Positions 1-64,000 of a stretch of DNA of 64,000 nucleotides are shown here, one piece after another. The position numbers and the translations under genes were made by a program. Numbering within the stretch: the first letter of the stretch is position 1; each line of letters opens with the position of its first letter. A model generated the notes under the pieces. The model made no database searches. It worked only from the letters and a program-made list of their open reading frames with translations, and was not told the DNA's origin. Origin of the DNA: Halobacteriovorax sp. HLS. Lineage in GTDB: Bacteria; Bdellovibrionota; Bacteriovoracia; Bacteriovoracales; Bacteriovoracaceae. The stretch lies in NCBI RefSeq assembly GCF_004006665.1, contig NZ_QOCL01000012.1, forward strand, positions 124,001-188,000. The letters are read 5' to 3'.

Positions 1-2
1 AT

Positions 3-1139
3 GCTGATTTATATACTCCACTTGCCAAGTGGGGAGATCAAATCCTAGAAGGAATGGAAAATTCCATGAAGTTATATGAGTCTCTGTCTAAGAGACTAGA
101 TCTAGACTTACCGCTAGAGACAACTCCAGAGCTATTTGTTCCAAATATTCCTAATAAGATCTCAATCCATAAGAGAATTTTAAAACCTAGAAAACTGATA
201 AAAGATTATAAAATGGAAGAGGTTCGTCCATCTCAATTTAGTGAATATATTTTTGAAAGATTACAAGATGAAGATATTTACAATGAATACCTAAATTCTC
301 CTTATGTGCTTCTAAAGAAACTAACTGATGAATTTGAAAAATTCTATCAAACTAGTCGACTGGATTATTTACATCCAAAATTTGGAGAAGAAAAACTACA
401 ACTAGGGTTAGTTACACCAGACTTTGCTCACATGTTTGGAAATAAAAGCTACAAGAGCATAGAGAAGTGGAAATATAAAATGAATCGTTGGTATGATGAT
501 TCAATCTTATGGAGAGGACTTTCGTCACAGGATACAGCGACCAGTGAAAAAGAGATTCTCTCAATGTTTACAGACATAAATGATCACTTTGTTTCAAATG
601 GAAATATTGGAAGAAGTGGAAATAAGATAGAACTAGCAAAGAAAGAATTTGAAAAATATAATGAAGATGTAGTTAGTGGAGGACTTGTTCAAATGGCCAA
701 AGACCATAGTGAGTCAGGACCACTTTATGGTGAAAGTTACGGTTACTCCACATCAAGAAAGAGAAGTGTAGGAAAGGCCTTTGCCATGGGGGCCATGGTT
801 ATTGCCGAATATGGGGATCATCAAAACTATCAACACTTATTAAAATCTAGAGTGCTTGTTGGTATGAAGAAAAGTATTAAAGATGTAGATCTCGCTCGTC
901 TAAAGCAAATGAGACCTGAGTTCTCCTATATCTATCCACGACAAAGAGAGGTTATGGGAGTTGGAGCGACTGATCCAGATGCTGTTATGGTTATTCAAAC
1001 TATCGATGAAGCAGGTGAAGTCATCTTAAGTTATGTAAGAAATGCAAAAAAGCCAAATGAAATACTAGTATTTGATCAAGAAGTTAACGAGATCTCAAGT
1101 ATTGGAAAACGTCCAATTAGAAGGATACAGCTTGATTAA
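3..1139 (+). CDS. ADP-ribosyltransferase-like protein, 5' end outside window
   Basis: The frame is already open at the window edge and no stop precedes the first ATG (54), so the gene probably starts upstream. Counted from that ATG, three blocks fit the R-S-E layout of ADP-ribosyltransferases: W153-R154-G155 after a beta-like stretch; S232-T233-S234 followed by a helix (VGKAFA); and Q297-x-E299 just before a hydrophobic strand. In the family these bind NAD+ and the last Glu is catalytic; Q-x-E rather than E-x-E is typical of enzymes that do not modify arginine. The first ~140 residues are charged and helical with no recognised domain. The 3' end overlaps the next gene by 8 bp. Family assignment is from motifs only; substrate and delivery route are unknown. 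Confidence 0.6.
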   Translation, partial: ADLYTPLAKWGDQILEGMENSMKLYESLSKRLDLDLPLETTPELFVPNIPNKISIHKRILKPRKLIKDYKMEEVRPSQFSEYIFERLQDEDIYNEYLNSPYVLLKKLTDEFEKFYQTSRLDYLHPKFGEEKLQLGLVTPDFAHMFGNKSYKSIEKWKYKMNRWYDDSILWRGLSSQDTATSEKEILSMFTDINDHFVSNGNIGRSGNKIELAKKEFEKYNEDVVSGGLVQMAKDHSESGPLYGESYGYSTSRKRSVGKAFAMGAMVIAEYGDHQNYQHLLKSRVLVGMKKSIKDVDLARLKQMRPEFSYIYPRQREVMGVGATDPDAVMVIQTIDEAGEVILSYVRNAKKPNEILVFDQEVNEISSIGKRPIRRIQLD

Positions 1140-1569
1140 AAAATGTATTTTCCTTTTCTTTTTTACCAGTATAGTGCATGCAAAATTCTCTGCTAGTGTT
1201 TATGAAATACCATGTGAAAAAATTGTACTAGAGGTTAGCTCATGTGAAGCCTATACTTTTAATAATGGACTTTCTAACGATTCTTATTTGAACTTTGAAG
1301 GGGCAGTTCTTGATGCACGAATAATTTCTCGCGAAGCTAGCAAGTGTCATGATTCGCAGAAAATGGATTTGTCGAAATATAAAGAACTCAAACTTTTACC
1401 AAAGAAGTTTGTGAATAATTACAGCTGTAGCGAAGAGAAAAGAAGAATCACAACTTATAGAAAGAATTATTTCTGTGATACTCCAGGAGCGAAGACAATA
1501 AAAGCTTGTTTTATAAGTTCGATATCAAGAAAGAAGTCGTTTCAATTTTTAGAATACTATCAGGATTAG
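1132..1569 (+). CDS. Small exported cysteine-containing protein
   Basis: Not a recognised family. The start is taken as TTG 1132 because AGAAGGA at 1119-1125 lies six bases upstream and the protein then begins with a clean Sec signal (Lys-Lys, then a Phe-rich core, cleavage near HAKFSA). A longer frame back to TTG 1072 would put 20 charged residues before the signal. The mature part (~125 residues) has about six cysteines, suggesting disulfides in the periplasm or outside. It overlaps the ADP-ribosyltransferase-like gene by 8 bp, so the two are probably translationally coupled; an immunity or partner role is possible but unproven. Its stop is shared with the convergent gene in a TTAG overlap. 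Confidence 0.6.
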   Translation: MIKKCIFLFFFTSIVHAKFSASVYEIPCEKIVLEVSSCEAYTFNNGLSNDSYLNFEGAVLDARIISREASKCHDSQKMDLSKYKELKLLPKKFVNNYSCSEEKRRITTYRKNYFCDTPGAKTIKACFISSISRKKSFQFLEYYQD

Positions 1570-2918
1570 GAGTCGAGTGCAGTGATGAGGGCCTTTAGAG
1601 GGTTTTTGAAATTGCCCTTATTATAATTTTGCTTAAGGAACTCTAGGTAACTCTTACCATCTTTTTCATAATCATTAAAAATCATGAAATGACTTAGTCT
1701 TAAAGCAAGTATGAAGATGCAGCTAAGTGGGGAGATTTGTGATGACTTTAATCCTTTTGGGAAACCGCTTCCATCAGGTTTTTCATGGTGTTCAATTATT
1801 ATCTTGCTAACATCAGGAGAGATAAAACTCATCTCATTAATAAGCTTGGCGGATTCAAAGACATGTTCATCTATTTTAGACTTTTCTTTATGATCTAGGT
1901 CTTCATAAGAAATATCCTTATCAACAATCATAGATAACTTGTCTTCTCCTAAACTCAAATCATGTATTAAGGCCGCATATGTGATTTTTTCTAATTGCTG
2001 CGTATTCGAAAATGGTATTTTAGTTATCATTAGTTGAGATATGTGAACAATTAGTAAGCTATGGCCAACGAGATAGCCTTTCTTCTTGTAGAAATCTTTT
2101 AGTAGCCGACTTAGATCATTATTTTGCGAAAGATGTTTAATAGACTTATTTACAACTTTATTGATGTAGACCTTTTGAGGTTCACTAATTCCTAAAGTCT
2201 TTAGTGAGTCGTTTATAAACTCGAGCCCCTCAGACGCACAAGCTACAACATCTTCAAAAGAGCTAGATGCTTCTAGTTCTTGCGTTAACTTTACAGTTAA
2301 TTTAGAAATGAACTCTTCATAATCATCTTCTGTTATATATGCGTAAGATTCTCCACGCAGTTGATACTTAATAAGTTGAGACTCTCTTTGTAATTCATTT
2401 TTATGAATAATTTTTAAGAACTTTTTATCACTTAGTTTGAGATAGATATTGGCATTATCATTTAGAAACTTTGTCAAAAAATCTATTTTTATTTTTTTAT
2501 AAGTAACGCTATTAATTTCAACTTCACTTGAAGGGATCTTTGCATTTAATAGCTTCTCAACATTAAATAATATATCCTTTGAAGCTACGGGTTTTTGTAG
2601 ATAGAGGTAGTTATTGCTATTTTCTATTTCTTGTTTTAGCTCTTTTGGGAGTGCCTCAATATTTTCACTGGTACATAAGATAAATGGAATCTTGTTATTC
2701 TGTGTATTGTAATAAATAATTTTATCCCCATTACCCTCAGGCATATTTAAGTCCGAGATAATGAGATTTATATTTTCATGCGAGCTGAGGGCTTCAATCG
2801 CTTCAATAGAACTAGTTGCTCTAAGTATTGTAGCGTCGAACTTTGAATCAAGGACTACTTCATAGAGATCAAGTAAGTCTTCCATGTCATCAACTATGAG
2901 AATCTTTATGTTTTTCAT
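1566..2918 (-). CDS. Response regulator with HD-GYP-type output domain
   Basis: The N-terminal receiver (1-125) has the acidic pair D10-D11, phosphoacceptor D56 in the IISDLNMP block and K109 before Pro. A ~150-residue linker follows. The C-terminal domain (280-410) has H286, H319-D320, H352, H377-H378 and a DGSGFP block at 382-387, which matches HD-GYP phosphodiesterases with Phe in place of Tyr in the GYP motif. In the family this domain hydrolyses cyclic di-GMP. A paralogue of identical length (450 residues) lies at 7218-8570 but has lost key residues. The gene is monocistronic and divergent from the exported NADAR gene; no cognate kinase is adjacent. Confidence 0.85.
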   Translation of the reverse strand: MKNIKILIVDDMEDLLDLYEVVLDSKFDATILRATSSIEAIEALSSHENINLIISDLNMPEGNGDKIIYYNTQNNKIPFILCTSENIEALPKELKQEIENSNNYLYLQKPVASKDILFNVEKLLNAKIPSSEVEINSVTYKKIKIDFLTKFLNDNANIYLKLSDKKFLKIIHKNELQRESQLIKYQLRGESYAYITEDDYEEFISKLTVKLTQELEASSSFEDVVACASEGLEFINDSLKTLGISEPQKVYINKVVNKSIKHLSQNNDLSRLLKDFYKKKGYLVGHSLLIVHISQLMITKIPFSNTQQLEKITYAALIHDLSLGEDKLSMIVDKDISYEDLDHKEKSKIDEHVFESAKLINEMSFISPDVSKIIIEHHEKPDGSGFPKGLKSSQISPLSCIFILALRLSHFMIFNDYEKDGKSYLEFLKQNYNKGNFKNPLKALITALDS

Positions 2919-3063
2919 CTACCAATGATAATAGAATATCAAATATTTATCTAATGGAATTATGTTCACACTTGTTAAGCATTGAATATTATAAGTGTAA
3001 TAATATTGCTCTATCAGCAGTATGTGTCATGACAAACGATGCTTAGAATAGTTTAAATGACTC

Positions 3064-3711
3064 ATGAAAAAACTAATCTACTTATTCTTACTTTTTGCCG
3101 TTGCATTAAATATTAATGCAGCTAACTCCAATTACCCATCTCACTGGTGGGAAGAAGTTGATCGCAGTACAGCTCCGGGATGGGAAGTTCTCCCACAAGA
3201 TGCTAAAGAAGGGGAGGTTATCCTTTCTAAGCGAAATGAGTTGGGAATACTTTCTAATTTTGCTGCGACACCTTTTACTTACAAAGGAATTAACTATCAA
3301 TCCTTAGAAGGTTTTTGGCAGTCGCTGAAATATCCTGAATCTGATGATGATATCCGCGCAACTTTTGAAGGAATCGAGTGGCCGTATACTAGATTTGAAG
3401 TTGAGCAGATGACCGGCTTTCTTGCAAAAAAAGCAGGTGGCTATGCCAATTCTAATATGCGCGAAATGGGTATTGATTGGGTTACTTTTAAAGGAAAGAG
3501 AATAAAGTTTTGGACCGTCTCTAAAGGCGTTCATTATAAATTGATTAAAGACGCCCTTAGAACTAAGGCATTACAAAACCCTGAGGTAATGAAAGTTCTC
3601 TTATCTACAGGAGACCTGGTTTTACGACCAGATCACCAAATGGGAGATGCTCCACCGGCATGGTTCTATAATAAGATTTGGATGGAACTAAGAGAAGAAT
3701 TTAACAATTAA
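3064..3711 (+). CDS. Exported NADAR-domain (YbiA-like) protein
   Basis: Residues 1-19 form a Sec signal peptide (two Lys, hydrophobic core, cleavage near NINAA). The mature part (50-210) matches the NADAR fold: LSNFA at 63-67, the SLEGFWQSLK block at 80-89 with its conserved Glu (E82), and a C-terminal WxGxN-poor tail ending in a helix. Known NADAR proteins are cytosolic and act on ADP-ribose-linked substrates, including reversal of DNA guanine ADP-ribosylation and hydrolysis in riboflavin damage control. An exported form is unusual. It lies 1.5 kb from the ADP-ribosyltransferase-like gene, which may or may not be meaningful. A strong terminator follows at 3720-3741. No good SD is seen before the ATG. 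Confidence 0.75.
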   Translation: MKKLIYLFLLFAVALNINAANSNYPSHWWEEVDRSTAPGWEVLPQDAKEGEVILSKRNELGILSNFAATPFTYKGINYQSLEGFWQSLKYPESDDDIRATFEGIEWPYTRFEVEQMTGFLAKKAGGYANSNMREMGIDWVTFKGKRIKFWTVSKGVHYKLIKDALRTKALQNPEVMKVLLSTGDLVLRPDHQMGDAPPAWFYNKIWMELREEFNN

Positions 3712-3719
3712 ACCGAATT

Positions 3720-3741
3720 GACCCTTTTTGGGTCTTTTTTT
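3720..3741 (+). terminator. Rho-independent terminator after the NADAR gene
   Basis: Perfect 5-bp stem GACCC/GGGTC around a T5 loop, followed directly by seven T residues, 8 bp past the stop codon. Confidence 0.85.
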
Positions 3742-3762
3742 GTCTGTAAAAATAACGCAATG

Positions 3763-3791
3763 TATTGAGTTTTTACTAATAACAATATAAT
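3763..3791 (+). promoter_or_regulatory. Sigma-70-type promoter for the 3822 gene
   Basis: A consensus TATAAT (3786-3791) lies 31 bases before the start; a weak -35 around TATTGA/TTGAGT (3763-3770) gives a 15-17 bp spacer. Inferred from sequence only. Confidence 0.5.
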
Positions 3792-3821
3792 CTCTTGAAA
3801 AATTATTTTAGGAGGCCCACC

Positions 3822-4226
3822 ATGAAAAAGCTACCAGCACTAATCTTTGTTCTATTACTTTCGACGTCAACTTTTGCACTAAGCGATAGTGACTGTAGAG
3901 AAGTCTATAATCGTGCATTTATTGAACTTGTTGATGCAAGTATCGAATTTAATGAAGGTTATATGGACAAGTATGAATTTTCGGCCAATGTTGCAGCTAT
4001 TTCAACTGAGGTTTCAGCTGTGAGAGGCGTTTGCTTAGCTGTAGAGTCTCCTCGAAATAAGAAGTGCGTTCAAAGCTATAAGAAGAGATATAAAGCGCTT
4101 AGAAATGAAATTAAGTTAACTTCCGTACTTGTTGGTAATCAAACTCAGGTAAGGCCTAGGCTAATTGAGACTATTTCTAATGAATTCGGTAACCTATTTT
4201 CAAGATTAAAGTGTGGTGACTTGTAA
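3822..4226 (+). CDS. Small exported protein, unknown function
   Basis: A strong SD (TAGGAGG, 3809-3815) sets the start at ATG 3822 rather than an upstream in-frame ATG at 3795. Residues 1-20 are a Sec signal peptide ending near TFALS. The mature chain (~114 residues) looks helical, with four Cys (in the DCRE, GVCL, KKCV and LKCG contexts) likely to form two disulfides. No family was recognised. It stands alone, between the terminator of the NADAR gene and the promoter of rpsP. Confidence 0.65.
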   Translation: MKKLPALIFVLLLSTSTFALSDSDCREVYNRAFIELVDASIEFNEGYMDKYEFSANVAAISTEVSAVRGVCLAVESPRNKKCVQSYKKRYKALRNEIKLTSVLVGNQTQVRPRLIETISNEFGNLFSRLKCGDL

Positions 4227-4243
4227 ATTTAATGTTATTGTCA

Positions 4244-4272
4244 TTGACATTAAGTAGGGCATGCTTTAAATA
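4244..4272 (+). promoter_or_regulatory. Promoter of rpsP-khpA
   Basis: TTGACA (4244-4249) is a perfect -35 box; 17 bp downstream lies TAAATA, a fair -10 box. A good SD (TAGGAG) precedes the rpsP ATG. Confidence 0.55.
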
Positions 4273-4319
4273 ATAGAGCTTAAATAAGTGTTATAACGAG
4301 TTATTGTAGGAGTTCATAC

Positions 4320-4568
4320 ATGTTAACAATTAGAATGCAACGCGGTGGTAGAGTTCATATGCCAATTTATACAATCGTTGCCACAGACTCAAGAAACCCA
4401 AGAGACGGTCGTTTCAACGAAAGACTTGGTCAATACAACCCACATATCGAAGGTCAACAACTTATCGATATCAAAGCTGATAGAATCAATGCACTAGTAA
4501 AAAATGGTGCAACAATGTCTGATACAGTTAAATCTCTATTCAAAAAAAATAAAGTACTAGTAGGTTAA
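4320..4568 (+). CDS. rpsP: 30S ribosomal protein S16
   Basis: 82 residues, the usual size for bS16. The N-terminus (TIRMQRGGR), the ATDSRNPRDGRFNERLG block and the downstream NPH plus GATMSDTVKSL segments are the conserved S16 signatures. The protein binds 16S rRNA and is needed for 30S assembly. It is followed by khpA, the usual first two genes of the rpsP-khpA-rimM-trmD-rplS operon, but rimM and trmD are not present here: khpA ends in a terminator. The 109-bp spacer to khpA holds two hairpins. Confidence 0.95.
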   Translation: MLTIRMQRGGRVHMPIYTIVATDSRNPRDGRFNERLGQYNPHIEGQQLIDIKADRINALVKNGATMSDTVKSLFKKNKVLVG

Positions 4569-4574
4569 TAACAT

Positions 4575-4606
4575 TCCTCTAATTCTATGAAGTTAGATTT
4601 AGAGGA
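4575..4606 (+). promoter_or_regulatory. Stem-loop just downstream of rpsP
   Basis: Perfect 8-bp arms TCCTCTAA (4575-4582) and TTAGAGGA (4599-4606) with a 16-nt loop, followed by a weakly T-rich stretch. It could be an attenuator or a processing site that sets the ratio of S16 to KhpA. Confidence 0.45.
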
Positions 4607-4638
4607 CTTGTCTTTAATTATTTGAAGTTAATGGGATT

Positions 4639-4658
4639 GGCCTTATTTTACTAAGGCC
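4639..4658 (+). promoter_or_regulatory. Stem-loop in the khpA leader
   Basis: Perfect 7-bp arms GGCCTTA/TAAGGCC with a 6-nt loop, ending 19 bases before the khpA ATG and 12 bases or so before its SD. Could influence khpA translation or mRNA stability; no T-run follows, so it is not a terminator. Confidence 0.4.
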
Positions 4659-4677
4659 TGTAGAAAGCGGAGTACAA

Positions 4678-4917
4678 ATGAGCGAATTGAAAGATCTAAT
4701 CCATTATGTTTCTAAAGCACTAGTTGATATGCCAGATGTTGTTGAAGTAAACGAGATTGTAGGTGAACAAACAACTGTGATAGAGCTTAAAGTTGATAAG
4801 ACAGACCTAGGTAAGGTTATTGGAAAGCAAGGTCGTACGGCCAGAGCATTAAGAACTATTCTTAACGCAGCTTCTACTAAGCTTAAAAAGAGATCTGTTT
4901 TAGAAATTATTGAGTAA
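4678..4917 (+). CDS. khpA: KH-domain RNA-binding protein KhpA
   Basis: 79 residues, one KH domain filling the whole chain. The GxxG loop is GKQG in the block [17 protein letters not shown]. KhpA (YlqC/UPF0109 family) binds RNA, often as a heterodimer with KhpB/Jag, and affects cell division and small-RNA biology in Gram-positives. Its place after rpsP is the conserved one. A SD-like GCGGAG precedes the ATG. It ends 24 bp before a strong terminator. Confidence 0.9.
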
Positions 4918-4941
4918 AATAGAATACAAAAATGATTTGGT

Positions 4942-4969
4942 AACCTCACTTTCTGTGAGGTTTTTTTTT
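4942..4969 (+). terminator. Terminator of rpsP-khpA
   Basis: Perfect 8-bp stem AACCTCAC/GTGAGGTT with a 5-nt loop, followed by a run of T to 4969. Confidence 0.9.
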
Positions 4970-5043
4970 CCTTTTTTTAATGGTTTAAGATAAATTAAGT
5001 TTAATTAACTTTTATTTACCAATCTTTAAGCTATTATATAATT

Positions 5044-5430
5044 ATGAATAATGAGAAACGAAGAGTAATTATAATCGATGATGAGCCTGATCTTTTAGAG
5101 ATTTGTGCCGATGCTTTCGAGATGGAAGATTACCAAGTATTGACGGCTGCAGATGGTAAGCAAGGGCTAGACCTTATTACTTCTAATGAGATTGATGTGA
5201 TTATTTCTGATTCTTTTATGCCTGAAATGACTGGGTTAGAGTTATTATCCCACTTAAAAAATAGTAATACAGATTACCCTTTATTTTATCTTTCCACTGG
5301 TGCTATCGACATAACAGAGGAAGAATTAAAAGAAAAGGGGGCAACTGGTCTCATATCGAAACCTTTTGATTTAGATGAGATACTAGAGAGAATAAAAATC
5401 GATCTAGAAACTCGTAAAAATGAATCATAA
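5044..5430 (+). CDS. Single-domain response regulator
   Basis: 128 residues, only a receiver domain. Conserved residues are present: acidic D12-D13, phosphoacceptor D56 in the IISDSFMP block, Ser/Thr in the LSTG segment and K106 before Pro. There is no output domain, so it acts by protein contact or phosphotransfer. The 3' end overlaps the next gene by 11 bp, so it is co-translated with the GCKR-like double-SIS protein; no kinase is adjacent. Confidence 0.9.
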   Translation: MNNEKRRVIIIDDEPDLLEICADAFEMEDYQVLTAADGKQGLDLITSNEIDVIISDSFMPEMTGLELLSHLKNSNTDYPLFYLSTGAIDITEEELKEKGATGLISKPFDLDEILERIKIDLETRKNES

Positions 5431-6928
5431 AGAACTTGCAAAAAAATTCTTAGAAATTTCTCACGACTTCAAATTAGGGGATCTCCCTACTGAAGGACAA
5501 CACCCTAAAACAATTGGCTTATCTCAATGGTCAAAAAGTAATCTACCGCTGGCCTTGGATAATATAAAGCAAATTGAGCAAGAAGTTCTTGAAGTCCTAA
5601 AAGCTAAGTTCGGCGAATTAAATTCTCTTAAGCAAGAGATTAGAGATACGTTTGAAACAGGTGGAAGAGTTTTCCTTTGTGGCTGTGGAGCTACTGGACG
5701 TTTATCTCTTTGCTTAGAGACTATATGGAAGAAAACTCAAAAGTCTAAAGAAAGTGTTCTCTCATTTATGGCCGGTGGAGACGTTGCTCTCATTCATTCA
5801 ATAGAAAATTTCGAAGACTTCCCACAGTATGGAAGTAGACAATTACTAGAGTTAGGCTTTGGTGAAAATGATCTTCTTATTTCTACGACTGAAGGTGGAG
5901 AAACTCCATTTGTTATTGGAGCTACAGAACAAGCAGCGCAAACTTCTAAGAGAAGACCTTATTTTCTTTATTGTAATCCAGATGATATTTTAAGCTCTGT
6001 TGCCTTGAGGTCAAAGAAAGTAATAGAAAACAAAAATATTGAGAAAATTAATCTCACTGTGTCTCAGATGGTTTTGGCCGGAAGTACTCGAATGCAGGCC
6101 AGTACAATTCTAATGTTAGCTGCTGGAATTGGTCTTTTTAATTTAGATGAGATGTGGCTTAACAATCTTTCTGAGAATATTGATAATTTGAACTTTCACG
6201 ACCTTGAAGACTTTATTATAGAAGAGTCCAAAATTTATCAATCTGGTGACAGTGTTCTTTATTTAAGCTGTGATGAATTGGCCATTAGTGTTCTTACTGA
6301 TACCACTGAACGCTCTCCAACATTTAGTTTAATTTCATTTGAAAATATGCAATCTAGAACTTCTGATTATTCTCTTTGTTACTTAAGCCTGAAAAGCTCT
6401 TCTTCAATTGATGAAGCATGGTCAAAACTCTTGGAAAGACCTCCGAGGTGTTTAGAGTGGTCTGAGACTAAAGAACAAACTTCTCTATCACGCCTTAAAG
6501 GGTTTAATATTTCTAATGGACTTTTTAATCAGAGAGCTGATTATATAAATGGTAAAGATCAACTATTTGAAATTGAATTTCTGCAAGATGGATTTCATTT
6601 TAAACTGAATGAGTTGTCTAAAGACTGGCGTTTTAACTCAACTGATCTGTTAGCAAAGCACGTACTACTTAAGGTTTTGTTAAACACACATTCGACTCTG
6701 GTTATGGGTAGGCTTGATAGATACTCAAGTAATATTATGACGTGGGTTAGACCAAGTAATAATAAGCTAATCGATAGAACAATTCGTTATGTCCAAATAC
6801 TTTTAAAAGAAAAAGGTATATCAAAAGAGTATGATGAAATTTGCTATGAGCTTTTTAAGCAATTGGAAAGTGCCTCAAGGTCTGAGGCCCTAGTTTTAAA
6901 AGTCTATAATGCAATCTTAGAAAGTTAA
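5420..6928 (+). CDS. Double-SIS protein of the MurQ/GCKR family
   Basis: 502 residues, far longer than MurQ (~300). The first SIS domain (about 50-260) has a MurQ-like PTEGQ N-terminus, GCGATGRL (88-95), MAGGD (117-121), the SIENFED block, the [11 protein letters not shown] substrate loop and AGSTRMQAS. The second half ends with a segment (lower-case pattern [19 protein letters not shown], then a DLR-like helix) resembling the C-terminal SIS domain and cap of animal glucokinase regulatory protein. The position matching the catalytic Glu in MurQ's SECPP segment does not seem to be Glu, while the Glu of VEGAED is kept (E129). In the family, MurQ opens MurNAc-6-phosphate and GCKR binds fructose phosphates. 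I infer a sugar-phosphate-binding regulator or an amino-sugar enzyme. Co-translated with the REC protein upstream. Confidence 0.75.
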
Positions 6929-7098
6929 GAGTCTTTGTCAATTTCTTTCGTTTTACTTTGCTCTTCTTCGTTCATACCTTTTTTAAAGTTCGTAACTGCT
7001 TTGCCTAAAGCGCTTGCTAGCTGAGGAATTTTCTTACCTCCAAAAAGTAGTAAAACTACTGCAAGTATTAAGAGGCCTTCACCTAATCCAAAACTCAT
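6925..7098 (-). CDS. tatA: Twin-arginine translocase subunit TatA/E
   Basis: A 57-residue protein too short for many ORF callers. It begins [20 protein letters not shown], a short membrane helix preceded by the polar Glu typical of TatA, then [22 protein letters not shown], the standard amphipathic helix with FG hinge, and an acidic tail. TatA oligomers form the pore for folded Tat substrates. An AGGA SD lies ahead of the ATG. tatB and tatC are not adjacent. Its stop overlaps that of the convergent SIS gene by 4 bp (TTAA). Confidence 0.93.
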
Positions 7099-7217
7099 AT
7101 ATTTGTCCTATTCAAAAGGTTGGTTACTTAATAATTATCACATATTTTAACTAATCTTCAAAATTTATTATCTATTATGGTGAAAAGAATTTGTTTTGAA
7201 TTTAGAATATATATCAT

Positions 7218-8570
7218 ATGAAACACTTTTTAATCGTCGACGATAACTTCGAGCATATTGATCTTCTTGTAACCTGTATTGAAGGAAGATTTGAGAACGA
7301 AATTCTTGTTGCAGGAACTGCGAGTGAAGCTCTCTTTGTTCTAGAAAATAGGCAAGATATAGGGGCCATTATTTGTGGCTATGATACTCCTAAAGGTAAC
7401 GGAGGAGATGTTTATCAGAAGTACTGCGAACTCGGTTACAATATTCCATTTATTCTTTTAACAACTCGTAAGATAGAAGATCTTTCAGAGTTCAGTGACT
7501 TTTCAACTGCGAATGCCGTTTTACATCGCTATATTCAAAAGCCATATAAGATGAATCATTTATTGGAAATTTTAGATGATGTTCTAGATGACAAGAGTAG
7601 TGCTATTGATAGTAAGTATCGAAAAGTTAGATCTCAAACTTATATAAGTATACATAAAACAAATTTTCCTCTCTACGTGAAAATTAATAATGAAAAAATG
7701 ATTCAAATTAATCAGTTTGGGGACGATAGTATTTCGCAAATACGAAAACTACAAGATAAGGGCCTAACCTTTATCTATCTTACAAGAGAAGATTATTCTC
7801 TATTTCTGAGAGAGAGTTATAGTTCTATGAGTGAAATTCTCTTAGATGAAAAGGCAGGAGCTTCTCAAAAAATTGATGCTCAATTTGATAGTGTCGATTC
7901 CTTTCATGAAGGGTTAACATTATTGGGGGTCCCTGAGAGATCCCTAGCTCTTGCCCAAGAGAGTATGAATGTTACAGTATCTAATCTAGAGAAGGTAAAA
8001 GGCTTGGGGCCTGTTCTTGCGAAGATTCTAAGTCGAAAAGGTTATGTTCAGCAGATCTCGCTTCTTACAAATTATATCTCTGTTGCTATTGCAAAAGAGA
8101 CGAAGTTTGGAGATAGCAGAACTTATGAGAAGTTATCATTTGCTTCGATGTTTATGGATTTAAGTCTACAAGATGAAAAGGCCTGTGCAGTTATTGACGT
8201 TGCAAGAGCTGGCTTTAGGCAAGAGTTTGACTTTGGTACGAGATCTGAAATATTAGAACACCCTGCAAAGAGCTGTGAGTTGCTTGAATGTTATATGGAC
8301 CTCTCTACTGATATAAAAACTATCATAATGGAACATCATGAAAGACCTAATGGGAGTGGTTTCCCAAGAAAGCTAACATCTTCGACAATTAGACCACTGA
8401 GTGGCTTTCTCATTTTGGCCCATGAATTTTCGCATAGGTTAATAAATGTACAAGAGAGTAAAGAGTCGGTTAAATCTATAATAGAAGACCTCCTTACTAA
8501 CTATAGTAGTGGAGGTTTTAAAGTTCCCATCGAAGGTTTTATAAAGGTTTTTAATCTTAATAAATCTTAG
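7218..8570 (+). CDS. Degenerate REC-HD-GYP protein, paralogue of 1566-2918
   Basis: 450 residues, same length and layout as the product of 1566-2918 and clearly homologous over the whole chain (shared LLGVPE/TLGISEP, KGYxxxxSLL and GSGFP blocks). The receiver keeps D8-D9 and K108 but has Gly at the phosphoacceptor position (IICGYDTP, G54). The C-terminal domain has Ile280 and Met313 where the paralogue has His286 and the His of its HD pair, while H348, H373-H374 and NGSGFP remain. It is therefore probably neither phosphorylated in the usual way nor an active phosphodiesterase, and may act as a binding or dominant partner of the intact paralogue. Confidence 0.8.
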   Translation: MKHFLIVDDNFEHIDLLVTCIEGRFENEILVAGTASEALFVLENRQDIGAIICGYDTPKGNGGDVYQKYCELGYNIPFILLTTRKIEDLSEFSDFSTANAVLHRYIQKPYKMNHLLEILDDVLDDKSSAIDSKYRKVRSQTYISIHKTNFPLYVKINNEKMIQINQFGDDSISQIRKLQDKGLTFIYLTREDYSLFLRESYSSMSEILLDEKAGASQKIDAQFDSVDSFHEGLTLLGVPERSLALAQESMNVTVSNLEKVKGLGPVLAKILSRKGYVQQISLLTNYISVAIAKETKFGDSRTYEKLSFASMFMDLSLQDEKACAVIDVARAGFRQEFDFGTRSEILEHPAKSCELLECYMDLSTDIKTIIMEHHERPNGSGFPRKLTSSTIRPLSGFLILAHEFSHRLINVQESKESVKSIIEDLLTNYSSGGFKVPIEGFIKVFNLNKS

Positions 8571-9096
8571 ACATATCCATTGTGTACTTTCCAGGAGAGT
8601 ACTCTGCAAATCTCTTTGCTTTGATTTGCTTGTATATCTGTTTTGAGTTTGAAGAGCTAGAGTAAGGATAAATGGCTATGCCACCTCTTGGAGTAAATTC
8701 TCCAATAACTTCTAGAAATTTTGGTTTCATCAATTTTGTGAGGTCATTACAAATCTTTTGAATACAGTCTTCATGGAAGTCTCCGTGATTACGAAAGCTA
8801 AATAGGTAGAGCTTAAGTGACTTCGATTCAACCATCTTTTTGTCAGCAATATAATTTATATAAATTCTGGCAAAATCGGGCTGAGCAGTTTTAGGGCATA
8901 AGCTTGTAAACTCTGTACAAAGGAAAGTTGTCCACGCGTCATTGTTAGGATTCTTATTATCAAAGGCCTCAAGTACCTCAGGAGAGTAAGTATTTGCATA
9001 CTCTGTATGGGTTTCTCCTAGAGAAAAGTTCTTAAGCTCTTTTGCGTCGCGTCCTTTTTTTTGTATAGTCTTTGTATTCTTTAAGCTCTTTGCCAT
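8557..9096 (-). CDS. queF: NADPH-dependent preQ0 reductase QueF
   Basis: 179 residues, short (unimodular) QueF. The start ATG 9096 follows an AGGGGAAG SD; a longer frame upstream runs through the divergent gene and is not used. The signature FTSLCPKTAQPDFARI carries the Cys that attacks the nitrile, and the VESKSLKLYLFSFRNHGDFHE block holds the NADPH-binding ESK(S)xKLY motif with the following His-Glu. QueF reduces preQ0 to preQ1 in queuosine synthesis. Its 3' end overlaps the convergent regulator by 14 bp; other queuosine genes are not in the window. Confidence 0.95.
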   Translation of the reverse strand: MAKSLKNTKTIQKKGRDAKELKNFSLGETHTEYANTYSPEVLEAFDNKNPNNDAWTTFLCTEFTSLCPKTAQPDFARIYINYIADKKMVESKSLKLYLFSFRNHGDFHEDCIQKICNDLTKLMKPKFLEVIGEFTPRGGIAIYPYSSSSNSKQIYKQIKAKRFAEYSPGKYTMDMSKIY

Positions 9097-9163
9097 CTTG
9101 CTTCCCCTTTTTATATAATTCAGGTACATTACCACACTTAAACAGTCAAAAAGAATTGAAAAT

Positions 9164-11608
9164 ATGACAGACATGAAAAATAAGTATGTAGGGCCTAGGG
9201 ATTCACTTGGGCATAGGAAAACTAAGGTTGTTTTTGTACAACTTGGTTCTCCAAAATCACCGAGCACTAAAGATGTGAGAGTTTTTCTCAAGGAGTTCTT
9301 AGCGGACCCTCGAGTAGTTGATATCAACCCACTTCTATGGAAGATAATTCTAAATTGCTTTGTCCTACCGTTTAGGCCTGCGAGATCGGCAAAGCTTTAT
9401 TCACGAATTTGGAATGGAACAAGTTTTCCTTTAATTGATAATACAGTCGCTTTTACAGATAAAGTAGCTACTCACATTAAGTCAGATAAAGTTGAAGTTA
9501 ATCATGCTTTCTTACTTTCTTCTCCTACTGTTGCTGAAGTATGGGATGAATGGGAAAGAGAGTTAGAGACTTCGACAAGCGCTGCGACTGAATTACTTAT
9601 TATTCCTATGTTCCCTCAATATTCTGAAAGTACTATTGCCTCAGGTATGGATGGATTCTTTGCTAATTTAAAGACAAGGGTTCAAATACCTCCTTTTAAA
9701 TTTATGACCAACTTTCATAGATCTAAAGCATTCATTGATAATTCGGTTATTATGATTGATGAATGGTTAAAGTCTTTCAAAAATGCTGGTAACCCAAGTG
9801 ATATCTTAATCATTTCTTTTCATGGTATTCCTAAGAGAAGAGTCATTTATAAGAAAGATATCTATATGCGCCACTGCTATGAAACTTACTTCTTATTAAG
9901 GGAGAAGGTTAAAGAAATTGATAGCTCGAAAGTTATAATTACTTTTCAATCTCGCTTTGGTTCTGAAGAGTGGCTGACTCCTTATACTGAGGATGTAGTA
10001 GAGGAGCTATGCTCTAAGGGGCATAAGAATATTTCTGTCTACTGCCCAAGCTTTGTTGCTGACTGTTTAGAAACAATTGATGAAATTGGAACTGAACTTA
10101 AAGAAACGGCCAATGAATTTGGTGGGGATATTCAATTTATCCCATGTCTTAATGAAGAAGAAAAGTGGTGTGAAGACTTCGCTCACTTTGTAGAAAATCA
10201 ATGTGAAGCTCATGCTGTAGATAAGGCAAGAGACTTTTATTACTTAAAAGAAGAGGACTATCGAGAAATGGAAACACCTACTATGAAATCACCTCCGATG
10301 AGTGATAACGCGAAGAAGTCTTTAAAAATTGTTTTCTTTACACTTTTTTTAGATCTTGTAGGGTTTTCAATTATCTTTCCACTTTTTCCGGCCTTAGCAA
10401 AACACTATATTAGTGTCGATGGAGATAACTTCTTTCTAACTGCTATCTTTAGTGGAATAGAAAATTTAACACTAACTGGTGGAGCAGGGAAGCTCGAGTC
10501 TATTGTCCTTTTTGGAGGGGCCCTTGGAGCTTTATATTCACTACTGCAGTTTGTTGCAGCTCCAATCTGGGGAACAATTTCTGATCGAATAGGAAGAAGA
10601 CCTGTTCTTTTAGTCTCTGTCTTTGGACTGGCCTTAAGTTATTTGATGTGGTTTTTCTCAGGAAGTTTCACAACTCTTATTCTAGCAAGATTTATTGGTG
10701 GAATCATGGGTGGGAATATCTCTACAGCTACGGCCGTTGTAGCAGATGTAACAACTAAGGAGAACCGATCTAAGGGAATGGCGACTATTGGAATCGCATT
10801 CGCGCTCGGATTCATTATTGGACCTGCAATGGGGGGAATAATGTCCATGATTGATTTAACTTCATACTATCCGCAACTGGCTAACTATGGAGTTAATCCA
10901 TTCTCAATGGCCGCGGGCATTGCATTTGTCCTTAGTGCATTTAACTTATATTTTCTTTATAAGAACTTTGATGAATCTCTTCCTGAAGAAAAGAGAGGAA
11001 AGATTCAAACAAGTGAGAGAACATTCAATCCAATAGCATTATTTAAACCCCTTCCTTTCGCTGGAATTAATATAACTAACTTTGGTCACTTCTTCTTTCT
11101 TATGGCATTTTCGGGAATGGAATTTACCTTAACTTTCTTGGCAGTTGAGAGATTAAGCTACTCGTCTATGGACAATGCCTATATGTTCATTTTCTTAGGC
11201 TTCGTAATTGCCTTAGTTCAGGGTGGGTTTGTTAGAAGAAAGGCCGGTCAAATTGGAGAGAAGAAGGTTGCTCTGTTAGGGCTTATTTTACTTATCCCAG
11301 GATTGTTGGCCATTGGTTACGCTTCTTCGACATGGTTACTTTATGTAGGATTATTCTTTCTTGCCACTGGATCAAGTATGGCAATACCTTGTTTAACCAC
11401 ACTGGTTTCTCTGTACACGCCATCTGAGCAGCAAGGACATAGTATTGGAATTTTTAGATCTCTTGGAGCGCTTGCAAGAGTTATCGGACCTATTATTGCT
11501 TCAATAATTTATTGGAAATTTGGCTCAAGTTCGCCATATGTATATGGAAGTGCTTTTTTACTCATTCCAATAGCTATGATTTCGATGTTACCAAAGCCTG
11601 TTAAATAA
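9164..11608 (+). CDS. hemH: Ferrochelatase fused to an MFS transporter
   Basis: One uninterrupted 814-residue frame. Residues 20-345 are ferrochelatase: VVFVQLGSP, FPQYSESTIAS, catalytic H220 in ISFHGIPKR, TFQSRFGSEEWLTPYT (260-275) and CPSFVADCLETIDEIG with E303. Ferrochelatase inserts Fe2+ into protoporphyrin IX. After a ~30-residue linker (355-385), residues 385-812 form a 12-helix major facilitator of the TetA/DHA1 type, with loop motif A in ISDRIGRRP. No stop, frameshift or SD separates the two halves, although Met374 and Met379 could allow a separate start. The fusion suggests the transporter handles a porphyrin, haem or haem precursor. A shared terminator follows. Confidence 0.85.
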   Translation: MTDMKNKYVGPRDSLGHRKTKVVFVQLGSPKSPSTKDVRVFLKEFLADPRVVDINPLLWKIILNCFVLPFRPARSAKLYSRIWNGTSFPLIDNTVAFTDKVATHIKSDKVEVNHAFLLSSPTVAEVWDEWERELETSTSAATELLIIPMFPQYSESTIASGMDGFFANLKTRVQIPPFKFMTNFHRSKAFIDNSVIMIDEWLKSFKNAGNPSDILIISFHGIPKRRVIYKKDIYMRHCYETYFLLREKVKEIDSSKVIITFQSRFGSEEWLTPYTEDVVEELCSKGHKNISVYCPSFVADCLETIDEIGTELKETANEFGGDIQFIPCLNEEEKWCEDFAHFVENQCEAHAVDKARDFYYLKEEDYREMETPTMKSPPMSDNAKKSLKIVFFTLFLDLVGFSIIFPLFPALAKHYISVDGDNFFLTAIFSGIENLTLTGGAGKLESIVLFGGALGALYSLLQFVAAPIWGTISDRIGRRPVLLVSVFGLALSYLMWFFSGSFTTLILARFIGGIMGGNISTATAVVADVTTKENRSKGMATIGIAFALGFIIGPAMGGIMSMIDLTSYYPQLANYGVNPFSMAAGIAFVLSAFNLYFLYKNFDESLPEEKRGKIQTSERTFNPIALFKPLPFAGINITNFGHFFFLMAFSGMEFTLTFLAVERLSYSSMDNAYMFIFLGFVIALVQGGFVRRKAGQIGEKKVALLGLILLIPGLLAIGYASSTWLLYVGLFFLATGSSMAIPCLTTLVSLYTPSEQQGHSIGIFRSLGALARVIGPIIASIIYWKFGSSSPYVYGSAFLLIPIAMISMLPKPVK

Positions 11609-11610
11609 AA

Positions 11611-11634
11611 AAAAGGAGCCTAGGCTCCTTTTTT
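11611..11634. terminator. Bidirectional terminator between hemH-MFS and bfr
   Basis: Stem GGAGCC/GGCTCC with a 2-nt loop, flanked by A-run on the left and T-run on the right, so it can end transcripts from both convergent genes. Confidence 0.85.
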
Positions 11635-12112
11635 ATGCATTACATTCTGAAATTTGTGATTGTATAAAGTTTTGAATACCGATTTTTTTAATAAGACCTT
11701 GTTGTGTCTCAAGCCAATCAATATGTTCTTCTTCGCTATCAAGAATCGATCTTAAAAGATCTCTTGTTACATAGTCTTTCTTTGATTCACATAGAGCAAT
11801 GTACTCTTTAAGCTCTGGAACAGCTTTATATTCTACTTCTAAGTCAGAAGCAATTAGCTCTTCAATATTTTGCCCTATCTTTAGACGATTAAGTTTTTGT
11901 AGATTAGGTAGACCCTCAAGAAATAAAATTCTTTTTATAATCTCGTCAGCATGTTTCATCTCATCGATCGAAGCATCGTATTCTAACTTTCCAAGCTTCT
12001 CAAGACCCCAGTCCTGTAGCATTCTCGCATGTAGAAAATATTGGTTAATAGCTGTTAGCTCATTTGCCAACACATTATTTAATGCATCGATAATTTCTTT
12101 ATCACCTTTCAT
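11633..12112 (-). CDS. bfr: Bacterioferritin
   Basis: 159 residues, normal size. All di-iron ferroxidase ligands are in the standard positions: E18, E51, H54, E94, E127 and H130. The haem ligand M52 is also present, so this is a haem-binding bacterioferritin rather than a plain ferritin. It forms a 24-subunit shell in the cytosol that oxidises and stores iron. bfd lies 65 bp upstream on the same strand, forming the classic storage-release pair, and the ferrochelatase fusion is its convergent neighbour. Confidence 0.97.
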
Positions 12113-12177
12113 AGATACTCCATTGAATTGAAATTTAAATTAACTAGATTATAGGAAAGAGTGAGGATATGAGCAAA

Positions 12178-12357
12178 TTACTTTTTACTTGTTGACGCAT
12201 TTCGAGTTTTGGAAATTTCTTCTATTGCATCAATTAAGCAAATTCCACAACTATCGCCAACACCAAGATCTTTTAGTACATCTTGAGGTCTAGACTCAGG
12301 CTTAATTGCCTTTTCTAGTTGTTCTTGTGTAATGCCTTTACAGATACAAATATACAT
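12178..12357 (-). CDS. bfd: Bacterioferritin-associated ferredoxin
   Basis: A 59-residue protein missed by a 60-residue cut-off. It starts MYICICKGIT, with two of the [2Fe-2S] cysteines as CxC, and has the second pair in GVGDSCGIC, the exact BFD-domain pattern. Bfd binds bacterioferritin and reduces its iron core so iron can be released. An AGAGGGA SD lies before the ATG. It precedes bfr in the same orientation, so the two are probably one transcript. A TATAAT-like sequence on the minus strand near 12426-12431 with TTGACT at 12446-12451 might be its promoter, but the spacer is only 14 bp. Confidence 0.93.
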   Translation of the reverse strand: MYICICKGITQEQLEKAIKPESRPQDVLKDLGVGDSCGICLIDAIEEISKTRNASTSKK

Positions 12358-12563
12358 AAATTCCCTCTATAAGCTGTTGTTCATTATATCGGAATATAAA
12401 TTCATTAGCTTAACTATTGTTAGATATTATATCATAAGTTTTATAAGTCAAACAATTATTTTTATGTGTAAACTATTGATAACACGTCTTGTAAGATTTT
12501 CAATAGTCTTGAGGTGTGTGCTGCGCTGGGTTAATGTGGTCTTATCAAATACATGGAAAATAG

Positions 12564-14036
12564 ATGAAAAAACTTATTATATTAATATTTCTATCAATTA
12601 TATCTCTTGAATCTAGAGGGAGCTCTATTGATTTGAACGATAGGGACTTCAATGTAACCCTAAATGAAAATCATGAAGTTGTTATTTTACATGATGGATA
12701 TAATGCTCTTACAGAGAGGTTAGACTCCATAAATAGAGCCAAGCATACGATTGACCTTGAAACATTTATTTGGAACCAGGATATATCTGGAAAAATGATG
12801 GTTCTCGCTCTTATTAAGAAGGCACAAGAAGGAGTTAAGATTAGGCTTCTAATTGATACCTTCGTAGGAGCAGTAGGGCTTAATCCATTCATTGCTCATG
12901 AAATGATGAAAAGTGGAATTGAGATTAAGTACTATAATCCTTCTCCTACAGTTCGTGTTGTTGAGGCACAGTGGAGAAATCATAAAAAATCCATGACTAT
13001 TGATAATATTGAGACAATTGTTGGTGGAAGAAATATTGGTGATGAATACTTTGATCTAAGTGAAGTGTATAACTTTGTAGATAGAGATGTTTTCATTAAA
13101 GGGCCAATTGTTAAACATGTTACGCACAGCTTTGAATCAATTTGGAACTCTAAAGAGTCTGTTTCTGCAAAAAGGCCAAAGAAGCCAAGTCGTAATGACC
13201 TAGCATATAAGCGTGGATCAAGGTCTCGTAGCTTAATTCAATTTAAAAGAGATTTAAAAACATGGAATGAAGATGTAGCAAAAGCAGTTACATTTGTTGA
13301 TAGTTCTCTAGAAGATAGAGATTTAACTCAGAAGATTTATAATTTAGCGCTGTATCATTCTCCGATGCAATTAAGAGATACTTGTTCTAATGTTACCTTC
13401 GCTTCAGATCGTCCTTATTCTCACAAGACAGGAAAGACAAAGAGGATCTTAAAAGATGAAATAAATAGACGAATTCTAGCAGCGAAGAAAAGTATTCAGA
13501 TTGAAAGTCCTTATTTTATTCTAAATGAGAAAACTAAAAGTATTTTAGATGAAGTTAATGAAAAAGGTATTGAGCTATCTCTATTAACTAATTACCTCTA
13601 TAGTACAGATGCAATATATGTTGCAGCTGCTTTCAATAATATAATAAAAGAGTGGTTAAGAAAGGGAATGAAAATTTTTCTTTACTCAGGTGATACTCAA
13701 ACTGATTACGCAACTGTGAGTGAAGAAGTTCAGGCCTCAAGATGGGGGACTCATGCGAAGTCTATCGTATTTGATGACTCATCTATTATGATTGGATCAT
13801 ATAACTTTGATCCTAGAAGCTATAATTTCTCTGCAGAGTTGGCATTCTTTTGTAATGATAATAAAACTTTTGCAAGAGATCTTAAAGAAGATATGGATCA
13901 GAGAAAGCTCGATTCACACTTTATGGACTCAGAAGACACAATTGATGAAACTCGTTTCCAAAGAATTGGTACAATGAAGAGAATTGCCTATTATATTTTA
14001 AAAATACCTTCGACAGTTTTTAGCTTCTTGCTTTAA
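12564..14036 (+). CDS. Exported phospholipase D-family (cardiolipin synthase-like) protein
   Basis: 490 residues. Residues 1-19 look like a Sec signal peptide. Two HKD motifs are intact: H140-x-K142-x4-D147 followed by GGRN, and H397-x-K399-x4-D404 followed by GSYNFDPRS. The layout resembles the ClsC/YmdC branch of cardiolipin synthases, but an N-terminal export signal would also suit a phospholipase acting on lipids in the periplasm or in prey. Both ends of the catalytic pair are intact, so activity is expected. The 3' end shares a TTAA double stop with the convergent ATP-grasp gene. Confidence 0.85.
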   Translation: MKKLIILIFLSIISLESRGSSIDLNDRDFNVTLNENHEVVILHDGYNALTERLDSINRAKHTIDLETFIWNQDISGKMMVLALIKKAQEGVKIRLLIDTFVGAVGLNPFIAHEMMKSGIEIKYYNPSPTVRVVEAQWRNHKKSMTIDNIETIVGGRNIGDEYFDLSEVYNFVDRDVFIKGPIVKHVTHSFESIWNSKESVSAKRPKKPSRNDLAYKRGSRSRSLIQFKRDLKTWNEDVAKAVTFVDSSLEDRDLTQKIYNLALYHSPMQLRDTCSNVTFASDRPYSHKTGKTKRILKDEINRRILAAKKSIQIESPYFILNEKTKSILDEVNEKGIELSLLTNYLYSTDAIYVAAAFNNIIKEWLRKGMKIFLYSGDTQTDYATVSEEVQASRWGTHAKSIVFDDSSIMIGSYNFDPRSYNFSAELAFFCNDNKTFARDLKEDMDQRKLDSHFMDSEDTIDETRFQRIGTMKRIAYYILKIPSTVFSFLL

Positions 14037-14917
14037 TTGATTAATGCACTTTGAACCTGGCAAAGAATCTCCTTTGCCACATTTAAATCACAAATACTTT
14101 CAAGTGTTTCAAATCCCGGAGTAGGATTTACTTCTAATAAGTACAGCCCATTGTCCGTTTCAGCAATATCAATTCCTCCGTAGAATAAGTCTGTATTTCT
14201 TCTTATCGAATTATAAAAAGATATAAGCTCATCGGTTAGGTTCTTTGGTTCAATTTTGTAGCAATCAGATCTATCTGCATTAAGTCTGAAGTCGTATTTA
14301 TCTTTAGGGTTTTTTTCAAATGCACCGTAAATATGATCACCTATAAAAAAGAGTCTAAACTCTCTTTTGATTTTTAATCTAGGTTGAATAATGAACTTTT
14401 GATCCTTGAGATAATAATAGGCCTCTAATTGAGACATTAATGAATCTATTCCTCTACAAAGACTTATGCCGTGCCCCTTATTTCCACGAGTGGGTTTAAT
14501 TAGGTATTCATCCTTAACTACATCACTAGCGTCTCGAAATTCTAGCTGCTCGATGCGACCAGAAGATATTGGTCCTCTAAAAGCTTTTGTTTGTGGTGTC
14601 GAAACCCCAAGAGAGCTAAGTAGTATGTGAGCAGATAATTTATCTCTAAAACTTCTGCAATCTTCAACAGGGTTTAGAACCATGGTTCCAAGGTCTGACC
14701 AGTTTTTGGCCAACTGAAGATCAAAGTCGTCATATAAAGTTCCCGAGTAGCGATTAAATACTACTGATGCAGGACACTTTTGCGCTTCTTCCCAGTGACC
14801 AGACTCATAAATATTTTGATGAGATGCGGGAATATTTAAGCTTCTGGCCTCTTGTAAAAGCCTAGAAGTAGAATAAAGTTGACTATTTTGTGAAATAATA
14901 AGTACTTTCATATGCAA
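14033..14917 (-). CDS. RimK-like ATP-grasp ligase
   Basis: About 294 residues. The region 90-290 has ATP-grasp features: a conserved Lys in YLIKPTRGNKGHGI, the IIQPRLKIKREFRLFFIGD block and the C-terminal Mg-binding ENP-type segment LLEVNPTPGFE. RimK-type enzymes add amino acids, often Glu, through an ATP-made acyl phosphate. The start may be the second Met (14911). It is divergent from an M14 zinc peptidase lipoprotein across a 77-bp gap. Substrate not predictable. Confidence 0.8.
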   Translation of the reverse strand: MHMKVLIISQNSQLYSTSRLLQEARSLNIPASHQNIYESGHWEEAQKCPASVVFNRYSGTLYDDFDLQLAKNWSDLGTMVLNPVEDCRSFRDKLSAHILLSSLGVSTPQTKAFRGPISSGRIEQLEFRDASDVVKDEYLIKPTRGNKGHGISLCRGIDSLMSQLEAYYYLKDQKFIIQPRLKIKREFRLFFIGDHIYGAFEKNPKDKYDFRLNADRSDCYKIEPKNLTDELISFYNSIRRNTDLFYGGIDIAETDNGLYLLEVNPTPGFETLESICDLNVAKEILCQVQSALIN

Positions 14918-14994
14918 GTTCTTGAAAAAAGGGTATTTTTTTAATGTTCCTTAGGGTTATAATCTAAGGGTATTTTATCATAGGATTCTTCAAA

Positions 14995-16122
14995 ATGGTG
15001 TCTTCGAAGTTAACTTTTACTTTTCTTATTCTAGCGCTACTTAGCTCTTGCGCTCGGCCTTCTTTTTTAAAAGATAGTTCTGAAGAAAAACAAGCTAACG
15101 AGCTTAAATCCGTTAAGGTCCCTGTTGTAGAAGTGGCCCCTAAGCCTGTGGTAAAAGAAAAGAAAGTACTACCTAAATTGGAGCTTTGGCCAAAAATTGC
15201 TCAAAATAACAAAGTTGCTAAGTATTGTAAGAAAGTTGATAAGAAGTTTCATCACTGGGGATGGGGAAAGAGTAGATGCCAGAATATTGAATGGCTAAAC
15301 GTAAGAACTTCTCATTTAGGAGACCCTCTCATTTGGGCAGTATATGGTGATGAGTCGAAGCTTAAAGAAGGCTCTGTTGATATGACCCTTATTCTATGTG
15401 GAGTTCATGGAGACGAAATTACCCCGATAAAGTTTTGTTTCGATATCATTCATCACTTAGAAAGAGTTACTAAGAATCACTTACCAGGTCACGAAGACCT
15501 TAAAGATAAGTTGGTTGTAGTTGCTCCAATTGTTAATCCTGACTCTTTTTTTAAAAGAAGACCTACCCGTACTAATGCTAGAGGTGTGGATGTTAATAGA
15601 AACTTCCCAACAAAAGACTGGTCTAAGGATGCACGAAGACTTTGGATCTCTAGATATAAGAGAGACAAGCGTCGTAACCCAGGTAGATCAGCCCTTAGTG
15701 AGCAAGAGACAGTTTTTCAGGTAAACCTTATTAAAAGGTATTCTCCAGCTAAGATTATCTCTGTACACGCTCCTTTAACTATTATTGACTATGATGGGCC
15801 TGAGTTTGCTGAGCATAGTCATGAAGCAGGTCAATTTGTTGTTCCAAATGCTAAGCAATTACTCGTTCAGATGAGTCAAAAGGCAAATGACTATAAAATT
15901 AAGAATTATCCATTTTTCCCAGGAAGCTTAGGGAATTATGCTGGTAACGAAAGAAAAATTCCTACATATACTATTGAGTTGCCTACTTCTGATAATCGCA
16001 GACATAAAGATTATTGGAATACCTTTAAAGATGCGATTCATTCTGCAATCACTCATGATATGAACAAAGATGTTGAAGTTGCTACGGCGCCTGATGAGGA
16101 CAAAGCAGCTACAACTAACTAG
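14995..16122 (+). CDS. M14 zinc carboxypeptidase-like lipoprotein
   Basis: The N-terminus has a lipoprotein signal with lipobox LSSC (C19), followed by a ~40-residue Pro/Lys/Val linker. The M14 domain (95-350) keeps the zinc ligands H138 and E141 in GVHGDE, H258 in ISVHAP, the substrate-binding Arg/Asn pair in DVNRNFP and the catalytic-base candidate E328 in YTIELPTSD. The MpaA-like layout fits hydrolysis of gamma-D-Glu-diaminopimelate in murein peptides. Being lipid-anchored, it would act on the predator's own or the prey's wall at the periplasmic face. The spacing to divergent RimK-like gene suggests shared promoter DNA. Confidence 0.85.
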   Translation: MVSSKLTFTFLILALLSSCARPSFLKDSSEEKQANELKSVKVPVVEVAPKPVVKEKKVLPKLELWPKIAQNNKVAKYCKKVDKKFHHWGWGKSRCQNIEWLNVRTSHLGDPLIWAVYGDESKLKEGSVDMTLILCGVHGDEITPIKFCFDIIHHLERVTKNHLPGHEDLKDKLVVVAPIVNPDSFFKRRPTRTNARGVDVNRNFPTKDWSKDARRLWISRYKRDKRRNPGRSALSEQETVFQVNLIKRYSPAKIISVHAPLTIIDYDGPEFAEHSHEAGQFVVPNAKQLLVQMSQKANDYKIKNYPFFPGSLGNYAGNERKIPTYTIELPTSDNRRHKDYWNTFKDAIHSAITHDMNKDVEVATAPDEDKAATTN

Positions 16123-16158
16123 AATCGCTATTTAAATTTCAGCTTTGAGTCTTTATTG

Positions 16159-16187
16159 TTGACGATAAATATAGTTTCTCATATTCA
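16159..16187 (+). promoter_or_regulatory. Promoter of speB-speA
   Basis: TTGACG (16159-16164), 17-bp spacer, TATTCA (16182-16187). The speB start follows with a GAGAGGAAT SD. Confidence 0.5.
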
Positions 16188-16213
16188 TAAGTATTGAACA
16201 TGAGAGGAATATT

Positions 16214-17128
16214 TTGGAACAACTTGTCTTAAAGTCTGAGCTTAAGAATCTTAAAGTACCTGAGATCGAGTATATTAACTCAAATTCTGTTAATTCAGTT
16301 TATTCGAATGCTATCCATATAATTGGTTTTGAATTCGATGGAACTGCCTGTTTTAGAAAAGGGACTAAAGATGGCCCTGATGCTCTTAGAGAAGTAAGCG
16401 AAGGAATTGAGGATTATTCTCCGTATATGGATATGGAAACATGCTCAATTGCACCATACTATGATTTAGGTAATTTATCCGTTGGAACAAGTGATGATAT
16501 TGATGCCAACTGGTTAATGGCCACTGAGCAATTCTTTGATATTTTCTCAGATATTAATCTAGAAAAATCAGGTGTTAAAATTTTAACTTTAGGTGGTGAG
16601 CATTCAATTTCTTATGCTCCAATCAAAACTTACCTAGATAATTACGATGATCTTGTACTTGTTCATTTAGACGCTCATGCAGATTTGAGAGATGGTTACT
16701 TAGGTCACCATCATTCTCACGCATCAATTATTCGAAGATCATTAGATCATTTTAAAGACTCTCATGAGCTTATTCAGTATGGAATTCGCTCTGGTACTAA
16801 AGAAGAGTTTGAATGGATGAATGAGAATAAAACTATTAGAAAATCAAGACAAGAGTTCTTGGCTTCCATTGAAAAGATTGATGACAATAGACCTATTTAC
16901 TTAACACTGGATCTTGATTACTTTGATCCTAGTTTTCTTCCTGGGACAGGAACGCCGGAAGCTGGTGGAGAAGACTTTCACTCATTTATTTCACTGGTAA
17001 AAATTTTAAAGAATAAGAACTTTGTAGGCTGTGATGTTGTGGAGTTATCCCCATCTATTGATAGCTCTGGTAATAGTAATGTTTTTGCAACAAAGGTTGT
17101 AAGAGAACTTTTATTGGCATTGGCTTAA
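16214..17128 (+). CDS. speB: Agmatinase
   Basis: 304 residues, starting at TTG 16214 with a good SD. Ureohydrolase metal-site motifs are present: GGEHS (127-131), LDAHADLR (152-159) with the His-rich GHHHSHAS loop after it, and LDLDYFDPSFLPGTGTPEAGG near 235-255. It converts agmatine to putrescine and urea. speA follows after 7 bp, so the pair makes putrescine from arginine through agmatine. The downstream steps are encoded by speD and speE at 21.5-23.3 kb. Confidence 0.95.
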   Translation: MEQLVLKSELKNLKVPEIEYINSNSVNSVYSNAIHIIGFEFDGTACFRKGTKDGPDALREVSEGIEDYSPYMDMETCSIAPYYDLGNLSVGTSDDIDANWLMATEQFFDIFSDINLEKSGVKILTLGGEHSISYAPIKTYLDNYDDLVLVHLDAHADLRDGYLGHHHSHASIIRRSLDHFKDSHELIQYGIRSGTKEEFEWMNENKTIRKSRQEFLASIEKIDDNRPIYLTLDLDYFDPSFLPGTGTPEAGGEDFHSFISLVKILKNKNFVGCDVVELSPSIDSSGNSNVFATKVVRELLLALA

Positions 17129-17135
17129 GGATTAT

Positions 17136-19040
17136 ATGAAAAATTGGACAACAAAAGACTCATTAGATTTATATAAAATTGATAAATGGGGAGAAGGGTA
17201 CTTCTCTGTTAATAGTAAGGGAAATCTTTCTGTAAACCCAGAATCGAAAAAGTCTTTAAGCATTGATATTAATGAAGTCATTGAAGAGATGAAAGAGCAA
17301 GGTGTAACTTTTCCCGTGGTTATAAGATTCCATGACATTCTTCGCTCGAGAGTTAAGCAGATCAATAAAACTTTTCGCTCTGTCATTGAAGAAGCAGAGT
17401 ATGAAGGTCGATATCAAGGTGTTTATCCAATAAAAGTAAACCAAATGCGTGAAGTGGTTGAAGAAATCGTTGATGCTGGAAAGATTTATGATTATGGGCT
17501 CGAAGCTGGTAGTAAGCCAGAGCTCTTAGCAGTTCTTTCAATGAATGATAGCAAGAAATGCTTAACTATCCTTAACGGTTATAAAGATGATGAATATATG
17601 CGCCTTGCCTTACTTGGAAATAAAGTAGGTCGCAAGATGATTATTGTTATCGAGAAGTTCTCAGAAATTGAAAAAATTATTAGAATTAGTAAAGAATTAA
17701 ATGTTCAACCTCTTGTAGGTCTTCGTGGAAAAATGAGTGTCGCTGGTTGTGGTCGTTGGGCAGGTTCAACTGGAGAGAGAGCTAAGTTTGGTCTATCAGT
17801 TTCTGAAATGATTCAGGCCGTAGAAATCTTCACTAAGAATGATATGATTGATTCCATTAAGTTATTTCACTTTCATATTGGATCACAGATTCCTGAGATT
17901 AGATCTTTTAAGGAAGCTGTTAGTGAGGGGGGGAGAATTTATGCTAAGCTCGTCCAAATGGGAGTTCCGCTAGAATATTTTGATGTTGGTGGGGGACTTG
18001 GCGTAGATTATGATGGTACTCGCTCCAATAATGAATCATCTACAAACTATAATTTTACAGAGTATGTCTCGGATATCGTTTATTCGCTAAAACAAATTTG
18101 CGATCTTGAAGGTGTTACCCACCCTCATATTGTAACAGAGTCGGGAAGAGCTATTACTGCTCACCATTCTTGTGTGGTGACAAATGTTATTGATAAAATC
18201 GAAGCGGCAAATGATTTTAATACTAAAAAAGAAACAGGTGAGCATATCTTTGTTTCTAATATGCGTGAAATAGAAGCAGAACTTTATGAAAGACACTCAT
18301 TGCAAGAATCATTTAATGATGCCGCTAAACTTAAAGAAGATGCTTTAAATGCTTTTAAATTGGGAATTCTAAGCTTGAGTGAAAGAGCTAAGATTGAAAC
18401 TATCTTTAATAAGATTAATCTTTTCATAGAAAATGAAACGTCTAAATTAGAGATCATTCCAGAAGAGTTGCAGATTCTTACAAATGACAATTCTCCAAAG
18501 TATCTATGTAACTTTTCTGTTTTTCAGTCAGCTGCAGATAGTTGGGCCATTGGACAAGTTCTTCCAGTAGTGCCTATTACGAGATTAAATGAAGAGCCAA
18601 CTGTAAATTGTTCAATTGCAGATATTACTTGTGATAGTGATGGGAAGATCGATCGCTTTATTGAGATTAATGGCCAAGAGAGTACATTCCCAGTGCATGA
18701 TCTGAAAAAAGATGAAGATTACTACCTAGGAATATTTTTAACAGGAGCTTACCAGGATGTTATGGGAGATATGCATAATCTCTTTGGTCGACTTAATGAA
18801 GTTCATGTTTTTAAAGATGAAGAAGATCCAAGTGGGTTTTACATTGAAGAAATTATTAAAGGGCAATCTTGCTCGAAGGTTCTTTCGACAATGCAGTACA
18901 ATCCTAAGTATATGGCCTATTCTGTTAAGAAAGTTATTGATAGAGAAATCAGTAGAGGGAAGATTCCTGCTCGAATGGGTGTTAAACTCGTTGATTTTTA
19001 TGAAGACTGTTTAAAAGGTTATACTTATTTAAAAAACTAG
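17136..19040 (+). CDS. speA: Biosynthetic arginine decarboxylase
   Basis: 634 residues, typical for the SpeA (PLP, alanine-racemase-like fold) family. The PLP lysine is K100 in GVYPIKVNQ, followed by YGLEAGSKPELLA, GLRGKM, KLFHFHIGSQ and GGGLGVDYDG. The C-terminal part has the NFSVFQSAADSWAIGQ and GAYQDVMGDMHNLFG segments. It decarboxylates arginine to agmatine for SpeB, encoded directly upstream. The ATG follows an AAGGATTAT SD. It ends 2 bp before a convergent kinase gene. Confidence 0.97.
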   Translation: MKNWTTKDSLDLYKIDKWGEGYFSVNSKGNLSVNPESKKSLSIDINEVIEEMKEQGVTFPVVIRFHDILRSRVKQINKTFRSVIEEAEYEGRYQGVYPIKVNQMREVVEEIVDAGKIYDYGLEAGSKPELLAVLSMNDSKKCLTILNGYKDDEYMRLALLGNKVGRKMIIVIEKFSEIEKIIRISKELNVQPLVGLRGKMSVAGCGRWAGSTGERAKFGLSVSEMIQAVEIFTKNDMIDSIKLFHFHIGSQIPEIRSFKEAVSEGGRIYAKLVQMGVPLEYFDVGGGLGVDYDGTRSNNESSTNYNFTEYVSDIVYSLKQICDLEGVTHPHIVTESGRAITAHHSCVVTNVIDKIEAANDFNTKKETGEHIFVSNMREIEAELYERHSLQESFNDAAKLKEDALNAFKLGILSLSERAKIETIFNKINLFIENETSKLEIIPEELQILTNDNSPKYLCNFSVFQSAADSWAIGQVLPVVPITRLNEEPTVNCSIADITCDSDGKIDRFIEINGQESTFPVHDLKKDEDYYLGIFLTGAYQDVMGDMHNLFGRLNEVHVFKDEEDPSGFYIEEIIKGQSCSKVLSTMQYNPKYMAYSVKKVIDREISRGKIPARMGVKLVDFYEDCLKGYTYLKN

Positions 19041-19042
19041 CT

Positions 19043-20776
19043 CTATGATACTTTTTCCTCAAGCGAATCCAGTTTCACAAGAGGAATGTTTAAGATAAAG
19101 GTTGTATTCCTTGAGTCTGTATCAAGCTCAAGGTTGCCACCGTGAAAATGTGCTATCCTTTGACAAATACTAAGACCTAGGCCCGTTCCTTTACCAACTT
19201 CTTTGGTGGTGAAAAATGGGTCCATGATTTTTTCTTGTATTTCTTTTGAAATTCCATTTCCTGAGTCTATAACTTTAAATTGAATAAAGTTACGATTGCA
19301 CTCAGCTTCTAAACGTATCCACTTTTGACCATGATCATTAATCGCGTGGCTTGAATTAACAATTAAATTTATAAGAACTTGTATGATCTGTGATGGTAGG
19401 GCCTCGATAAACTTATCTTCCTCTAACTTTGTATATGTGATCGTAATATCCTTATCACTTTTAAATCCGGCCTCAAGAGACGCAACATCATTGATGATTT
19501 CATTTACACTTACTTTTATAAGAGAATCGGCAATTGAATGTCTTGAAAGCTTCTTCATTCCTAAGATGATATTTGTAACTCTATCAATATGTTGCATATT
19601 TTGTTCTAATTTCTTCTTGAGTACCTGTGCATCAATATCTTCATTCTTTTTTAATTGCCGAAGTAATTTAAACGTATTCATTTGAATAACTGTAATAGGA
19701 TTATTTATTTCGTGTGCAACACCTCCGGCCATGAGACCGAGAGACTCGAACTTTCCTTTTTGAACTAAGAGAGCATAGTCATCCTTTACTCTTGAAATGA
19801 GTTTGTTTAAAGTATTAACTAGGTCTTGAATTTCAGTGATAGTCGACTCTTTATCCATAGAAATCATCGTTAAATTGCCAACCTTTAACAAGTTAATCTC
19901 ATCAATGATTTTCATGAGTTCACTCAATACTTTCTTCTCTATTACTAAGTATGTTAAACCTAAAATAAATGAAACAAAGAAGACAACTACTAAGGTGAAT
20001 GTTATAAAAGCTTCTTTTCCTTTTATTGTTGTCTTTGGAATATGATCAATTCTGTAGACTAGAAATTTATTTGAACCTATCTTGATTGAAGAGTACTTAT
20101 AGAAAATAGTCTCACTCTTCTTTATTGCTTCATTCTTTTTATTTGATACGCCTTGTAAAGAAACCTTAATACGTACTCTGCTTAGCATATTCTTAAAGTA
20201 TGCTTGATCAAGTCGTTTGAGCATAATCAAAGTTCCCCTAGGAGGAGCTTTTTGAAAGCTATCTGAAATAGGTTGTGCTGATGCTATCCATACACCATGA
20301 TTCTCAAGTTCTATAATTGTTTTGGTATTTCTATAGTCACTATAAACCTGTAATAGATTTGACTGTTTTAGAACTTCTGATAACAAGTCCGTTGATGGTT
20401 TCTTGATCTTTTCTTTTTCAATTGCAGATGCGTGAACAATTTTGTTGTTATTTGTATATATAATCAGATCAATTGGTAAGTTCTTGAGGCTTTCGTAGGA
20501 GAAGTTCTCCGCCGCGTAGGAAGAGTTTTTCTTTTGAATATAATCGTATGTCTCACTCCAAGCTGCCCAATCGGCGGTTGTTAAAGATAGGGCCTCAGTG
20601 TCTTTATTTATTTCATTTAAAATAACCTGTTGAGCATCTTTGATTTGCGAAAGTTCTAGATCATAGAATTTTGTATTGAAGACTTGACTCGATATCGTTA
20701 TCAAGGAGCCTATAAGCAACATTATTGCTAAAAAAAATGTAAGTAGAACTTTTGATTTAACTCTCATAGTTGTCAT
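19043..20776 (-). CDS. CHASE4-type sensor histidine kinase
   Basis: 577 residues. A first membrane helix (9-31) and a second (255-280) enclose a ~220-residue periplasmic domain with the W-x-x-W...Y pattern near 70-80 and NLPIDLIIY, typical of CHASE4 sensors. A HAMP-like helix follows, then a HisKA box with H355 in [10 protein letters not shown], the N box [14 protein letters not shown], and G boxes [20 protein letters not shown]. No response regulator is adjacent. It lies between the two polyamine clusters, which may be chance. The signal sensed is unknown. Confidence 0.9.
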
Positions 20777-20832
20777 TATCGACAGATAAGAATTATTTTT
20801 ATACTTAAGAAAAGTTAATTTTATCTAAAAAG

Positions 20833-20862
20833 TAATGGCCCATTCATTCGAATGGACCATTA
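20833..20862 (-). terminator. Long hairpin downstream of speD-speE-EVE
   Basis: 13-bp arms with one mismatch around the loop ATTC (TAATGGcCCATTC paired with GAATGGaCCATTA). On the minus strand a T-rich stretch follows (TTACTTTTTAG), so it may end the speD-speE-EVE transcript, about 140 bp past the EVE stop. Confidence 0.5.
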
Positions 20863-20999
20863 TTTGAAGATCAACAGGGCGTAGCTTAGTCTATAAACCA
20901 AGCAAAGTAATTATCGACAAAGTTTATTTTATCTTTAGAGATAATTGAGCTTTTGTTTGTAAGTTGTCTAAATGCTTTCGTTGTTAAACTTGCTTAAGA

Positions 21000-21467
21000 C
21001 TAAGCTAGGTTATTGACTATAAAATCGTAATGTTCTTTTTTGACAGGCTGAATTGATAATCTAGATCCTTTTTGGACTAGTATCATATCTTTTAACTCAG
21101 GAAGCTCTTTTAATTTACTAAGTTCAATCACAGATTTAAATTTCTTCTTAAAGCATACTTCTACCATGAACCAGCGCGGAGATTCCTTTGTGGACTTTGG
21201 GTCATAATATGCAGACGACTTATCCCAACAGGTTGGGTCAGGGTGAGATTCCATACTTACTTTGGCCACTCCTGCAATTCCTGGAACTTTACAACTAGAG
21301 TGATAAAAGAGGATAAGGTCACCTTTTTTCATTTCGTCTCGCATGAAGTTTCGTGCCTGATAGTTTCTTACACCATCCCAAGACTCTTTTGAGTCTGGTC
21401 TCTCTCTTAAATCATCTATAGAGAAAGTATCGGGCTCACTTTTCATGAGCCAATACTTCTTAGTCAT
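21000..21467 (-). CDS. EVE-domain protein
   Basis: 155 residues, the usual size of a stand-alone EVE protein. The start MKSEPDTFSIDDL, the block WDGVRNYQARNFMRDEMKKGDLILFYHS and the central PGIAGVAKV segment are the family hallmarks. EVE domains (PUA-like) bind modified bases in DNA or RNA. The first codons overlap the end of speE by 8 bp, so it is translationally coupled to spermidine synthesis genes; a functional link is not established. Confidence 0.92.
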   Translation of the reverse strand: MTKKYWLMKSEPDTFSIDDLRERPDSKESWDGVRNYQARNFMRDEMKKGDLILFYHSSCKVPGIAGVAKVSMESHPDPTCWDKSSAYYDPKSTKESPRWFMVEVCFKKKFKSVIELSKLKELPELKDMILVQKGSRLSIQPVKKEHYDFIVNNLA

Positions 21468-22320
21468 TCTTTATAAGTTCTTTAAGATTATTACGAACAA
21501 AAGTAGGCAGAGCAAAAGCTGCTTTATGAATACCTTTGTTGTAGTAAGTAAAATCAAGTCCAGACTTTTCAACTCTAGCCTCATCAAAATCATTTACCGG
21601 ATGATACTTCTTAGTAGCAAAAGTAAATGACCATAGTGAACCTGGATAGGTTAGGTTTGAAAATGTGTAAAGAAATACATTCCCAAAAACTTGATCCAGA
21701 ACTTCAATCAAGCCTTTTTGAATATGAGTGTCATACCAAGGAGATTCACCTTGAGATACAACAATACCGTCTTCAGTTAGGCAATCTTTTACATCGTTGT
21801 AAAACTCTGGACCAAATAGTGGTGCCGCAGGTCCAATTGGGTCTGTCGAATCTACTAGTATTACGTCAAATTTTTCTTTAGTTTCTTTAACAAACTTAAC
21901 TCCATCACCAATAATTAAGTTCATTTTTGGATGATCAAGATCTTTTGCTGTAAGAGGAATAAACTCTCTACATGCATCTACTACCATTTTATCAATTTCA
22001 ACCATTGTACACTTTTGGACACCTTGGTGGCGTATAACTTCTCTCGCTGTTCCTCCATCACCGCCTCCGATGACAAGAACATTTTTAGGATTTGGATGAA
22101 CAAAGAGAGGTACGTGAGAAATCATATCATGATAAGAGAACTCATCTCTTTCCGTCACCATGATTAGGCCATCATTAAGCAGCATCTTTCCGTGTCCCTT
22201 AGTTTGAACAACATCGACAGATTGGAACTCTGATTGCCCCGAAAATAAAGTCTTTTCTACTTCAAATTTATATGACGAATGTTGTGTTTGGAATTCTTCA
22301 ATCCATAAGCTTGATTTCAT
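21460..22320 (-). CDS. speE: Spermidine synthase
   Basis: 286 residues. The Rossmann block VLVIGGGDGGTAREVIRH binds decarboxylated AdoMet, and VDSTDPIGPA holds the catalytic Asp and the proline-rich loop. It transfers an aminopropyl group to putrescine to make spermidine. The ATG immediately follows the speD stop, so the two are co-translated, and the EVE gene overlaps its end. Confidence 0.96.
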   Translation of the reverse strand: MKSSLWIEEFQTQHSSYKFEVEKTLFSGQSEFQSVDVVQTKGHGKMLLNDGLIMVTERDEFSYHDMISHVPLFVHPNPKNVLVIGGGDGGTAREVIRHQGVQKCTMVEIDKMVVDACREFIPLTAKDLDHPKMNLIIGDGVKFVKETKEKFDVILVDSTDPIGPAAPLFGPEFYNDVKDCLTEDGIVVSQGESPWYDTHIQKGLIEVLDQVFGNVFLYTFSNLTYPGSLWSFTFATKKYHPVNDFDEARVEKSGLDFTYYNKGIHKAAFALPTFVRNNLKELIKND

Positions 22321-23256
22321 TTATATCTCCAATTTATATGCTGAATAATTTTCTCTTTCTTTACTATAGAAGTGAGCAAACTCTACGTGATAACCACAAG
22401 GAATTCTCTCTCTCACAATTGATCTATTAGTATAGTCCTTAGGAATATTATCTAAGTTAGTTTCAAATCCATTAGGATTAAAAGTCATAAGGTCAAATGA
22501 CTGTGGAGTTAAGGCCTCTAGTATAATTGGTGCAAACTCCACTAAGTTTAAAGATGATTCAAAACTTACGTAACTTGAGTCCTCTTGAGGTGTTACGTGT
22601 ATTGTAAGGTAGTCGTCACCCTTGATCGCATTTAGGCTATATCCAAAAGGTGTAAATACATAGTCATCAATTTTAAACTCAGGGATTAATTGATCTAGGC
22701 ACAGTAATTCTCTAATTTGTTGTGCGTTTAAGTCACTCTTGGTGAGGTTTTGACTTGCTTGTGGTGAAATATGATAAATCAATAGCTCATAAGTAAGGTC
22801 ATTACTCTTTGGAGTATAGCACTTGTCTAGATGAAATAGGTAATTATGGTGAGCGTCCATATGACCAAAGCGAAGGGCCGTTCCAGAAAAAAGCTCTTGT
22901 AGTTTTTTTACGTCATCTAGGAAGTGAGTTTTTTGTAAATGAGAGAAGTACTCATTCTTTCTTTGAAAAATAATTTGCTCAACACTGTCTTTAGAAAACT
23001 TTTCAGTGAAGAAAAGTATTGAGTTAATCAAAATTGTTTGACCACAAGTTAATATAGTAAAGCGATCGTCAAATACGAATAAGCTCGACTCACTAAGTAG
23101 GTAAGCATCTACTGATTCATTTGAGATTTTTGATAGAATAGTGGCCTCACATTTAGCTACTAACTCACTCCAAAATGCATCGTCTAATTCTCTTAATGAT
23201 TTTCCATCGAGGTTTACAATAACCTCTGCCTTCTTTTCTGAGCCTTCAAAAAACAA
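22321..23256 (-). CDS. speD: S-adenosylmethionine decarboxylase, eukaryotic class
   Basis: The start is set at TTG 23256 because AAGGAGA lies just upstream; the next in-frame TTG at 23277 would place that SD inside the gene. The mature N-terminus then reads FFEGSEKKAEV, matching the FFEGTEKLLEV start of animal enzymes. Further matches: self-processing site LSESSLF (E56-S57, giving the pyruvoyl group), C71 in LTCGQT, S207 in FGYSLN, H220 in LTIHVTP and the SYVSFES block. About 311 residues, as in the eukaryotic class, not the short bacterial or archaeal forms. It supplies decarboxylated AdoMet to SpeE, encoded next. Confidence 0.93.
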   Translation of the reverse strand: MFFEGSEKKAEVIVNLDGKSLRELDDAFWSELVAKCEATILSKISNESVDAYLLSESSLFVFDDRFTILTCGQTILINSILFFTEKFSKDSVEQIIFQRKNEYFSHLQKTHFLDDVKKLQELFSGTALRFGHMDAHHNYLFHLDKCYTPKSNDLTYELLIYHISPQASQNLTKSDLNAQQIRELLCLDQLIPEFKIDDYVFTPFGYSLNAIKGDDYLTIHVTPQEDSSYVSFESSLNLVEFAPIILEALTPQSFDLMTFNPNGFETNLDNIPKDYTNRSIVRERIPCGYHVEFAHFYSKERENYSAYKLEI

Positions 23257-23474
23257 CTCTGATCTCCTTGATTTCAATAATTCTCTATGTTTAACATCGT
23301 TTGTTTCGATAGCAAATCACTATTAAAAATCTGTGAAAAAAATAAGTATCCAAAATTATACCTAACTGTTTGAAAATACGTTAAACGCCAATTTTACTAG
23401 GCAATAATGCTTAAGCTTTTTACTCATCTTCCCGAATAGACAATAGATAAAGTTTTACCCTTAAGGAGTTATAT

Positions 23475-25418
23475 ATGCTTGCGAGTTTTTCAGAATTTAA
23501 ATTCTACCAATCGTTTAGAATTCCGGTAGAAGATGCAGATGATCTTCGCTTCTTATGTGAAAAGTATGATGAGCTTGGTAAGGCATCTTATATATCTGAT
23601 GCAAAGCTAGTCGATATATCAGTTACTGGTCTAGGGTTTTCGACTCGAGAGAGAATTAGTGTAGGTGATGAGATTACAATCTCTTTACAGTTTAAAAGAC
23701 AGCACCTTGATTTATCTGGAAAAATTGTAAGAGCATTTTCTGATTCCATTGAAGATGATGAAATCATCTACGGATTAGAGATTGATGCTGAAAGAGAGCT
23801 CAATAAATTTCTAGAAGTTTATGTGATGAGCTTTTCTACTGATCGTTTGAAAGAGTGTCTTATCGATTCGGCCCTTAAAGAAAAGTATACTAAGGCCTCT
23901 GAAGGCTTTGAAATGTTCTCTCTTCTTTTATCTTTATTTAAAGATATAACTTACTTCGGAGATAAAGAAGGCTTTTTAGATACGATGCTTTCGGAAGTTG
24001 TTCGTATTTTAAATGCACAAAGAGCATCTATTTTTCTAATTAATCCTGAAACTAATGAGTTAGAGGCCATTGGAGCTTTAGGAGTAGATAAAGATAAATT
24101 AAAATTTGATTATAGACTTGGTATCGCGGGTTCAGTTTTTACAACAGGAGTCGCTCTAAATATAGATATCCAGTCTGATAAGAGTAGGTTTAATGACCAC
24201 TTTGATAAGTCATTTGGTTATGAAACAAAGTCTATTATTTGTCACCCTATACATAATAGAGAAGATAAAATCATTGGTGTTATTCAAATCTTAAATAAGA
24301 GAAACCAAGATCGCTTTACAGTAGAAGATGAAAAAACAATGAAAGTTTTAGCTCTTGTTTTCTCTTCAGTTTTTCATGGCTTCAATCCAATGAGTGAGAC
24401 TAGTCAGATTCGAAGATTCTCTACACCATTTGATCGTAAGCACGCTCTAATTGGTAAGACTTCTCACGTTGCCTCTTTAAGAAGTGCCATTCTTAAAACG
24501 AAAGATTTAGATTCTCCACTTCTTATTCAAGGTGAAAAAGGTGTAGGTAAGAAATTATTTGCTAAAATTATTCATCACGAAGGTTGTCGTGGACTAAAAG
24601 GATACGAAGTTATTCGTTGTGAGGAGCCTAAAAGAGATGAACTTCATAAAGAATTATGGGGAACTGGTGAGGGTGAATGTGTCTTTAATAGAGTTGCTGG
24701 AGGAACGGTTGTTCTTCATAATATTACGGCACTGTCAATTGATGAGCAAAGAGAGTTATATTCAGTTCTAAGCAATAGAAAAGTTCCTGGTACAATTGTA
24801 AGTATTGACGTTAGAGTCATTGCTACAGCTGATAAGGACCTTGGAGATTTAGTTGATAAAGGAGAGTTTGATAGAGATCTCTATGAGTATCTATCTAAGG
24901 CATTTATAAATATGGAACCACTAAGAAGAAGAATCGATGATATTGATCTATTAGTTGATTACTTCTTAAAAATAGAATGTAAAAAGCAAGGTCTACTACT
25001 TAAGAACTTTTCTCCTAAAGCTATGGAGAAGTTTAAAGATTATGATTGGCCAGGCAATATTACAGAACTTAGAAAGTGTATTGAACGTGCAGTTCTTTAT
25101 AATCCTAAGGCACATATAATTACTGAGGTTGCGATTGATAATAGTGCTTCTCCTTTACTAGATATTTCGGTTAAGCAAAGAATGTTTGGAGAAGTTCCAC
25201 ACGTTACTGACTATAAATTACCTCTTAAAGAAAGAGTTGCTCTTATTGAAAGAGAGATGATCTTAGCAGAGATTAAAAGAAATAATGGTAATAAGTCTAA
25301 GGCCGCCAAAGAGATGGGAATCTCTAGAGAGGCCTTAAGAAAGAAATTACTACAATCTTCACAGGTACTAGAAACTGTTGAAGGAAATGAGGATGCATCT
25401 GAAAAAGAGGCAGCTTAA
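23475..25418 (+). CDS. PilZ-GAF-AAA+-Fis regulator with degenerate ATPase
   Basis: 647 residues: PilZ-like domain (8-115, DISVTGLGFSTRERISVGDEI), GAF domain (150-300), NtrC-type AAA+ domain (325-560) and a Fis-type HTH (about 605-635, NGNKSKAAKEMGISREALRKKL). The ATPase is abnormal. Walker A is GEKGVGKK (353-360), but Walker B reads TVVLHNI (411-417) with His-Asn instead of Asp-Glu, and the segment that should carry the GAFTGA loop is shortened to WGTGEGECVFN. Without that loop it should not activate sigma-54; it may be a DNA-binding repressor or sensor that binds but does not hydrolyse ATP. Classical PilZ Arg motifs for c-di-GMP are not evident. Confidence 0.85.
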   Translation: MLASFSEFKFYQSFRIPVEDADDLRFLCEKYDELGKASYISDAKLVDISVTGLGFSTRERISVGDEITISLQFKRQHLDLSGKIVRAFSDSIEDDEIIYGLEIDAERELNKFLEVYVMSFSTDRLKECLIDSALKEKYTKASEGFEMFSLLLSLFKDITYFGDKEGFLDTMLSEVVRILNAQRASIFLINPETNELEAIGALGVDKDKLKFDYRLGIAGSVFTTGVALNIDIQSDKSRFNDHFDKSFGYETKSIICHPIHNREDKIIGVIQILNKRNQDRFTVEDEKTMKVLALVFSSVFHGFNPMSETSQIRRFSTPFDRKHALIGKTSHVASLRSAILKTKDLDSPLLIQGEKGVGKKLFAKIIHHEGCRGLKGYEVIRCEEPKRDELHKELWGTGEGECVFNRVAGGTVVLHNITALSIDEQRELYSVLSNRKVPGTIVSIDVRVIATADKDLGDLVDKGEFDRDLYEYLSKAFINMEPLRRRIDDIDLLVDYFLKIECKKQGLLLKNFSPKAMEKFKDYDWPGNITELRKCIERAVLYNPKAHIITEVAIDNSASPLLDISVKQRMFGEVPHVTDYKLPLKERVALIEREMILAEIKRNNGNKSKAAKEMGISREALRKKLLQSSQVLETVEGNEDASEKEAA

Positions 25419-25834
25419 TCTCTTTGATATTTAATTAAAATACTTCTGGTTTTAGGACTATCTCTGAATTCACAGAGATAGATTCCTTGCCAGGTTCCTA
25501 ACTGTAATTGAGAGTCTTCTACAATAAACCCTAAATTTTGATTTACAAGCATCGTTTTCATATGTGAAGGGGAGTCATCTTCACCTTCGTCTGTATGTTC
25601 TATAAAAGCTAAGTTTCTAGGCGCGAGGTGTTTCAAGAATCTTTCGAGATCTTCTTTTGCACTTGGGTCATAGGATTCATTTATAGTTAGTCCACAACTA
25701 GTATGTTGTACAAAGATATGTAGAACTCCAGAGCTTGAGCCATTCAACAGAGATCCTAGGCACTCTTTAATTTGTTCAGTTATATTGTAGAATCTCTCTC
25801 CACTGGTTTTGATTTGTATTTTGGTAAAACTCAC
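25415..25834 (-). CDS. yjbQ: YjbQ-family (UPF0047) protein
   Basis: The start is taken as GTG 25834, which follows AGGAAG by seven bases; the longer frame adds a Phe/Arg-rich tail unlike the family. 139 residues. Family motifs: GVLHIFVQHTSCGLTINESYDPSA with the metal-ligand His and the Cys-Gly pair, HMKTMLV, and LGTWQGIYLCEFR near the end. Members have weak thiamine phosphate synthase activity in E. coli. The stop is shared with the convergent regulator in a TTAA overlap. Confidence 0.9.
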   Translation of the reverse strand: MSFTKIQIKTSGERFYNITEQIKECLGSLLNGSSSGVLHIFVQHTSCGLTINESYDPSAKEDLERFLKHLAPRNLAFIEHTDEGEDDSPSHMKTMLVNQNLGFIVEDSQLQLGTWQGIYLCEFRDSPKTRSILIKYQRD

Positions 25835-25927
25835 TTTGAACTTCCTATTTTGAATAAAGAACATTATTCTCAACCTTTTAGGGTAAATTGTCGATAATAG
25901 GATATAGTAATTTTTTAGGAGAATGGG

Positions 25928-26743
25928 TTGAGCTTTTTAGAAGTACTCTATCAGCAGATGGGAATCAAAGACGTTGTCGACATTGGTGTCGTCTCGATTA
26001 TCCTTTATCAAATTCTGCGAATAGTACAAGGTACCAGAGCTCTACAAATACTTCTTGGTCTCGTTTTAGTCCTGTGTTTGTGGGGAATTGGACTTTACTA
26101 TAAACTTTATTCTCTAAATTGGATTCTAACTCACTTCTTTGAGTACTTTGTTCTTATTTTTATTATTCTGTTTCAAGATCAACTTAGATCCGCCCTGGCC
26201 AGTGTTGCTACGGGGAGACGAGTTTTCTTTGGAGTATTTTCGCGCAAAAGAGATACTCTAGAGATTGAAGAGATTGTTGAAGCGACAAGTGTTCTTAGTA
26301 AAGAGAAAATTGGCGCGCTAATTGTATTTGAACGAGACCACGGGCTCGAAAATATCATTAACACTGGAACTCGGTTAAATAGTGAAATACATAGTGACTT
26401 AATTTATTCAATTTTTCAGTCTAGCTCTCCTTTACACGATGGGGCCATTTTAATTCAGGGCTCTAAAATTGCGGCCGCAGGATGTTTTCTGCCTCTATCG
26501 AATAATGTAGAAATTGATAGACACCTAGGAACCAGGCATCGTGCAGCTCTTGGGATTTCTGAGATTTCTGATGCTATTGTCGTTACCGTTAGTGAGGAAA
26601 ATGGGAAAATGAATGTTTGTGTCGATGGTTCGTTCTATCTGTGTTCGAATGAAAATCAGCTTAGACAATATTTAAAACATTTATGGTCAAATGAGAAATT
26701 AGATAAGAATCTTAAACCAATACAGCAAAGGGTAGTAGAATGA
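25928..26743 (+). CDS. dacA: Membrane diadenylate cyclase
   Basis: 271 residues, start TTG with SD TAGGAG. Three membrane helices (about 17-85) precede a DAC domain with the catalytic DGA (171-173) and RHR (203-205) motifs, in LHDGAILIQGSKIAAAGCFLP and GTRHRAALG. It makes cyclic di-AMP from two ATP. It overlaps the cdaR-like gene by 4 bp and glmM follows, the conserved cdaA-cdaR-glmM order of Firmicutes, where CdaR and GlmM control the cyclase. Confidence 0.95.
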   Translation: MSFLEVLYQQMGIKDVVDIGVVSIILYQILRIVQGTRALQILLGLVLVLCLWGIGLYYKLYSLNWILTHFFEYFVLIFIILFQDQLRSALASVATGRRVFFGVFSRKRDTLEIEEIVEATSVLSKEKIGALIVFERDHGLENIINTGTRLNSEIHSDLIYSIFQSSSPLHDGAILIQGSKIAAAGCFLPLSNNVEIDRHLGTRHRAALGISEISDAIVVTVSEENGKMNVCVDGSFYLCSNENQLRQYLKHLWSNEKLDKNLKPIQQRVVE

Positions 26744-27666
26744 AACGCTTTGGTAGAGGTTTAGAAAAAGATGATGCACTTTCAAGACACTTTCTAAAGC
26801 TAGTAAGTGTTCTATTTGCTTCATTCCTATGGTTCTACGTTTTAAACTCCGAGCCGCAGATTGTTGAGCAGTCTATGCATCTACGTTTATTGACTCCTGC
26901 TGGAAAGAGTATTTCTAATATCGTTCCTCAGAAAGTTGCGGTAAAAATAAAAGGCTCAAGGGCCTTTGTAAGAACTGTACTAAATCAAGAGTTAAGTGTT
27001 GTTGTCGATTTAAAGAAATACTCGGTTAACAAGAAAGGCGGTTTTCGTGTCTTTCTTACTCATTCTGATGTAACTGTGCCCTTTGGAGTAGAAGTAATTA
27101 GCATTACTCCTGAGAGTTTTAATGTTGAGCTTCAAAAAGAAATTAGAAAAGAAGTCGCTGTTAAACCTGTCCTAACTGGTAATATCGCGCCAGATTTAAA
27201 ATTGATAAATACATCAGTTTCTCCAAAAACGGTTCTGATTTCAGGCCCAATTGAAGTAATGAGAAAGGTCTCTAAAGTTCAGACTGTTCCTATCGATATT
27301 TCATCTCTTCAAGGAGAAGGTGACATAAAAATAGCCTTGGCCGACTTAGATCAGAGAGTTTCTATTGATAGAAATACGCCAGTCGACTTTAATTATACGC
27401 TCAAACCGCGTAAGGCGAATCTCACTTTAAAGAAAATTAAAATCAGCTTTCTATCTACTTCAACGAAGATATCCTCTAAGGTTAAGTACGTCTCTTTGGA
27501 CGTATTGGCACCGGAAGGGGTGCGTCTAAATAAGTCTGACATCCAAATTATAGCTGAAGTTCCTGAAAGCAAAGGAACGCACAGTGTAAAATTGCGTGCA
27601 AACTTGCCAGAAGGCATTCATCTTTTGCAAATTAACCCCCAATCTATTAATGTAAGCACTCGTTAA
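26740..27666 (+). CDS. cdaR: YbbR-domain protein, CdaR-like
   Basis: 308 residues: a short cytosolic start, one membrane helix (20-40, ending FASFLWFYVLNS), then periplasmic YbbR-type repeats with the recurring patterns KVAVKIKG, TPESFNVELQKE and PKTVLISGP. In Firmicutes CdaR binds the cyclase CdaA in the membrane and tunes its activity. The 4-bp overlap with dacA supports a complex here. glmM starts 46 bp later. Confidence 0.85.
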   Translation: MKRFGRGLEKDDALSRHFLKLVSVLFASFLWFYVLNSEPQIVEQSMHLRLLTPAGKSISNIVPQKVAVKIKGSRAFVRTVLNQELSVVVDLKKYSVNKKGGFRVFLTHSDVTVPFGVEVISITPESFNVELQKEIRKEVAVKPVLTGNIAPDLKLINTSVSPKTVLISGPIEVMRKVSKVQTVPIDISSLQGEGDIKIALADLDQRVSIDRNTPVDFNYTLKPRKANLTLKKIKISFLSTSTKISSKVKYVSLDVLAPEGVRLNKSDIQIIAEVPESKGTHSVKLRANLPEGIHLLQINPQSINVSTR

Positions 27667-27712
27667 TATGCAGCTCACACTAGTGGGCTCTATACATTTA
27701 TGAAGGAAACCC

Positions 27713-29077
27713 ATGTCGGAAAGAAAGTTATTCGGTACAGATGGAATTCGTGGTAAAGCGAATATTTATCCAATGACTCCTGAAGTGGCAACAGCTCTTG
27801 GTAGGGCCGTTACTCACTATTTTCAAGGTCACACTAAGAGAAAGAAGCCTCTTATCATTGTTGGTAAGGATACGCGCTTAAGTTGTTATATGTTTGAACA
27901 AGCTTTTGCAGCAGGTGTATGTTCTCAAGGGGGAGAGGTGATTCTTACTGGACCTCTACCAACTCCTGGTGTTGCCTTTGTAACTGATTCGATGAGGGCC
28001 GATGCAGGCGTAATGATTAGTGCGTCTCACAATCATTACTCAGATAATGGGATTAAAATCTTTGATAGCAATGGTCATAAACTCCCTGATGAAGTTGAGC
28101 TTGAGCTTGAAGAACTGGTTTTAAATTTACAACTGATGCCGGTTAAAGTTGGTGGTGACTTAGGAAATGCTAAGAGACTTAGAGAAGTTTTTGGTAGGTA
28201 CTTGGTGCACGTAAAGTCCGCCATTTCGAACTCTTGTAAAATGGATCAAATGAGAGTCGTTCTCGACTGCGCCAATGGAGCAGGCTACAGAGTTGCACCA
28301 ATGATGTTCGACGAGCTTGGTGTAGAAGTCATTCCTTTAGGAGTGAAGCCAAATGGTCAAAACATTAATTTAAATAGCGGCTCTCTTCATCCTGAACAAG
28401 CGGCAGAATATGTTAAGCAATACAGAGCAGACCTTGGGGTTTGTCTAGATGGTGATGCCGACAGAGTTGTCATCATTGACGAAGATGGAGATGTTGTAGA
28501 CGGCGACGTTTTAATAGGTCTTTTCGCAAAACTCTTACTCGATAAGGGAAGCTTGAAAAAGGGTGATACAGTTGTTGGAACGGTAATGTCTAATTTAGGA
28601 TTAGAAAACTATATTAAATCCATAGGACTGAACTTTCATAGAACAAAAGTAGGCGATAGATATATTGTAGAGCATATGCGTGATAAGAATTGCATTCTTG
28701 GAGGAGAACCTTCAGGGCATGTTATTTTCGGAGAGTATGCAACAACTGGAGACGGTTGTCTGGCCTCTTTAAAAACAATCGAGGCGATGAAATTCTATGA
28801 TAAGAAATTAAAAGAGCTTACAAAGGAAATTAAATTATTTCCTCACATCGTAAAGAACGTAACAGTAAGAGAGAAAAAACCTCTAGAAGAAATTCCATCT
28901 ATTGTGAGTGCTCTTGCTGAAATCGAAAAGGAGTTAGGTTCGAAAGGAAGAATCTTACTTCGTTATTCAGGAACTGAGCCTCTTGCAAGAGTTATGGTTG
29001 AAGGAGAATCCTTGAGTACTGTAAACTCTATATGTGAAAGATTAGTAGACCTTGTTAAAAGGGAATTAGGTAATTAA
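27713..29077 (+). CDS. glmM: Phosphoglucosamine mutase
   Basis: 454 residues, standard size. It begins with LFGTDGIRGKAN, carries the phosphoserine loop ISASHNHYSDNG (active Ser105), the Mg loop CLDGDADRV, the sugar loop GGEPSGH and the C-terminal phosphate-binding RYSGTEPLARVM. It converts glucosamine-6-phosphate to glucosamine-1-phosphate for peptidoglycan and LPS. The SD AAGGAAA precedes the ATG. The last base of the stop is the first of the pdxJ ATG (TAATG). Confidence 0.97.
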   Translation: MSERKLFGTDGIRGKANIYPMTPEVATALGRAVTHYFQGHTKRKKPLIIVGKDTRLSCYMFEQAFAAGVCSQGGEVILTGPLPTPGVAFVTDSMRADAGVMISASHNHYSDNGIKIFDSNGHKLPDEVELELEELVLNLQLMPVKVGGDLGNAKRLREVFGRYLVHVKSAISNSCKMDQMRVVLDCANGAGYRVAPMMFDELGVEVIPLGVKPNGQNINLNSGSLHPEQAAEYVKQYRADLGVCLDGDADRVVIIDEDGDVVDGDVLIGLFAKLLLDKGSLKKGDTVVGTVMSNLGLENYIKSIGLNFHRTKVGDRYIVEHMRDKNCILGGEPSGHVIFGEYATTGDGCLASLKTIEAMKFYDKKLKELTKEIKLFPHIVKNVTVREKKPLEEIPSIVSALAEIEKELGSKGRILLRYSGTEPLARVMVEGESLSTVNSICERLVDLVKRELGN

Positions 29078-29835
29078 TGAAGACGAGATTAGGTGTCAAT
29101 ATCGATCATATCGCAACACTTAGACAGGCCAGAGGAGAGAGTTATCCTTCGGTTGTTGACGCAGCCACGACTGTCTTAAGAGAGGGTGCTGATCAAATAA
29201 CAATTCATTTAAGAGAAGATAGACGCCACATTCAAGATACCGATGTTGAGGCCGTCTACTTGGTCACGAAGAAATTTGGGAAGCCTCTCAATTTTGAGAT
29301 GGGTTGCAGTGACGAAATAATTGAGATTGCTATCGCAACTGGACCAGATTGGGTTTGTCTTGTTCCTGAAAAAAGAGAAGAACAAACTACTGAGGGTGGA
29401 CTAGACTTAATTGATTCAAAGAACTTTGAGAAAGTAAAAACAACTTGTGACTATCTAAAGTCTAAAGTTGAGGGATTAAAAATCTCCTTATTTCTTGAAG
29501 CTAACCCTGAAGTCTTAGAAAAAGCTTCCCAGCTTAATATAGATGCAGTTGAAATACATACAGGTGACTATGCTAAGGCATTTGTTCATGATGAAGATTA
29601 TTCGCATTTTTTAGAAACCTTCAGCACTGCTAAGAAGTTGCTCGTTTCAAAAGGTATTGGTTGCCATGCTGGTCATGGACTTACTCAAAGCAGCTTAATG
29701 CCACTAATAGAAAATAATTTATTTGAAGAATATAATATTGGTCATTGGATCATTTGCCAGGCCGTCTTTGATGGACTAGGTAATGTCGTTAATAAAATGG
29801 CCTCTAGTATGGAAAAATTCCCTTATACAAAGTAA
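29077..29835 (+). CDS. pdxJ: Pyridoxine 5'-phosphate synthase
   Basis: 252 residues. Conserved blocks: LGVNIDHIATLRQARG at the N-terminus, HLREDRRHIQD, NFEMG, LVPEKREEQTTEGGLD, VEIHTGDYA and the GCHAGHGL phosphate loop. PdxJ condenses 1-deoxyxylulose-5-phosphate with aminoacetone phosphate to form PNP. It follows glmM with a one-base overlap. acpS, which often follows pdxJ, is absent; the NAD(P)HX repair gene comes next. Confidence 0.97.
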   Translation: MKTRLGVNIDHIATLRQARGESYPSVVDAATTVLREGADQITIHLREDRRHIQDTDVEAVYLVTKKFGKPLNFEMGCSDEIIEIAIATGPDWVCLVPEKREEQTTEGGLDLIDSKNFEKVKTTCDYLKSKVEGLKISLFLEANPEVLEKASQLNIDAVEIHTGDYAKAFVHDEDYSHFLETFSTAKKLLVSKGIGCHAGHGLTQSSLMPLIENNLFEEYNIGHWIICQAVFDGLGNVVNKMASSMEKFPYTK

Positions 29836-29850
29836 TTAAAAGAGAGTCTT

Positions 29851-31446
29851 ATGAGAGTAGTTGATATTCAAGAAATGAAAGAGATAGAAAGATTAGCTGT
29901 AGAAGAGTATGGCTTTACAGAATCTTTAATTATTGAAAATGTCGGTATCCGTGGAGCTGACTTCATTGAAAAAACAATCCTTGATAAGATTGATTATGCT
30001 GGAGAAGTTGTTGTTCTAGTGGGTAGTGGAAATAATGCAGCTGATGGACTAGCAATCGCTAGAAACCTCGTTAATAAAGGTCATAGAGCAAGAGCATTTA
30101 TTCTATTTCCAGATGATGAAAAGTGTACTGAAGAGCAAGTTAAGCAAGTTAAACTTGCTCAAACTTACGGTGTGAGAATTAATGAAGTTAAAAACACCAA
30201 CCAAATTCAAAGTTATTTTAATGAAACACAAGACAGCTATATCGTTATTGATGCAGTCTTAGGAACAGGTTTTAAATTACCTCTTTCACAATACTTATTT
30301 GAAATATTTAACTGTGTAAACGATTCTGATGCAATCACTGTTGCAGTTGATATTCCGTCGGGGATAACGGCCAATGTAGGAGCTAAAAGCTCTGTAGCAT
30401 TAGAAGCAGACTTTACTTTAGCGATTGGACTTACTAAAACAGGTCACTATATCGATGAAGGAGCTAGGCATAGTGGTGAAGTTGTAACTCTCGACGTAGG
30501 ATTACCTAGAGAACTACTGGCGGGTGGTGATAAAGCACTTTTAAATGCTGAAACACTTTTTGGAGTATTTGGTCCTAGAAATAAATTTGCTCATAAGAAT
30601 ACATTTGGCCACACTCTTGTCCTTGGAGGGTCTCCAGGTCTCACAGGAGCCTGTATTATGGCCTCTTCAGGAGCGCTTAAAGTTGGTTCAGGTCTTGTCA
30701 CTGCGGCAACGTGGAAGAGTAGCTACCATGAGCTTACATCGAGAATGATGCCAGAAGTAATGACTGGACTAATTCCTACAAAATCAAATGAAGTAGAAGA
30801 TATTATTAAACAACTTGATCGTTACGATTCTGTTGTTATTGGACCAGGGCTCGGTACAGACTCTGAATCCAGAAAGGCCGTTCTACAAATATTAAATCAC
30901 TTTCCTGGTCCAGTAGTTGTAGATGCTGATGCAATAAAAGTATTGAGTTTAGAAGAAGACTCAAATCTTCTTCACTCTAGAAAGTACCCAACAATATTCA
31001 CTCCTCACATGGGTGAGTTTGCGCAATTTACTGGTGCAAGTATTGATGAAGTTCTACAAAGACCTATTGATTATCTAAAAGAAGTTGTAGATAGAACTAA
31101 TAGCTGTTTCATTATGAAAGGCCCATGTTCTTTTCTAGGCTTTCCTAACGGAGATGTGTACATCAACTATTACCCTAACGATGGAATGGCCACTGGTGGC
31201 TCTGGTGATGTTCTGGCAGGAATTCTTGGAGGTCTCTTGGCCCAAAGCCCTCTTGATAGAAAGCAATCCGGAATGTTTATGGATAAGAGTAGATTGTATC
31301 AAGCAGTTTGCTTAGGTGTTTCTGCACATACTATTGCAGGTAAGTATGCCGCCCAGAAAAATGGAGTAAGAGCAATGACTGCAGGTTCTATTGTTGAGAA
31401 TCTAAGTGAAGCGTTTAAAGTATTAAGCGAAGAAGAAATATTTTAG
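29851..31446 (+). CDS. nnr: Bifunctional NAD(P)HX epimerase/dehydratase
   Basis: 531 residues, the normal fused form. N-terminal epimerase (1-215): MKEIERLA start, VGSGNNAADGLAIARNL and DAVLGTGF, then VAVDIPSGI. C-terminal dehydratase (230-525): GHTLVLGGSPGLTGA, VVIGPGLGT, DADAI, TPHMGEFAQF and MATGGSGDVLAGI with the catalytic Asp. The enzyme repairs hydrated NADH and NADPH. It sits between pdxJ and tsaE in a close-packed run. Confidence 0.96.
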   Translation: MRVVDIQEMKEIERLAVEEYGFTESLIIENVGIRGADFIEKTILDKIDYAGEVVVLVGSGNNAADGLAIARNLVNKGHRARAFILFPDDEKCTEEQVKQVKLAQTYGVRINEVKNTNQIQSYFNETQDSYIVIDAVLGTGFKLPLSQYLFEIFNCVNDSDAITVAVDIPSGITANVGAKSSVALEADFTLAIGLTKTGHYIDEGARHSGEVVTLDVGLPRELLAGGDKALLNAETLFGVFGPRNKFAHKNTFGHTLVLGGSPGLTGACIMASSGALKVGSGLVTAATWKSSYHELTSRMMPEVMTGLIPTKSNEVEDIIKQLDRYDSVVIGPGLGTDSESRKAVLQILNHFPGPVVVDADAIKVLSLEEDSNLLHSRKYPTIFTPHMGEFAQFTGASIDEVLQRPIDYLKEVVDRTNSCFIMKGPCSFLGFPNGDVYINYYPNDGMATGGSGDVLAGILGGLLAQSPLDRKQSGMFMDKSRLYQAVCLGVSAHTIAGKYAAQKNGVRAMTAGSIVENLSEAFKVLSEEEIF

Positions 31447-31454
31447 AGATAATT

Positions 31455-31901
31455 ATGCAACTAAAAGTTTGGGAAGATGTAAATGAAAGTGATTTGCCAA
31501 GTGTTGTTGAACAACTAAAGTCTTCAATAAATAAACCTTGCGCTATAATTCTATCTGGCCCTGTGGGTGCAGGAAAAACAACTTTAACTAAAGAGTTTAT
31601 CACTGAAGATGATGGAGTCTGTTCTCCTACATATTCAATCATTAATGAATCCGGATCATATGCTCATGCTGACTTCTATCGACTAGAAAGTCCTGAAGAA
31701 GTTGTTCACTTAGAACTTTCCCTGTACCTAGAAGACAAAGATTACTTTTTAATCGAATGGGGAAGAGAATTTGTTAAAGAAATTCAAAGAAATATTGATC
31801 ATGATTGGTCTCTTTATGAGCTAGATATTTCGATAAATCCAAAAAAATCAGAGAATGAAACGACTTCTAGTAGAAGACTCGTTCTGTCAGAGATTAAATA
31901 A
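31455..31901 (+). CDS. tsaE: tRNA t6A ATPase subunit TsaE
   Basis: 148 residues. Walker A is GPVGAGKTT (35-43), the SPTYSIINES segment follows, then the HADFYRL block and LIEWG with the Walker B-like acidic residue. TsaE works with TsaB and TsaD to make threonylcarbamoyl-adenosine in tRNA. The gene begins 8 bp after nnr, a common neighbourhood. The C-terminal ~25 residues are extra and polar. Confidence 0.94.
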   Translation: MQLKVWEDVNESDLPSVVEQLKSSINKPCAIILSGPVGAGKTTLTKEFITEDDGVCSPTYSIINESGSYAHADFYRLESPEEVVHLELSLYLEDKDYFLIEWGREFVKEIQRNIDHDWSLYELDISINPKKSENETTSSRRLVLSEIK

Positions 31902-32315
31902 ATTTTCTACTTTCAACTACTTGAGATTTTGGACTGGGTAATTATTTCCGAGTATTTTCCTAAAGTTTTTCTATCATTTTCAAACAAGGAAATCTTAAGG
32001 AAAAAGTAAGTTCCCGAGAAAAAGAGTCTAACTCTTCAAATTTATTGGGCCAATCAGTAAAGAAAACTCAAGTATTTCTAAATTTCTGAAATTAAAGAAA
32101 AAAAGGCTATTTTTTAATGAGAAATCGTATTGACTTTAGAGGCCCTAACTTGTCATACTATTTTACGTAGAAAAGATTATTAATTTTAATCTTGAGCTAC
32201 GGGGAAGCACTGGACGCGACCCAGACAGCACACACAAGTAACTTTTTATGAACTTGTACTTTGCAACTAAAACCGGCTTAAACGCTTTAATTGGATTTTT
32301 TATGGAGGAAGACCA
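31902..32315. other. 414-bp non-coding region upstream of the Rrf2 gene
   Basis: No credible gene on either strand. The first 200 bp are A+T-rich. A candidate promoter lies at 32130-32159, and the ~150-nt stretch before the Rrf2 gene contains a locally G+C-richer segment (about 32191-32235) that stands out from the surrounding sequence and might be a structured leader or operator. Confidence 0.5.
32130..32159 (+). promoter_or_regulatory. Candidate promoter of the Rrf2-desulfurase operon
   Basis: TTGACT (32130-32135), 18-bp spacer, CATACT (32154-32159). It would give a leader of about 150 nt before the ATG at 32316. Confidence 0.45.
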
Positions 32316-32855
32316 ATGAGACTCACTTCTAAAGGACGCTACGCTGTAAGAGCGATGCTAGACTTAACAACTCACTCAAACGGAAACCCTGTTCGTTTAC
32401 AGGAAATTTCACAAAGACAGAACATTTCACTGCACTACTTAGAGCAACTTTTCAGAAAGCTTAGAAATGGGCAATCAGTAAAGTCTGTAAGAGGACCAGG
32501 TGGTGGTTACGTACTTGCTAGAAGCATGGACCAAATCACTATTAAGGATATTCTTGACTGTGTAGGTGAGAATATTAATCCTGCTAAGGATATCTTAGGA
32601 ACTGAAGCAGAATCAGCTTCTACAGTTGAATTTCACCTGTCTAAGAACTACTTTCAAAATCTTGGTTTGATTATGAGAGAGTACTTGTCAACAACTTCAC
32701 TTGGTGATCTAATGCGTAAAGCTAAAGACATTGAAATTGAAGCAAAGACGGAAGAAACAACTGCTCAGGTTGAAGTAGCACCAGCTGCTCAAGTTGAATC
32801 AACAATTGGTATGACTTCCGCAATTAGGAACCCAATTGGCGAGATTAATCAATAA
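32316..32855 (+). CDS. Rrf2-family regulator without Fe-S cysteines
   Basis: 179 residues. The N-terminus (RLTSKGRYAVRAMLDL) and winged helix (HYLEQLFRKLRNG, RGPGGGYVLAR) are clear Rrf2/IscR. IscR binds [2Fe-2S] with three Cys in the ~90-105 loop; here that loop reads DCVGENINPAKDILGTE with a single Cys, so the usual cluster cannot form. A 35-residue Glu/Ala/Val tail follows. SD ATGGAGGAAG is strong. The cysteine desulfurase overlaps its end by 20 bp, so it probably controls sulfur or Fe-S metabolism, perhaps sensing something other than a cluster. Confidence 0.9.
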   Translation: MRLTSKGRYAVRAMLDLTTHSNGNPVRLQEISQRQNISLHYLEQLFRKLRNGQSVKSVRGPGGGYVLARSMDQITIKDILDCVGENINPAKDILGTEAESASTVEFHLSKNYFQNLGLIMREYLSTTSLGDLMRKAKDIEIEAKTEETTAQVEVAPAAQVESTIGMTSAIRNPIGEINQ

Positions 32856-34008
32856 TAGATATTACTTTGATTATAATGCAACATCCCCGTTAGCGAGCTC
32901 TGTAAAACAGTGGCTCCCTAACGGGGATTTGTTATTTGCAAACCCTTCTTCTATCCATTCTTCTGGAAAGAAAACGAAAAAGTTCATTAATGAAACTCGA
33001 AATTATCTCTACGAGATTTTCTCACTAAATAAATCTGAATATAAACTATTCTTTCACTCTGGCGCTACTGAAGCGATCAATTCAATTCTTAAAGGATTTG
33101 CCCAAAAAGCTTATGCTAGTAACGAGCGAGTTCACCTTATTCATTCAACGGTTGATCACAGTTGTGTTTTCAACCTTAAAAATGAATTGGAGCTCTATGG
33201 TCATGGTGTTATTCAATTCAACGTTGACTCATCTGGAGACTACGAGCTTGAAGCACTCATTGATCAAATTAACTCTGTCTCAACTCAAAGTATTTTGAAC
33301 TTTACGTGGGTCAATAATGAGACGGGAGTTGTATGGCCACTAGATGCTTTAAAAGAAATTAAAGAAAGAACTAATTGTTTCATTCATGTAGATGCAGTTC
33401 AATCTGTTGGAAAAATTTCTAATTGGACAGAGCTATCTTCCTATGCAGATGCATATACTTTCTCAGGTCATAAATTTGGTTCTTTGAAAGGTATAGGTTT
33501 TTCTTTTTTAAAAGAAGATCTTCCTTTTTGCTCTATGATTAGGGGAGGAGGACAACAAGATGGTCTACGTTCAGGTACAGAAAATACATATGGTATCTAC
33601 TCTCTCAAATTAGCTTTAGAAGAAATTGTAGAAGCTAATTCTTTTGAGGAATTAACTTTGGCAAAGAGCTATATTGAAAATGAATTAACTTCTCTTTTAA
33701 ATTCTAAAACGAGTGTTATAGGCTCTAAAGCAAAGAATAGAAATTCAAATACTCTATCTATTTTACTTCCAGGTTATAAAGCCGATATCTTAATTACAGC
33801 ATTTGATTTAGCTAAAATGGATGTTAGCTCTGGTTCTGCTTGCTCATCAGGCGCAGTTCTTCCTAGTAGGGTTTTAATGGCAATGGGTGTGAGTGAAGAA
33901 GATGCTAAGAGCGCAATAAGATTTTCATTCGCACATGATATGACTCTTGAACAGGCCAAAGAGTATACACCTATTATTTCAAAAGTCCTAAAACGTTTTA
34001 TAAAATAA
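32836..34008 (+). CDS. Cysteine desulfurase, IscS/NifS type
   Basis: 390 residues starting at TTG 32836 with AGGA seven bases upstream, inside the Rrf2 gene. PLP-binding K213 lies in FSGHKFG, the catalytic loop Cys is C336 in SSGSACSSGAVLPSRVL, and HSGATEAIN, WVNNETG and VDAVQS are conserved. It strips sulfur from cysteine for Fe-S clusters or tRNA thiolation. No iscU, iscA or hscBA follows, so the scaffold is elsewhere. Group (I or II) leans to the IscS-like form by the SSGSAC loop. Confidence 0.92.
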   Translation: MARLINNRYYFDYNATSPLASSVKQWLPNGDLLFANPSSIHSSGKKTKKFINETRNYLYEIFSLNKSEYKLFFHSGATEAINSILKGFAQKAYASNERVHLIHSTVDHSCVFNLKNELELYGHGVIQFNVDSSGDYELEALIDQINSVSTQSILNFTWVNNETGVVWPLDALKEIKERTNCFIHVDAVQSVGKISNWTELSSYADAYTFSGHKFGSLKGIGFSFLKEDLPFCSMIRGGGQQDGLRSGTENTYGIYSLKLALEEIVEANSFEELTLAKSYIENELTSLLNSKTSVIGSKAKNRNSNTLSILLPGYKADILITAFDLAKMDVSSGSACSSGAVLPSRVLMAMGVSEEDAKSAIRFSFAHDMTLEQAKEYTPIISKVLKRFIK

Positions 34009-34055
34009 TTCATAATCCACCTCTATAAGGCTGGTTTCAGCTTTGGAATCTTGCT

Positions 34056-34077
34056 TTCGCCTTGCTAGAGAGGCGAA
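34056..34077. promoter_or_regulatory. Hairpin between the desulfurase and hup genes
   Basis: 7-bp arms TTCGCCT/AGGCGAA with an 8-nt loop, 48 bp past the desulfurase stop. It is followed by A-runs, not T-runs, on the + strand, so a role as terminator is doubtful. Confidence 0.35.
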
Positions 34078-34185
34078 TCATAAAAAAAAAATAAAAAAAG
34101 CTTTAAATAAAGGACTTAAGGGGTTGCCATTCAATATTTTTCGATTCAACATATACTTAACATATAAATTTGTACGGAGGCATTT

Positions 34186-34464
34186 ATGAACAAGAAAGAA
34201 CTATTAGAAGCAATTCTTAAGAACAAAGAACTAGAAGGAATGACTAAAAAAGACGCTGAGCTTTTCCTTAACACAACTATTGATACAATCAAGAAAACTG
34301 TTAAAAAAGGTGAAGACGTTTCTTTAATCGGTTTCGGATCTTTTTCTAAAGTAAAAAGAGCAGCTAGAATGGGTGTAAATCCTGCAACTGGTGAGAAGAT
34401 TAAAATTAAAGCAAAAACTCTTCCAAAATTTAAGCCAGGTAAAGCTTGGAAAGATATGTTCTAA
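34186..34464 (+). CDS. hup: HU-family DNA-binding protein
   Basis: 92 residues. It begins MNKKELLEAI, and carries GFGSFSKVKRAARMGVNPATGEKIKIKAK, the conserved beta-arm region of HU with the NPxTG tip. HU binds and bends DNA in the nucleoid. The SD is ACGGAGG. It stands alone between a noncoding stretch and a terminator. Confidence 0.96.
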   Translation: MNKKELLEAILKNKELEGMTKKDAELFLNTTIDTIKKTVKKGEDVSLIGFGSFSKVKRAARMGVNPATGEKIKIKAKTLPKFKPGKAWKDMF

Positions 34465-34494
34465 TTTTGGTTTTACCAATTTAGAATATCGTAG

Positions 34495-34519
34495 AGGGCC
34501 ATTTATTGGCCCTTTTTTT
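34495..34519 (+). terminator. Terminator of hup
   Basis: 6-bp stem AGGGCC/GGCCCT with a 7-nt loop and a run of T. It touches the stop codon of the convergent gene. Confidence 0.85.
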
Positions 34520-34931
34520 ATTGTTCAATAAATTTTTCAATATTTGTTACACACGTATCAACATCTTTATAAAACTGTTTTGTTATCTCATTACGTGGCG
34601 TTGATAGTTCACTTTCTTTCGTTACTATAAAATAGCAAAGTCCCGGATACGACTCTTGAACTCCTGCGAGTCGTAGATAGCTTCCTTCTGTATTAAACTC
34701 TTTAACATTACTAAACTTAAAATTTGCCCTTAGAGCACACTTCGTTTCAGTTCCAGGAATATCTTTACACTTAAAAGAGTTGAACTCTATTTTGTAATTT
34801 CCCGTACACCATACTTTTTCACAAGCAAGATCCAGGTTCTTTAGAAGAGCGCTCTCTTGTTGAGGTGTTAAAGTGAATGCAAAGCTGCTATTGGCCAAAA
34901 GAATTAAAAGTAGAGTTGTTAGATGTTTCAT
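34518..34931 (-). CDS. Small exported protein, unknown function
   Basis: The start is ATG 34931, after the SD AGGAATAAT; six residues of an earlier in-frame start lie in the upstream gene. A Sec signal peptide (1-18, ending SSFAF) leads a ~119-residue chain with seven Cys or so (KVWCTG, FKCKD, TKCALR, GLCYF, DTCV), probably disulfide-rich. No family was recognised. It begins one base from the stop of the lysozyme-like lipoprotein gene, so the two are likely one operon. Confidence 0.65.
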   Translation of the reverse strand: MKHLTTLLLILLANSSFAFTLTPQQESALLKNLDLACEKVWCTGNYKIEFNSFKCKDIPGTETKCALRANFKFSNVKEFNTEGSYLRLAGVQESYPGLCYFIVTKESELSTPRNEITKQFYKDVDTCVTNIEKFIEQ

Positions 34932-34932
34932 A

Positions 34933-36132
34933 TTATTCCTCGTTAACACATGTAATTAGTTTTTTTAGGTTTAGACCAGTTGAATTTTGAAGTGGACCAA
35001 AGTGGTTATAGGCATAACTTGCATAAAACCATGGTGTCACACATCTATTTTGCGACTCTTCGATTCCTGCTATTGTGTAATTATCTGGATGAGTTCTTTT
35101 TTTCTCATCTGTATTTACCTGAATTGCAAAAGTTTGAATGATCTTATTCACCCCACAAAATGCATTCATGCCTTGAAAGGAGCTGCCAAAGATTCTTATT
35201 AAATTATCTTGTTGTTCATTGGTGTTGATATTTGAGTCAGGATATATATCATTCCACTGGTATATACATGGATATATATTTCCTGATGAGTTGGGCGTAA
35301 ATTGGTAGAGACCTATATTTAATCTACTTGCCAAATCTTGATACGGATCTTCATAGAATTTTACGCCAAGAGGTTTATTGTAGTCTCGTGGAGAGTACTC
35401 TTTGGATACATTATAGGAACTACTGGTATCTGCACTCGTTAGTGATTCCGTGTAGGCTAAACACCCCATAAATTTAGACCAAACCTTTACGAGCTCAACT
35501 TTTGCTTCTTTACTAGAATCAAAAATAGTTTTATTTCTCAATAGGTTTACTCTCTTTTCAAAAATATTTAACTCATCTATCACTTCTTGATCTGGAACTT
35601 TTGATTCTTTGATTGTTGCCGCAAGTGAAGTTGAAGTACTGTGACAAAGCTCTGCATGTGCGAGACCGGAGTAACTATGTTCTGAAAGAAGTCGAGGCAC
35701 AGAGTAGTATGGTGCGAGAGTCTCTACTCTTGGTTTCATATTAAAGAGAAAGCTATCAATATAGAAAGTAACATATGAAGAGAAGATATCTTTTGGATCT
35801 AAAAGAGTAGACGGTTTGTCAGCATAGCTCTCTTCGCTCGAATCTCTTTTAATTGTAAATTCAGATTTATGATATTGTGGCTCCAACTCTTGAATAAGAA
35901 AGTTTAAAACAGATGTATCAAGCTCATTGTATTCTAATTCAACAGTATTAAAACCATCAACTGAATTACCTGGATCAATTACTGGTGGAGGCTCAATCGG
36001 TTTAGGAGGATCCACTGGTTCGGTAGGAATAATAGGATCAATTATTCCTTGTTCTGGTGGAGCTACGTCATCTGAGTTTGATGAGCACGAACATAGGATG
36101 AGCAGAGTTAGTGTTAATAGAGTTATCTTCAT
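34933..36132 (-). CDS. Lipoprotein with lysozyme-like motifs, paralogue of 45085-46242
   Basis: 399 residues. Lipoprotein signal with LCSC (C16), then a Pro-rich linker (22-55). The C-terminal half is closely related to that of the protein at 45085-46242. It contains a Glu-Ser pair in CLAYTESL (E229) and, 45 residues later, LNIGLYQFTP (272-280) followed by NSSGN. In GH23 transglycosylases and goose-type lysozymes a catalytic Glu-Ser is followed by GLMQ(I/V)xP, so this may be a divergent peptidoglycan lytic enzyme. Further conserved blocks are FYEDPYQD, NAFCGVNK and YAYNHFGP. No named family was recognised; the function is inferred. Confidence 0.6.
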   Translation of the reverse strand: MKITLLTLTLLILCSCSSNSDDVAPPEQGIIDPIIPTEPVDPPKPIEPPPVIDPGNSVDGFNTVELEYNELDTSVLNFLIQELEPQYHKSEFTIKRDSSEESYADKPSTLLDPKDIFSSYVTFYIDSFLFNMKPRVETLAPYYSVPRLLSEHSYSGLAHAELCHSTSTSLAATIKESKVPDQEVIDELNIFEKRVNLLRNKTIFDSSKEAKVELVKVWSKFMGCLAYTESLTSADTSSSYNVSKEYSPRDYNKPLGVKFYEDPYQDLASRLNIGLYQFTPNSSGNIYPCIYQWNDIYPDSNINTNEQQDNLIRIFGSSFQGMNAFCGVNKIIQTFAIQVNTDEKKRTHPDNYTIAGIEESQNRCVTPWFYASYAYNHFGPLQNSTGLNLKKLITCVNEE

Positions 36133-36271
36133 TCTAATTAGGTAGCAACTTTGGAATAAAATGTATCTATGATTGTAAAATTAACCATTTGAATATGCTT
36201 ATTTCGCAAGTAGTAATTCTTAAGTGAACCTTAATTAAGTAGCTATTATCACGTTCATTTCGTAATATTTG

Positions 36272-36298
36272 TTGACTCTACGTTTGATTCTCTATAAA
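36272..36298 (+). promoter_or_regulatory. Sigma-70-type promoter of the 36340 gene
   Basis: TTGACT (36272-36277) and TATAAA (36293-36298), 15-16 bp apart; the SD (AAGGAGAG) and ATG follow within 42 bases. Confidence 0.55.
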
Positions 36299-36339
36299 AA
36301 GGCCCTGCACACTAAATTCACACTCTTAAGGAGAGATAA

Positions 36340-37065
36340 ATGAGACAATTATTCTTAGTATTAATCCTATTTTGCACGACTTCACTCGTTGAGGCCCGTA
36401 ACGTAAACCCACGCCACAAATTAACAATAACAATGCACAACTTTGTTCTTCAGACTCAGGTTGGACAGGCCATACACAGTGAATTAATGCACTACTTTCC
36501 GAAGTTTGATTATCGCTATGGTTGTACAAGTGGAGATGTTGAAAACTCAAATTGTCCTTATAGAAAAGCATTTAAGGTTGGATCAAATTCAATAATTATC
36601 CATCCTGACTTTCATGCATCTTCAAATGAGTACCTTTCTTGGATTATGGTTCAGGCGATGGCAAAAATGGTTTATATAGAAAAATATGAACTGAAAAAAT
36701 ATTCAAGATTAAATGTTGTTGAAGTTGAGCAACTTGTATTTCTACAGGCGCAACAATATTGGGAAGAGCTTAGACCGCCAATGAGTAGAGATCTTGATTA
36801 TTATAATACTTACTCTGACTATAGCAATATCGGTCAAATCGCACGCGCTTTAGATTTATCAGTTCTTGCTTTTTCAAGAGCATTTAATAGAAGTCCAAGT
36901 CATTTCTTCTTTTTTAATAAAGTGGCCGCAAGAGCAGCCAAGAAAGATGGAATTACTTCATCTGCTTCTGACATTATTTCAGGAAATTATTCAGATGAAG
37001 AAAAAGAAATTGCTAAGATGATCATTGTTGATCTTCATCACGATTTAGAAAGACTTGTTAAGTAG
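36340..37065 (+). CDS. Exported protein, unknown function
   Basis: 241 residues with a Sec signal peptide (1-19, ending LVEAR). The mature chain is basic and rich in Tyr and Phe, with two Cys (GCTSGD, NCPY) that could pair. It contains a long helical segment WIMVQAMAKMVYIEKY and the segments LDYYNTYSDYSNIGQIARAL and SRAFNRSPSHFFFFNKVAARA. No family was recognised. The SD AAGGAGAG is strong. It ends 2 bp before a convergent exported protein. Confidence 0.65.
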   Translation: MRQLFLVLILFCTTSLVEARNVNPRHKLTITMHNFVLQTQVGQAIHSELMHYFPKFDYRYGCTSGDVENSNCPYRKAFKVGSNSIIIHPDFHASSNEYLSWIMVQAMAKMVYIEKYELKKYSRLNVVEVEQLVFLQAQQYWEELRPPMSRDLDYYNTYSDYSNIGQIARALDLSVLAFSRAFNRSPSHFFFFNKVAARAAKKDGITSSASDIISGNYSDEEKEIAKMIIVDLHHDLERLVK

Positions 37066-37067
37066 TT

Positions 37068-38138
37068 TTACATTGCTATAAAAATTGTATCGCCTTCGAT
37101 ACGTATTGAGTCTTCTTCTAAGAATAGCTTAAGTAACATTAAAGTCAGACTTTTCGCAGGAATTCCTGCGAAAGTTGCTTTCTTTATATCAAGCTTTATT
37201 AAATCTTCTGCGACGATATACTCAATTAGTCCTCTTACTTTTAAATTAAAGTGAAAGATGATCTTTATTTTTGCTCTAATTGAGACATTGCTATTTTCAA
37301 TCTCTACTCGTAGATTCTTTATATCTTCTAAATCTATAAGTGCCTTATCATCTTTACTATGAGGGTTTACTCGCTGCTTTGTATTTTTGAACTCACTAAA
37401 GCCATCGAGGTAAATAAAAGATTTCTCAAAGCAGCCTTCTAATAGCTCAAGTTGATTAAATCTTTTGGAAATTCCATTATTACAATATGCTTTAAAGATA
37501 TTCACCTGGGTCAATTGACCGTCAGATGTAAATACGGCCTTATCGCTATTTAGTTCAATACTGGCCGGGCTTATAGTGGTGCTAAAGTTTGCGGCCTTCA
37601 TATTTAGTGACTCATTAATAAAGTGAACGACTTTTGAGTTCACTTCTCCATTTTTCATACAAACAATATCAATATCTGTGGAAGAGTCACCTTGTGGATC
37701 ACAATGTCCTCTAAATTCATTTGCGCTTACACTGGTTTGATCAATTTTAATTTTTACATGTGGAATATCGAAGCTCATTTCTTCTTTTCCGAAATTGATT
37801 TGAGCATTTTCAATTTTTAAGTCATCTAGGGCAATAAGAGGGTTATCGTTTTCTAACTTAGTAGAGTACTTAAGAATTGAGGCCTTGGCCTTAAATATAT
37901 TTTCATGGATTGTTACATTTGCATCAATGACTTCATTTTTGTTAGAGGCCTCAAATGCATTGCCATTATATTCTATATACAATTTAGTTGCTTTAAGTTC
38001 ACCTTGGACCAGTTTATTTACTTTGGAGGTATGTACATTCAAGTCACTGATTTGGAAGATATCCCTTAATGCGTAGGAGTTAAAACAGATAATAAAACTA
38101 AGAATATAAAAAGAGTACTGCTTCATTGCAAAATCCAT
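37068..38138 (-). CDS. Exported beta-rich protein, unknown function
   Basis: About 350 residues with a Sec signal peptide (start may be the fifth codon, Met at 38126). The mature part has many alternating hydrophobic strands (e.g. KVKIKIDQTSVSANEF, IKIIFHFNLKVRGLIEY) and ends in IRIEGDTIFIAM, a layout like periplasmic lipid-binding or AsmA/LmeA-like proteins. That resemblance is weak and only by pattern. Four Cys are present in the middle. No operon partner; it is divergent from the sigma-54-driven gene at 38326. Confidence 0.55.
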   Translation of the reverse strand: MDFAMKQYSFYILSFIICFNSYALRDIFQISDLNVHTSKVNKLVQGELKATKLYIEYNGNAFEASNKNEVIDANVTIHENIFKAKASILKYSTKLENDNPLIALDDLKIENAQINFGKEEMSFDIPHVKIKIDQTSVSANEFRGHCDPQGDSSTDIDIVCMKNGEVNSKVVHFINESLNMKAANFSTTISPASIELNSDKAVFTSDGQLTQVNIFKAYCNNGISKRFNQLELLEGCFEKSFIYLDGFSEFKNTKQRVNPHSKDDKALIDLEDIKNLRVEIENSNVSIRAKIKIIFHFNLKVRGLIEYIVAEDLIKLDIKKATFAGIPAKSLTLMLLKLFLEEDSIRIEGDTIFIAM

Positions 38139-38285
38139 TTTGTAATAAGTAAGTTAGACAATAATTAGAACATTCTTCAGTGAGTATTTGAAGATAATTG
38201 TTCTTACTTTTGTCTGCCTTTGTGTGCAGTGACAATTTAATAGTCAGCTAGGCTTTTCTAACTTATTGAAAATAGGCTTAATGAG

Positions 38286-38301
38286 TGGCACCTAGCTTGC
38301 T
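38286..38301 (+). promoter_or_regulatory. Sigma-54 promoter (-24/-12)
   Basis: TGGCACC-N4-TTGCT with exact GG-N10-GC spacing (GG 38287-38288, GC 38299-38300). It predicts a start site near 38311, just before the SD and GTG of the 38326 gene. CTGCCTTT lies 72 bp upstream and also precedes the promoter at 40560. Confidence 0.7.
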
Positions 38302-38325
38302 CTATAGAGTGTGGGCGAGGTGCAA

Positions 38326-38799
38326 GTGAATAAATTTACATTAATAAGTTCAGTCATTCTTTTTTCTCATTCTCTTTCAGCTAAGAAGTTGGAAGATATA
38401 AGAATTAAAACAACCTATAAACGGTCTAAGAAGATTTGGGGTGTTTACACACTTAAAAATCAAAAATGGACTTTAGGTAAGAAGAAGCATGTTGAAGGGG
38501 CCAAAGATGATCATGTACTTCTTCGTAAAAAAGGTAAACTAGTTTTCATTGGCCCTGAGTTTAAAGAGGGACTAATTAGCTACGACGTTAAAGCAATACC
38601 ATATTCAACCGTTGGTAAAAAGAAGTTCAAAATTCAACCAGAAAATTTTGAGAAACTGAAATTCAAAAAATCTCCACTTATGAATAAGAGTAAAACTTAT
38701 CATACAACTGAGTTTCGTTGCTCTAGTAAGTGGAGTGAAATTGAATGTATTCAAGTTCTTTCCCCAATCGCTAAAATTGGATCATCTTTGAATAACTAA
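38326..38799 (+). CDS. Small exported basic protein under a sigma-54 promoter
   Basis: The start is taken as GTG 38326 because GGGCGAGG lies just upstream and the predicted transcript starts near 38311. 157 residues: Sec signal peptide (1-19, ending HSLSA), then a very Lys-rich chain (KKLEDIRIKTTYKRSKKIWG, and VGKKKFKIQP) with only two Cys near the end. No family was recognised. Its stop overlaps that of a 51-residue convergent gene (CTAA). Confidence 0.65.
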   Translation: MNKFTLISSVILFSHSLSAKKLEDIRIKTTYKRSKKIWGVYTLKNQKWTLGKKKHVEGAKDDHVLLRKKGKLVFIGPEFKEGLISYDVKAIPYSTVGKKKFKIQPENFEKLKFKKSPLMNKSKTYHTTEFRCSSKWSEIECIQVLSPIAKIGSSLNN

Positions 38800-38951
38800 C
38801 GATTTCGTAATAGATTTTCCATTTCAATTTTCTCATCCAGATTCGTTGGAGCTTTCTGCTCTAAAGATAAAAAACTCTCTATTTCATTATCCTGTGAATC
38901 ATTTATTTTAGTGAGAAGAATTTTGAATAAATTTACTAGCTTTGCAATCAT
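38796..38951 (-). CDS. Small 51-residue protein
   Basis: Read on the minus strand from ATG 38951 to a stop at 38796. TTGGAG lies seven bases before the ATG. The chain starts with an amphipathic basic helix (MIAKLVNLFKILLTKI), then an acidic segment (DSQDNEIESFLSLEQK) and a helix ending ENLLRNR. The general shape (basic helix, ESFL, then a short charged helix) recalls DUF3563-type small proteins, but the match is weak. The exact 4-bp stop overlap with its convergent neighbour, seen at five other gene pairs here, supports a real gene. Confidence 0.55.
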   Translation of the reverse strand: MIAKLVNLFKILLTKINDSQDNEIESFLSLEQKAPTNLDEKIEMENLLRNR

Positions 38952-39045
38952 AAATACTCCAAGGTTATATGTAATGGAGTTTAAATTATTTAATGAAAAA
39001 GTAACGTTACGTTTTTGTTAGGTAGGTTAGAACTTTATTAAACAC

Positions 39046-39267
39046 TTACTTATTTAAATCAAGAAGGGCCGAAAGAGTAGGATTCTTTTTTACAAACGTA
39101 AATTGCATCGGATTTTCTTTTTTCTTATTTTGTTTTTTTAACTGAGTTTTCTGTACGGATTTTTTTACTTCTTGTTGTGTTGGAATTTTAAAATTCTTTG
39201 TTGCGATTACATTTAGCGTAAGAATTAAAATTATGAGTGATTGTATTTTTAAAAAGTCTTTAAGCAT
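39046..39267 (-). CDS. Small basic membrane or exported protein
   Basis: 73 residues: an N-terminal hydrophobic helix (9-23, SLIILILTLNVIA) and then a Lys/Gln-rich tail (EVKKSVQKTQLKKQNKKKEN). No recognised family and no clear SD before the ATG, so it could be a chance frame. A GGTCA-type inverted repeat lies about 90 bp upstream of its start at 39355. Confidence 0.4.
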   Translation of the reverse strand: MLKDFLKIQSLIILILTLNVIATKNFKIPTQQEVKKSVQKTQLKKQNKKKENPMQFTFVKKNPTLSALLDLNK

Positions 39268-39354
39268 ATTTTTTTATAACACACTGTGTTGTTTTGTTCA
39301 ATTAATATCTTTTGATATTGCCTATTAAATATTGATTTAGAATAAAGATCTAGT

Positions 39355-39369
39355 GGTCATAAATTGACT
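39355..39369. repeat. Inverted repeat, second copy of the motif at 41223
   Basis: GGTCA-TAAAT-TGACT. The same 15-bp site, with perfect arms (GGTCA-CAAAT-TGACC), lies at 41223-41237, in the same AGTGGTCA context. Possible operator or remnant of a mobile-element end. Confidence 0.45.
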
Positions 39370-39513
39370 AGCTTGTTTATTCTCATTTTCTAAAAAAAAA
39401 AGCGTAAGTGTTTGAATTTAATAAACTTTTCAGTATTTCTTTTTTTTCTGTTAAATCTAGGTTCAAGGGTAGTACCTTATTTCGTAAATCTCTAATATAT
39501 TACGAATTCAGAA

Positions 39514-39535
39514 GCAGAGCAGGGTCTCGCTCTGC
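39514..39535. terminator. Hairpin downstream of the hydrolase gene
   Basis: 7-bp stem GCAGAGC/GCTCTGC with an 8-nt loop, 12 bp past the stop of the minus-strand hydrolase. No T-run follows, so termination strength is uncertain. Confidence 0.4.
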
Positions 39536-39546
39536 CGTCTCGAAGA

Positions 39547-40416
39547 TTATAATGAATGGCAAATTCGTTTAAGTGTATGTTTTCCGTCGAGAAAGTCTCC
39601 AGACTCTTGTCTAACTTCTAAAGAACCAGACTTTGAAAGACCGTTGTCTAGTTCATGTTTAGACTTCGGACAATGAGTAAGTTTTATTTTTTTATGACCG
39701 GAGTCTCTCTGATAATTAACCCATTTGTGAATTTTGTGAGTCTTCACATATTTATCATCAAAAGAAGCTGAGAACACAAGTGCTTCTATATGCGCTGGTA
39801 TTTTTTTGAAGGACTTTCTTCCTTCGAGAATTAGGTTCATCCCAAAAGCAGGTTTTAGGAGTGGCTCTTTAGGTGAAATTGTACGATTAAAAAATTGTTC
39901 ATCATCTGTTAAGGTTTCATTTGTTATAGTACAGTATTTATTTCCTGGACAAATTTTTACTCCAACGCCAGGAGCATAGAGAATTAAAGAGTCAATCTCT
40001 TTAATTAGATTTTTAGAGAAGTAGTCTTGAATAGCTCTTATTGCTAGAATCCCACCAGTAGACCATCCTGCAATCACTAGTTTCTTATCTCTGTTACTTC
40101 TATGTTCATTAAGTACCTTTTCGGCAATATTAGATAATCTTTTAAGTGTATAAAAATTCAAGTCATCCACTTTCGATGTAAATGTTCTTCCGTGGTCTGG
40201 ATAGTCAAAACTTATTACGTTATAGCCTCTCTTTGTCCATTCACTAAATAGGCGTGGATGATTCTCTAGGTTGTCTCCAAGTCCATGTAGATAAAGGACA
40301 TCACCAACATGTGTTTGGTCCGTTCTTATGATTTCATCATAGATTTGAGTTTTTTGAATCGCCTGTGCTGGAATGGCCATTGCTAAGAATACTAAGATTT
40401 TAATTATGTTTTTCAT
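39547..40416 (-). CDS. Exported alpha/beta hydrolase (S33/monoacylglycerol lipase-like)
   Basis: The start is taken as ATG 40416 (MKNIIKIL), giving a clean Sec signal ending PAQAI. 289 residues. The fold is shown by VLYLHGLGDN (oxyanion loop HG), the FDYPDHGRT strand-turn, the nucleophile elbow GWSTGG and a late SPKSKHELDNG-type His region (TKQCPKSKHELD). It resembles serine aminopeptidase S33 and lysophospholipase families. Exported, so it could act on lipids of self or prey. Confidence 0.8.
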   Translation of the reverse strand: MKNIIKILVFLAMAIPAQAIQKTQIYDEIIRTDQTHVGDVLYLHGLGDNLENHPRLFSEWTKRGYNVISFDYPDHGRTFTSKVDDLNFYTLKRLSNIAEKVLNEHRSNRDKKLVIAGWSTGGILAIRAIQDYFSKNLIKEIDSLILYAPGVGVKICPGNKYCTITNETLTDDEQFFNRTISPKEPLLKPAFGMNLILEGRKSFKKIPAHIEALVFSASFDDKYVKTHKIHKWVNYQRDSGHKKIKLTHCPKSKHELDNGLSKSGSLEVRQESGDFLDGKHTLKRICHSL

Positions 40417-40559
40417 TCGAAAAACATAGCACATATATGTATTTAGAAATCAAATTAGTAAAAATTATATCCCTGCCTTTAAAATGACTATTGTTTAGAC
40501 GTTAACGAGTATCTTTTACACTTTATTTCAAATAATCAGTAACTTATGGGCTGATCTAT

Positions 40560-40575
40560 TGGCACTCATTTTGCC
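40560..40575 (+). promoter_or_regulatory. Probable sigma-54 promoter upstream of 40701
   Basis: TGGCACT-N4-TTGCC with GG-N10-GC spacing (GG 40561-40562, GC 40573-40574). The last base of the -12 box differs from consensus. A TATAAT at 40579-40584 lies nearby but has no -35 at proper distance. The leader would be about 115 nt. CTGCCTTT lies 87 bp upstream. Confidence 0.6.
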
Positions 40576-40700
40576 TATTATAATCCTATAGAAGTTTATA
40601 TTTGTGCTTTTGTCATTGAATTATTTCTTTGTAAAAGTCCACTCAGTTTTAAGATTCTAGATATTAATTGATAAGTTAAATAACAATAAAAGAGGTTAAC

Positions 40701-41117
40701 ATGAAAAAAATTTTATTAATTACACTTGCCCTATTTAGCGTTCACTCATACTCGCTCGTTGAATCCTATAGTTTTGATAAGTTATCCAGATTTAAACAAA
40801 AAGAGATATGTAATAGTTATGCTCAGTCCTTTGGGCCTGTTATGGATATTGTTAATAATGATGATTCATTAAATGCAAATATTAGAATTACAGATTGCAG
40901 GATTACAGATCCAGGTCAATTTGTAAGTACTTACACAATAACAATTGAAAGTAGTGGGATTGATTGTGAGACAGATAATTATGTCGTAAAAAAGCTATCT
41001 AAAAAAATTCACAATCATGTTACGCAAACGATTTCAGGAGTAAAGTCTTTTAAAGAACTGGTTCAAGGTTCTAGAGATTATTATGAAGAATATTTAGCGG
41101 TTAAGAATTGCCAATAG
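40701..41117 (+). CDS. Small exported protein, unknown function
   Basis: 138 residues with a short Sec signal peptide (1-18, ending HSYSL). Four Cys (KEICNS, ITDCRI, GIDCET, KNCQ) suggest two disulfides in the mature chain. No family was recognised. The SD AGAGG is seven bases or so before the ATG. Its only promoter candidate is the sigma-54 site at 40560. Confidence 0.65.
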   Translation: MKKILLITLALFSVHSYSLVESYSFDKLSRFKQKEICNSYAQSFGPVMDIVNNDDSLNANIRITDCRITDPGQFVSTYTITIESSGIDCETDNYVVKKLSKKIHNHVTQTISGVKSFKELVQGSRDYYEEYLAVKNCQ

Positions 41118-41222
41118 TTTAAAATAGAACCTAGTGTTACTTTAGGGAATATGTAACACTAGATTTTCTACGTTTGCCAAATAACTAATATCTACTTGTA
41201 TTCTCATTGAGTAGTATTTAGT

Positions 41223-41268
41223 GGTCACAAATTGACCGGTTCATTTTAGAACCAATCTGTTTCAAAAC
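41223..41268 (+). promoter_or_regulatory. Tandem palindromes upstream of a sigma-54 promoter
   Basis: Three adjacent inverted repeats: GGTCA-N5-TGACC (41223-41237), GGTTC-N6-GAACC (41238-41253) and GTTT-CA-AAAC (41259-41268). They lie 46-91 bp upstream of the -24 box at 41314, where enhancer-binding proteins of sigma-54 usually bind. They could also be the multi-repeat end of an old insertion sequence. Confidence 0.5.
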
Positions 41269-41313
41269 CAGAATGACCCCAACTTAACTGATTGATTTTA
41301 TATATTATTGTTT

Positions 41314-41329
41314 TGGCACGTCACTTGCT
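41314..41329 (+). promoter_or_regulatory. Perfect-consensus sigma-54 promoter
   Basis: TGGCACG-N4-TTGCT, identical to the textbook -24/-12 consensus with GG-N10-GC spacing (GG 41315-41316, GC 41327-41328). Predicted start near 41340. No gene lies downstream on the + strand before the convergent ankyrin gene, so it should make a non-coding RNA or an antisense transcript. Confidence 0.75.
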
Positions 41330-41339
41330 TATAGGAAGG

Positions 41340-41490
41340 TAACTGGTTGGTACCACGGCCTTGATCAGCAAAACGTAATTGCATCATTCCCACCTTAGCC
41401 AACCTCTTTATAATGATCCGAATGGGTCTTATCAGAAACTACAAATATCCCATCTTACAATTGCACTTTTTAAACTGATCAAGGCCCTCT
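41340..41490 (+). ncRNA. Candidate structured non-coding RNA
   Basis: The segment starts at the predicted sigma-54 start site. Perfect 12-bp arms GGCCTTGATCAG (41357-41368) and CTGATCAAGGCC (41475-41486) would close a 106-nt loop, giving a long-range stem. GGTTGG (41345-41350) and CCAACC (41399-41404) offer an alternative pairing. Only tiny frames without SD are present (19 residues on +, 28 on -). The 3' end is uncertain; no strong T-run follows. Direction and existence are inferred from promoter plus structure. Confidence 0.5.
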
Positions 41491-41500
41491 TCTACAGCTT

Positions 41501-42412
41501 TTAAGGAAATAGTTTTTCAATATTAGAAAAGCCATTCTTGGCCGCAATATCCTTTGGACTAAGACCTTTTGCATTTTTAGCATTTGGCGATGCTTGCGCG
41601 GATAAGAGAATTTTTACAATTTGATCAAAGCCTTCAGCGCTAGCGTAGTGAAGAGCAGTATTCCCATCGACATCTTTGTCGTTTACAGCGGCTCCGGCCT
41701 TTAAAAGTAGCTTTACGCTCATCTGGTGACCATTTCTAGAGGCCAGCATTAGATGAGAGAAACTCTTCTTATTCCATTTATGATTGGGATTTGCTCCTTT
41801 TGACAGAAGCCTAGAAACAATATGTTCACTCGAACCACTTAGGGCCATAGTAAGAGCATCTGCACCAAGTTTGTTAGTAGCATGAATGTCAGCACCCTGA
41901 TCTATCAGATAGTTTACGATGTCCTCATTTTCGGTAGAAACGGCTTCCATAATAGGAGTTATTTGATCCTTGTCCGCTATATTCACTCCTGCTTTGAGTT
42001 CTTCAATAATATACTTGATCATCTCGATCTTGCCTTCAAAAGCGGCCCTCGTTAGAAGTGTTCTTCCATCTTCATCGGAGGGAGTATTCACATTTGTTGA
42101 GTCAATGCCATTTTCTTGAATTAATTCTTTAAAATCACTTAGACTACCAGAGCGAAGAACGAGGTCTGCTTTGTGAACAAAGGGGAGGTTGTCGTAACTC
42201 TCTTTATGGGCCTGTTCTTCAATAATCTCATCAATAGATTTCTCTACTTCAATGTCATGATCGTGTTGATGATCTGATTTTGAAGTTTCATTTTGATGAT
42301 GGTGTTCATGAGTTTGATGAGTAGGGGGTTGAAAAAAGTAATTCTTCACCGTCAATACGACTAGCCATAGAGTAGAGACGATAAAGAATACTTTGAAAAA
42401 TCTTAGGTGCAT
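41501..42412 (-). CDS. Membrane-anchored ankyrin-repeat protein, likely PBP4 immunity partner
   Basis: 303 residues. One N-terminal membrane helix (7-27) is followed by a His-rich linker (32-55: HEHHHQ, DHQHDHD) and 5-6 ankyrin repeats (85-300), e.g. GRTLLTRAAFEGKIEMIKYI, GNTALHYASAEGFDQIVKIL. The domain should face the periplasm. It lies 9 bp downstream of a PBP4-type peptidase on the same strand. In Bdellovibrio, the periplasmic ankyrin protein Bd3460 binds and blocks the predator's own PBP4 endopeptidases; gene order and topology here match that arrangement. The His-rich linker could bind metal. Confidence 0.85.
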   Translation of the reverse strand: MHLRFFKVFFIVSTLWLVVLTVKNYFFQPPTHQTHEHHHQNETSKSDHQHDHDIEVEKSIDEIIEEQAHKESYDNLPFVHKADLVLRSGSLSDFKELIQENGIDSTNVNTPSDEDGRTLLTRAAFEGKIEMIKYIIEELKAGVNIADKDQITPIMEAVSTENEDIVNYLIDQGADIHATNKLGADALTMALSGSSEHIVSRLLSKGANPNHKWNKKSFSHLMLASRNGHQMSVKLLLKAGAAVNDKDVDGNTALHYASAEGFDQIVKILLSAQASPNAKNAKGLSPKDIAAKNGFSNIEKLFP

Positions 42413-42421
42413 TTACCTAGT

Positions 42422-43744
42422 TTAGCGCATTACCTCGTAAGCAGGGAAGAAAAATTCTTTATTATAATCTACTTTTTCTCCTCCTCCTGAATTATCGATA
42501 ATCTTTTGGACTATCTCATCTTGCGCCGCTTTGGCATGACCTTTCCAGCCTCTCATTTGATGAAAGACTCCAAAATACTTATCACCACTCTTCGTGCTGA
42601 GTTTACCAGCAAGTGCAGAGGTGTGAAAAAGCGTACCTGTTTTCGCCATAATGACGTTCTTTAATTTTGGAGAAAGAAATCTCTTTCTTATCGTTGATTT
42701 TGTTGCTCCCGAAGAATCAATATCACTTCCTGCAACAGCAACAACTTGCTGAAATGATTTTTGATACTCAGTCATGACTTGATTTAAGTCTTCAATTATC
42801 TTTACGACAATCGAACAAGTGGCATAGTTGTCATTTCTTTGTCCATTCTTATAGCTCGGTAGGCCGGACCCAGAAAAGATTTTAATACTCTTTGATCCCT
42901 TATCAAAGTTGGTTCTATCTATATCAATATTGGGATACCAATTTTCAACTTTTTCTCCAATAAATTTATCAAATTCCTTTTCACCACCTAGCTTATCGAA
43001 AACTTCGTCTGCAATATAGTTATTAGATTTGATATTCATTGCTTTTAAGTACTTCACAATCTTTGGTGAGAGATGAATACTTTGCTTTGCTGCAGGATCA
43101 TTTTCAAATGGGTTCTTTTCGGAAAATGAAACCTCTTTAACAGATAAGTTTAAATCTTCTAAGCTCTCTCTAATTTCCAAAGCTTTGATTATCTCTTGAG
43201 GAGTTTCTTTTATAAAGTTAGCGTAGGCGAGCTTTAATTTATTCCAGTCAGGAGTGTGAAAGTAGTCTTTTAAATTAGCAGCTGTCCTGGATTTTGTAAC
43301 AACCAGCGTGTCTCCGATATAACCTTCGGCATTGGTATAGACTCTGAGATTCTTATCGAATGTAATCTTATCTAATTCTGTAATCCCAAGATTGTTAAGT
43401 TGAGAAAGTAGAAAGAAGAGCTTTCTTTTACTATAAATAGGGTCTTTATCTCCAACAATGTGCAGATGTTTATCTTTTAGAAAGAACTGACTTTCATATT
43501 GATACTCAGGAGTGAGCTTTTCCATGGCCCAGTAAGTAGTGATGAGTTTCGAAATTGAAGCAAGCCTTACTTTCATATGTGGGTTTGAACCTTCGACCTC
43601 ACCTGTCTCATTTGTATGACAAAAGGAGTGATATTGTGGAGACATATTGTAGTTATCTAAAATCTTCTCCCAATCAGTTTTGGCCTGAGAGTTTGCGGAT
43701 AATAGTAGGCAAGTCAGTGGGGCAAGTGCCAGTAGTCTATTCAT
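42422..43744 (-). CDS. PBP4-type D,D-carboxypeptidase/endopeptidase (S13)
   Basis: 440 residues with a Sec signal peptide (1-21, ending SQAKT). The active-site motifs of S13 are present: SxxK at S63-K66 (LASISKL), SxN as S239-N-N241 in KSNNYIADEVF, and KTG at 367-369 in MAKTGTLF. PBP4 enzymes cleave D-Ala-D-Ala ends and cross-links of peptidoglycan. In Bdellovibrio such enzymes round up prey cells during entry. The ankyrin gene follows, so the pair probably forms an enzyme and self-protection unit. Confidence 0.9.
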   Translation of the reverse strand: MNRLLALAPLTCLLLSANSQAKTDWEKILDNYNMSPQYHSFCHTNETGEVEGSNPHMKVRLASISKLITTYWAMEKLTPEYQYESQFFLKDKHLHIVGDKDPIYSKRKLFFLLSQLNNLGITELDKITFDKNLRVYTNAEGYIGDTLVVTKSRTAANLKDYFHTPDWNKLKLAYANFIKETPQEIIKALEIRESLEDLNLSVKEVSFSEKNPFENDPAAKQSIHLSPKIVKYLKAMNIKSNNYIADEVFDKLGGEKEFDKFIGEKVENWYPNIDIDRTNFDKGSKSIKIFSGSGLPSYKNGQRNDNYATCSIVVKIIEDLNQVMTEYQKSFQQVVAVAGSDIDSSGATKSTIRKRFLSPKLKNVIMAKTGTLFHTSALAGKLSTKSGDKYFGVFHQMRGWKGHAKAAQDEIVQKIIDNSGGGEKVDYNKEFFFPAYEVMR

Positions 43745-43960
43745 AGGTATTCCTCAATTAGTTTCTTTCCGAGCAGTGTTATCCCCCAAAAAGTAGAAAA
43801 TAACAAGGTGCGTTATAATAAATACCTATAGCTTCTTAACTTACTGAAATTCCTCGTAAAAATAACAAGAAATTTGCCTCTAGCTGACAATTTCTGGCGC
43901 CTAGAAGTCTATTCTGTAAGTGAGTTAGACATAGGGGTCTAGCTGATCAAGGGAGTCTAT

Positions 43961-44323
43961 ATGACAAATTCTAGAATCCAATTCAATTCAAAGGAGCACT
44001 TAGAACTTAAAGAAAAGGAGTTAAAGGAAATAAGACTCTATATCGAAAGTGCTGCTGATGTTTGTACTAACGATCTGTGGGATCTAAGAATTGATAAAGA
44101 CCTCTCGCCAATGGAGTTTTTTAAATTCATGGGAATGGGCAGTCCGATACTTAGAAAAATTCAAGCGATGGTTCAAGAGTCTTCATCGCTAGATCTATGT
44201 GATGCTAATATGCTCTTTAATGAGTTTCTTATGAGAATCTATCATGAGGTTTTCTTCTCACATAGAAATCAAATAATTAGAGAAAAACTCGAAAGTGGAC
44301 TCTATGATAGGGCAAGGAACTAA
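43961..44323 (+). CDS. Small cytosolic helical protein, unknown function
   Basis: 120 residues, no signal peptide. The chain looks all-helical and charged (LELKEKELKEIRLYIESAA; NEFLMRIYHEVFFSHRNQIIREKLESGLYD). Two Cys. A good SD (AAGGGAG) precedes the ATG. No family was recognised. The stop is shared with the convergent marC gene (CTAA). Confidence 0.6.
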   Translation: MTNSRIQFNSKEHLELKEKELKEIRLYIESAADVCTNDLWDLRIDKDLSPMEFFKFMGMGSPILRKIQAMVQESSSLDLCDANMLFNEFLMRIYHEVFFSHRNQIIREKLESGLYDRARN

Positions 44324-44976
44324 GCGTTTCTAAGTAGGGGAAGAACTTCTCGGATGCCACTAATAACCATTTCAATTGAAATGGCCAAAAGTATAATACC
44401 CATGACTCTAGTCATGACATTAAGTCCGATCTTCCCCAACTTCTCTCCAATCCGTTTAGAAAATGAGAGAGTGAGCTTTACTATTAGCCCTAGTACTAAG
44501 ATGCTAACAATTGCTCCGACCCAATGATAGGTCGTTGTAAAATCTCTAGCGTGAATAATAGAAGTTGAAATTGCTCCAGGACCTGAGATTAGCGGAATGG
44601 CCAGTGGTACAATTCCTAATTCTCGTAGGTCTTGAATGTGAGATATTTCGGCCTCATTTATTTTTGCTTCAGAAGACTGAGCATTTATCATACTAAATGC
44701 CATGGAGAATATCAGCACTCCTCCACCAATTGTAAAAGACGCAATACTAATTCCGAAGAAGAGTAAGATTTTATGTCCAGCTATTAGACTGACTAGAATA
44801 GTCGCCATTACGGCCAATGAACATGAATTTGCAATCTTAATTATTTGGCCCTCACTACTATTTCTCGTAATATTGATAAAAATCGGAATGATTCCAAGTG
44901 GATTCAAGATTGAAAGAAGTGTGATTGAAAACTTCATTATGTCTTCAAAGGCTTGATTGATCATGAGTTCGGCCAT
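44320..44976 (-). CDS. MarC-family membrane protein
   Basis: About 218 residues from the likely start at ATG 44976 (an earlier TTG at 45018 has no SD). Six hydrophobic helices. Family blocks: LLSILNPLGIIPIFI near the start, the central region SFTIGGGVLIFSMAFSMI, and IPLISGPGAISTSII. MarC/NAAT proteins are inner-membrane proteins of uncertain transport role. No operon partner. Confidence 0.9.
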   Translation of the reverse strand: MAELMINQAFEDIMKFSITLLSILNPLGIIPIFINITRNSSEGQIIKIANSCSLAVMATILVSLIAGHKILLFFGISIASFTIGGGVLIFSMAFSMINAQSSEAKINEAEISHIQDLRELGIVPLAIPLISGPGAISTSIIHARDFTTTYHWVGAIVSILVLGLIVKLTLSFSKRIGEKLGKIGLNVMTRVMGIILLAISIEMVISGIREVLPLLRNA

Positions 44977-45084
44977 TTTATAGAGAACTATTTTCTCTTT
45001 TCTAATTATTAAATTCAATTTCTCAAAAGCTTATAGACCTATCCGAAGAGAACCTCAAGAGAGTTTTTTTAAGAAGGAAAAGGT

Positions 45085-46242
45085 ATGAAAAAAGGGATCG
45101 TTTTACTCAGTCTTTTGGTTATTTCGCTAGAATCATATTCAATGGGAATTTTTAGGCCTAGAGAGCCTAAGCCTGATCCAGATCCACCAGTGCAAACGCC
45201 AACTGATCCACCACCGACTACGACTGATCCAACACCTGATCCGAACCCTGGGCCTGTTCCAATAGACTTCATTGAGGTTGCAAATATTATTGGTCCACAA
45301 GTCGATTCTCAGTATGGTTCATATAAGGCCCTTGATACATTACGAATTGATAGCATGGAAAATCAAATGGATTATTGTGAGGCAGCTCTAGATGATCAAG
45401 ATAAATTCTCTCAACGAATTGCTTTCTTTGTAGAGATGCAGTTACTTGATTCAAAAGTTGATCTTGGTAATTTAGCTCCTTATTACGCAGTACCGAGAAA
45501 TAATGATGACTTTATAGCGACAGGGCTTGCTCAAAGTCCACTTTGTATCTCAACAAGGTCTTCACTTACGAAAACACTTAAAAAATCTGATAGAGTTCCT
45601 TCTTCGTCTGTCATTGCAAAACTTAATGATTTTGAAAATGAAGTAAATGGTCTACGCCAAAGAATGAATGATGGAGAAGATGAGGCGCGAATGCTTTTAA
45701 CGAAAAAGTGGACGAAGTTCTTTTCTTGTTTAGCTTATACAGAGAGTTTATCTTCAGCGGATTCTTCTAGCTCTAATAGGGTAGCAGCAAAGTATGCGCC
45801 GGCAAATTATAGAAAACCAGCAGGTGTTAAGTTCTATGAAGATCCTTACCAAGATGAGGCCTCAAAATTAAATATTGGAATGTTTCAATTTACTCCCAAT
45901 GGAGGAGGTAATATTGGCGCTTGTATTGGAAGTTGGAATGAGTTCTACCCACAGTGTTCATTTTCAAAGAAGTCTTCTAGGTCTTCACTAATAGAGTACT
46001 TCGGATCAACTCTTCAGACTGTTAATGCCTTCTGTGGAGTTAATAAAGTCGTACAAACATTTTCCATTCAAACAAATAGTACAAAATCTACAGCTTACCA
46101 CCCTGCAAATAGTGGAGTAGCGAAAGCTGATCGTTGTGTGACTCCTTGGATTTACTCTGGTTATGCCTATAACCATTTTGGTCCATTGATGAATTCGACG
46201 AAGAAGAATCTTTCGAGCTTAATAAGCTGTATTTCTAAGTAA
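45085..46242 (+). CDS. Exported protein with lysozyme-like motifs, paralogue of 34933-36132
   Basis: 385 residues. A Sec signal peptide (about 1-20) is followed by a Pro/Thr/Asp-rich linker (25-60) in place of the lipid anchor of its paralogue. The C-terminal 170 residues match the paralogue strongly: KWTKFFSCLAYTESLSSADSSSS with E220, KPAGVKFYEDPYQD, LNIGMFQFTPNGGGN (263-276), NAFCGVNKVVQTF and YAYNHFGPL. The Glu-Ser plus GMFQFTP spacing resembles GH23 lytic transglycosylases. I infer a divergent wall-cutting enzyme that would be secreted freely. A strong terminator follows. Confidence 0.6.
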   Translation: MKKGIVLLSLLVISLESYSMGIFRPREPKPDPDPPVQTPTDPPPTTTDPTPDPNPGPVPIDFIEVANIIGPQVDSQYGSYKALDTLRIDSMENQMDYCEAALDDQDKFSQRIAFFVEMQLLDSKVDLGNLAPYYAVPRNNDDFIATGLAQSPLCISTRSSLTKTLKKSDRVPSSSVIAKLNDFENEVNGLRQRMNDGEDEARMLLTKKWTKFFSCLAYTESLSSADSSSSNRVAAKYAPANYRKPAGVKFYEDPYQDEASKLNIGMFQFTPNGGGNIGACIGSWNEFYPQCSFSKKSSRSSLIEYFGSTLQTVNAFCGVNKVVQTFSIQTNSTKSTAYHPANSGVAKADRCVTPWIYSGYAYNHFGPLMNSTKKNLSSLISCISK

Positions 46243-46250
46243 GTAAAAAT

Positions 46251-46289
46251 GAGTAAAATGGTGGGAATCCTCCATTTTGCTCGTTTTTT
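46251..46289 (+). terminator. Terminator of the 45085 gene
   Basis: 11-bp arms GAGtAAAATGG/CCATTTTgCTC (one mismatch) with a 10-nt loop, followed by GTTTTTTATT. Confidence 0.85.
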
Positions 46290-46384
46290 ATTATCTAATA
46301 CTAAATGTCAGAAATTGTATGGTGGCATATCACTAAATCACTAATAGACTAAATACATTATATTAAAGAACAAAAGGAATTGTT

Positions 46385-47686
46385 GTGTTAAAAAAATGCT
46401 TAGTCACTATGACTTTATTAGTTGGTTTCTCTTCTGTCGCCCAGGACCTACGCTTTCACCAAAATAGATTAATTGTAAAAGTAAATGAAGGGGCCTCGCT
46501 TCCACATTCAGAGCTGATTGAGTCAGCCAAGCACTTTTTTAAAAATACATATATTGTTAGAACTCAAAATCTCTCTCAATTAGAACGAGAGCTAAAGACT
46601 GATACAAGTATTGCTTCTGTTAATAGAGACTATTATGCAAATAGAGAAGCTCTACCTGCTGCTGTAGATACTGAGAAAGTTGCTCCAGGATTTAATAAAA
46701 TGAGCACTTCATTTAACGATCCTGCCCTAAGAAAGCTGTGGGCCTTTAAATCTCCTCAAGAGGGGGGAATGGGAGTTCTTAATGCATATGAGAATTATGA
46801 CCCATCTCATTCAAGTGAAGTTATCGTAGCGGTTGTCGACACAGGCGTAGACTATAATCATGAAGACCTAAAGGATGTTATGTGGACTAACCCTGGAGAG
46901 ATTCCAGGTAATGGTATTGATGATGATCAAAATGGATATATTGACGATATTCATGGAATTAACACTCTAGTAAGAGATGCTGATGGAAATGCAACAATGG
47001 ACATTAGTGATGGGCATAGCCACGGAACTCATGTTTCTGGAACAATTGCAGCCAAACAAAATAATGGAGTTGGTATTGCTGGTGTTGCTTCGAATGTAAA
47101 AATTATGGGAATAAGAACGGTTCCTAATTCAAGTGATGAAACTGATGTAGATGTAGCTGAAGCTTTTCTCTACGCTGCAAAAAATGGAGCACGTATTATT
47201 AATTGCTCTTTTGGTAAGTCTCACAATGAAGGTGGTATGTTAGTAAAAGATACAATCGATCATATTGGAAGTGAATATGGAGTGCTTGTTGTCGCTGCTG
47301 CTGGAAATAGCACTCAAAATATTGATACGAAGCTAACTTATCCAGCGAGCTTTGAAAGTGAAAGTTTATTAGTGGTAGCTTCAACATCTAAGTGGAAGAG
47401 GTTATCTATGTTTTCTAATTATGGAAAAAAGAATGTTGACGTTGCAGCTCCTGGTTCTGGTATTTATTCTACAACACCAGGGAATAGGTATTCTAATATG
47501 TCTGGAACTTCAATGGCCTCGCCAAATACTGCGGGAGTTGCAGCGGAGCTCTTATCAAGAAATCCGAATTTAAATGTCTACGAGCTTAAAGAGCTTTTAA
47601 TGAGATCAGTATTCAAGTCCAGAAGTTATGCTTCTAAGACATCGACTGGTGGTCTTGTTGATCTTGGTAGAGCAGTAACAGAATAG
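46385..47686 (+). CDS. Subtilisin-like serine protease (S8)
   Basis: 433 residues, GTG start with AAGGAA upstream. Sec signal (1-19, ending SVAQD), then an inhibitor-I9-like propeptide (22-100, with RLIVKVNEG). The catalytic triad is D152 (VVDTGVD), H213 (SHGTHVSG) and S376 (SGTSMASP), with oxyanion N308 (AAGNST). All are intact, so an active secreted protease is expected, useful for degrading prey protein. A terminator lies downstream, shared with a convergent gene. Confidence 0.96.
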   Translation: MLKKCLVTMTLLVGFSSVAQDLRFHQNRLIVKVNEGASLPHSELIESAKHFFKNTYIVRTQNLSQLERELKTDTSIASVNRDYYANREALPAAVDTEKVAPGFNKMSTSFNDPALRKLWAFKSPQEGGMGVLNAYENYDPSHSSEVIVAVVDTGVDYNHEDLKDVMWTNPGEIPGNGIDDDQNGYIDDIHGINTLVRDADGNATMDISDGHSHGTHVSGTIAAKQNNGVGIAGVASNVKIMGIRTVPNSSDETDVDVAEAFLYAAKNGARIINCSFGKSHNEGGMLVKDTIDHIGSEYGVLVVAAAGNSTQNIDTKLTYPASFESESLLVVASTSKWKRLSMFSNYGKKNVDVAAPGSGIYSTTPGNRYSNMSGTSMASPNTAGVAAELLSRNPNLNVYELKELLMRSVFKSRSYASKTSTGGLVDLGRAVTE

Positions 47687-47698
47687 TTTTTAAAAGTT

Positions 47699-47717
47699 GC
47701 GGGAGAGTCTCTCCCGC
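47699..47717. terminator. Hairpin between the protease and the convergent gene
   Basis: 8-bp GC-rich stem GCGGGAGA/TCTCCCGC with a 3-nt loop, 12 bp past the protease stop and next to the stop of the convergent coiled-coil gene. A short T-run follows on the + strand. Confidence 0.7.
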
Positions 47718-47718
47718 T

Positions 47719-48411
47719 TTATTCTTCGTATAAATCACCTAATAATTTATCCGCCTCTTTTTTCTTTTGAGTGACTTTCTTAGGTCTTTCAATTGATCTA
47801 TAGCTAGCAGGTGTTCTCGTTCTCTTATATGAGTAAACTGTCTTATAAGGATTGTAGCTCTTCATCTTAGGAATGTACTTCTTATAGGTTTTCCTTGTAG
47901 AACTTTTATAACTTGGTGTCGAAGAAAGGGCCTTAGCGGAGAGTTTCATTTGAGTGGAGCTTAGTACTTCTCTTGTTTCTTTTAACTCTTTTGAGAGCTC
48001 CTTAATCGTTTTTGCGGATTGTGCACTTGCTGCTGCCATACTCTTTTTAAGCTCACTGATTTGTTTTTGTGATGCCTGTTCACTTTTAATAGATTTAATA
48101 TTATTTTGAACTCTCTTTTCAATATTTTGAGACGAATTCGCATCTCTAATCTCTTTAGTAAGAGCATCAAGCTGACCTTGTAGAGAGCTAATCTTTATTC
48201 CCTTAAGAGTATTTCCTGAACTTAGAGCGGCGTTCTTTGAGCTTAGAGCACTATTATCTTTAGCTAGAGATTTATTCTCAGCATTTGTTTGTTTTAATTC
48301 TTTATTTTGATTAAATAGAAAGAAGGTAAGTACACAGCAGTATATACTTAGGAGTGCGATTATATAGTTCTTCTTATCCCTTTTTTTCTTCATGAATTGA
48401 TTATATTTCAA
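47719..48411 (-). CDS. Membrane-anchored coiled-coil protein with basic tail
   Basis: 230 residues (or from Met7). A basic N-terminus (KKKRDKK) and one membrane helix (17-33) are followed by a long coiled coil (35-150, rich in Lys, Ser, Gln, Asn) and a C-terminal Tyr/Lys/Arg/Ser-rich tail (TYKKYIPKMKSYNPYKTVYSYKRTRT). The topology resembles small envelope or wall-binding proteins, but no family was recognised. The basic Tyr-rich tail could bind peptidoglycan or DNA. Confidence 0.6.
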   Translation of the reverse strand: MKYNQFMKKKRDKKNYIIALLSIYCCVLTFFLFNQNKELKQTNAENKSLAKDNSALSSKNAALSSGNTLKGIKISSLQGQLDALTKEIRDANSSQNIEKRVQNNIKSIKSEQASQKQISELKKSMAAASAQSAKTIKELSKELKETREVLSSTQMKLSAKALSSTPSYKSSTRKTYKKYIPKMKSYNPYKTVYSYKRTRTPASYRSIERPKKVTQKKKEADKLLGDLYEE

Positions 48412-48485
48412 CTCTTTTGTAAATGGATTTTTTTACGTCTTTATCGCTATTTAGCTTTAGAACCTTAAAGAATGAGTGCCTACTA

Positions 48486-51482
48486 TTATGGAATAGTGTC
48501 AGGGTGATTCGCTACTTGTCCCGCACCGTTTGTCATTGTAAAGTTAACTGGTCCAGAAGTCGTAACATTTGTAGTGCAGATGATTTGTGTCTCACTTATT
48601 GTTGTACAAGTATTTATCAAAGACTTATCGTCAGCAATAACCATATTTTCATGAAAATTTGTTCCATGAATAGTTATTGGAGCGGCCGAAGTATTCAAGG
48701 AAGTCACTGATGAAATAGTAGGAGCAGCAAAGACTTGATCTCCATACCATCTAAAAGGGTAAGTTGTATCATTAGTAGTAATCCACTTCATGGTGACAGG
48801 AGTGTCCCCATTAGAATTTGCATTAATATCTGTAGTCATATCAAAGACTATTCCATCAAAGTATTGATTAATGTTTAGAGCAAAGCCATCGGCCCTATCC
48901 AAAGTTGAAGAATCTATATTTATTTCAAATAACCTTGGCTTAAATAGAACTGAGCTACAGCTCCCCGGAGAACTCATAAGTGAGTAAGTCCCTGGATCCG
49001 AATAATAGAAGAGTGAATCACCATCATCCATAAAGAATTCGTTATCAATGGCCGTATAGGAATTGGTTGAATATGTGTGAGGCATAATTGCGTTTTTTCC
49101 ACTGGAAAATAAGAAATTCTCTAGCTCTGCCACAGTGGAAGCACAACCTGATCCGTTAAGGCTAGACCACTTATCCAGTGTAATAATCGCCTTTTTGTGA
49201 AGCATATAGCTTAAGTGTGGCGATAGTCCTGGAATCAATCTATGATCTTGAGGTGCCATCGGCGCCATCTCTTCTGGAAGTGCATAAATCATTTTTTGAA
49301 AACTTAAGTCAGTCATTGTTGAAAGCATGGAAGGTTCATGCGAAGGTGCAGTTGGTGTAGATGCAGAAGATGAAAATGCTCCTGCAAGTGTGTACTTATT
49401 TTGCGTGGCAGTTGGATTTGCTGTCCAGTCTGAAGAAGAAGCTTGAATTACTCCTAATCCACTGAAGTTTTGAGAAGAAACTTCAGTCCATGCTCCACTA
49501 TAAACCTTTCCAAAGTAGCGATCGGCACTATGAGTTCCGTCAGTTACATTATGTACATATCTAGCATGCCATAGTTCGTAATAACTTGTAGAATTGGAAT
49601 TTTTAAATAGTGTCCAAGATCTATTCTTATATTGCTTACTGCTGTCATCTGTATGAACATAGTATTGCGTGAAATCAATTGTTGTCGCATTCGGATCGAA
49701 TGTTTCATAGAAGAGCTCTGTTCTATAATCTTCACCACCATCAATATTTGATGAGCGATAGTATCCAGAGAACTCATTCGAAGAGCCTGGACAATTGAAC
49801 TCATAGATCGCTTCAGGAACACCTTGAAATCTTAGAAGAACTCTCTTTTCAAAAGTATAATTTGCAGGAGATCCGTTATTGTTCATATAGATACTCATAG
49901 GAACCTGAGGCTGGGCGAATTCAATTGTAACTTGCTCAATATCTTTATGGATGAATGTAAATTGTCCATTGTTAGGAATTGATGAACAAGTAGGGTAGCC
50001 CGCAAGACTTATGAGCGCCCCAATATGACCAGCTAGTGCCTCAGCAATTTCTCCAATTTGTCCTGTCTCTCTTCTCTTTATAGGACTTGGATTTTTCCCA
50101 TTACTGATTTGCTTATTTGCGCTTGTTGCAGCTAGGCCGGTATGAGAAAATACTGTTGCCGAAAAAAGGTCTGTGGCAACGAGATAACTGGCTAGCGATT
50201 CAGCTGATAATCTAGAGTTTATCTCAGTGACTAAATGGGCCGAATTTGTTCCTATTGGACCAGGGACTTGATCACAGTAAGTCAGAGTTAGATCCTGAGT
50301 CGTAGGGTTGTAAGTACTGGTCACTGAACAAGGACCAGCCCCTGAACGTGTATTAATAATATTGAAGTTATTATAACCATCTGTATTAGTGGTAGTTTTT
50401 ATTTCATAGATATCATTTGATCCATCATTTGCTTTAAGAGCACCCTTTGTACCAACTTCCCACGGTGCAACGAGATTACTTGTTCCTGCAACATTCCAGT
50501 AAGCGTTGGTAACATTCTCATAGGGAGTGCCTGTATTGGTATTCTCTGTAGGGTCTGGGAAAACTCCTGCCGCCGAGATATTTGGAAGTTTTGGAATAAT
50601 TCCTCCAGCAACTTCAGGATGTCCTAGTGGATTTGTACCAATACCAATATGATTATCTGCTATAAAAAGAGATGTCTGATTTGCTGAAGGTCCAACGAGG
50701 GCGATACTATCTGAGACAATCTTACCTGGCGGTGGGTTAGTCATCCCAAATAAATAAATAGATTCCTCTCTTTCAGGATTACAGTTAAGATCTTCATAAG
50801 CGACGATTGCAAATGGAAAGTTATTTCCTAGGGACTGAAGAGGAAGTTTTATATTGGTAATAAAGTCAGAAGAGGAGATATTTCCATTAACGATACATGC
50901 CGAATAAAGATTAGGAAGATCAATATCTCCGTTGGAATTTAGCCCTTTAAAGACAATACGATAACTTAGTCCTATACCTTGTTCTGTTGGAAGATCACTA
51001 CAAGTTTCTGTATTATCAGAATTAGTGTCAACTTCAACTAAATTTCTACAACCTACTAAACGTAGAGTATTAAATTGATTACCATTCATATGGGTAGAGT
51101 CAGCAAAGCTAGGGTCTAAACAATTATTCTCATTTAAAGATAGATTAACAACTACTTCAGAGCCTGCAATACTTGCAGTTGTTTTACCACATCGATTTGT
51201 TCCCGTAAGAGGGGCCGAGCCTGATCCATCCCATGCAATGGCACCAAAGCTCCATTCTCCTGGTTTAAGATCGACTTCAACTTCTTGAGAGGGGTTTTGA
51301 ACTCCTACTGCGAAGTGCTCTCCAGTAGAACTCTTTCCTACTATATACAAACCACCACCAATTGGGACAGTAGAGGAGATTGCAGAAGAGAATAACTTTA
51401 AAGAAGTGGTAACACCTTTTTTCTTAGCTGAACAAGAGTTAAGTAATGTAAGAATAAAAAGAATAATACCAAAGTTTTTCAA
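48486..51482 (-). CDS. Very large lipoprotein with C-terminal IPT/TIG domain
   Basis: The start is TTG 51482 because GGGGAA lies just upstream and the chain then opens with a lipoprotein signal, LLNSC. An upstream frame to 51620 is possible but gives a Phe-rich tail before the signal. About 998 residues, rich in Ser, Thr, Asn and Gly, as in cell-surface proteins. Residues near the C-terminus (TISSVTSLNTSAAPITIHGTNF... ending in VNFTMTNGAG) form an IPT/TIG immunoglobulin-like fold. Middle parts have no recognised domain. Likely an outer-membrane adhesin or prey-contact protein. Confidence 0.75.
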   Translation of the reverse strand: MKNFGIILFILTLLNSCSAKKKGVTTSLKLFSSAISSTVPIGGGLYIVGKSSTGEHFAVGVQNPSQEVEVDLKPGEWSFGAIAWDGSGSAPLTGTNRCGKTTASIAGSEVVVNLSLNENNCLDPSFADSTHMNGNQFNTLRLVGCRNLVEVDTNSDNTETCSDLPTEQGIGLSYRIVFKGLNSNGDIDLPNLYSACIVNGNISSSDFITNIKLPLQSLGNNFPFAIVAYEDLNCNPEREESIYLFGMTNPPPGKIVSDSIALVGPSANQTSLFIADNHIGIGTNPLGHPEVAGGIIPKLPNISAAGVFPDPTENTNTGTPYENVTNAYWNVAGTSNLVAPWEVGTKGALKANDGSNDIYEIKTTTNTDGYNNFNIINTRSGAGPCSVTSTYNPTTQDLTLTYCDQVPGPIGTNSAHLVTEINSRLSAESLASYLVATDLFSATVFSHTGLAATSANKQISNGKNPSPIKRRETGQIGEIAEALAGHIGALISLAGYPTCSSIPNNGQFTFIHKDIEQVTIEFAQPQVPMSIYMNNNGSPANYTFEKRVLLRFQGVPEAIYEFNCPGSSNEFSGYYRSSNIDGGEDYRTELFYETFDPNATTIDFTQYYVHTDDSSKQYKNRSWTLFKNSNSTSYYELWHARYVHNVTDGTHSADRYFGKVYSGAWTEVSSQNFSGLGVIQASSSDWTANPTATQNKYTLAGAFSSSASTPTAPSHEPSMLSTMTDLSFQKMIYALPEEMAPMAPQDHRLIPGLSPHLSYMLHKKAIITLDKWSSLNGSGCASTVAELENFLFSSGKNAIMPHTYSTNSYTAIDNEFFMDDGDSLFYYSDPGTYSLMSSPGSCSSVLFKPRLFEINIDSSTLDRADGFALNINQYFDGIVFDMTTDINANSNGDTPVTMKWITTNDTTYPFRWYGDQVFAAPTISSVTSLNTSAAPITIHGTNFHENMVIADDKSLINTCTTISETQIICTTNVTTSGPVNFTMTNGAGQVANHPDTIP

Positions 51483-51681
51483 GCTGATTTCCCCAATTAG
51501 TTCTTTTCTTTTATCGGTCATTATAAGGATATACCTTAAATAGAATTCAAAGGAATTTCTCTCTAAGTATTTGAAAATATGAAATCTATTAAAAGAAAGC
51601 TGCCAATGAATTACTATCAATCTCTATAAAATATAGAAGATTTCAAGCTTTAAGGCATTTAGATGGCCAATAGTAATATAT

Positions 51682-53307
51682 CTAAAAGGGACAAGTTTTA
51701 TCTGTTAAGACTATTCTCTGATCGAGATTAGGAAAGTGATCTCTACTATGACCAGTAGAGAGAAAGATATTACTAAATCCTTCTTGTAGTAGTCTCTGGC
51801 AGAAGTCTTCTCCATTGATACTTTCGTCATTTAATTCATGATCAATATAGAAGAAGTCATCTTTATTTAATTTTTCTAAATCAATATCTTGAACTTTTTC
51901 AAAAGATAAGAAGTTTTGGGACAGCTTTTGGGCCGTGATTGACCACGACATTCTTATAAGCTCGTCGTCATCGAGGTGAATGATATTTTTCGAATGAGAA
52001 TTGTTAATAAATGGTAATTCAATAATGACACGAGTTCCTTTATTTAGAGTTGATTCTACTTTTAAAGAACCATTCCAGTTCACGATACTCTCATAAGCTG
52101 ATGCCAGTCCTATTCCATTACCGGCCTGCTTACCAGCTGAGATAGATATCCCTTCATTTATCTTTTCAAGAATCTCTTTATCAATACCAGTCCCATTATC
52201 AGAAATTGTAATATTTAAAATGCCATCATTAAGAGTCAAAGAAACAGATATCTTTGCTGTTAGCTGCTGTGTGGCCTCAATAGCATTATTAAGCAAGTTA
52301 GAAAGAACACGTTTAAACATGATTGGAGAAACTGAAATCTGACCATTTACTCCATTATCTTCTAATGTAATATTGATTTTCTGTGCTGCCATTTTTTCAG
52401 CAATTATTTGCTTTATAGCTGCGATTGGTTCGATTAAAACGATTTCACTCTTTGGTCTACTTTGGTCAAGTAGATCATTGGCAATATTTTCAATTCTCAT
52501 TAGAGAAGAGCTTAAGATGGAGTTAGGTTGTTCATTAGTAAGTGACATCTTTATAGCAGATATAGGTCCTCTAATATCGTGTGAAACTTGCCTCGCAATA
52601 TTGAGTTTCTCTTTGGCAAGCGCCTTAAGTTTATCCGCTTCATTTGATTTCTTAACACCGTCTAAGATATTTTTCATTACTGAGATATAAATCTTTGAAA
52701 GAGTATTATTTTTTACTTTATCTTCAAGCTTGGAATAGTGTTCCTTAATTTCATTAATTGATAGTCCCTCTCTACTCATTATAAAAGCATCACGATTAAT
52801 TTTAATTAATGTAGATGAGATCTTGTAATTAGCGATAACGAAGGTTAAAAAGAGAAATATCGCTAGCGCTATATATAAAGGTAAATTAGTGAGAAATAAA
52901 TTCTTTGAAATAGACAATAAATTCAAGTGAATACTGAAGTTACCAATATTGTGACCATTATTATTTATGTTAAATGATCTGTCATAGAGAAAATTACTCT
53001 CGTAAATATTCTCTCCAATCTGAATTTTGGCAGGAAAAATATTATATTCAGCGGCCGGGCTAAAAATTAGGGTCGCAATATTATTATTCTTAATTGAGTT
53101 TAGTAGTATATTTAGACCAATGATATCATTTATCTCAATTGTCTCTTCTAAGAAATTACTTAAACTACCGGCAGTCTTATAAGCACTTTCGTTTATAAAC
53201 TTCACTTCTTTAACTATCGAGATACCATGAACAAGAATCATCATCGTAAACAAAGTTAGCGCGACATTTCTAAGCGTTAAATGTATTGATTCTAGAATAG
53301 ATTTCAA
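51682..53307 (-). CDS. Hybrid sensor histidine kinase
   Basis: 541 residues. Two membrane helices (about 12-32 and 138-160) enclose a ~105-residue extracytoplasmic sensor. The kinase core has H243 in VSHDIRGPIS, the N box LSNLLNNAIEA, and G boxes ISDNGTGI and GNGIGLASA. The C-terminal ~85 residues (from IIHLDDDELIR) look like a shortened receiver with an Asp in FYIDHEL and a Lys in TDKT, so a non-canonical one. The gene overlaps the peptide-binding lipoprotein gene by 4 bp, so that protein may present a ligand to the sensor domain. No separate response regulator is in the operon. Confidence 0.8.
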   Translation of the reverse strand: MKSILESIHLTLRNVALTLFTMMILVHGISIVKEVKFINESAYKTAGSLSNFLEETIEINDIIGLNILLNSIKNNNIATLIFSPAAEYNIFPAKIQIGENIYESNFLYDRSFNINNNGHNIGNFSIHLNLLSISKNLFLTNLPLYIALAIFLFLTFVIANYKISSTLIKINRDAFIMSREGLSINEIKEHYSKLEDKVKNNTLSKIYISVMKNILDGVKKSNEADKLKALAKEKLNIARQVSHDIRGPISAIKMSLTNEQPNSILSSSLMRIENIANDLLDQSRPKSEIVLIEPIAAIKQIIAEKMAAQKINITLEDNGVNGQISVSPIMFKRVLSNLLNNAIEATQQLTAKISVSLTLNDGILNITISDNGTGIDKEILEKINEGISISAGKQAGNGIGLASAYESIVNWNGSLKVESTLNKGTRVIIELPFINNSHSKNIIHLDDDELIRMSWSITAQKLSQNFLSFEKVQDIDLEKLNKDDFFYIDHELNDESINGEDFCQRLLQEGFSNIFLSTGHSRDHFPNLDQRIVLTDKTCPF

Positions 53308-54677
53308 AGTTCGATACTCCCAACATCAGGATGTTCAAGAAGATCTGATCCAATTGAAAAACGTTTAAGTCTCTTTGGAAAAAAGAACGGTCGTGTTACT
53401 TGCTTAAGTGGGATAGCAAGATGATTTTCCTCTACTTGCACATTCAACTTCTTTACAAGCTTTGCGATATCACTTTTGTTTCCAATATTCATAAGTTCAT
53501 TATAATTATCCATCAGGTAGCTAGTATCAAAATTAAAGAATTTTTGCTCCTGGTTTGCAAAAGCACTAAAGGTTTCTGCTACGGCATTTTGAGTGGAGTC
53601 TAGAAATGGTACAACTAGGTCATAACCAGTCTTTGTTTTCCAGACCATTTCGTTAAGCTCTTGAAATGAAAAGTTCTTTACTTGTACCTTTATTCCAATT
53701 TGTTTACTTAATTCGTCAAAGTACTGTTGAAGTTGTTCTTTTTTATCATGTTTCCAATTTGCAAAAATAAAAGTTTTGTCCAGCTTGGAGCTGTCACAAT
53801 TTTGCTTTGGACTTCCTTGTTCTGATCCAGGGATACCAATTGGTGTAATATACTTCAGTGAGACTTTGTTTTCTTGGTTTTCAAAAAGAATATTTCTAAG
53901 TTTAGAAGTCGAAATACAATTGAAAATCTTTGAGCGGCTTTTATCATCCTCAATATTAAAAATAACAATGGCAGACTTTAGAATCGATACATTAAACATA
54001 TTATAGTTTTCTTTGATACCTTGAGGAATTTGACTTGGTGAGATCCTGTTATAATCTTCTATAGAATCATTTAGTTTTGTCTTATCAAAGCTACTAATGT
54101 CATAGAATTTAATCGTGTTATATGCATTCTTCTTTTCATTCTTTCTAACGAGGTGGACTTGTTGAGGACTGTGGACAAGTACTTTAAAGTCTCCTAATCC
54201 TATTTCAACATTTTCAATATCACTCTTAATTGATGGAGCGTGAAACAGTAGTGTTAATTTATAGAGTAGGTACTTGGCCGAAGTTTTAAAAGTGTAGTTT
54301 AAGCAATTGTCTTTTTCTGTAATTGTATATTCTTGGTCATCTTTTATTGCACCATTTACAGTTTCTTTCAGAGATTTTGTGTCAAAATGGCGTGTCTCGT
54401 TAAATGAGATACTCTCATCAATACAGAACTTTATTTGCTTATAGTCTCTACTTGTACTCCAGGTCTTCAAAATCTTTGAATCTAAATTGCCATTCTTATC
54501 ATAAGAAAAAATAGTTCTATGTGTTTGCTTTAAAACATAGGCACCAATATTACTTAGGGCCATTGCTGGTGTAATTTTAGTCACTCCACCATTAGAAACC
54601 ACATCCCATGTTGTGTCAGAGGATTTCTTTGAGCAAGAGCTTAAGAGTAAAATGATGAAGCAAATTCTTATTAACAT
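53304..54677 (-). CDS. Solute-binding family 5-like lipoprotein
   Basis: 457 residues with lipobox LSSC (C15). The start of the mature domain, ALSNIGAYVLKQTHRTIFSYDKNGNLDSKILKTWSTSRDYKQIKFCI, matches the N-terminal lobe of family-5 (peptide/oligopeptide) binding proteins, and the NWKHDKKEQLQQYFDELSKQIGIKVQVKNFSFQELNEMV block matches the second lobe. No ABC permease genes are nearby. It overlaps the kinase gene by 4 bp and the GNAT-like gene by 7 bp, so it is more likely a periplasmic ligand-binding partner of the sensor kinase than a transporter part. Confidence 0.8.
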   Translation of the reverse strand: MLIRICFIILLLSSCSKKSSDTTWDVVSNGGVTKITPAMALSNIGAYVLKQTHRTIFSYDKNGNLDSKILKTWSTSRDYKQIKFCIDESISFNETRHFDTKSLKETVNGAIKDDQEYTITEKDNCLNYTFKTSAKYLLYKLTLLFHAPSIKSDIENVEIGLGDFKVLVHSPQQVHLVRKNEKKNAYNTIKFYDISSFDKTKLNDSIEDYNRISPSQIPQGIKENYNMFNVSILKSAIVIFNIEDDKSRSKIFNCISTSKLRNILFENQENKVSLKYITPIGIPGSEQGSPKQNCDSSKLDKTFIFANWKHDKKEQLQQYFDELSKQIGIKVQVKNFSFQELNEMVWKTKTGYDLVVPFLDSTQNAVAETFSAFANQEQKFFNFDTSYLMDNYNELMNIGNKSDIAKLVKKLNVQVEENHLAIPLKQVTRPFFFPKRLKRFSIGSDLLEHPDVGSIEL

Positions 54678-55285
54678 ATTATACAGAACCTTTTAAAACC
54701 AATATTTTCTAGAAAGCTCATTGAGGCAATATTTCTATTGTGTACGGCCGCGACACTGGCAGTATTTATTTCTTCTATCTTAGAATAGATTGCATTCTTT
54801 GCCTTTTTTCTGTGTTCTAAATTTGACTTTGAATTTATCCACATCCATGCAATAAGTGTTTTACTTTCATTTTCAATGGCAAACGGTGTTGTTAAAATAA
54901 GACCTATCAATTCGCTTCCAAGATAGAATGAAGTTGACTCGCCATTTTTTAAAATCTGCATACACTCCTCAGTGTAGCGCTCTTTATTAGAAATATCGTA
55001 GCTCATTCTAGTAAAGCCATCATCTAATGACTTCTTTAAATCTTCGGTGCTTGAGTTTCTTCTTTCAAGTTCATTTTCAATAGCTCTATTTTCAGGTGCT
55101 GGCCTAAACTTTCTTTCTAGACCAAACTTAAAGTTTTCTCCAAAGGTAGTGCTAAACTTTTCTCTGTTTTCATCCAAACTATCTAAGTAAATAGTCGATC
55201 TATTGTCCGCAGAGTGATTTCTATAGTCTAGTAGAGCTGTGTCAATCTTTGCTTGCTCAAGTGTACGATAATTAAAATACCTCAT
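54671..55285 (-). CDS. GNAT acetyltransferase-like protein
   Basis: 204 residues. The C-terminal half (110-204) has the GNAT shape: a beta strand plus ELIGLILTTPF, the EHRKKAKNAIYSKIEEI helix, and VHNRNIASMSFLENIGFKRF, the typical N-x-x-S-x-x-F-x-x-x-G-F ending. The N-terminal ~100 residues are charged and unassigned. The classical Q/RxxGxG/A acetyl-CoA loop is not obvious. Overlaps the radical SAM gene by 4 bp, so it probably belongs to the same modification pathway. Confidence 0.7.
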   Translation of the reverse strand: MRYFNYRTLEQAKIDTALLDYRNHSADNRSTIYLDSLDENREKFSTTFGENFKFGLERKFRPAPENRAIENELERRNSSTEDLKKSLDDGFTRMSYDISNKERYTEECMQILKNGESTSFYLGSELIGLILTTPFAIENESKTLIAWMWINSKSNLEHRKKAKNAIYSKIEEINTASVAAVHNRNIASMSFLENIGFKRFCIIC

Positions 55286-56139
55286 GATGACCTCTTGAAA
55301 ATAAATTCACATAGGTTACAGGCACTAGAACAGTCCACAGGGATTTGCGCAGTATCTATCTCTTTGTCTGCTAACATTTCTTTAAAAGTTTTATTTCTTA
55401 ATGTCTTAAAAATATCACTTGATATATAATCATCGAACTCTGTGTTGCAAATATCTTGTGTGACATCATTATAGACAAGGTTTCCGCAGCAGTTAGAGTA
55501 TCCTTTTGCTGGTATATAGGTAAAAGAATCTACATTTGGGCACTTTTCATCTAAGACAGATTCTTCAAACTTAAAATACTTGTAAGTAATATTATTTTCT
55601 TGCGCTCTACCGACTTTAGAAACTTTTTGAAAAATTACCTTAACGCCAAGGTCTTTAATAAGCTCTTGGGCCATTAGAAGGTCCTTTGGTTCAGCGATTG
55701 CCATAGAGATATTAAAGCTCATGCCTTTTGACTCACAGTAATCTCTTATATTCTTAATATAAGAGTACTCAGTCTTTGTTCCGTGAAAAGCATCAAATGA
55801 TACTTGCACAAAGTCTAGTCTATCCACCTTATCAAGAAGAATTCTAGTTTGTTCAATACTACTACCAAACCATCCGTTTGTTGTTATTCCAAACTTTGCT
55901 TCGAGCTTGTTTGGATGTTCTCTAATAAATTGGTTCATATCTTTTAGATAGAGAGTTGGCTCTCCTCCAGTGAATAGAACAAGCTTTGGAGCATGTTCTT
56001 TTATCTGGGTCGTAATATTGGAGATTTCATCATCAGATAGCTTCGATGATACTTGATCAGGACCAGACGAGTTGACGCAGTGTGTGCATGTGTAGTTACA
56101 CTTGTGTCCTAGAATAATATTTAATTCATTCATCTTCAT
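55282..56139 (-). CDS. Radical SAM enzyme, putative peptide-modifying
   Basis: 285 residues. The [4Fe-4S] motif CxxxCxxC is C14, C18 and C21 (GHKCNYTCTHC), with GGEP (58-61) and a VSFDAFHG segment for the barrel. The C-terminal part holds additional Cys clusters (CPNV, NCCGN, DICNT, DCSSACNLC), like SPASM or Twitch domains that bind auxiliary clusters in peptide-maturing enzymes. The gene lies 15 bp after the IAWA-repeat protein, its likely substrate. Such pairs of an upstream small exported or repeat protein and an rSAM gene are typical of modified-peptide pathways. Confidence 0.85.
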   Translation of the reverse strand: MKMNELNIILGHKCNYTCTHCVNSSGPDQVSSKLSDDEISNITTQIKEHAPKLVLFTGGEPTLYLKDMNQFIREHPNKLEAKFGITTNGWFGSSIEQTRILLDKVDRLDFVQVSFDAFHGTKTEYSYIKNIRDYCESKGMSFNISMAIAEPKDLLMAQELIKDLGVKVIFQKVSKVGRAQENNITYKYFKFEESVLDEKCPNVDSFTYIPAKGYSNCCGNLVYNDVTQDICNTEFDDYISSDIFKTLRNKTFKEMLADKEIDTAQIPVDCSSACNLCEFIFKRSS

Positions 56140-56154
56140 CTAGTGATCTCTTTT

Positions 56155-57093
56155 CTAGTTTCTATCTGAGTCGTTAATTACATTGATGAGTGGACCATCT
56201 ATAATATCTCTAATGCGTTCAAGCTCTCTTTCGAGATCTCTTTCAACATCGTCCAAGTAGGTCGATGAATTAGTAGGAACGTTTGTATATTCACTCTCTA
56301 CTGCCCAAGCGATAGCTCTAGACGAGTTTTCTATATTTGCATCAATGGCCCAAGCAATAGCTGTTCTTGAGCTATCAACACTTCTTGCCCATGCAATTGC
56401 ATAAGGGGATAGAGTTATTGAAGGTGGAGCTAACTCCAGTAAATCTTCAAGTGTAGACTCATCACGTCCTTCATATACTTCGATCCAATCCGTTTGTGAG
56501 TTTATTTTATTAAGCCTATTTATTAATTGCTCAAATGATAGAGCTCCGAACTTATCGTCGGCCAAGTTTCTAAGAATAATACTTCTCATGACTTTAGATG
56601 AACTGCTACGGTTGCCTTCTAAGTCTGTTGGAAAGTTTCTTACTATCTCAGTAACAACTTCACCGTTTTCATCTAGTTTACGAACACTTGTTCCCCATGT
56701 AATTGTACCAGTTGCAGCTTCAACTTCTTCTTGCAGTTTCGCCCAAGCGATAACTTCGTGGGATTTTAAAATACCGTCATCTGACAAGACTCTACCAAGG
56801 TAAGGAAATGAAGTATCTCTACCAAAGAAATTCTTTAATCTTAAAACATCTTTATCTTCAAGTGAGTTTACATAGAGAGAAGCATTTACTTTATCGTAAA
56901 GACCTTTGGACTCAAGCGTAGACTTAAGCTCTGCTTTAGCAACTTCTAGTTTAAGTATCTCTCTTAGATCATCAATGACAATTGGACCTTGAGCATCTCT
57001 GATAACATCTAAGACACCATTGGCCTGACAAATGAGACTGCTTCCAAGAGCACTAGATAAGATAACTAATTTACTGATTTGCTTAATATTCAT
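56155..57093 (-). CDS. Exported IAWA-repeat protein, putative rSAM substrate
   Basis: 312 residues with a Sec signal peptide (1-24, ending ICQANG). Four copies of an I-A-W-A motif occur: IAWAK (115-119), AIAWAR (232-237), AIAWAI (245-250) and AIAWAV (260-265). The last three lie 13 and 15 residues apart, each flanked by Ser/Arg before and Ser/Asp/Glu after. Codons for the repeated motif differ between copies, so the protein sequence, not a DNA duplication, is kept. The rest is helical and charged, with an acidic C-terminus. It heads the five-gene operon. An AGGAAGGAT SD precedes the ATG. No family was recognised. Confidence 0.75.
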   Translation of the reverse strand: MNIKQISKLVILSSALGSSLICQANGVLDVIRDAQGPIVIDDLREILKLEVAKAELKSTLESKGLYDKVNASLYVNSLEDKDVLRLKNFFGRDTSFPYLGRVLSDDGILKSHEVIAWAKLQEEVEAATGTITWGTSVRKLDENGEVVTEIVRNFPTDLEGNRSSSSKVMRSIILRNLADDKFGALSFEQLINRLNKINSQTDWIEVYEGRDESTLEDLLELAPPSITLSPYAIAWARSVDSSRTAIAWAIDANIENSSRAIAWAVESEYTNVPTNSSTYLDDVERDLERELERIRDIIDGPLINVINDSDRN

Positions 57094-57117
57094 AAATCCT
57101 TCCTATGTATTCCTTTA

Positions 57118-57146
57118 TGAATAGCATTTATTTGAATTGGACTCAA
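57118..57146 (-). promoter_or_regulatory. Promoter of the IAWA-repeat/radical SAM operon
   Basis: On the minus strand, TTGAGT (57146-57141), exact 17-bp spacer, TATTCA (57123-57118). Predicted start about 18 bases before the SD of the 57093 gene. Confidence 0.6.
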
Positions 57147-57166
57147 TGAAGCTTGTAAGAAGTTCT

Positions 57167-57190
57167 CGAGTGTTAAAAATATAACACTCG
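57167..57190. terminator. Stem-loop downstream of the DUF445 gene
   Basis: 9-bp perfect arms CGAGTGTTA/TAACACTCG with a 6-nt loop. It lies between the DUF445 stop (57213) and the promoter of the radical SAM operon, so it may insulate the two; the minus-strand T content after it is weak. Confidence 0.5.
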
Positions 57191-57212
57191 TAAGGTGTTG
57201 TTTTTACTGTGT

Positions 57213-57917
57213 CTACAGGAGGGTAGTGAGAAGACCAATTAAGGCACCAAAGACTCCACCCCAAACAACTAGCCAACCTAGGTGTGATTTGATCATATCT
57301 TGAATGATTTCTTTAACCATTTTTGGAGTAAGCTCGTTTAGTCTTCCGTCAACTAGGCCTTCGACATTTGAGAAGAGATCACTTGAACCTTCTGAGTTCT
57401 TAGTAAGATTCTTGATGAAGTTTTCGTCGTTAATCATATCCGCAATGATCTCTTTAAACTTTAGTTCGAATTGAGGCTTTAGGCCATCAAGAGCACTAGG
57501 ACCGCCAAACATTCCGATCATAGATCCAAAAGGAGATTCCATAATCGCGGCCTTTAGTTTTTCAAAAACTTTATCAAAGTCAATTGTCTCAACGAGAGTA
57601 TCTTCTTCAATTTTTAAAAGATTCGTTGTTGATTCGCTCATAAATTTTTCAAAATTCTCTCTAGTAAAGAATTGATTCATTATGAGAGCTCTGATTCCTG
57701 TTTTAAATTCTTGGAATCTCTCTGTGATAATTCCCGAACCATAGAGTCCTGGAACTTTTTCAAAGAGCATATGAATCGCCAGCCAGTTTGTTATAGCACC
57801 TGAAAATGAGTACAGACCCATGACTTTAATTTGTTCGGAAAAGTATGGAGTAATATAACCAATTACAATTAGAGAAATAGAGATGATATTTGTGAGTAAG
57901 CTCTTATTAATCATCAA
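57213..57917 (-). CDS. DUF445-family membrane protein
   Basis: 234 residues. An N-terminal helix (8-30), then GAITNWLAIHMLFEKVPGLYGSGIITERFQEF, the characteristic DUF445 block, and a C-terminal helix (HLGWLVVWGGVFGALIGLLTTLL). The family (YheB-like) is membrane-bound and of unknown function. Its start overlaps the end of the preceding 207-residue gene by 11 bp, so the two are co-translated. Confidence 0.85.
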   Translation of the reverse strand: MMINKSLLTNIISISLIVIGYITPYFSEQIKVMGLYSFSGAITNWLAIHMLFEKVPGLYGSGIITERFQEFKTGIRALIMNQFFTRENFEKFMSESTTNLLKIEEDTLVETIDFDKVFEKLKAAIMESPFGSMIGMFGGPSALDGLKPQFELKFKEIIADMINDENFIKNLTKNSEGSSDLFSNVEGLVDGRLNELTPKMVKEIIQDMIKSHLGWLVVWGGVFGALIGLLTTLL

Positions 57918-58530
57918 GCTTTTCCCAGTCGATATCTTTGCCGATAGTCACACCAGAAATTGATCTCTCTCTATCTTTAACGATAAATGGAAATTGTAAA
58001 GTTTCAATACCGTCAAACTGATGTTCATAGGCAATCGTAATAGTTTTTGGAACAAAGTCAGTCAGTGTATCCAGGAAGTAATTCTCTGGTAGATTCGCCA
58101 TCGGATTTTCTTCTTCGTCGTCCATTTCCATTGGGTCCATTGGCCTAGAAGAAGTATTCTTAACTATAATAGCGCCTTGAATTTTTTCTCTTTTGATATC
58201 CTTAGTAAGATTCCATGACCCAATATGGAAGAAGTCTAGAAAGAACATTGATTTTCCAAACTTCAATTTTCTAGGGATCAGCAAAGATTGCATGAACTTT
58301 CTAGTCGATGGGTCTTTAGATTTCTTGGCCAATTTGTCGGCCAGAGCGCTATCTTCAATTCTTAAAATATAAGCTCCAGGCTTTTTATTTGACATGAAGA
58401 GCATATACTGAAAAGCAATGCTGAATAGCGTAAAAAGTTTGTGTTGATCAAAGTGTAGGTGCGGTATCTCGCATTCTACTAGGGTTTTAACAGAATCGTA
58501 TAAATCTTGTTTACTTAGGTCACTTCGCAT
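57907..58530 (-). CDS. Cytosolic protein co-translated with DUF445, unknown function
   Basis: 207 residues, no signal or membrane helix. It contains a helical start, a KFGKSMFFLDFFHIGSWNLTKDI segment, an acidic stretch (MDPMEMDDEEENP) and a beta-rich end (FPFIVKDRERSISGVTIGKDIDWEKLDD). No family was recognised. It overlaps the DUF445 gene by 11 bp. No clear SD precedes its ATG. Confidence 0.6.
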   Translation of the reverse strand: MRSDLSKQDLYDSVKTLVECEIPHLHFDQHKLFTLFSIAFQYMLFMSNKKPGAYILRIEDSALADKLAKKSKDPSTRKFMQSLLIPRKLKFGKSMFFLDFFHIGSWNLTKDIKREKIQGAIIVKNTSSRPMDPMEMDDEEENPMANLPENYFLDTLTDFVPKTITIAYEHQFDGIETLQFPFIVKDRERSISGVTIGKDIDWEKLDD

Positions 58531-58689
58531 GTGATCTTTGGCCTTTGAAATAGAAATTGTGTTACGTATTAAGATTAATTAAGGATTATGGTCCATAATG
58601 TCAATGTGCTTCGTAAAATTCTTTAGAAAAATAGTCAAAGACTTAACTTGCCGATTGACTCATTCACGTAATTTCTCTAAGATGCGACT

Positions 58690-58719
58690 TTGAAAACAAT
58701 CATTTTATATTAATATAAC
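58690..58719 (+). promoter_or_regulatory. Promoter of fusA
   Basis: TTGAAA (58690-58695), 18-bp spacer, TATAAC (58714-58719), then a GGAG SD (58739-58742) before the ATG at 58751. Confidence 0.55.
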
Positions 58720-58750
58720 GTCCAAATATAACTCATATGGAGCAAAGACA

Positions 58751-60913
58751 ATGATTACAAACAAGCTAATGTCGAAAACGAGAAATATCGGTATTTCGGC
58801 ACACATTGACTCTGGTAAGACTACTCTTACTGAAAGAATTCTTTTTTACTGTGACATGATCCACAAAATCGAAGATGTTCGTGGTGGTGGTGCTGGTGCG
58901 ACAATGGACCACATGGAACTTGAAAAAGAAAAAGGTATTACAATTACTTCTGCAGCAACGACTGTTTTCTGGAAAGGTATTTCTGGAAAAGGTACTACAT
59001 TTGCTGACGGTATTGATAAAGATACTAAAATTAATATTATCGATACTCCGGGTCACGTTGACTTTACAGTTGAAGTTGAAAGATCACTAAGAGTTCTTGA
59101 TGGTGCTATCCTGGTTCTTTGTTCTGTTTCTGGTGTTCAGTCTCAGTCAATTACAGTTGATAGACAAATGAAGAGATATAACGTTCCAAGACTAGCTTTC
59201 TTAAACAAGATGGACAGAATGGGAGCGAATGCATTCAATGGTAGAAATGCTCTAAGAGACAAGCTAAACCACAATGCAGTTCTTATGCAATATCCTATCG
59301 GAGCTGAAGAAAACTTCGTAGGTGTTGTTGATTTAATTACTAAAACTGCTTATTACTTTGACGGTGATAACGGTGAAAAAGTTAGAGCTGAAGAAGTTCC
59401 TGCTGATCTAGTTGATCAAGTAGAAGAACTAAGAGGTGAAATGATTGATGCAGTTGCTGAATATGATGACGCTGTAATGGAAAACTACCTAGAAGGTAAT
59501 GAGCCATCTGAAGAAGATCTTCACAAGTGTATTAGAATTGGAGTTCAATCTCTTCAATTAACTCCTGTTTATATGGGATCTGCATTTAAGAATAAAGGTG
59601 TTCAAGTTCTTCTTGAAGCGGTGACTAGATACCTTCCTTCTCCACTTACTTGTGTTCCTCCTACTGCTAAGACTGAAAAAGATGAAGTTGTTGCAATTTC
59701 TCCAGATCCAGCGGAAGAACTACTTGCAATGGCATTTAAGATTACTGATGAGCAATTTGGTCAGTTAACATATACAAGAATCTATAGAGGAACTCTTAAT
59801 AAGGGTGAAACTGTTTACAACTCAAGAACTGGTAAGAAAGTTAGAGTTGGTAGAATGGTTAGAATGAACTCTAACGACAGAGAGAATATCGATTCGGCAC
59901 ACGCAGGGGATATCATCGCAATCGTTGGTATTGACTGTGCATCAGGTGATACTTTTGTTGGTGATGATAGATCAATTGGTCTTTCTCTTGAAGGTATCCA
60001 CGTTCCAATCCCAGTTATTGAACTTTCAATTTCTTGTAAGGATAAGAACGAGCAAGCGAAGATGTCTAAAGGTCTTGCAAAATTCCTTAAAGAAGATCCA
60101 ACTTTCCACGTATTCACAGATGAAGAATCAGGTGAAACAAGAATTGCTGGTATGGGTGAGCTACACCTTGAAATTTACGTAGAAAGACTTAAGCGTGAAT
60201 TCGGTGCAGAAGTTGTTGTTGGTGCTCCACAGGTTAACTATAGAGAAACAATTAGAACAGAAACTCCATTCGAATATACTCACAAGAAGCAAACTGGTGG
60301 TTCTGGTCAGTTCGGTCAAGTTGTTGGTGTTCTTAAGCCACTTACTGCTGATAGAAAAGATAAAGAAGATCAGGTTTTCAAGTTTAACAATGAAATTAAA
60401 GGTGGATCTATTCCTAACGAATTCATTGGTGCTTGTGAAAAAGGTTTCCAAGACGTTATGGATCAAGGTCCTCTTGCAGCTTTCCCAGTTATTAACTGTG
60501 AAATCTTCCTACAAGACGGTAAGTACCATGATGTAGATTCATCTGATATGGCCTTCAGAATTGCTGCAAGACAAGCGATGAGAAGAGCGATTAATGCTGC
60601 TCAGCCAGTACTAATGGAGCCAATCATGAAAGTTGAAGTAACAACTCCTGATGAGTATCAAGGTGGTGTTATTGGTGACCTTTCTTCTAGAAGAGGGATG
60701 ATCCAAGGTTCTGAAACTGATCCAGGTGGAGAAGTTATCATTAACGCTGAAGTTCCACTTTCTGAAATGTTTGGTTATTCAAATGTTCTTAGATCTATGT
60801 CTGCTGGTAAAGCAACATATACAATGGAATTCGCTAAGTATCACGACTGTCCTTCTAACATCCAAACAGATGTTATGAAAGCAAGAGCTGAAAAACTAGC
60901 TAGTGACGATTAG
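58751..60913 (+). CDS. fusA: Elongation factor G, mitochondrial/spdEFG1 type
   Basis: 720 residues. The G1 loop is AHIDSGKTTLTERIL, which is the mitochondrial EF-G1 and spdEFG1 form (Ser-Gly-Lys), not the common AHIDAGKTTTTERIL. The RNIGISAHIDSG, SVSGVQSQSITVDRQMKRYNVPRLAFLNKMDRMG and SALKNKGVQ-like blocks all match that branch. A ~17-residue insert lies between switch I (TTVFWKG) and DTPGHVDFT. EF-G moves tRNA and mRNA through the ribosome; in the spd branch, EF-G1 translocates while another EF-G does recycling. A stand-alone gene with its own promoter and terminator, not part of the str operon. Confidence 0.95.
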   Translation: MITNKLMSKTRNIGISAHIDSGKTTLTERILFYCDMIHKIEDVRGGGAGATMDHMELEKEKGITITSAATTVFWKGISGKGTTFADGIDKDTKINIIDTPGHVDFTVEVERSLRVLDGAILVLCSVSGVQSQSITVDRQMKRYNVPRLAFLNKMDRMGANAFNGRNALRDKLNHNAVLMQYPIGAEENFVGVVDLITKTAYYFDGDNGEKVRAEEVPADLVDQVEELRGEMIDAVAEYDDAVMENYLEGNEPSEEDLHKCIRIGVQSLQLTPVYMGSAFKNKGVQVLLEAVTRYLPSPLTCVPPTAKTEKDEVVAISPDPAEELLAMAFKITDEQFGQLTYTRIYRGTLNKGETVYNSRTGKKVRVGRMVRMNSNDRENIDSAHAGDIIAIVGIDCASGDTFVGDDRSIGLSLEGIHVPIPVIELSISCKDKNEQAKMSKGLAKFLKEDPTFHVFTDEESGETRIAGMGELHLEIYVERLKREFGAEVVVGAPQVNYRETIRTETPFEYTHKKQTGGSGQFGQVVGVLKPLTADRKDKEDQVFKFNNEIKGGSIPNEFIGACEKGFQDVMDQGPLAAFPVINCEIFLQDGKYHDVDSSDMAFRIAARQAMRRAINAAQPVLMEPIMKVEVTTPDEYQGGVIGDLSSRRGMIQGSETDPGGEVIINAEVPLSEMFGYSNVLRSMSAGKATYTMEFAKYHDCPSNIQTDVMKARAEKLASDD

Positions 60914-60939
60914 AAAATAATTAAATTATTTTATATCGA

Positions 60940-60967
60940 AAGGCCGCAAGAAATTGCGGCCTTTTTT
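60940..60967 (+). terminator. Terminator of fusA
   Basis: Perfect 10-bp stem AAGGCCGCAA/TTGCGGCCTT closed by a GAAA tetraloop, followed by T-run. Confidence 0.92.
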
Positions 60968-61274
60968 ATTGTGATATTATTTCTTGCTCTGTAGCTACTT
61001 CTAGCTTGCTCATAATCATCCGGCATATAAGTGAATTGGTCGGTAATTTTCTTCATAGATTTAGTTTAGATGAATTTTGAAAACTGTATGCAAGTTGAGC
61101 ATTAATTTTAGAGTATGTTTAAATATTAAACACTTTCTATGCCTATAACTTGAGACAGTTATTCTCTTGGTTTTTTACGTTATAAAATGATCTAAATTGT
61201 AGAAATTACTCAAGAATTTCTTTGAGTAATAGATTCAAGTACTAAATAATTCTAGCCGATAGGATAATATATCT
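60968..61274. other. Noncoding region between fusA and the 61275 gene
   Basis: A 41-codon minus-strand frame (60931-61056) crosses the terminator stem and has no SD; I do not count it as a gene. The rest is A+T-rich, with no clear sigma-70 promoter. A sigma-28-like sequence is discussed among the rejected items. Confidence 0.5.
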
Positions 61275-63785
61275 ATGAAGTATATTAAAGACATCCTCAT
61301 ATTAACTCTTCTCGTTTTCAATGCTAGCTCCTTTGCTATTGAAGATAAGGATATTGTTAATCTTGCAAAGAGATCCCTTGAGCAAGTTAATACTACTTTT
61401 AGATATACTTGTGGTGCAGAGTTAAAAGAGTCAAGTGAGTGTCCATATATGGTAGGTCAGTTTCGCATAGACACTAACACTGGTTTATTTTTTCAAATGA
61501 TTTCTGATTCCCCTTGGGATTCATGTAAACGAACTATACCTTCTTCAAAGTATATTTCTGTAAAAGAGCTTGAGGAGAAATTCTCTAAAACTCAGGGGCG
61601 CGATCTGGGGATTACGGAAAATTATTTTACAGGAAAAATTAATGAATGCTTTGATCGACGTGACAAGAGTGAAGAAGAGGTTAGTATTCAGAAAAAAGCA
61701 ATCGTCTCAATGAGCTATAATTATCTTAACAAGATTAAAGATAATACTCATCAGCTCTCGCAAGAAATTGCAAATATTAACTCGATACTTGGAACTGAGA
61801 TAAAGAAAGATCTTCCTTGTGATGAATTTAATATGCCTCACGATAGCAGTTACTGTCGCTCCATAGAGGCCAATAAGTGTCAGGCCCAAGGGGGAGTGAA
61901 TAATCTAAGTGATGATATTTTTACCAATGCTATAGAGCCAATCTATGCCATTGCTTTAAAGATTAAAGAAGTTAGAAGAAATTATTCAGGAAGAGGTTAC
62001 GCGCAGATTAAGAACAAAAAAATTAACGAATTAAAATCTATGGTCGAATTTATTAAGGCCGAAAATCCTATCTTGCACGGAAATATACTTTCTGACTATA
62101 TTGATGACGATATTATTGATGATCGAATAAAGCCAACGAAGAGTGATTTACTTAGTAAAGTTAAGCAGCAATTTCTTGAAAATAAGAAAATATTAAATGA
62201 GAAACTAAGAAGAAATATTAGAATGAATGACTGTATTCTTTATGGTGATAGTGGACAGTGTGATGACTTTGAAGAAGACCTTGCTAGTATTCCTTATCAA
62301 TCGAGTGCTATGGCATTTTCTAGAGATGAAATTGCAAATCCAAACTCGAGACTAAAGCAATTAGCAAGAGAGGAGCTCTATCAATTACCAGAATGTATTG
62401 ATAGAACACGAAACTTAAAAAATGAATTTAATGACTTTGCTCTAAACACTTCACTTAATGTAGGACTAACCGTCTTAACAGGTGGGGCAGGACTTGTGCT
62501 AAGAGCTGGACAGTTGGGAAAGATGGCCATGACTGCAACTAAAGTAGGAACACTTGGTGTCGACACTGCCTTTCTAGGAAAAGGAGCTTATGAAGCTATT
62601 GATAAGTGTGATGAAGAGCTAAATGGCATGGAGAAGATTGGCGATTCTAAGCAAGAAAATATTTGTCCTACTGGGGTTAAGTCGGCCGAGTATATTAGAA
62701 CTTCAAATATTCGAGGTTGTGTGACAGCGGCCCTATTGACTTCAATTGATGCTCTTCCCTTTGTTCCTGCAATTGCAGCTAAAGGAGTTAAGATGTCTCA
62801 GGCAGCAAAGCAAACTGAAAGAGAGCTTGCTCACCTCAGAAAGGATCCTCAGGTTAAAGAGGTTAAAGAGAGTTTCGAATCTCTGGAGATTGATCTTAAG
62901 GTTACTGGTTGTGGAAGATATAATAAAAAGAATTGTTCTTCTTTTGTTGAAAGCAATAGAGATAGACTCACAAGTATGCATAAGAAGTGTTTGAATAAAA
63001 AAATTGCAACTGTCTATAATAAAACCTGTACTGACTTAGAAGTATTTTTAAATGAGCACGAAGTGTTAAGACTTTCAGATATGATTCCTAAAGATAAGCA
63101 AGGAAAGTCTGTTGTTGTTGAGTTTAACTCTGGTAGGGGACATATCACGCTAAGGTACTTCAAAGAAGTTGTAGATGAAAATGGACAAAAAGTAATGAAG
63201 GCCTTTTCTTACGATGGAACTTCTTGGTTATTGCCTAGGAGAGTTAATGAAAAGATGCTTAGTAAAAGCAAGAATGCAGACTCTTTTGACAGTCTAGATA
63301 AAGTGGTCCCAGGTAGTCATTATGTTTTAGATATTTCTCCTAAGCAAGTTGAGATGATTCATGATGTGGCAAAGAAGGGAGGGTTTTCAAAGGCCTGTAC
63401 CCATGATGCTCGTGTTGCATTAGATGAGGCCGGCGTTCTTTCAATGCCTAAAGGAATGGGAAGTGCGTTTGATAAAATAACGATTAAGCAACTTGCTAAT
63501 GACTTAACCAGTAAGTATGGAAAACCAAAGCATAGTACAATCAAATCCCTTGAAGAGTCCCTTGACCCTAGTAAAGCTGGATTTTCTGATGAGCAGTGGA
63601 AGACATTTGCTGTTACAGAATATGGCTGGGCCGTTCTTACTCCTGTTACTGTTGGAGTGGTTTATCCTACGGCCGTAGCAAGTACTGCGATGATAACGGT
63701 GACTATAGTTGATAGTGATGGAAGAATGTTTAATCTGACACAACAGAAGTACCGCGAACTCGTCGACGAGTTAAAGAGTCTATAG
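61275..63785 (+). CDS. Large exported protein with possible permuted papain-like domain
   Basis: 836 residues with a Sec signal peptide (1-21, ending SSFAI). The first ~380 residues are helical and charged, with paired Cys. A hydrophobic Gly-rich stretch (390-440, e.g. LTVLTGGAGLVLRAGQLGKM) could insert in a membrane. The C-terminal region has RGHITLRYF (H623) and, about 85 residues later, KACTHDARVALDEAGV (C708). In circularly permuted papain-like enzymes (YiiX/LRAT type) the His comes first and the Cys later in a similar NC-type helix, so a thiol hydrolase is possible. No named family was recognised. The stop overlaps the convergent LuxR gene by 6 bp. Confidence 0.65.
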   Translation: MKYIKDILILTLLVFNASSFAIEDKDIVNLAKRSLEQVNTTFRYTCGAELKESSECPYMVGQFRIDTNTGLFFQMISDSPWDSCKRTIPSSKYISVKELEEKFSKTQGRDLGITENYFTGKINECFDRRDKSEEEVSIQKKAIVSMSYNYLNKIKDNTHQLSQEIANINSILGTEIKKDLPCDEFNMPHDSSYCRSIEANKCQAQGGVNNLSDDIFTNAIEPIYAIALKIKEVRRNYSGRGYAQIKNKKINELKSMVEFIKAENPILHGNILSDYIDDDIIDDRIKPTKSDLLSKVKQQFLENKKILNEKLRRNIRMNDCILYGDSGQCDDFEEDLASIPYQSSAMAFSRDEIANPNSRLKQLAREELYQLPECIDRTRNLKNEFNDFALNTSLNVGLTVLTGGAGLVLRAGQLGKMAMTATKVGTLGVDTAFLGKGAYEAIDKCDEELNGMEKIGDSKQENICPTGVKSAEYIRTSNIRGCVTAALLTSIDALPFVPAIAAKGVKMSQAAKQTERELAHLRKDPQVKEVKESFESLEIDLKVTGCGRYNKKNCSSFVESNRDRLTSMHKKCLNKKIATVYNKTCTDLEVFLNEHEVLRLSDMIPKDKQGKSVVVEFNSGRGHITLRYFKEVVDENGQKVMKAFSYDGTSWLLPRRVNEKMLSKSKNADSFDSLDKVVPGSHYVLDISPKQVEMIHDVAKKGGFSKACTHDARVALDEAGVLSMPKGMGSAFDKITIKQLANDLTSKYGKPKHSTIKSLEESLDPSKAGFSDEQWKTFAVTEYGWAVLTPVTVGVVYPTAVASTAMITVTIVDSDGRMFNLTQQKYRELVDELKSL

Positions 63786-64000
63786 GTCTAAAACTAGAAT
63801 ATCTTCTAAGAAAAATGCTGAAAGTTCAGAACGACCTTTAATATTTGCTTTTTGGTAAAGATTAGAACAGTGTTGTTTAATTGTTTTCTCAGAACTCGAA
63901 CGTATCTCAGATATTTCCCTGACTGATAGTCCTTTTAGAAGTAATAGAGCGATATCCTTTTCAGACTTAGTTAAAGACCATCGCTCAAGCTGATCATTTA
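63780..64000 (-). CDS. LuxR-type transcription regulator, C-terminal part
   Basis: Only the last ~73 codons are in the window; the 5' part lies beyond 64000. The visible peptide is a GerE/LuxR HTH: LTKSEKDIALLLLKGLSVREISEIR, then SSSEKTIKQHCSNLYQKANIKGRSEL, which holds the recognition helix. Upstream sensor or receiver domains cannot be seen. The stop lies in the palindrome CTATAG shared with the convergent exported protein gene. Confidence 0.85.
   Translation of the reverse strand, partial: NDQLERWSLTKSEKDIALLLLKGLSVREISEIRSSSEKTIKQHCSNLYQKANIKGRSELSAFFLEDILVLDL

Follow-up and report, generated by a model that had tools for sequence, protein, structure and literature searches.

A conserved five-gene operon of Halobacteriovorax sp. 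HLS as a candidate peptide signalling cassette with a predicted EpeE-like radical SAM epimerase

The window analysed here is a stretch of 64,000 nucleotides from Halobacteriovorax sp. HLS (contig NZ_QOCL01000012.1, positions 124,001 to 188,000), and all the coordinates given below refer to it. Five open reading frames follow each other closely on its minus strand and form an operon that is a real, conserved unit. In the order of transcription they are:

56155 to 57093, minus strand: exported precursor, 312 aa; open reading frame with repeats and a leader homologous to that of the precursors of G002, G021, G234, and G334
55282 to 56139, minus strand: EpeE/YydG-like radical SAM enzyme, 285 aa, predicted peptide epimerase; TIGR04078 match (E 1.6e-24, below cutoff), EpeE as top PDB match, conserved cysteines
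54671 to 55285, minus strand: GNAT-like protein, 204 aa, without canonical acetyl-CoA loop; family profile, fused to the radical SAM enzyme in four relatives
53304 to 54677, minus strand: family-5 (oligopeptide/nickel-type) binding lipoprotein, 457 aa, putative peptide receptor; NikA-like and OppA-like profile matches, lipobox LSSC, homologues matching PF00496
51682 to 53307, minus strand: membrane histidine kinase, 541 aa, with receiver-like C-terminal domain; HATPase_c, conserved D, D, TG, and K in the C-terminal domain

The spacing described in the first-pass annotation, a 15-bp gap followed by overlaps of 4, 7, and 4 bp, was confirmed by the coordinates of the reading frames, the last overlap being that of the binding-protein and kinase genes. 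The identities proposed for the radical SAM enzyme and the histidine kinase were backed by Pfam and NCBIfam, and those of the GNAT-like and family-5 binding proteins hold with family profiles, while the single proteins of the window fail in Pfam (no match for the GNAT-like protein, and a score below the PF00496 (SBP_bac_5) cutoff for the binding protein). The promoter at 57118-57146, which had been considered good, did not survive: TTGAGT-17-TATTCA agrees with the consensus at 7 of 12 positions, is weak, and is absent from the list of our promoter scan, in which promoter-like sites were no commoner than in shuffles.

The precursor encoded in the window consists of a signal peptide, a conserved leader at residues about 49-96, three AIAWA cores, and, between leader and cores, a conserved stretch of about 100 aa. 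The core and core-like motifs are located as follows:

56740 to 56754, minus strand: VIAWA core-like motif, residue 114, kept as VIAWT in G002
56692 to 56706, minus strand: TITWG core-like motif, residue 130, kept in G002
56386 to 56400, minus strand: AIAWA core 1, residue 232
56347 to 56361, minus strand: AIAWA core 2, residue 245, with SSRT just before
56302 to 56316, minus strand: AIAWA core 3, residue 260, with SSR just before

When the precursor was shuffled, any one pentapeptide appeared three times in only 1 of 5000 shuffles. The three AIAWA copies are encoded with differing synonymous codons, and the degenerate DNA pattern of AIAWA was found at 5 sites in the 3.84-Mb genome, three of them inside the precursor gene. 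The repeat noticed at first reading is present in the window precursor, but it is not a conserved feature of the family, given that only G002 shares IAWA. What is conserved in the precursors is the signal peptide and the leader, followed by a short variable C-terminal core, of which IAWA is a local version. The precursors found elsewhere are 72-124 aa long and are formed by leader and short tail. Val or Ile is present in cores such as the triple AIAWA of the window, the triple RAVAAT of G036, QAVAATIGQ, and SVAPT; some cores end with aromatic residues and not with Val/Ile, and short, non-amphipathic C-terminal cores (e.g., SNPFA, QTQFP, and QGSII) are common. An argument based on a hypervariable tail in the pair G028b/G101 was dropped because the core-like segment ARAAITT, upstream of the tail, is identical in both. 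Neither a processing protease nor an outer-membrane exit route is encoded in the cassette.

The distribution of the cassette was analysed with the profile of the radical SAM enzyme, leaving the divergent locus L078 out of the counts. It was possible to find 23 cassettes across several families of the phylum, and the order was nearly always the same: small exported precursor, radical SAM enzyme, GNAT-like protein, family-5 binding protein, and histidine kinase. The small exported precursor lies upstream of the enzyme in all 22 assessable loci and the binding protein downstream of it in the 23 loci with readable downstream sequence (23/23); the kinase comes next in 15 of the 17 loci with enough contig, and L124 and L125, which are nearly identical, are the exceptions. 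Fusions of the radical SAM enzyme with the GNAT-like protein occur in four loci, without change of position in the cassette. The presence of the cassette is patchy (8 of 129 genomes of the family); it is present or absent at a fixed site and is exchanged as a block. The co-occurrence of the genes, which the first-pass annotation had put forward as its test, holds in the 23 cassettes, and its remark that it knew of no described system with this set agrees with the literature searched, where we found no description of the gene set. Taking into account that the same genes recur together across the phylum, they probably belong to a so far undescribed system of peptide communication and are not grouped by chance. 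In the other searches, there was no match in plasmid sequences, the viral matches were weak, partial, and typical of generic radical SAM proteins, and the sole match of the genome-contig scan (L009) was a false positive, a 960-aa frame resembling an M16-type peptidase.

The profile of the enzyme family had EpeE (8ai1) as its top PDB match, with an E-value of 2.2e-40 over positions 4-284 of 292. TIGR04078, matched by all 20 enzymes, was the best-scoring family for the window enzyme, at 86.9 bits and hence below its equivalog cutoff of 300 bits. The cysteines of the CxxxCxxC motif and of the C-terminal auxiliary cluster are C14, C18, C21, C200, C274, and C277, invariant in 20 sequences, and C217, which is nearly so; EpeE has both these cluster cysteines and the CC motif at the aligned positions. 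The nearly invariant C218 of the window enzyme aligns with the second Cys of the EpeE CC motif (chain position 248), which we take to be the native Cys223, assuming a 25-residue offset based on the native length. This putative H-donor is Ser in L021, and its neighbouring Cys is missing in L129. For EpeE, the H-atom donor is proposed to be Cys223, with Val36 and Ile44 as the targets (PMC8326336). The predicted chemistry, judged by homology, points to a peptide epimerisation of the EpeE/YydG type and not to a generic modification. It could also be thought that the circuit is the same with another chemistry, in which the product is not an epimer but carries a crosslink (for example, a cyclophane involving Trp, or a thioether) or a modification of some other kind. 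IAWA and ITWG have Trp as their fixed residue, the models of WgkB, PapB, and sactipeptide maturases also match the enzymes, the donor Cys is lacking in L021, and the reaction cannot be fixed from sequence. Nevertheless, those models match more weakly than TIGR04078, EpeE is by far the best full-length match with cluster and donor cysteines kept, and the relatives' cores AVAAT and SVAPT have neither Trp nor Cys, so that we consider another chemistry unlikely.

The family profile of the GNAT-like protein matched an N-acetyltransferase (8osp, E 1.5e-5, the best in PDB) and PaiA (2e-4). However, the Gly-rich acetyl-CoA loop (Q/RxxGxG/A) is missing, with RKKAKN in the window and RKxxH-like segments in relatives, and the canonical loop was seen only in L120 and L131. 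The acylation suggested earlier for the precursor is less likely, since most of the GNAT-like members lack this loop. The GNATs of L120 and L131 may be an independent recruitment, because their profile similarity to the GNAT-like family is weak (probability 13%). The AlphaFold model of the GNAT-like protein alone, from a single sequence, had a pLDDT of 45, at which fold matches are meaningless.

The binding-protein family profile gave 5yh5 as the best match (E 1.8e-8), followed by OppA3 (E 2.4e-6), and the homologues of L120 and L123 are above the Pfam cutoff. The kinase core was matched by HATPase_c (E 7.4e-21) and HisKA (E 0.002). As regards the description of this protein as a hybrid kinase, the core stands, and a putative C-terminal receiver is suggested by conserved D, D, TG, and K positions, no profile match being significant. 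Upstream of the precursor, 5 of the 20 loci have sigma-54-like sites, the expected number being 0.3, and regulators with receiver and AAA+ domains lie upstream in L014, L015, L017, and L021 (domains checked with Pfam for L014). No response regulator adjoins the operon of the window, and among eight candidates in its genome none could be singled out as the cognate of the kinase.

Considering these results, we judge it somewhat probable that the five genes together form an autonomous cassette for peptide signalling. A ribosome-made, exported precursor would provide a conserved leader and short cores, three AIAWA in the window copy. Before export, the EpeE/YydG-like enzyme would change core residues, most likely Ile (Val in relatives), from L to D, and the GNAT-like protein would assist or cap this modification. 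After export, the precursor would be trimmed to one or more short peptides, apparently after Arg in several members. The family-5 lipoprotein would capture the peptide in the periplasm, and the kinase, co-translated with it, would read the loaded receptor and signal into the cell; in several relatives the signal would probably go to a sigma-54-type response regulator whose gene lies immediately upstream. The earlier proposal, in which a peptide is modified, exported, and processed, and the lipoprotein then binds it for sensing by the kinase, remains the best-supported reading. The gene set with its order and fusions, the homology of enzyme and leader, and the presence or absence at a fixed site are observed, while epimerisation, trimming, binding, and signalling are what we infer.

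The cassette could instead produce an antimicrobial or cannibalism peptide, similar to the epipeptide, directed at the envelope of competing cells, prey, or sibling cells, with the lipoprotein and kinase detecting it and turning on the protection of the producer. The antimicrobial made by the enzyme's closest relative is epimerised, and LiaRS is induced by its gene cluster (PMC8326336); a toxin would also fit the patchy presence and block exchange just as a signal does. We give this possibility a low probability, considering that exporter, immunity, and resistance genes are absent from the cassette, that a dedicated binding protein in 23 of 23 cassettes is unusual for toxin self-protection, and that many C-terminal cores are short and non-amphipathic. 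An environmental sensor, for example of prey peptides, with the modified protein as an envelope output or accessory and not as the ligand, would agree with the large precursor of the window and its middle region and with the binding-protein/kinase pairs that exist without enzyme or precursor (L053, L054, L056, and L057), so that the sensor need not depend on a cassette peptide, but it is quite improbable, since the precursors of other genomes leave no room for a separate function, precursor and enzyme directly precede the sensor genes in all the cassettes that could be assessed, and the enzyme-GNAT fusions hold the same position.

For the signalling cassette, a wider and more tentative proposal, possible though doubtful, would be a communication used throughout the phylum by probably predatory Gram-negative-type bacteria, with D-residue pheromones made by an epimerase from sometimes multi-copy precursors and presented by an oligopeptide-binding lipoprotein to a co-encoded kinase. 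Gram-positive bacteria are well known for their peptide pheromones; outside this group, few cases are known in which precursor, modifying enzyme, and receptor are all defined. Here the candidates for the three are side by side in many species, and, since the cores vary, the specificity between partners can be tested directly. Provided that the host lineage is predatory, as we infer, the cassette would offer a handle on the coordination of predators in or between prey, and a D-residue, if true, would help the signal to survive the proteases that predators release. The enzymes also constitute a family of uncharacterised EpeE-like proteins, some of them fused to GNAT-like domains.

By comparison with known systems, the nearest is the Bacillus subtilis epipeptide EpeXEPAB (formerly YydFGHIJ). 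EpeE/YydG is related to the cassette enzyme over the full length, with matching Fe-S and catalytic cysteines, and both systems have a small ribosomal precursor directly upstream of the enzyme, Val/Ile in the core, and a two-component link. In contrast, the cassette precursor has a Sec-type signal peptide, the YydH-type protease and the YydIJ ABC exporter are absent from the five genes of the window and from the cassette gene sets, a GNAT-like protein, a binding lipoprotein, and an own kinase are added, the enzyme is below the family cutoff, and the host is not Gram-positive. In LuxPQ (autoinducer-2) and similar pairs such as TorT-TorS, a membrane kinase likewise receives its input from a periplasmic binding protein, but the binding protein of the cassette belongs to family 5 and the operon itself encodes its likely ligand. 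Among Gram-positive pheromone systems, the enterococcal pheromones are bound by OppA/PrgZ and streptide, under SHP/Rgg control, is modified by a radical SAM enzyme. Like them, the cassette has a conserved, exported precursor for a short peptide of variable sequence and an OppA-like lipoprotein as the putative binder, and it resembles streptide in the predicted radical SAM modification, whereas it differs in the co-encoded sensor kinase in place of import to a cytoplasmic regulator, in the predicted D-residue, and in the several core copies per precursor of some members, a feature in which these members resemble the yeast alpha-factor.

The five minus-strand genes are arranged in the window as the first-pass annotation had described, with a 15-bp gap followed by overlaps of 4, 7 and 4 bp:

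56155-57093, minus strand, precursor (exported protein)
55282-56139, minus strand, radical SAM enzyme
54671-55285, minus strand, GNAT-like protein
53304-54677, minus strand, family-5 binding lipoprotein
51682-53307, minus strand, histidine kinase

The promoter at 57118-57146, which that annotation had considered good, is weak: TTGAGT-17-TATTCA matched 7 of 12 positions, and promoter-like sites in the region were not above those in shuffles. A perfect 9-bp inverted repeat (CGAGTGTTA-TATTTT-TAACACTCG, 57167-57190) lies between a DUF445 gene and the precursor gene, and is possibly an operator or the terminator of the gene upstream.

This cassette is a real conserved unit. The enzyme was found in 8 of 129 genomes of the same family (E < 1e-15), and the radical SAM profile detected 21 of 369 genomes of the phylum (E < 1e-20). 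The flanks of the enzyme loci were read and then scored with profiles, which gave 23 cassettes having sequence downstream of the enzyme. Co-occurrence of the genes, the test proposed with the annotation, was borne out: the binding protein was present in all 23, the kinase came next in 15 of 17 loci with sufficient contig, and a small exported protein preceded the enzyme in 22 of 22 loci readable on that side. The short flanks of two weaker radical SAM matches (L076 and L077) contained no cassette genes.

Within the genus the enzyme is present in 2 of 5 genomes. In genome G003, which has no enzyme, the two genes flanking the window cassette, a 207-aa gene on one side and that of the large lipoprotein on the other, adjoin each other directly. 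In genome G002 the cassette is located about 10 kb from the 207-aa gene; comparison of these sites indicates that the five genes come and go together. The DUF445 gene (57213-57917), which overlaps the 207-aa gene, is missing at the G003 site, so it is extra in the window along with the cassette.

Other features of these loci were observed. A 1044-aa lipoprotein with a TIG domain is encoded at 48486-51620, and large lipoproteins of this type are near the same flanking gene in every genus member read (L140-L143). Genome G334 has five cassette copies or fragments (L119, L122, L127, L130, L131), and the precursors of L119 and L130 are near-identical, with the same tail. Upstream of the L118 cassette (3474-5502) there is a second precursor-like exported ORF of 79 aa, then unknown ORFs of 375 and 219 aa. 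In L124 a transposase-like ORF (9054-9956) comes right after the binding protein, at the kinase position, and a similar ORF (L056, 1-827) borders a solo binding-protein/kinase pair. The divergent locus L078 (814-3759) encodes radical SAM and GNAT parts in one fused protein; its binding protein matches weakly and lies on the opposite side of the enzyme from usual.

The window enzyme has a clear PF04055 domain (Pfam). Its best NCBIfam family was TIGR04078, the YydG peptide epimerases (E 1.6e-24, under the curated cutoff), and the closest solved structure to the enzyme family was EpeE (YydG), the peptide epimerase of Bacillus subtilis, matched over the full length in a PDB profile search (E 2.2e-40); viperin-type enzymes ranked below, with a match restricted to the core domain. 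Among 20 enzymes C14, C18, C21, C200, C274 and C277 were invariant, while C217 and C218 were almost always kept. These two adjacent cysteines align with the CC at EpeE chain positions 247-248, which we take to be native 222-223, the 25-residue offset coming from the native YydG length of 319 residues. In EpeE, Cys223 is the proposed hydrogen donor, and Val36 and Ile44 are epimerised (PMC8326336). By comparison, the Ile of AIAWA and the Val of AVAAT in the cassette precursors would be natural candidates as targets. We consider it probable that the cassette yields a radical-SAM-modified exported peptide, and epimerisation is the predicted modification, with a moderate degree of confidence. The donor position is Ser in L021 and the neighbouring Cys differs in L129, so the same activity is not required of every member; one main rival explanation leaves the circuit unchanged and assigns a different radical chemistry to the enzyme.

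A hydrophobic, signal-peptide-like stretch is found at the N-terminus of the window precursor; such a stretch occurs in 20 of 20 precursors examined, and in 19 of them one or more basic residues lie ahead of it. The window leader (within residues 49-96, GLYDKVNASLYVNSLEDKDVLRL) resembles the precursors of genomes G002, G021, G234 and G334, a score reached by none of 500 shuffles, and has weak similarity to several further precursors. The window precursor has three exact copies of AIAWA (residues 232, 245 and 260), as well as VIAWA and TITWG; only 1 of 5000 shuffles gave any pentapeptide in three copies. The AIAWA copies differ in codons, which indicates that conservation acts on the amino-acid sequence. 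In other precursors the C-terminal cores vary: RAVAATM three times in G036, QAVAATIGQ in G021, FSVAPTSGPEK in G028, GAAAVTAY in G234, and elsewhere NDVIPI, SNPFA and QTQFP. Arg often precedes the core in the closer members (SSR-TAIAWAI, SSR-AIAWAV, MR-AVAATM, DR-AVAATM), which suggests that the precursor may be trimmed after Arg.

Searched singly against Pfam, the window binding protein and GNAT-like protein gave no convincing match, both having diverged too far. The binding-protein family profile matches nickel/oligopeptide-binding proteins in PDB (E 1.8e-8), and relatives of the window protein pass the SBP_bac_5 cutoff. The kinase, whose gene overlaps that of the binding protein by 4 bp, has a good HATPase_c domain and a C-terminal receiver-like domain visible in alignment only. 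Similar binding-protein/kinase pairs are found in L053 (with a GNAT remnant), L054, L056 and L057, where both enzyme and precursor are missing; the pair is thus a sensor module, and the peptide-making genes are an addition to it. These four pairs could be solo receptors or decayed cassettes. Another main rival is an exported protein of other role located beside an environmental peptide sensor. Receiver and AAA+ response regulators lie directly upstream of four cassettes (L014, L015, L017, L021), that of L014 being of the sigma-54 type by Pfam, and 5 of 20 loci, with 0.3 expected, have a sigma-54-like site matching at least 9 of 12 positions ahead of the precursor; the window cassette has neither such a regulator upstream nor such a site.

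The GNAT-like family profile matches N-acetyltransferases in PDB (E 1.5e-5). Acetyl transfer is uncertain, since the Gly-rich acetyl-CoA loop is missing in most members (RKKAKN in the window). Across the 23 cassettes this protein has its own gene in 13 and is joined to the enzyme in four (L123, L126, L127, L128); canonical GNATs are located between binding protein and kinase in L120 and L131, and flank reading and profiles revealed no GNAT-like protein in L119 (contig end), L124 and L125. L122 has in its place a PF00144 serine hydrolase (5149-6552), a family that includes D-aminopeptidases, of interest if the peptide has D-residues.

The modified peptide would likely be the ligand of the lipoprotein-kinase pair; the whole circuit, from modified exported peptide to putative ligand, we judge slightly more likely than not. 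The remaining main rival pairs an epipeptide-like toxin with self-sensing. The confidences in these readings do not sum to one because the other-chemistry alternative overlaps the preferred circuit. The host is probably a predator, considering its presumed placement in Bdellovibrionota, probably in Bacteriovoracaceae. This gene set is undescribed in the literature searched, which took in few subscription papers. In peptide pheromone precursors the exported leader is conserved, and the core is short, divergent and in some cases repeated; extending this comparison to the cassette, we infer that its precursors share the same anatomy.
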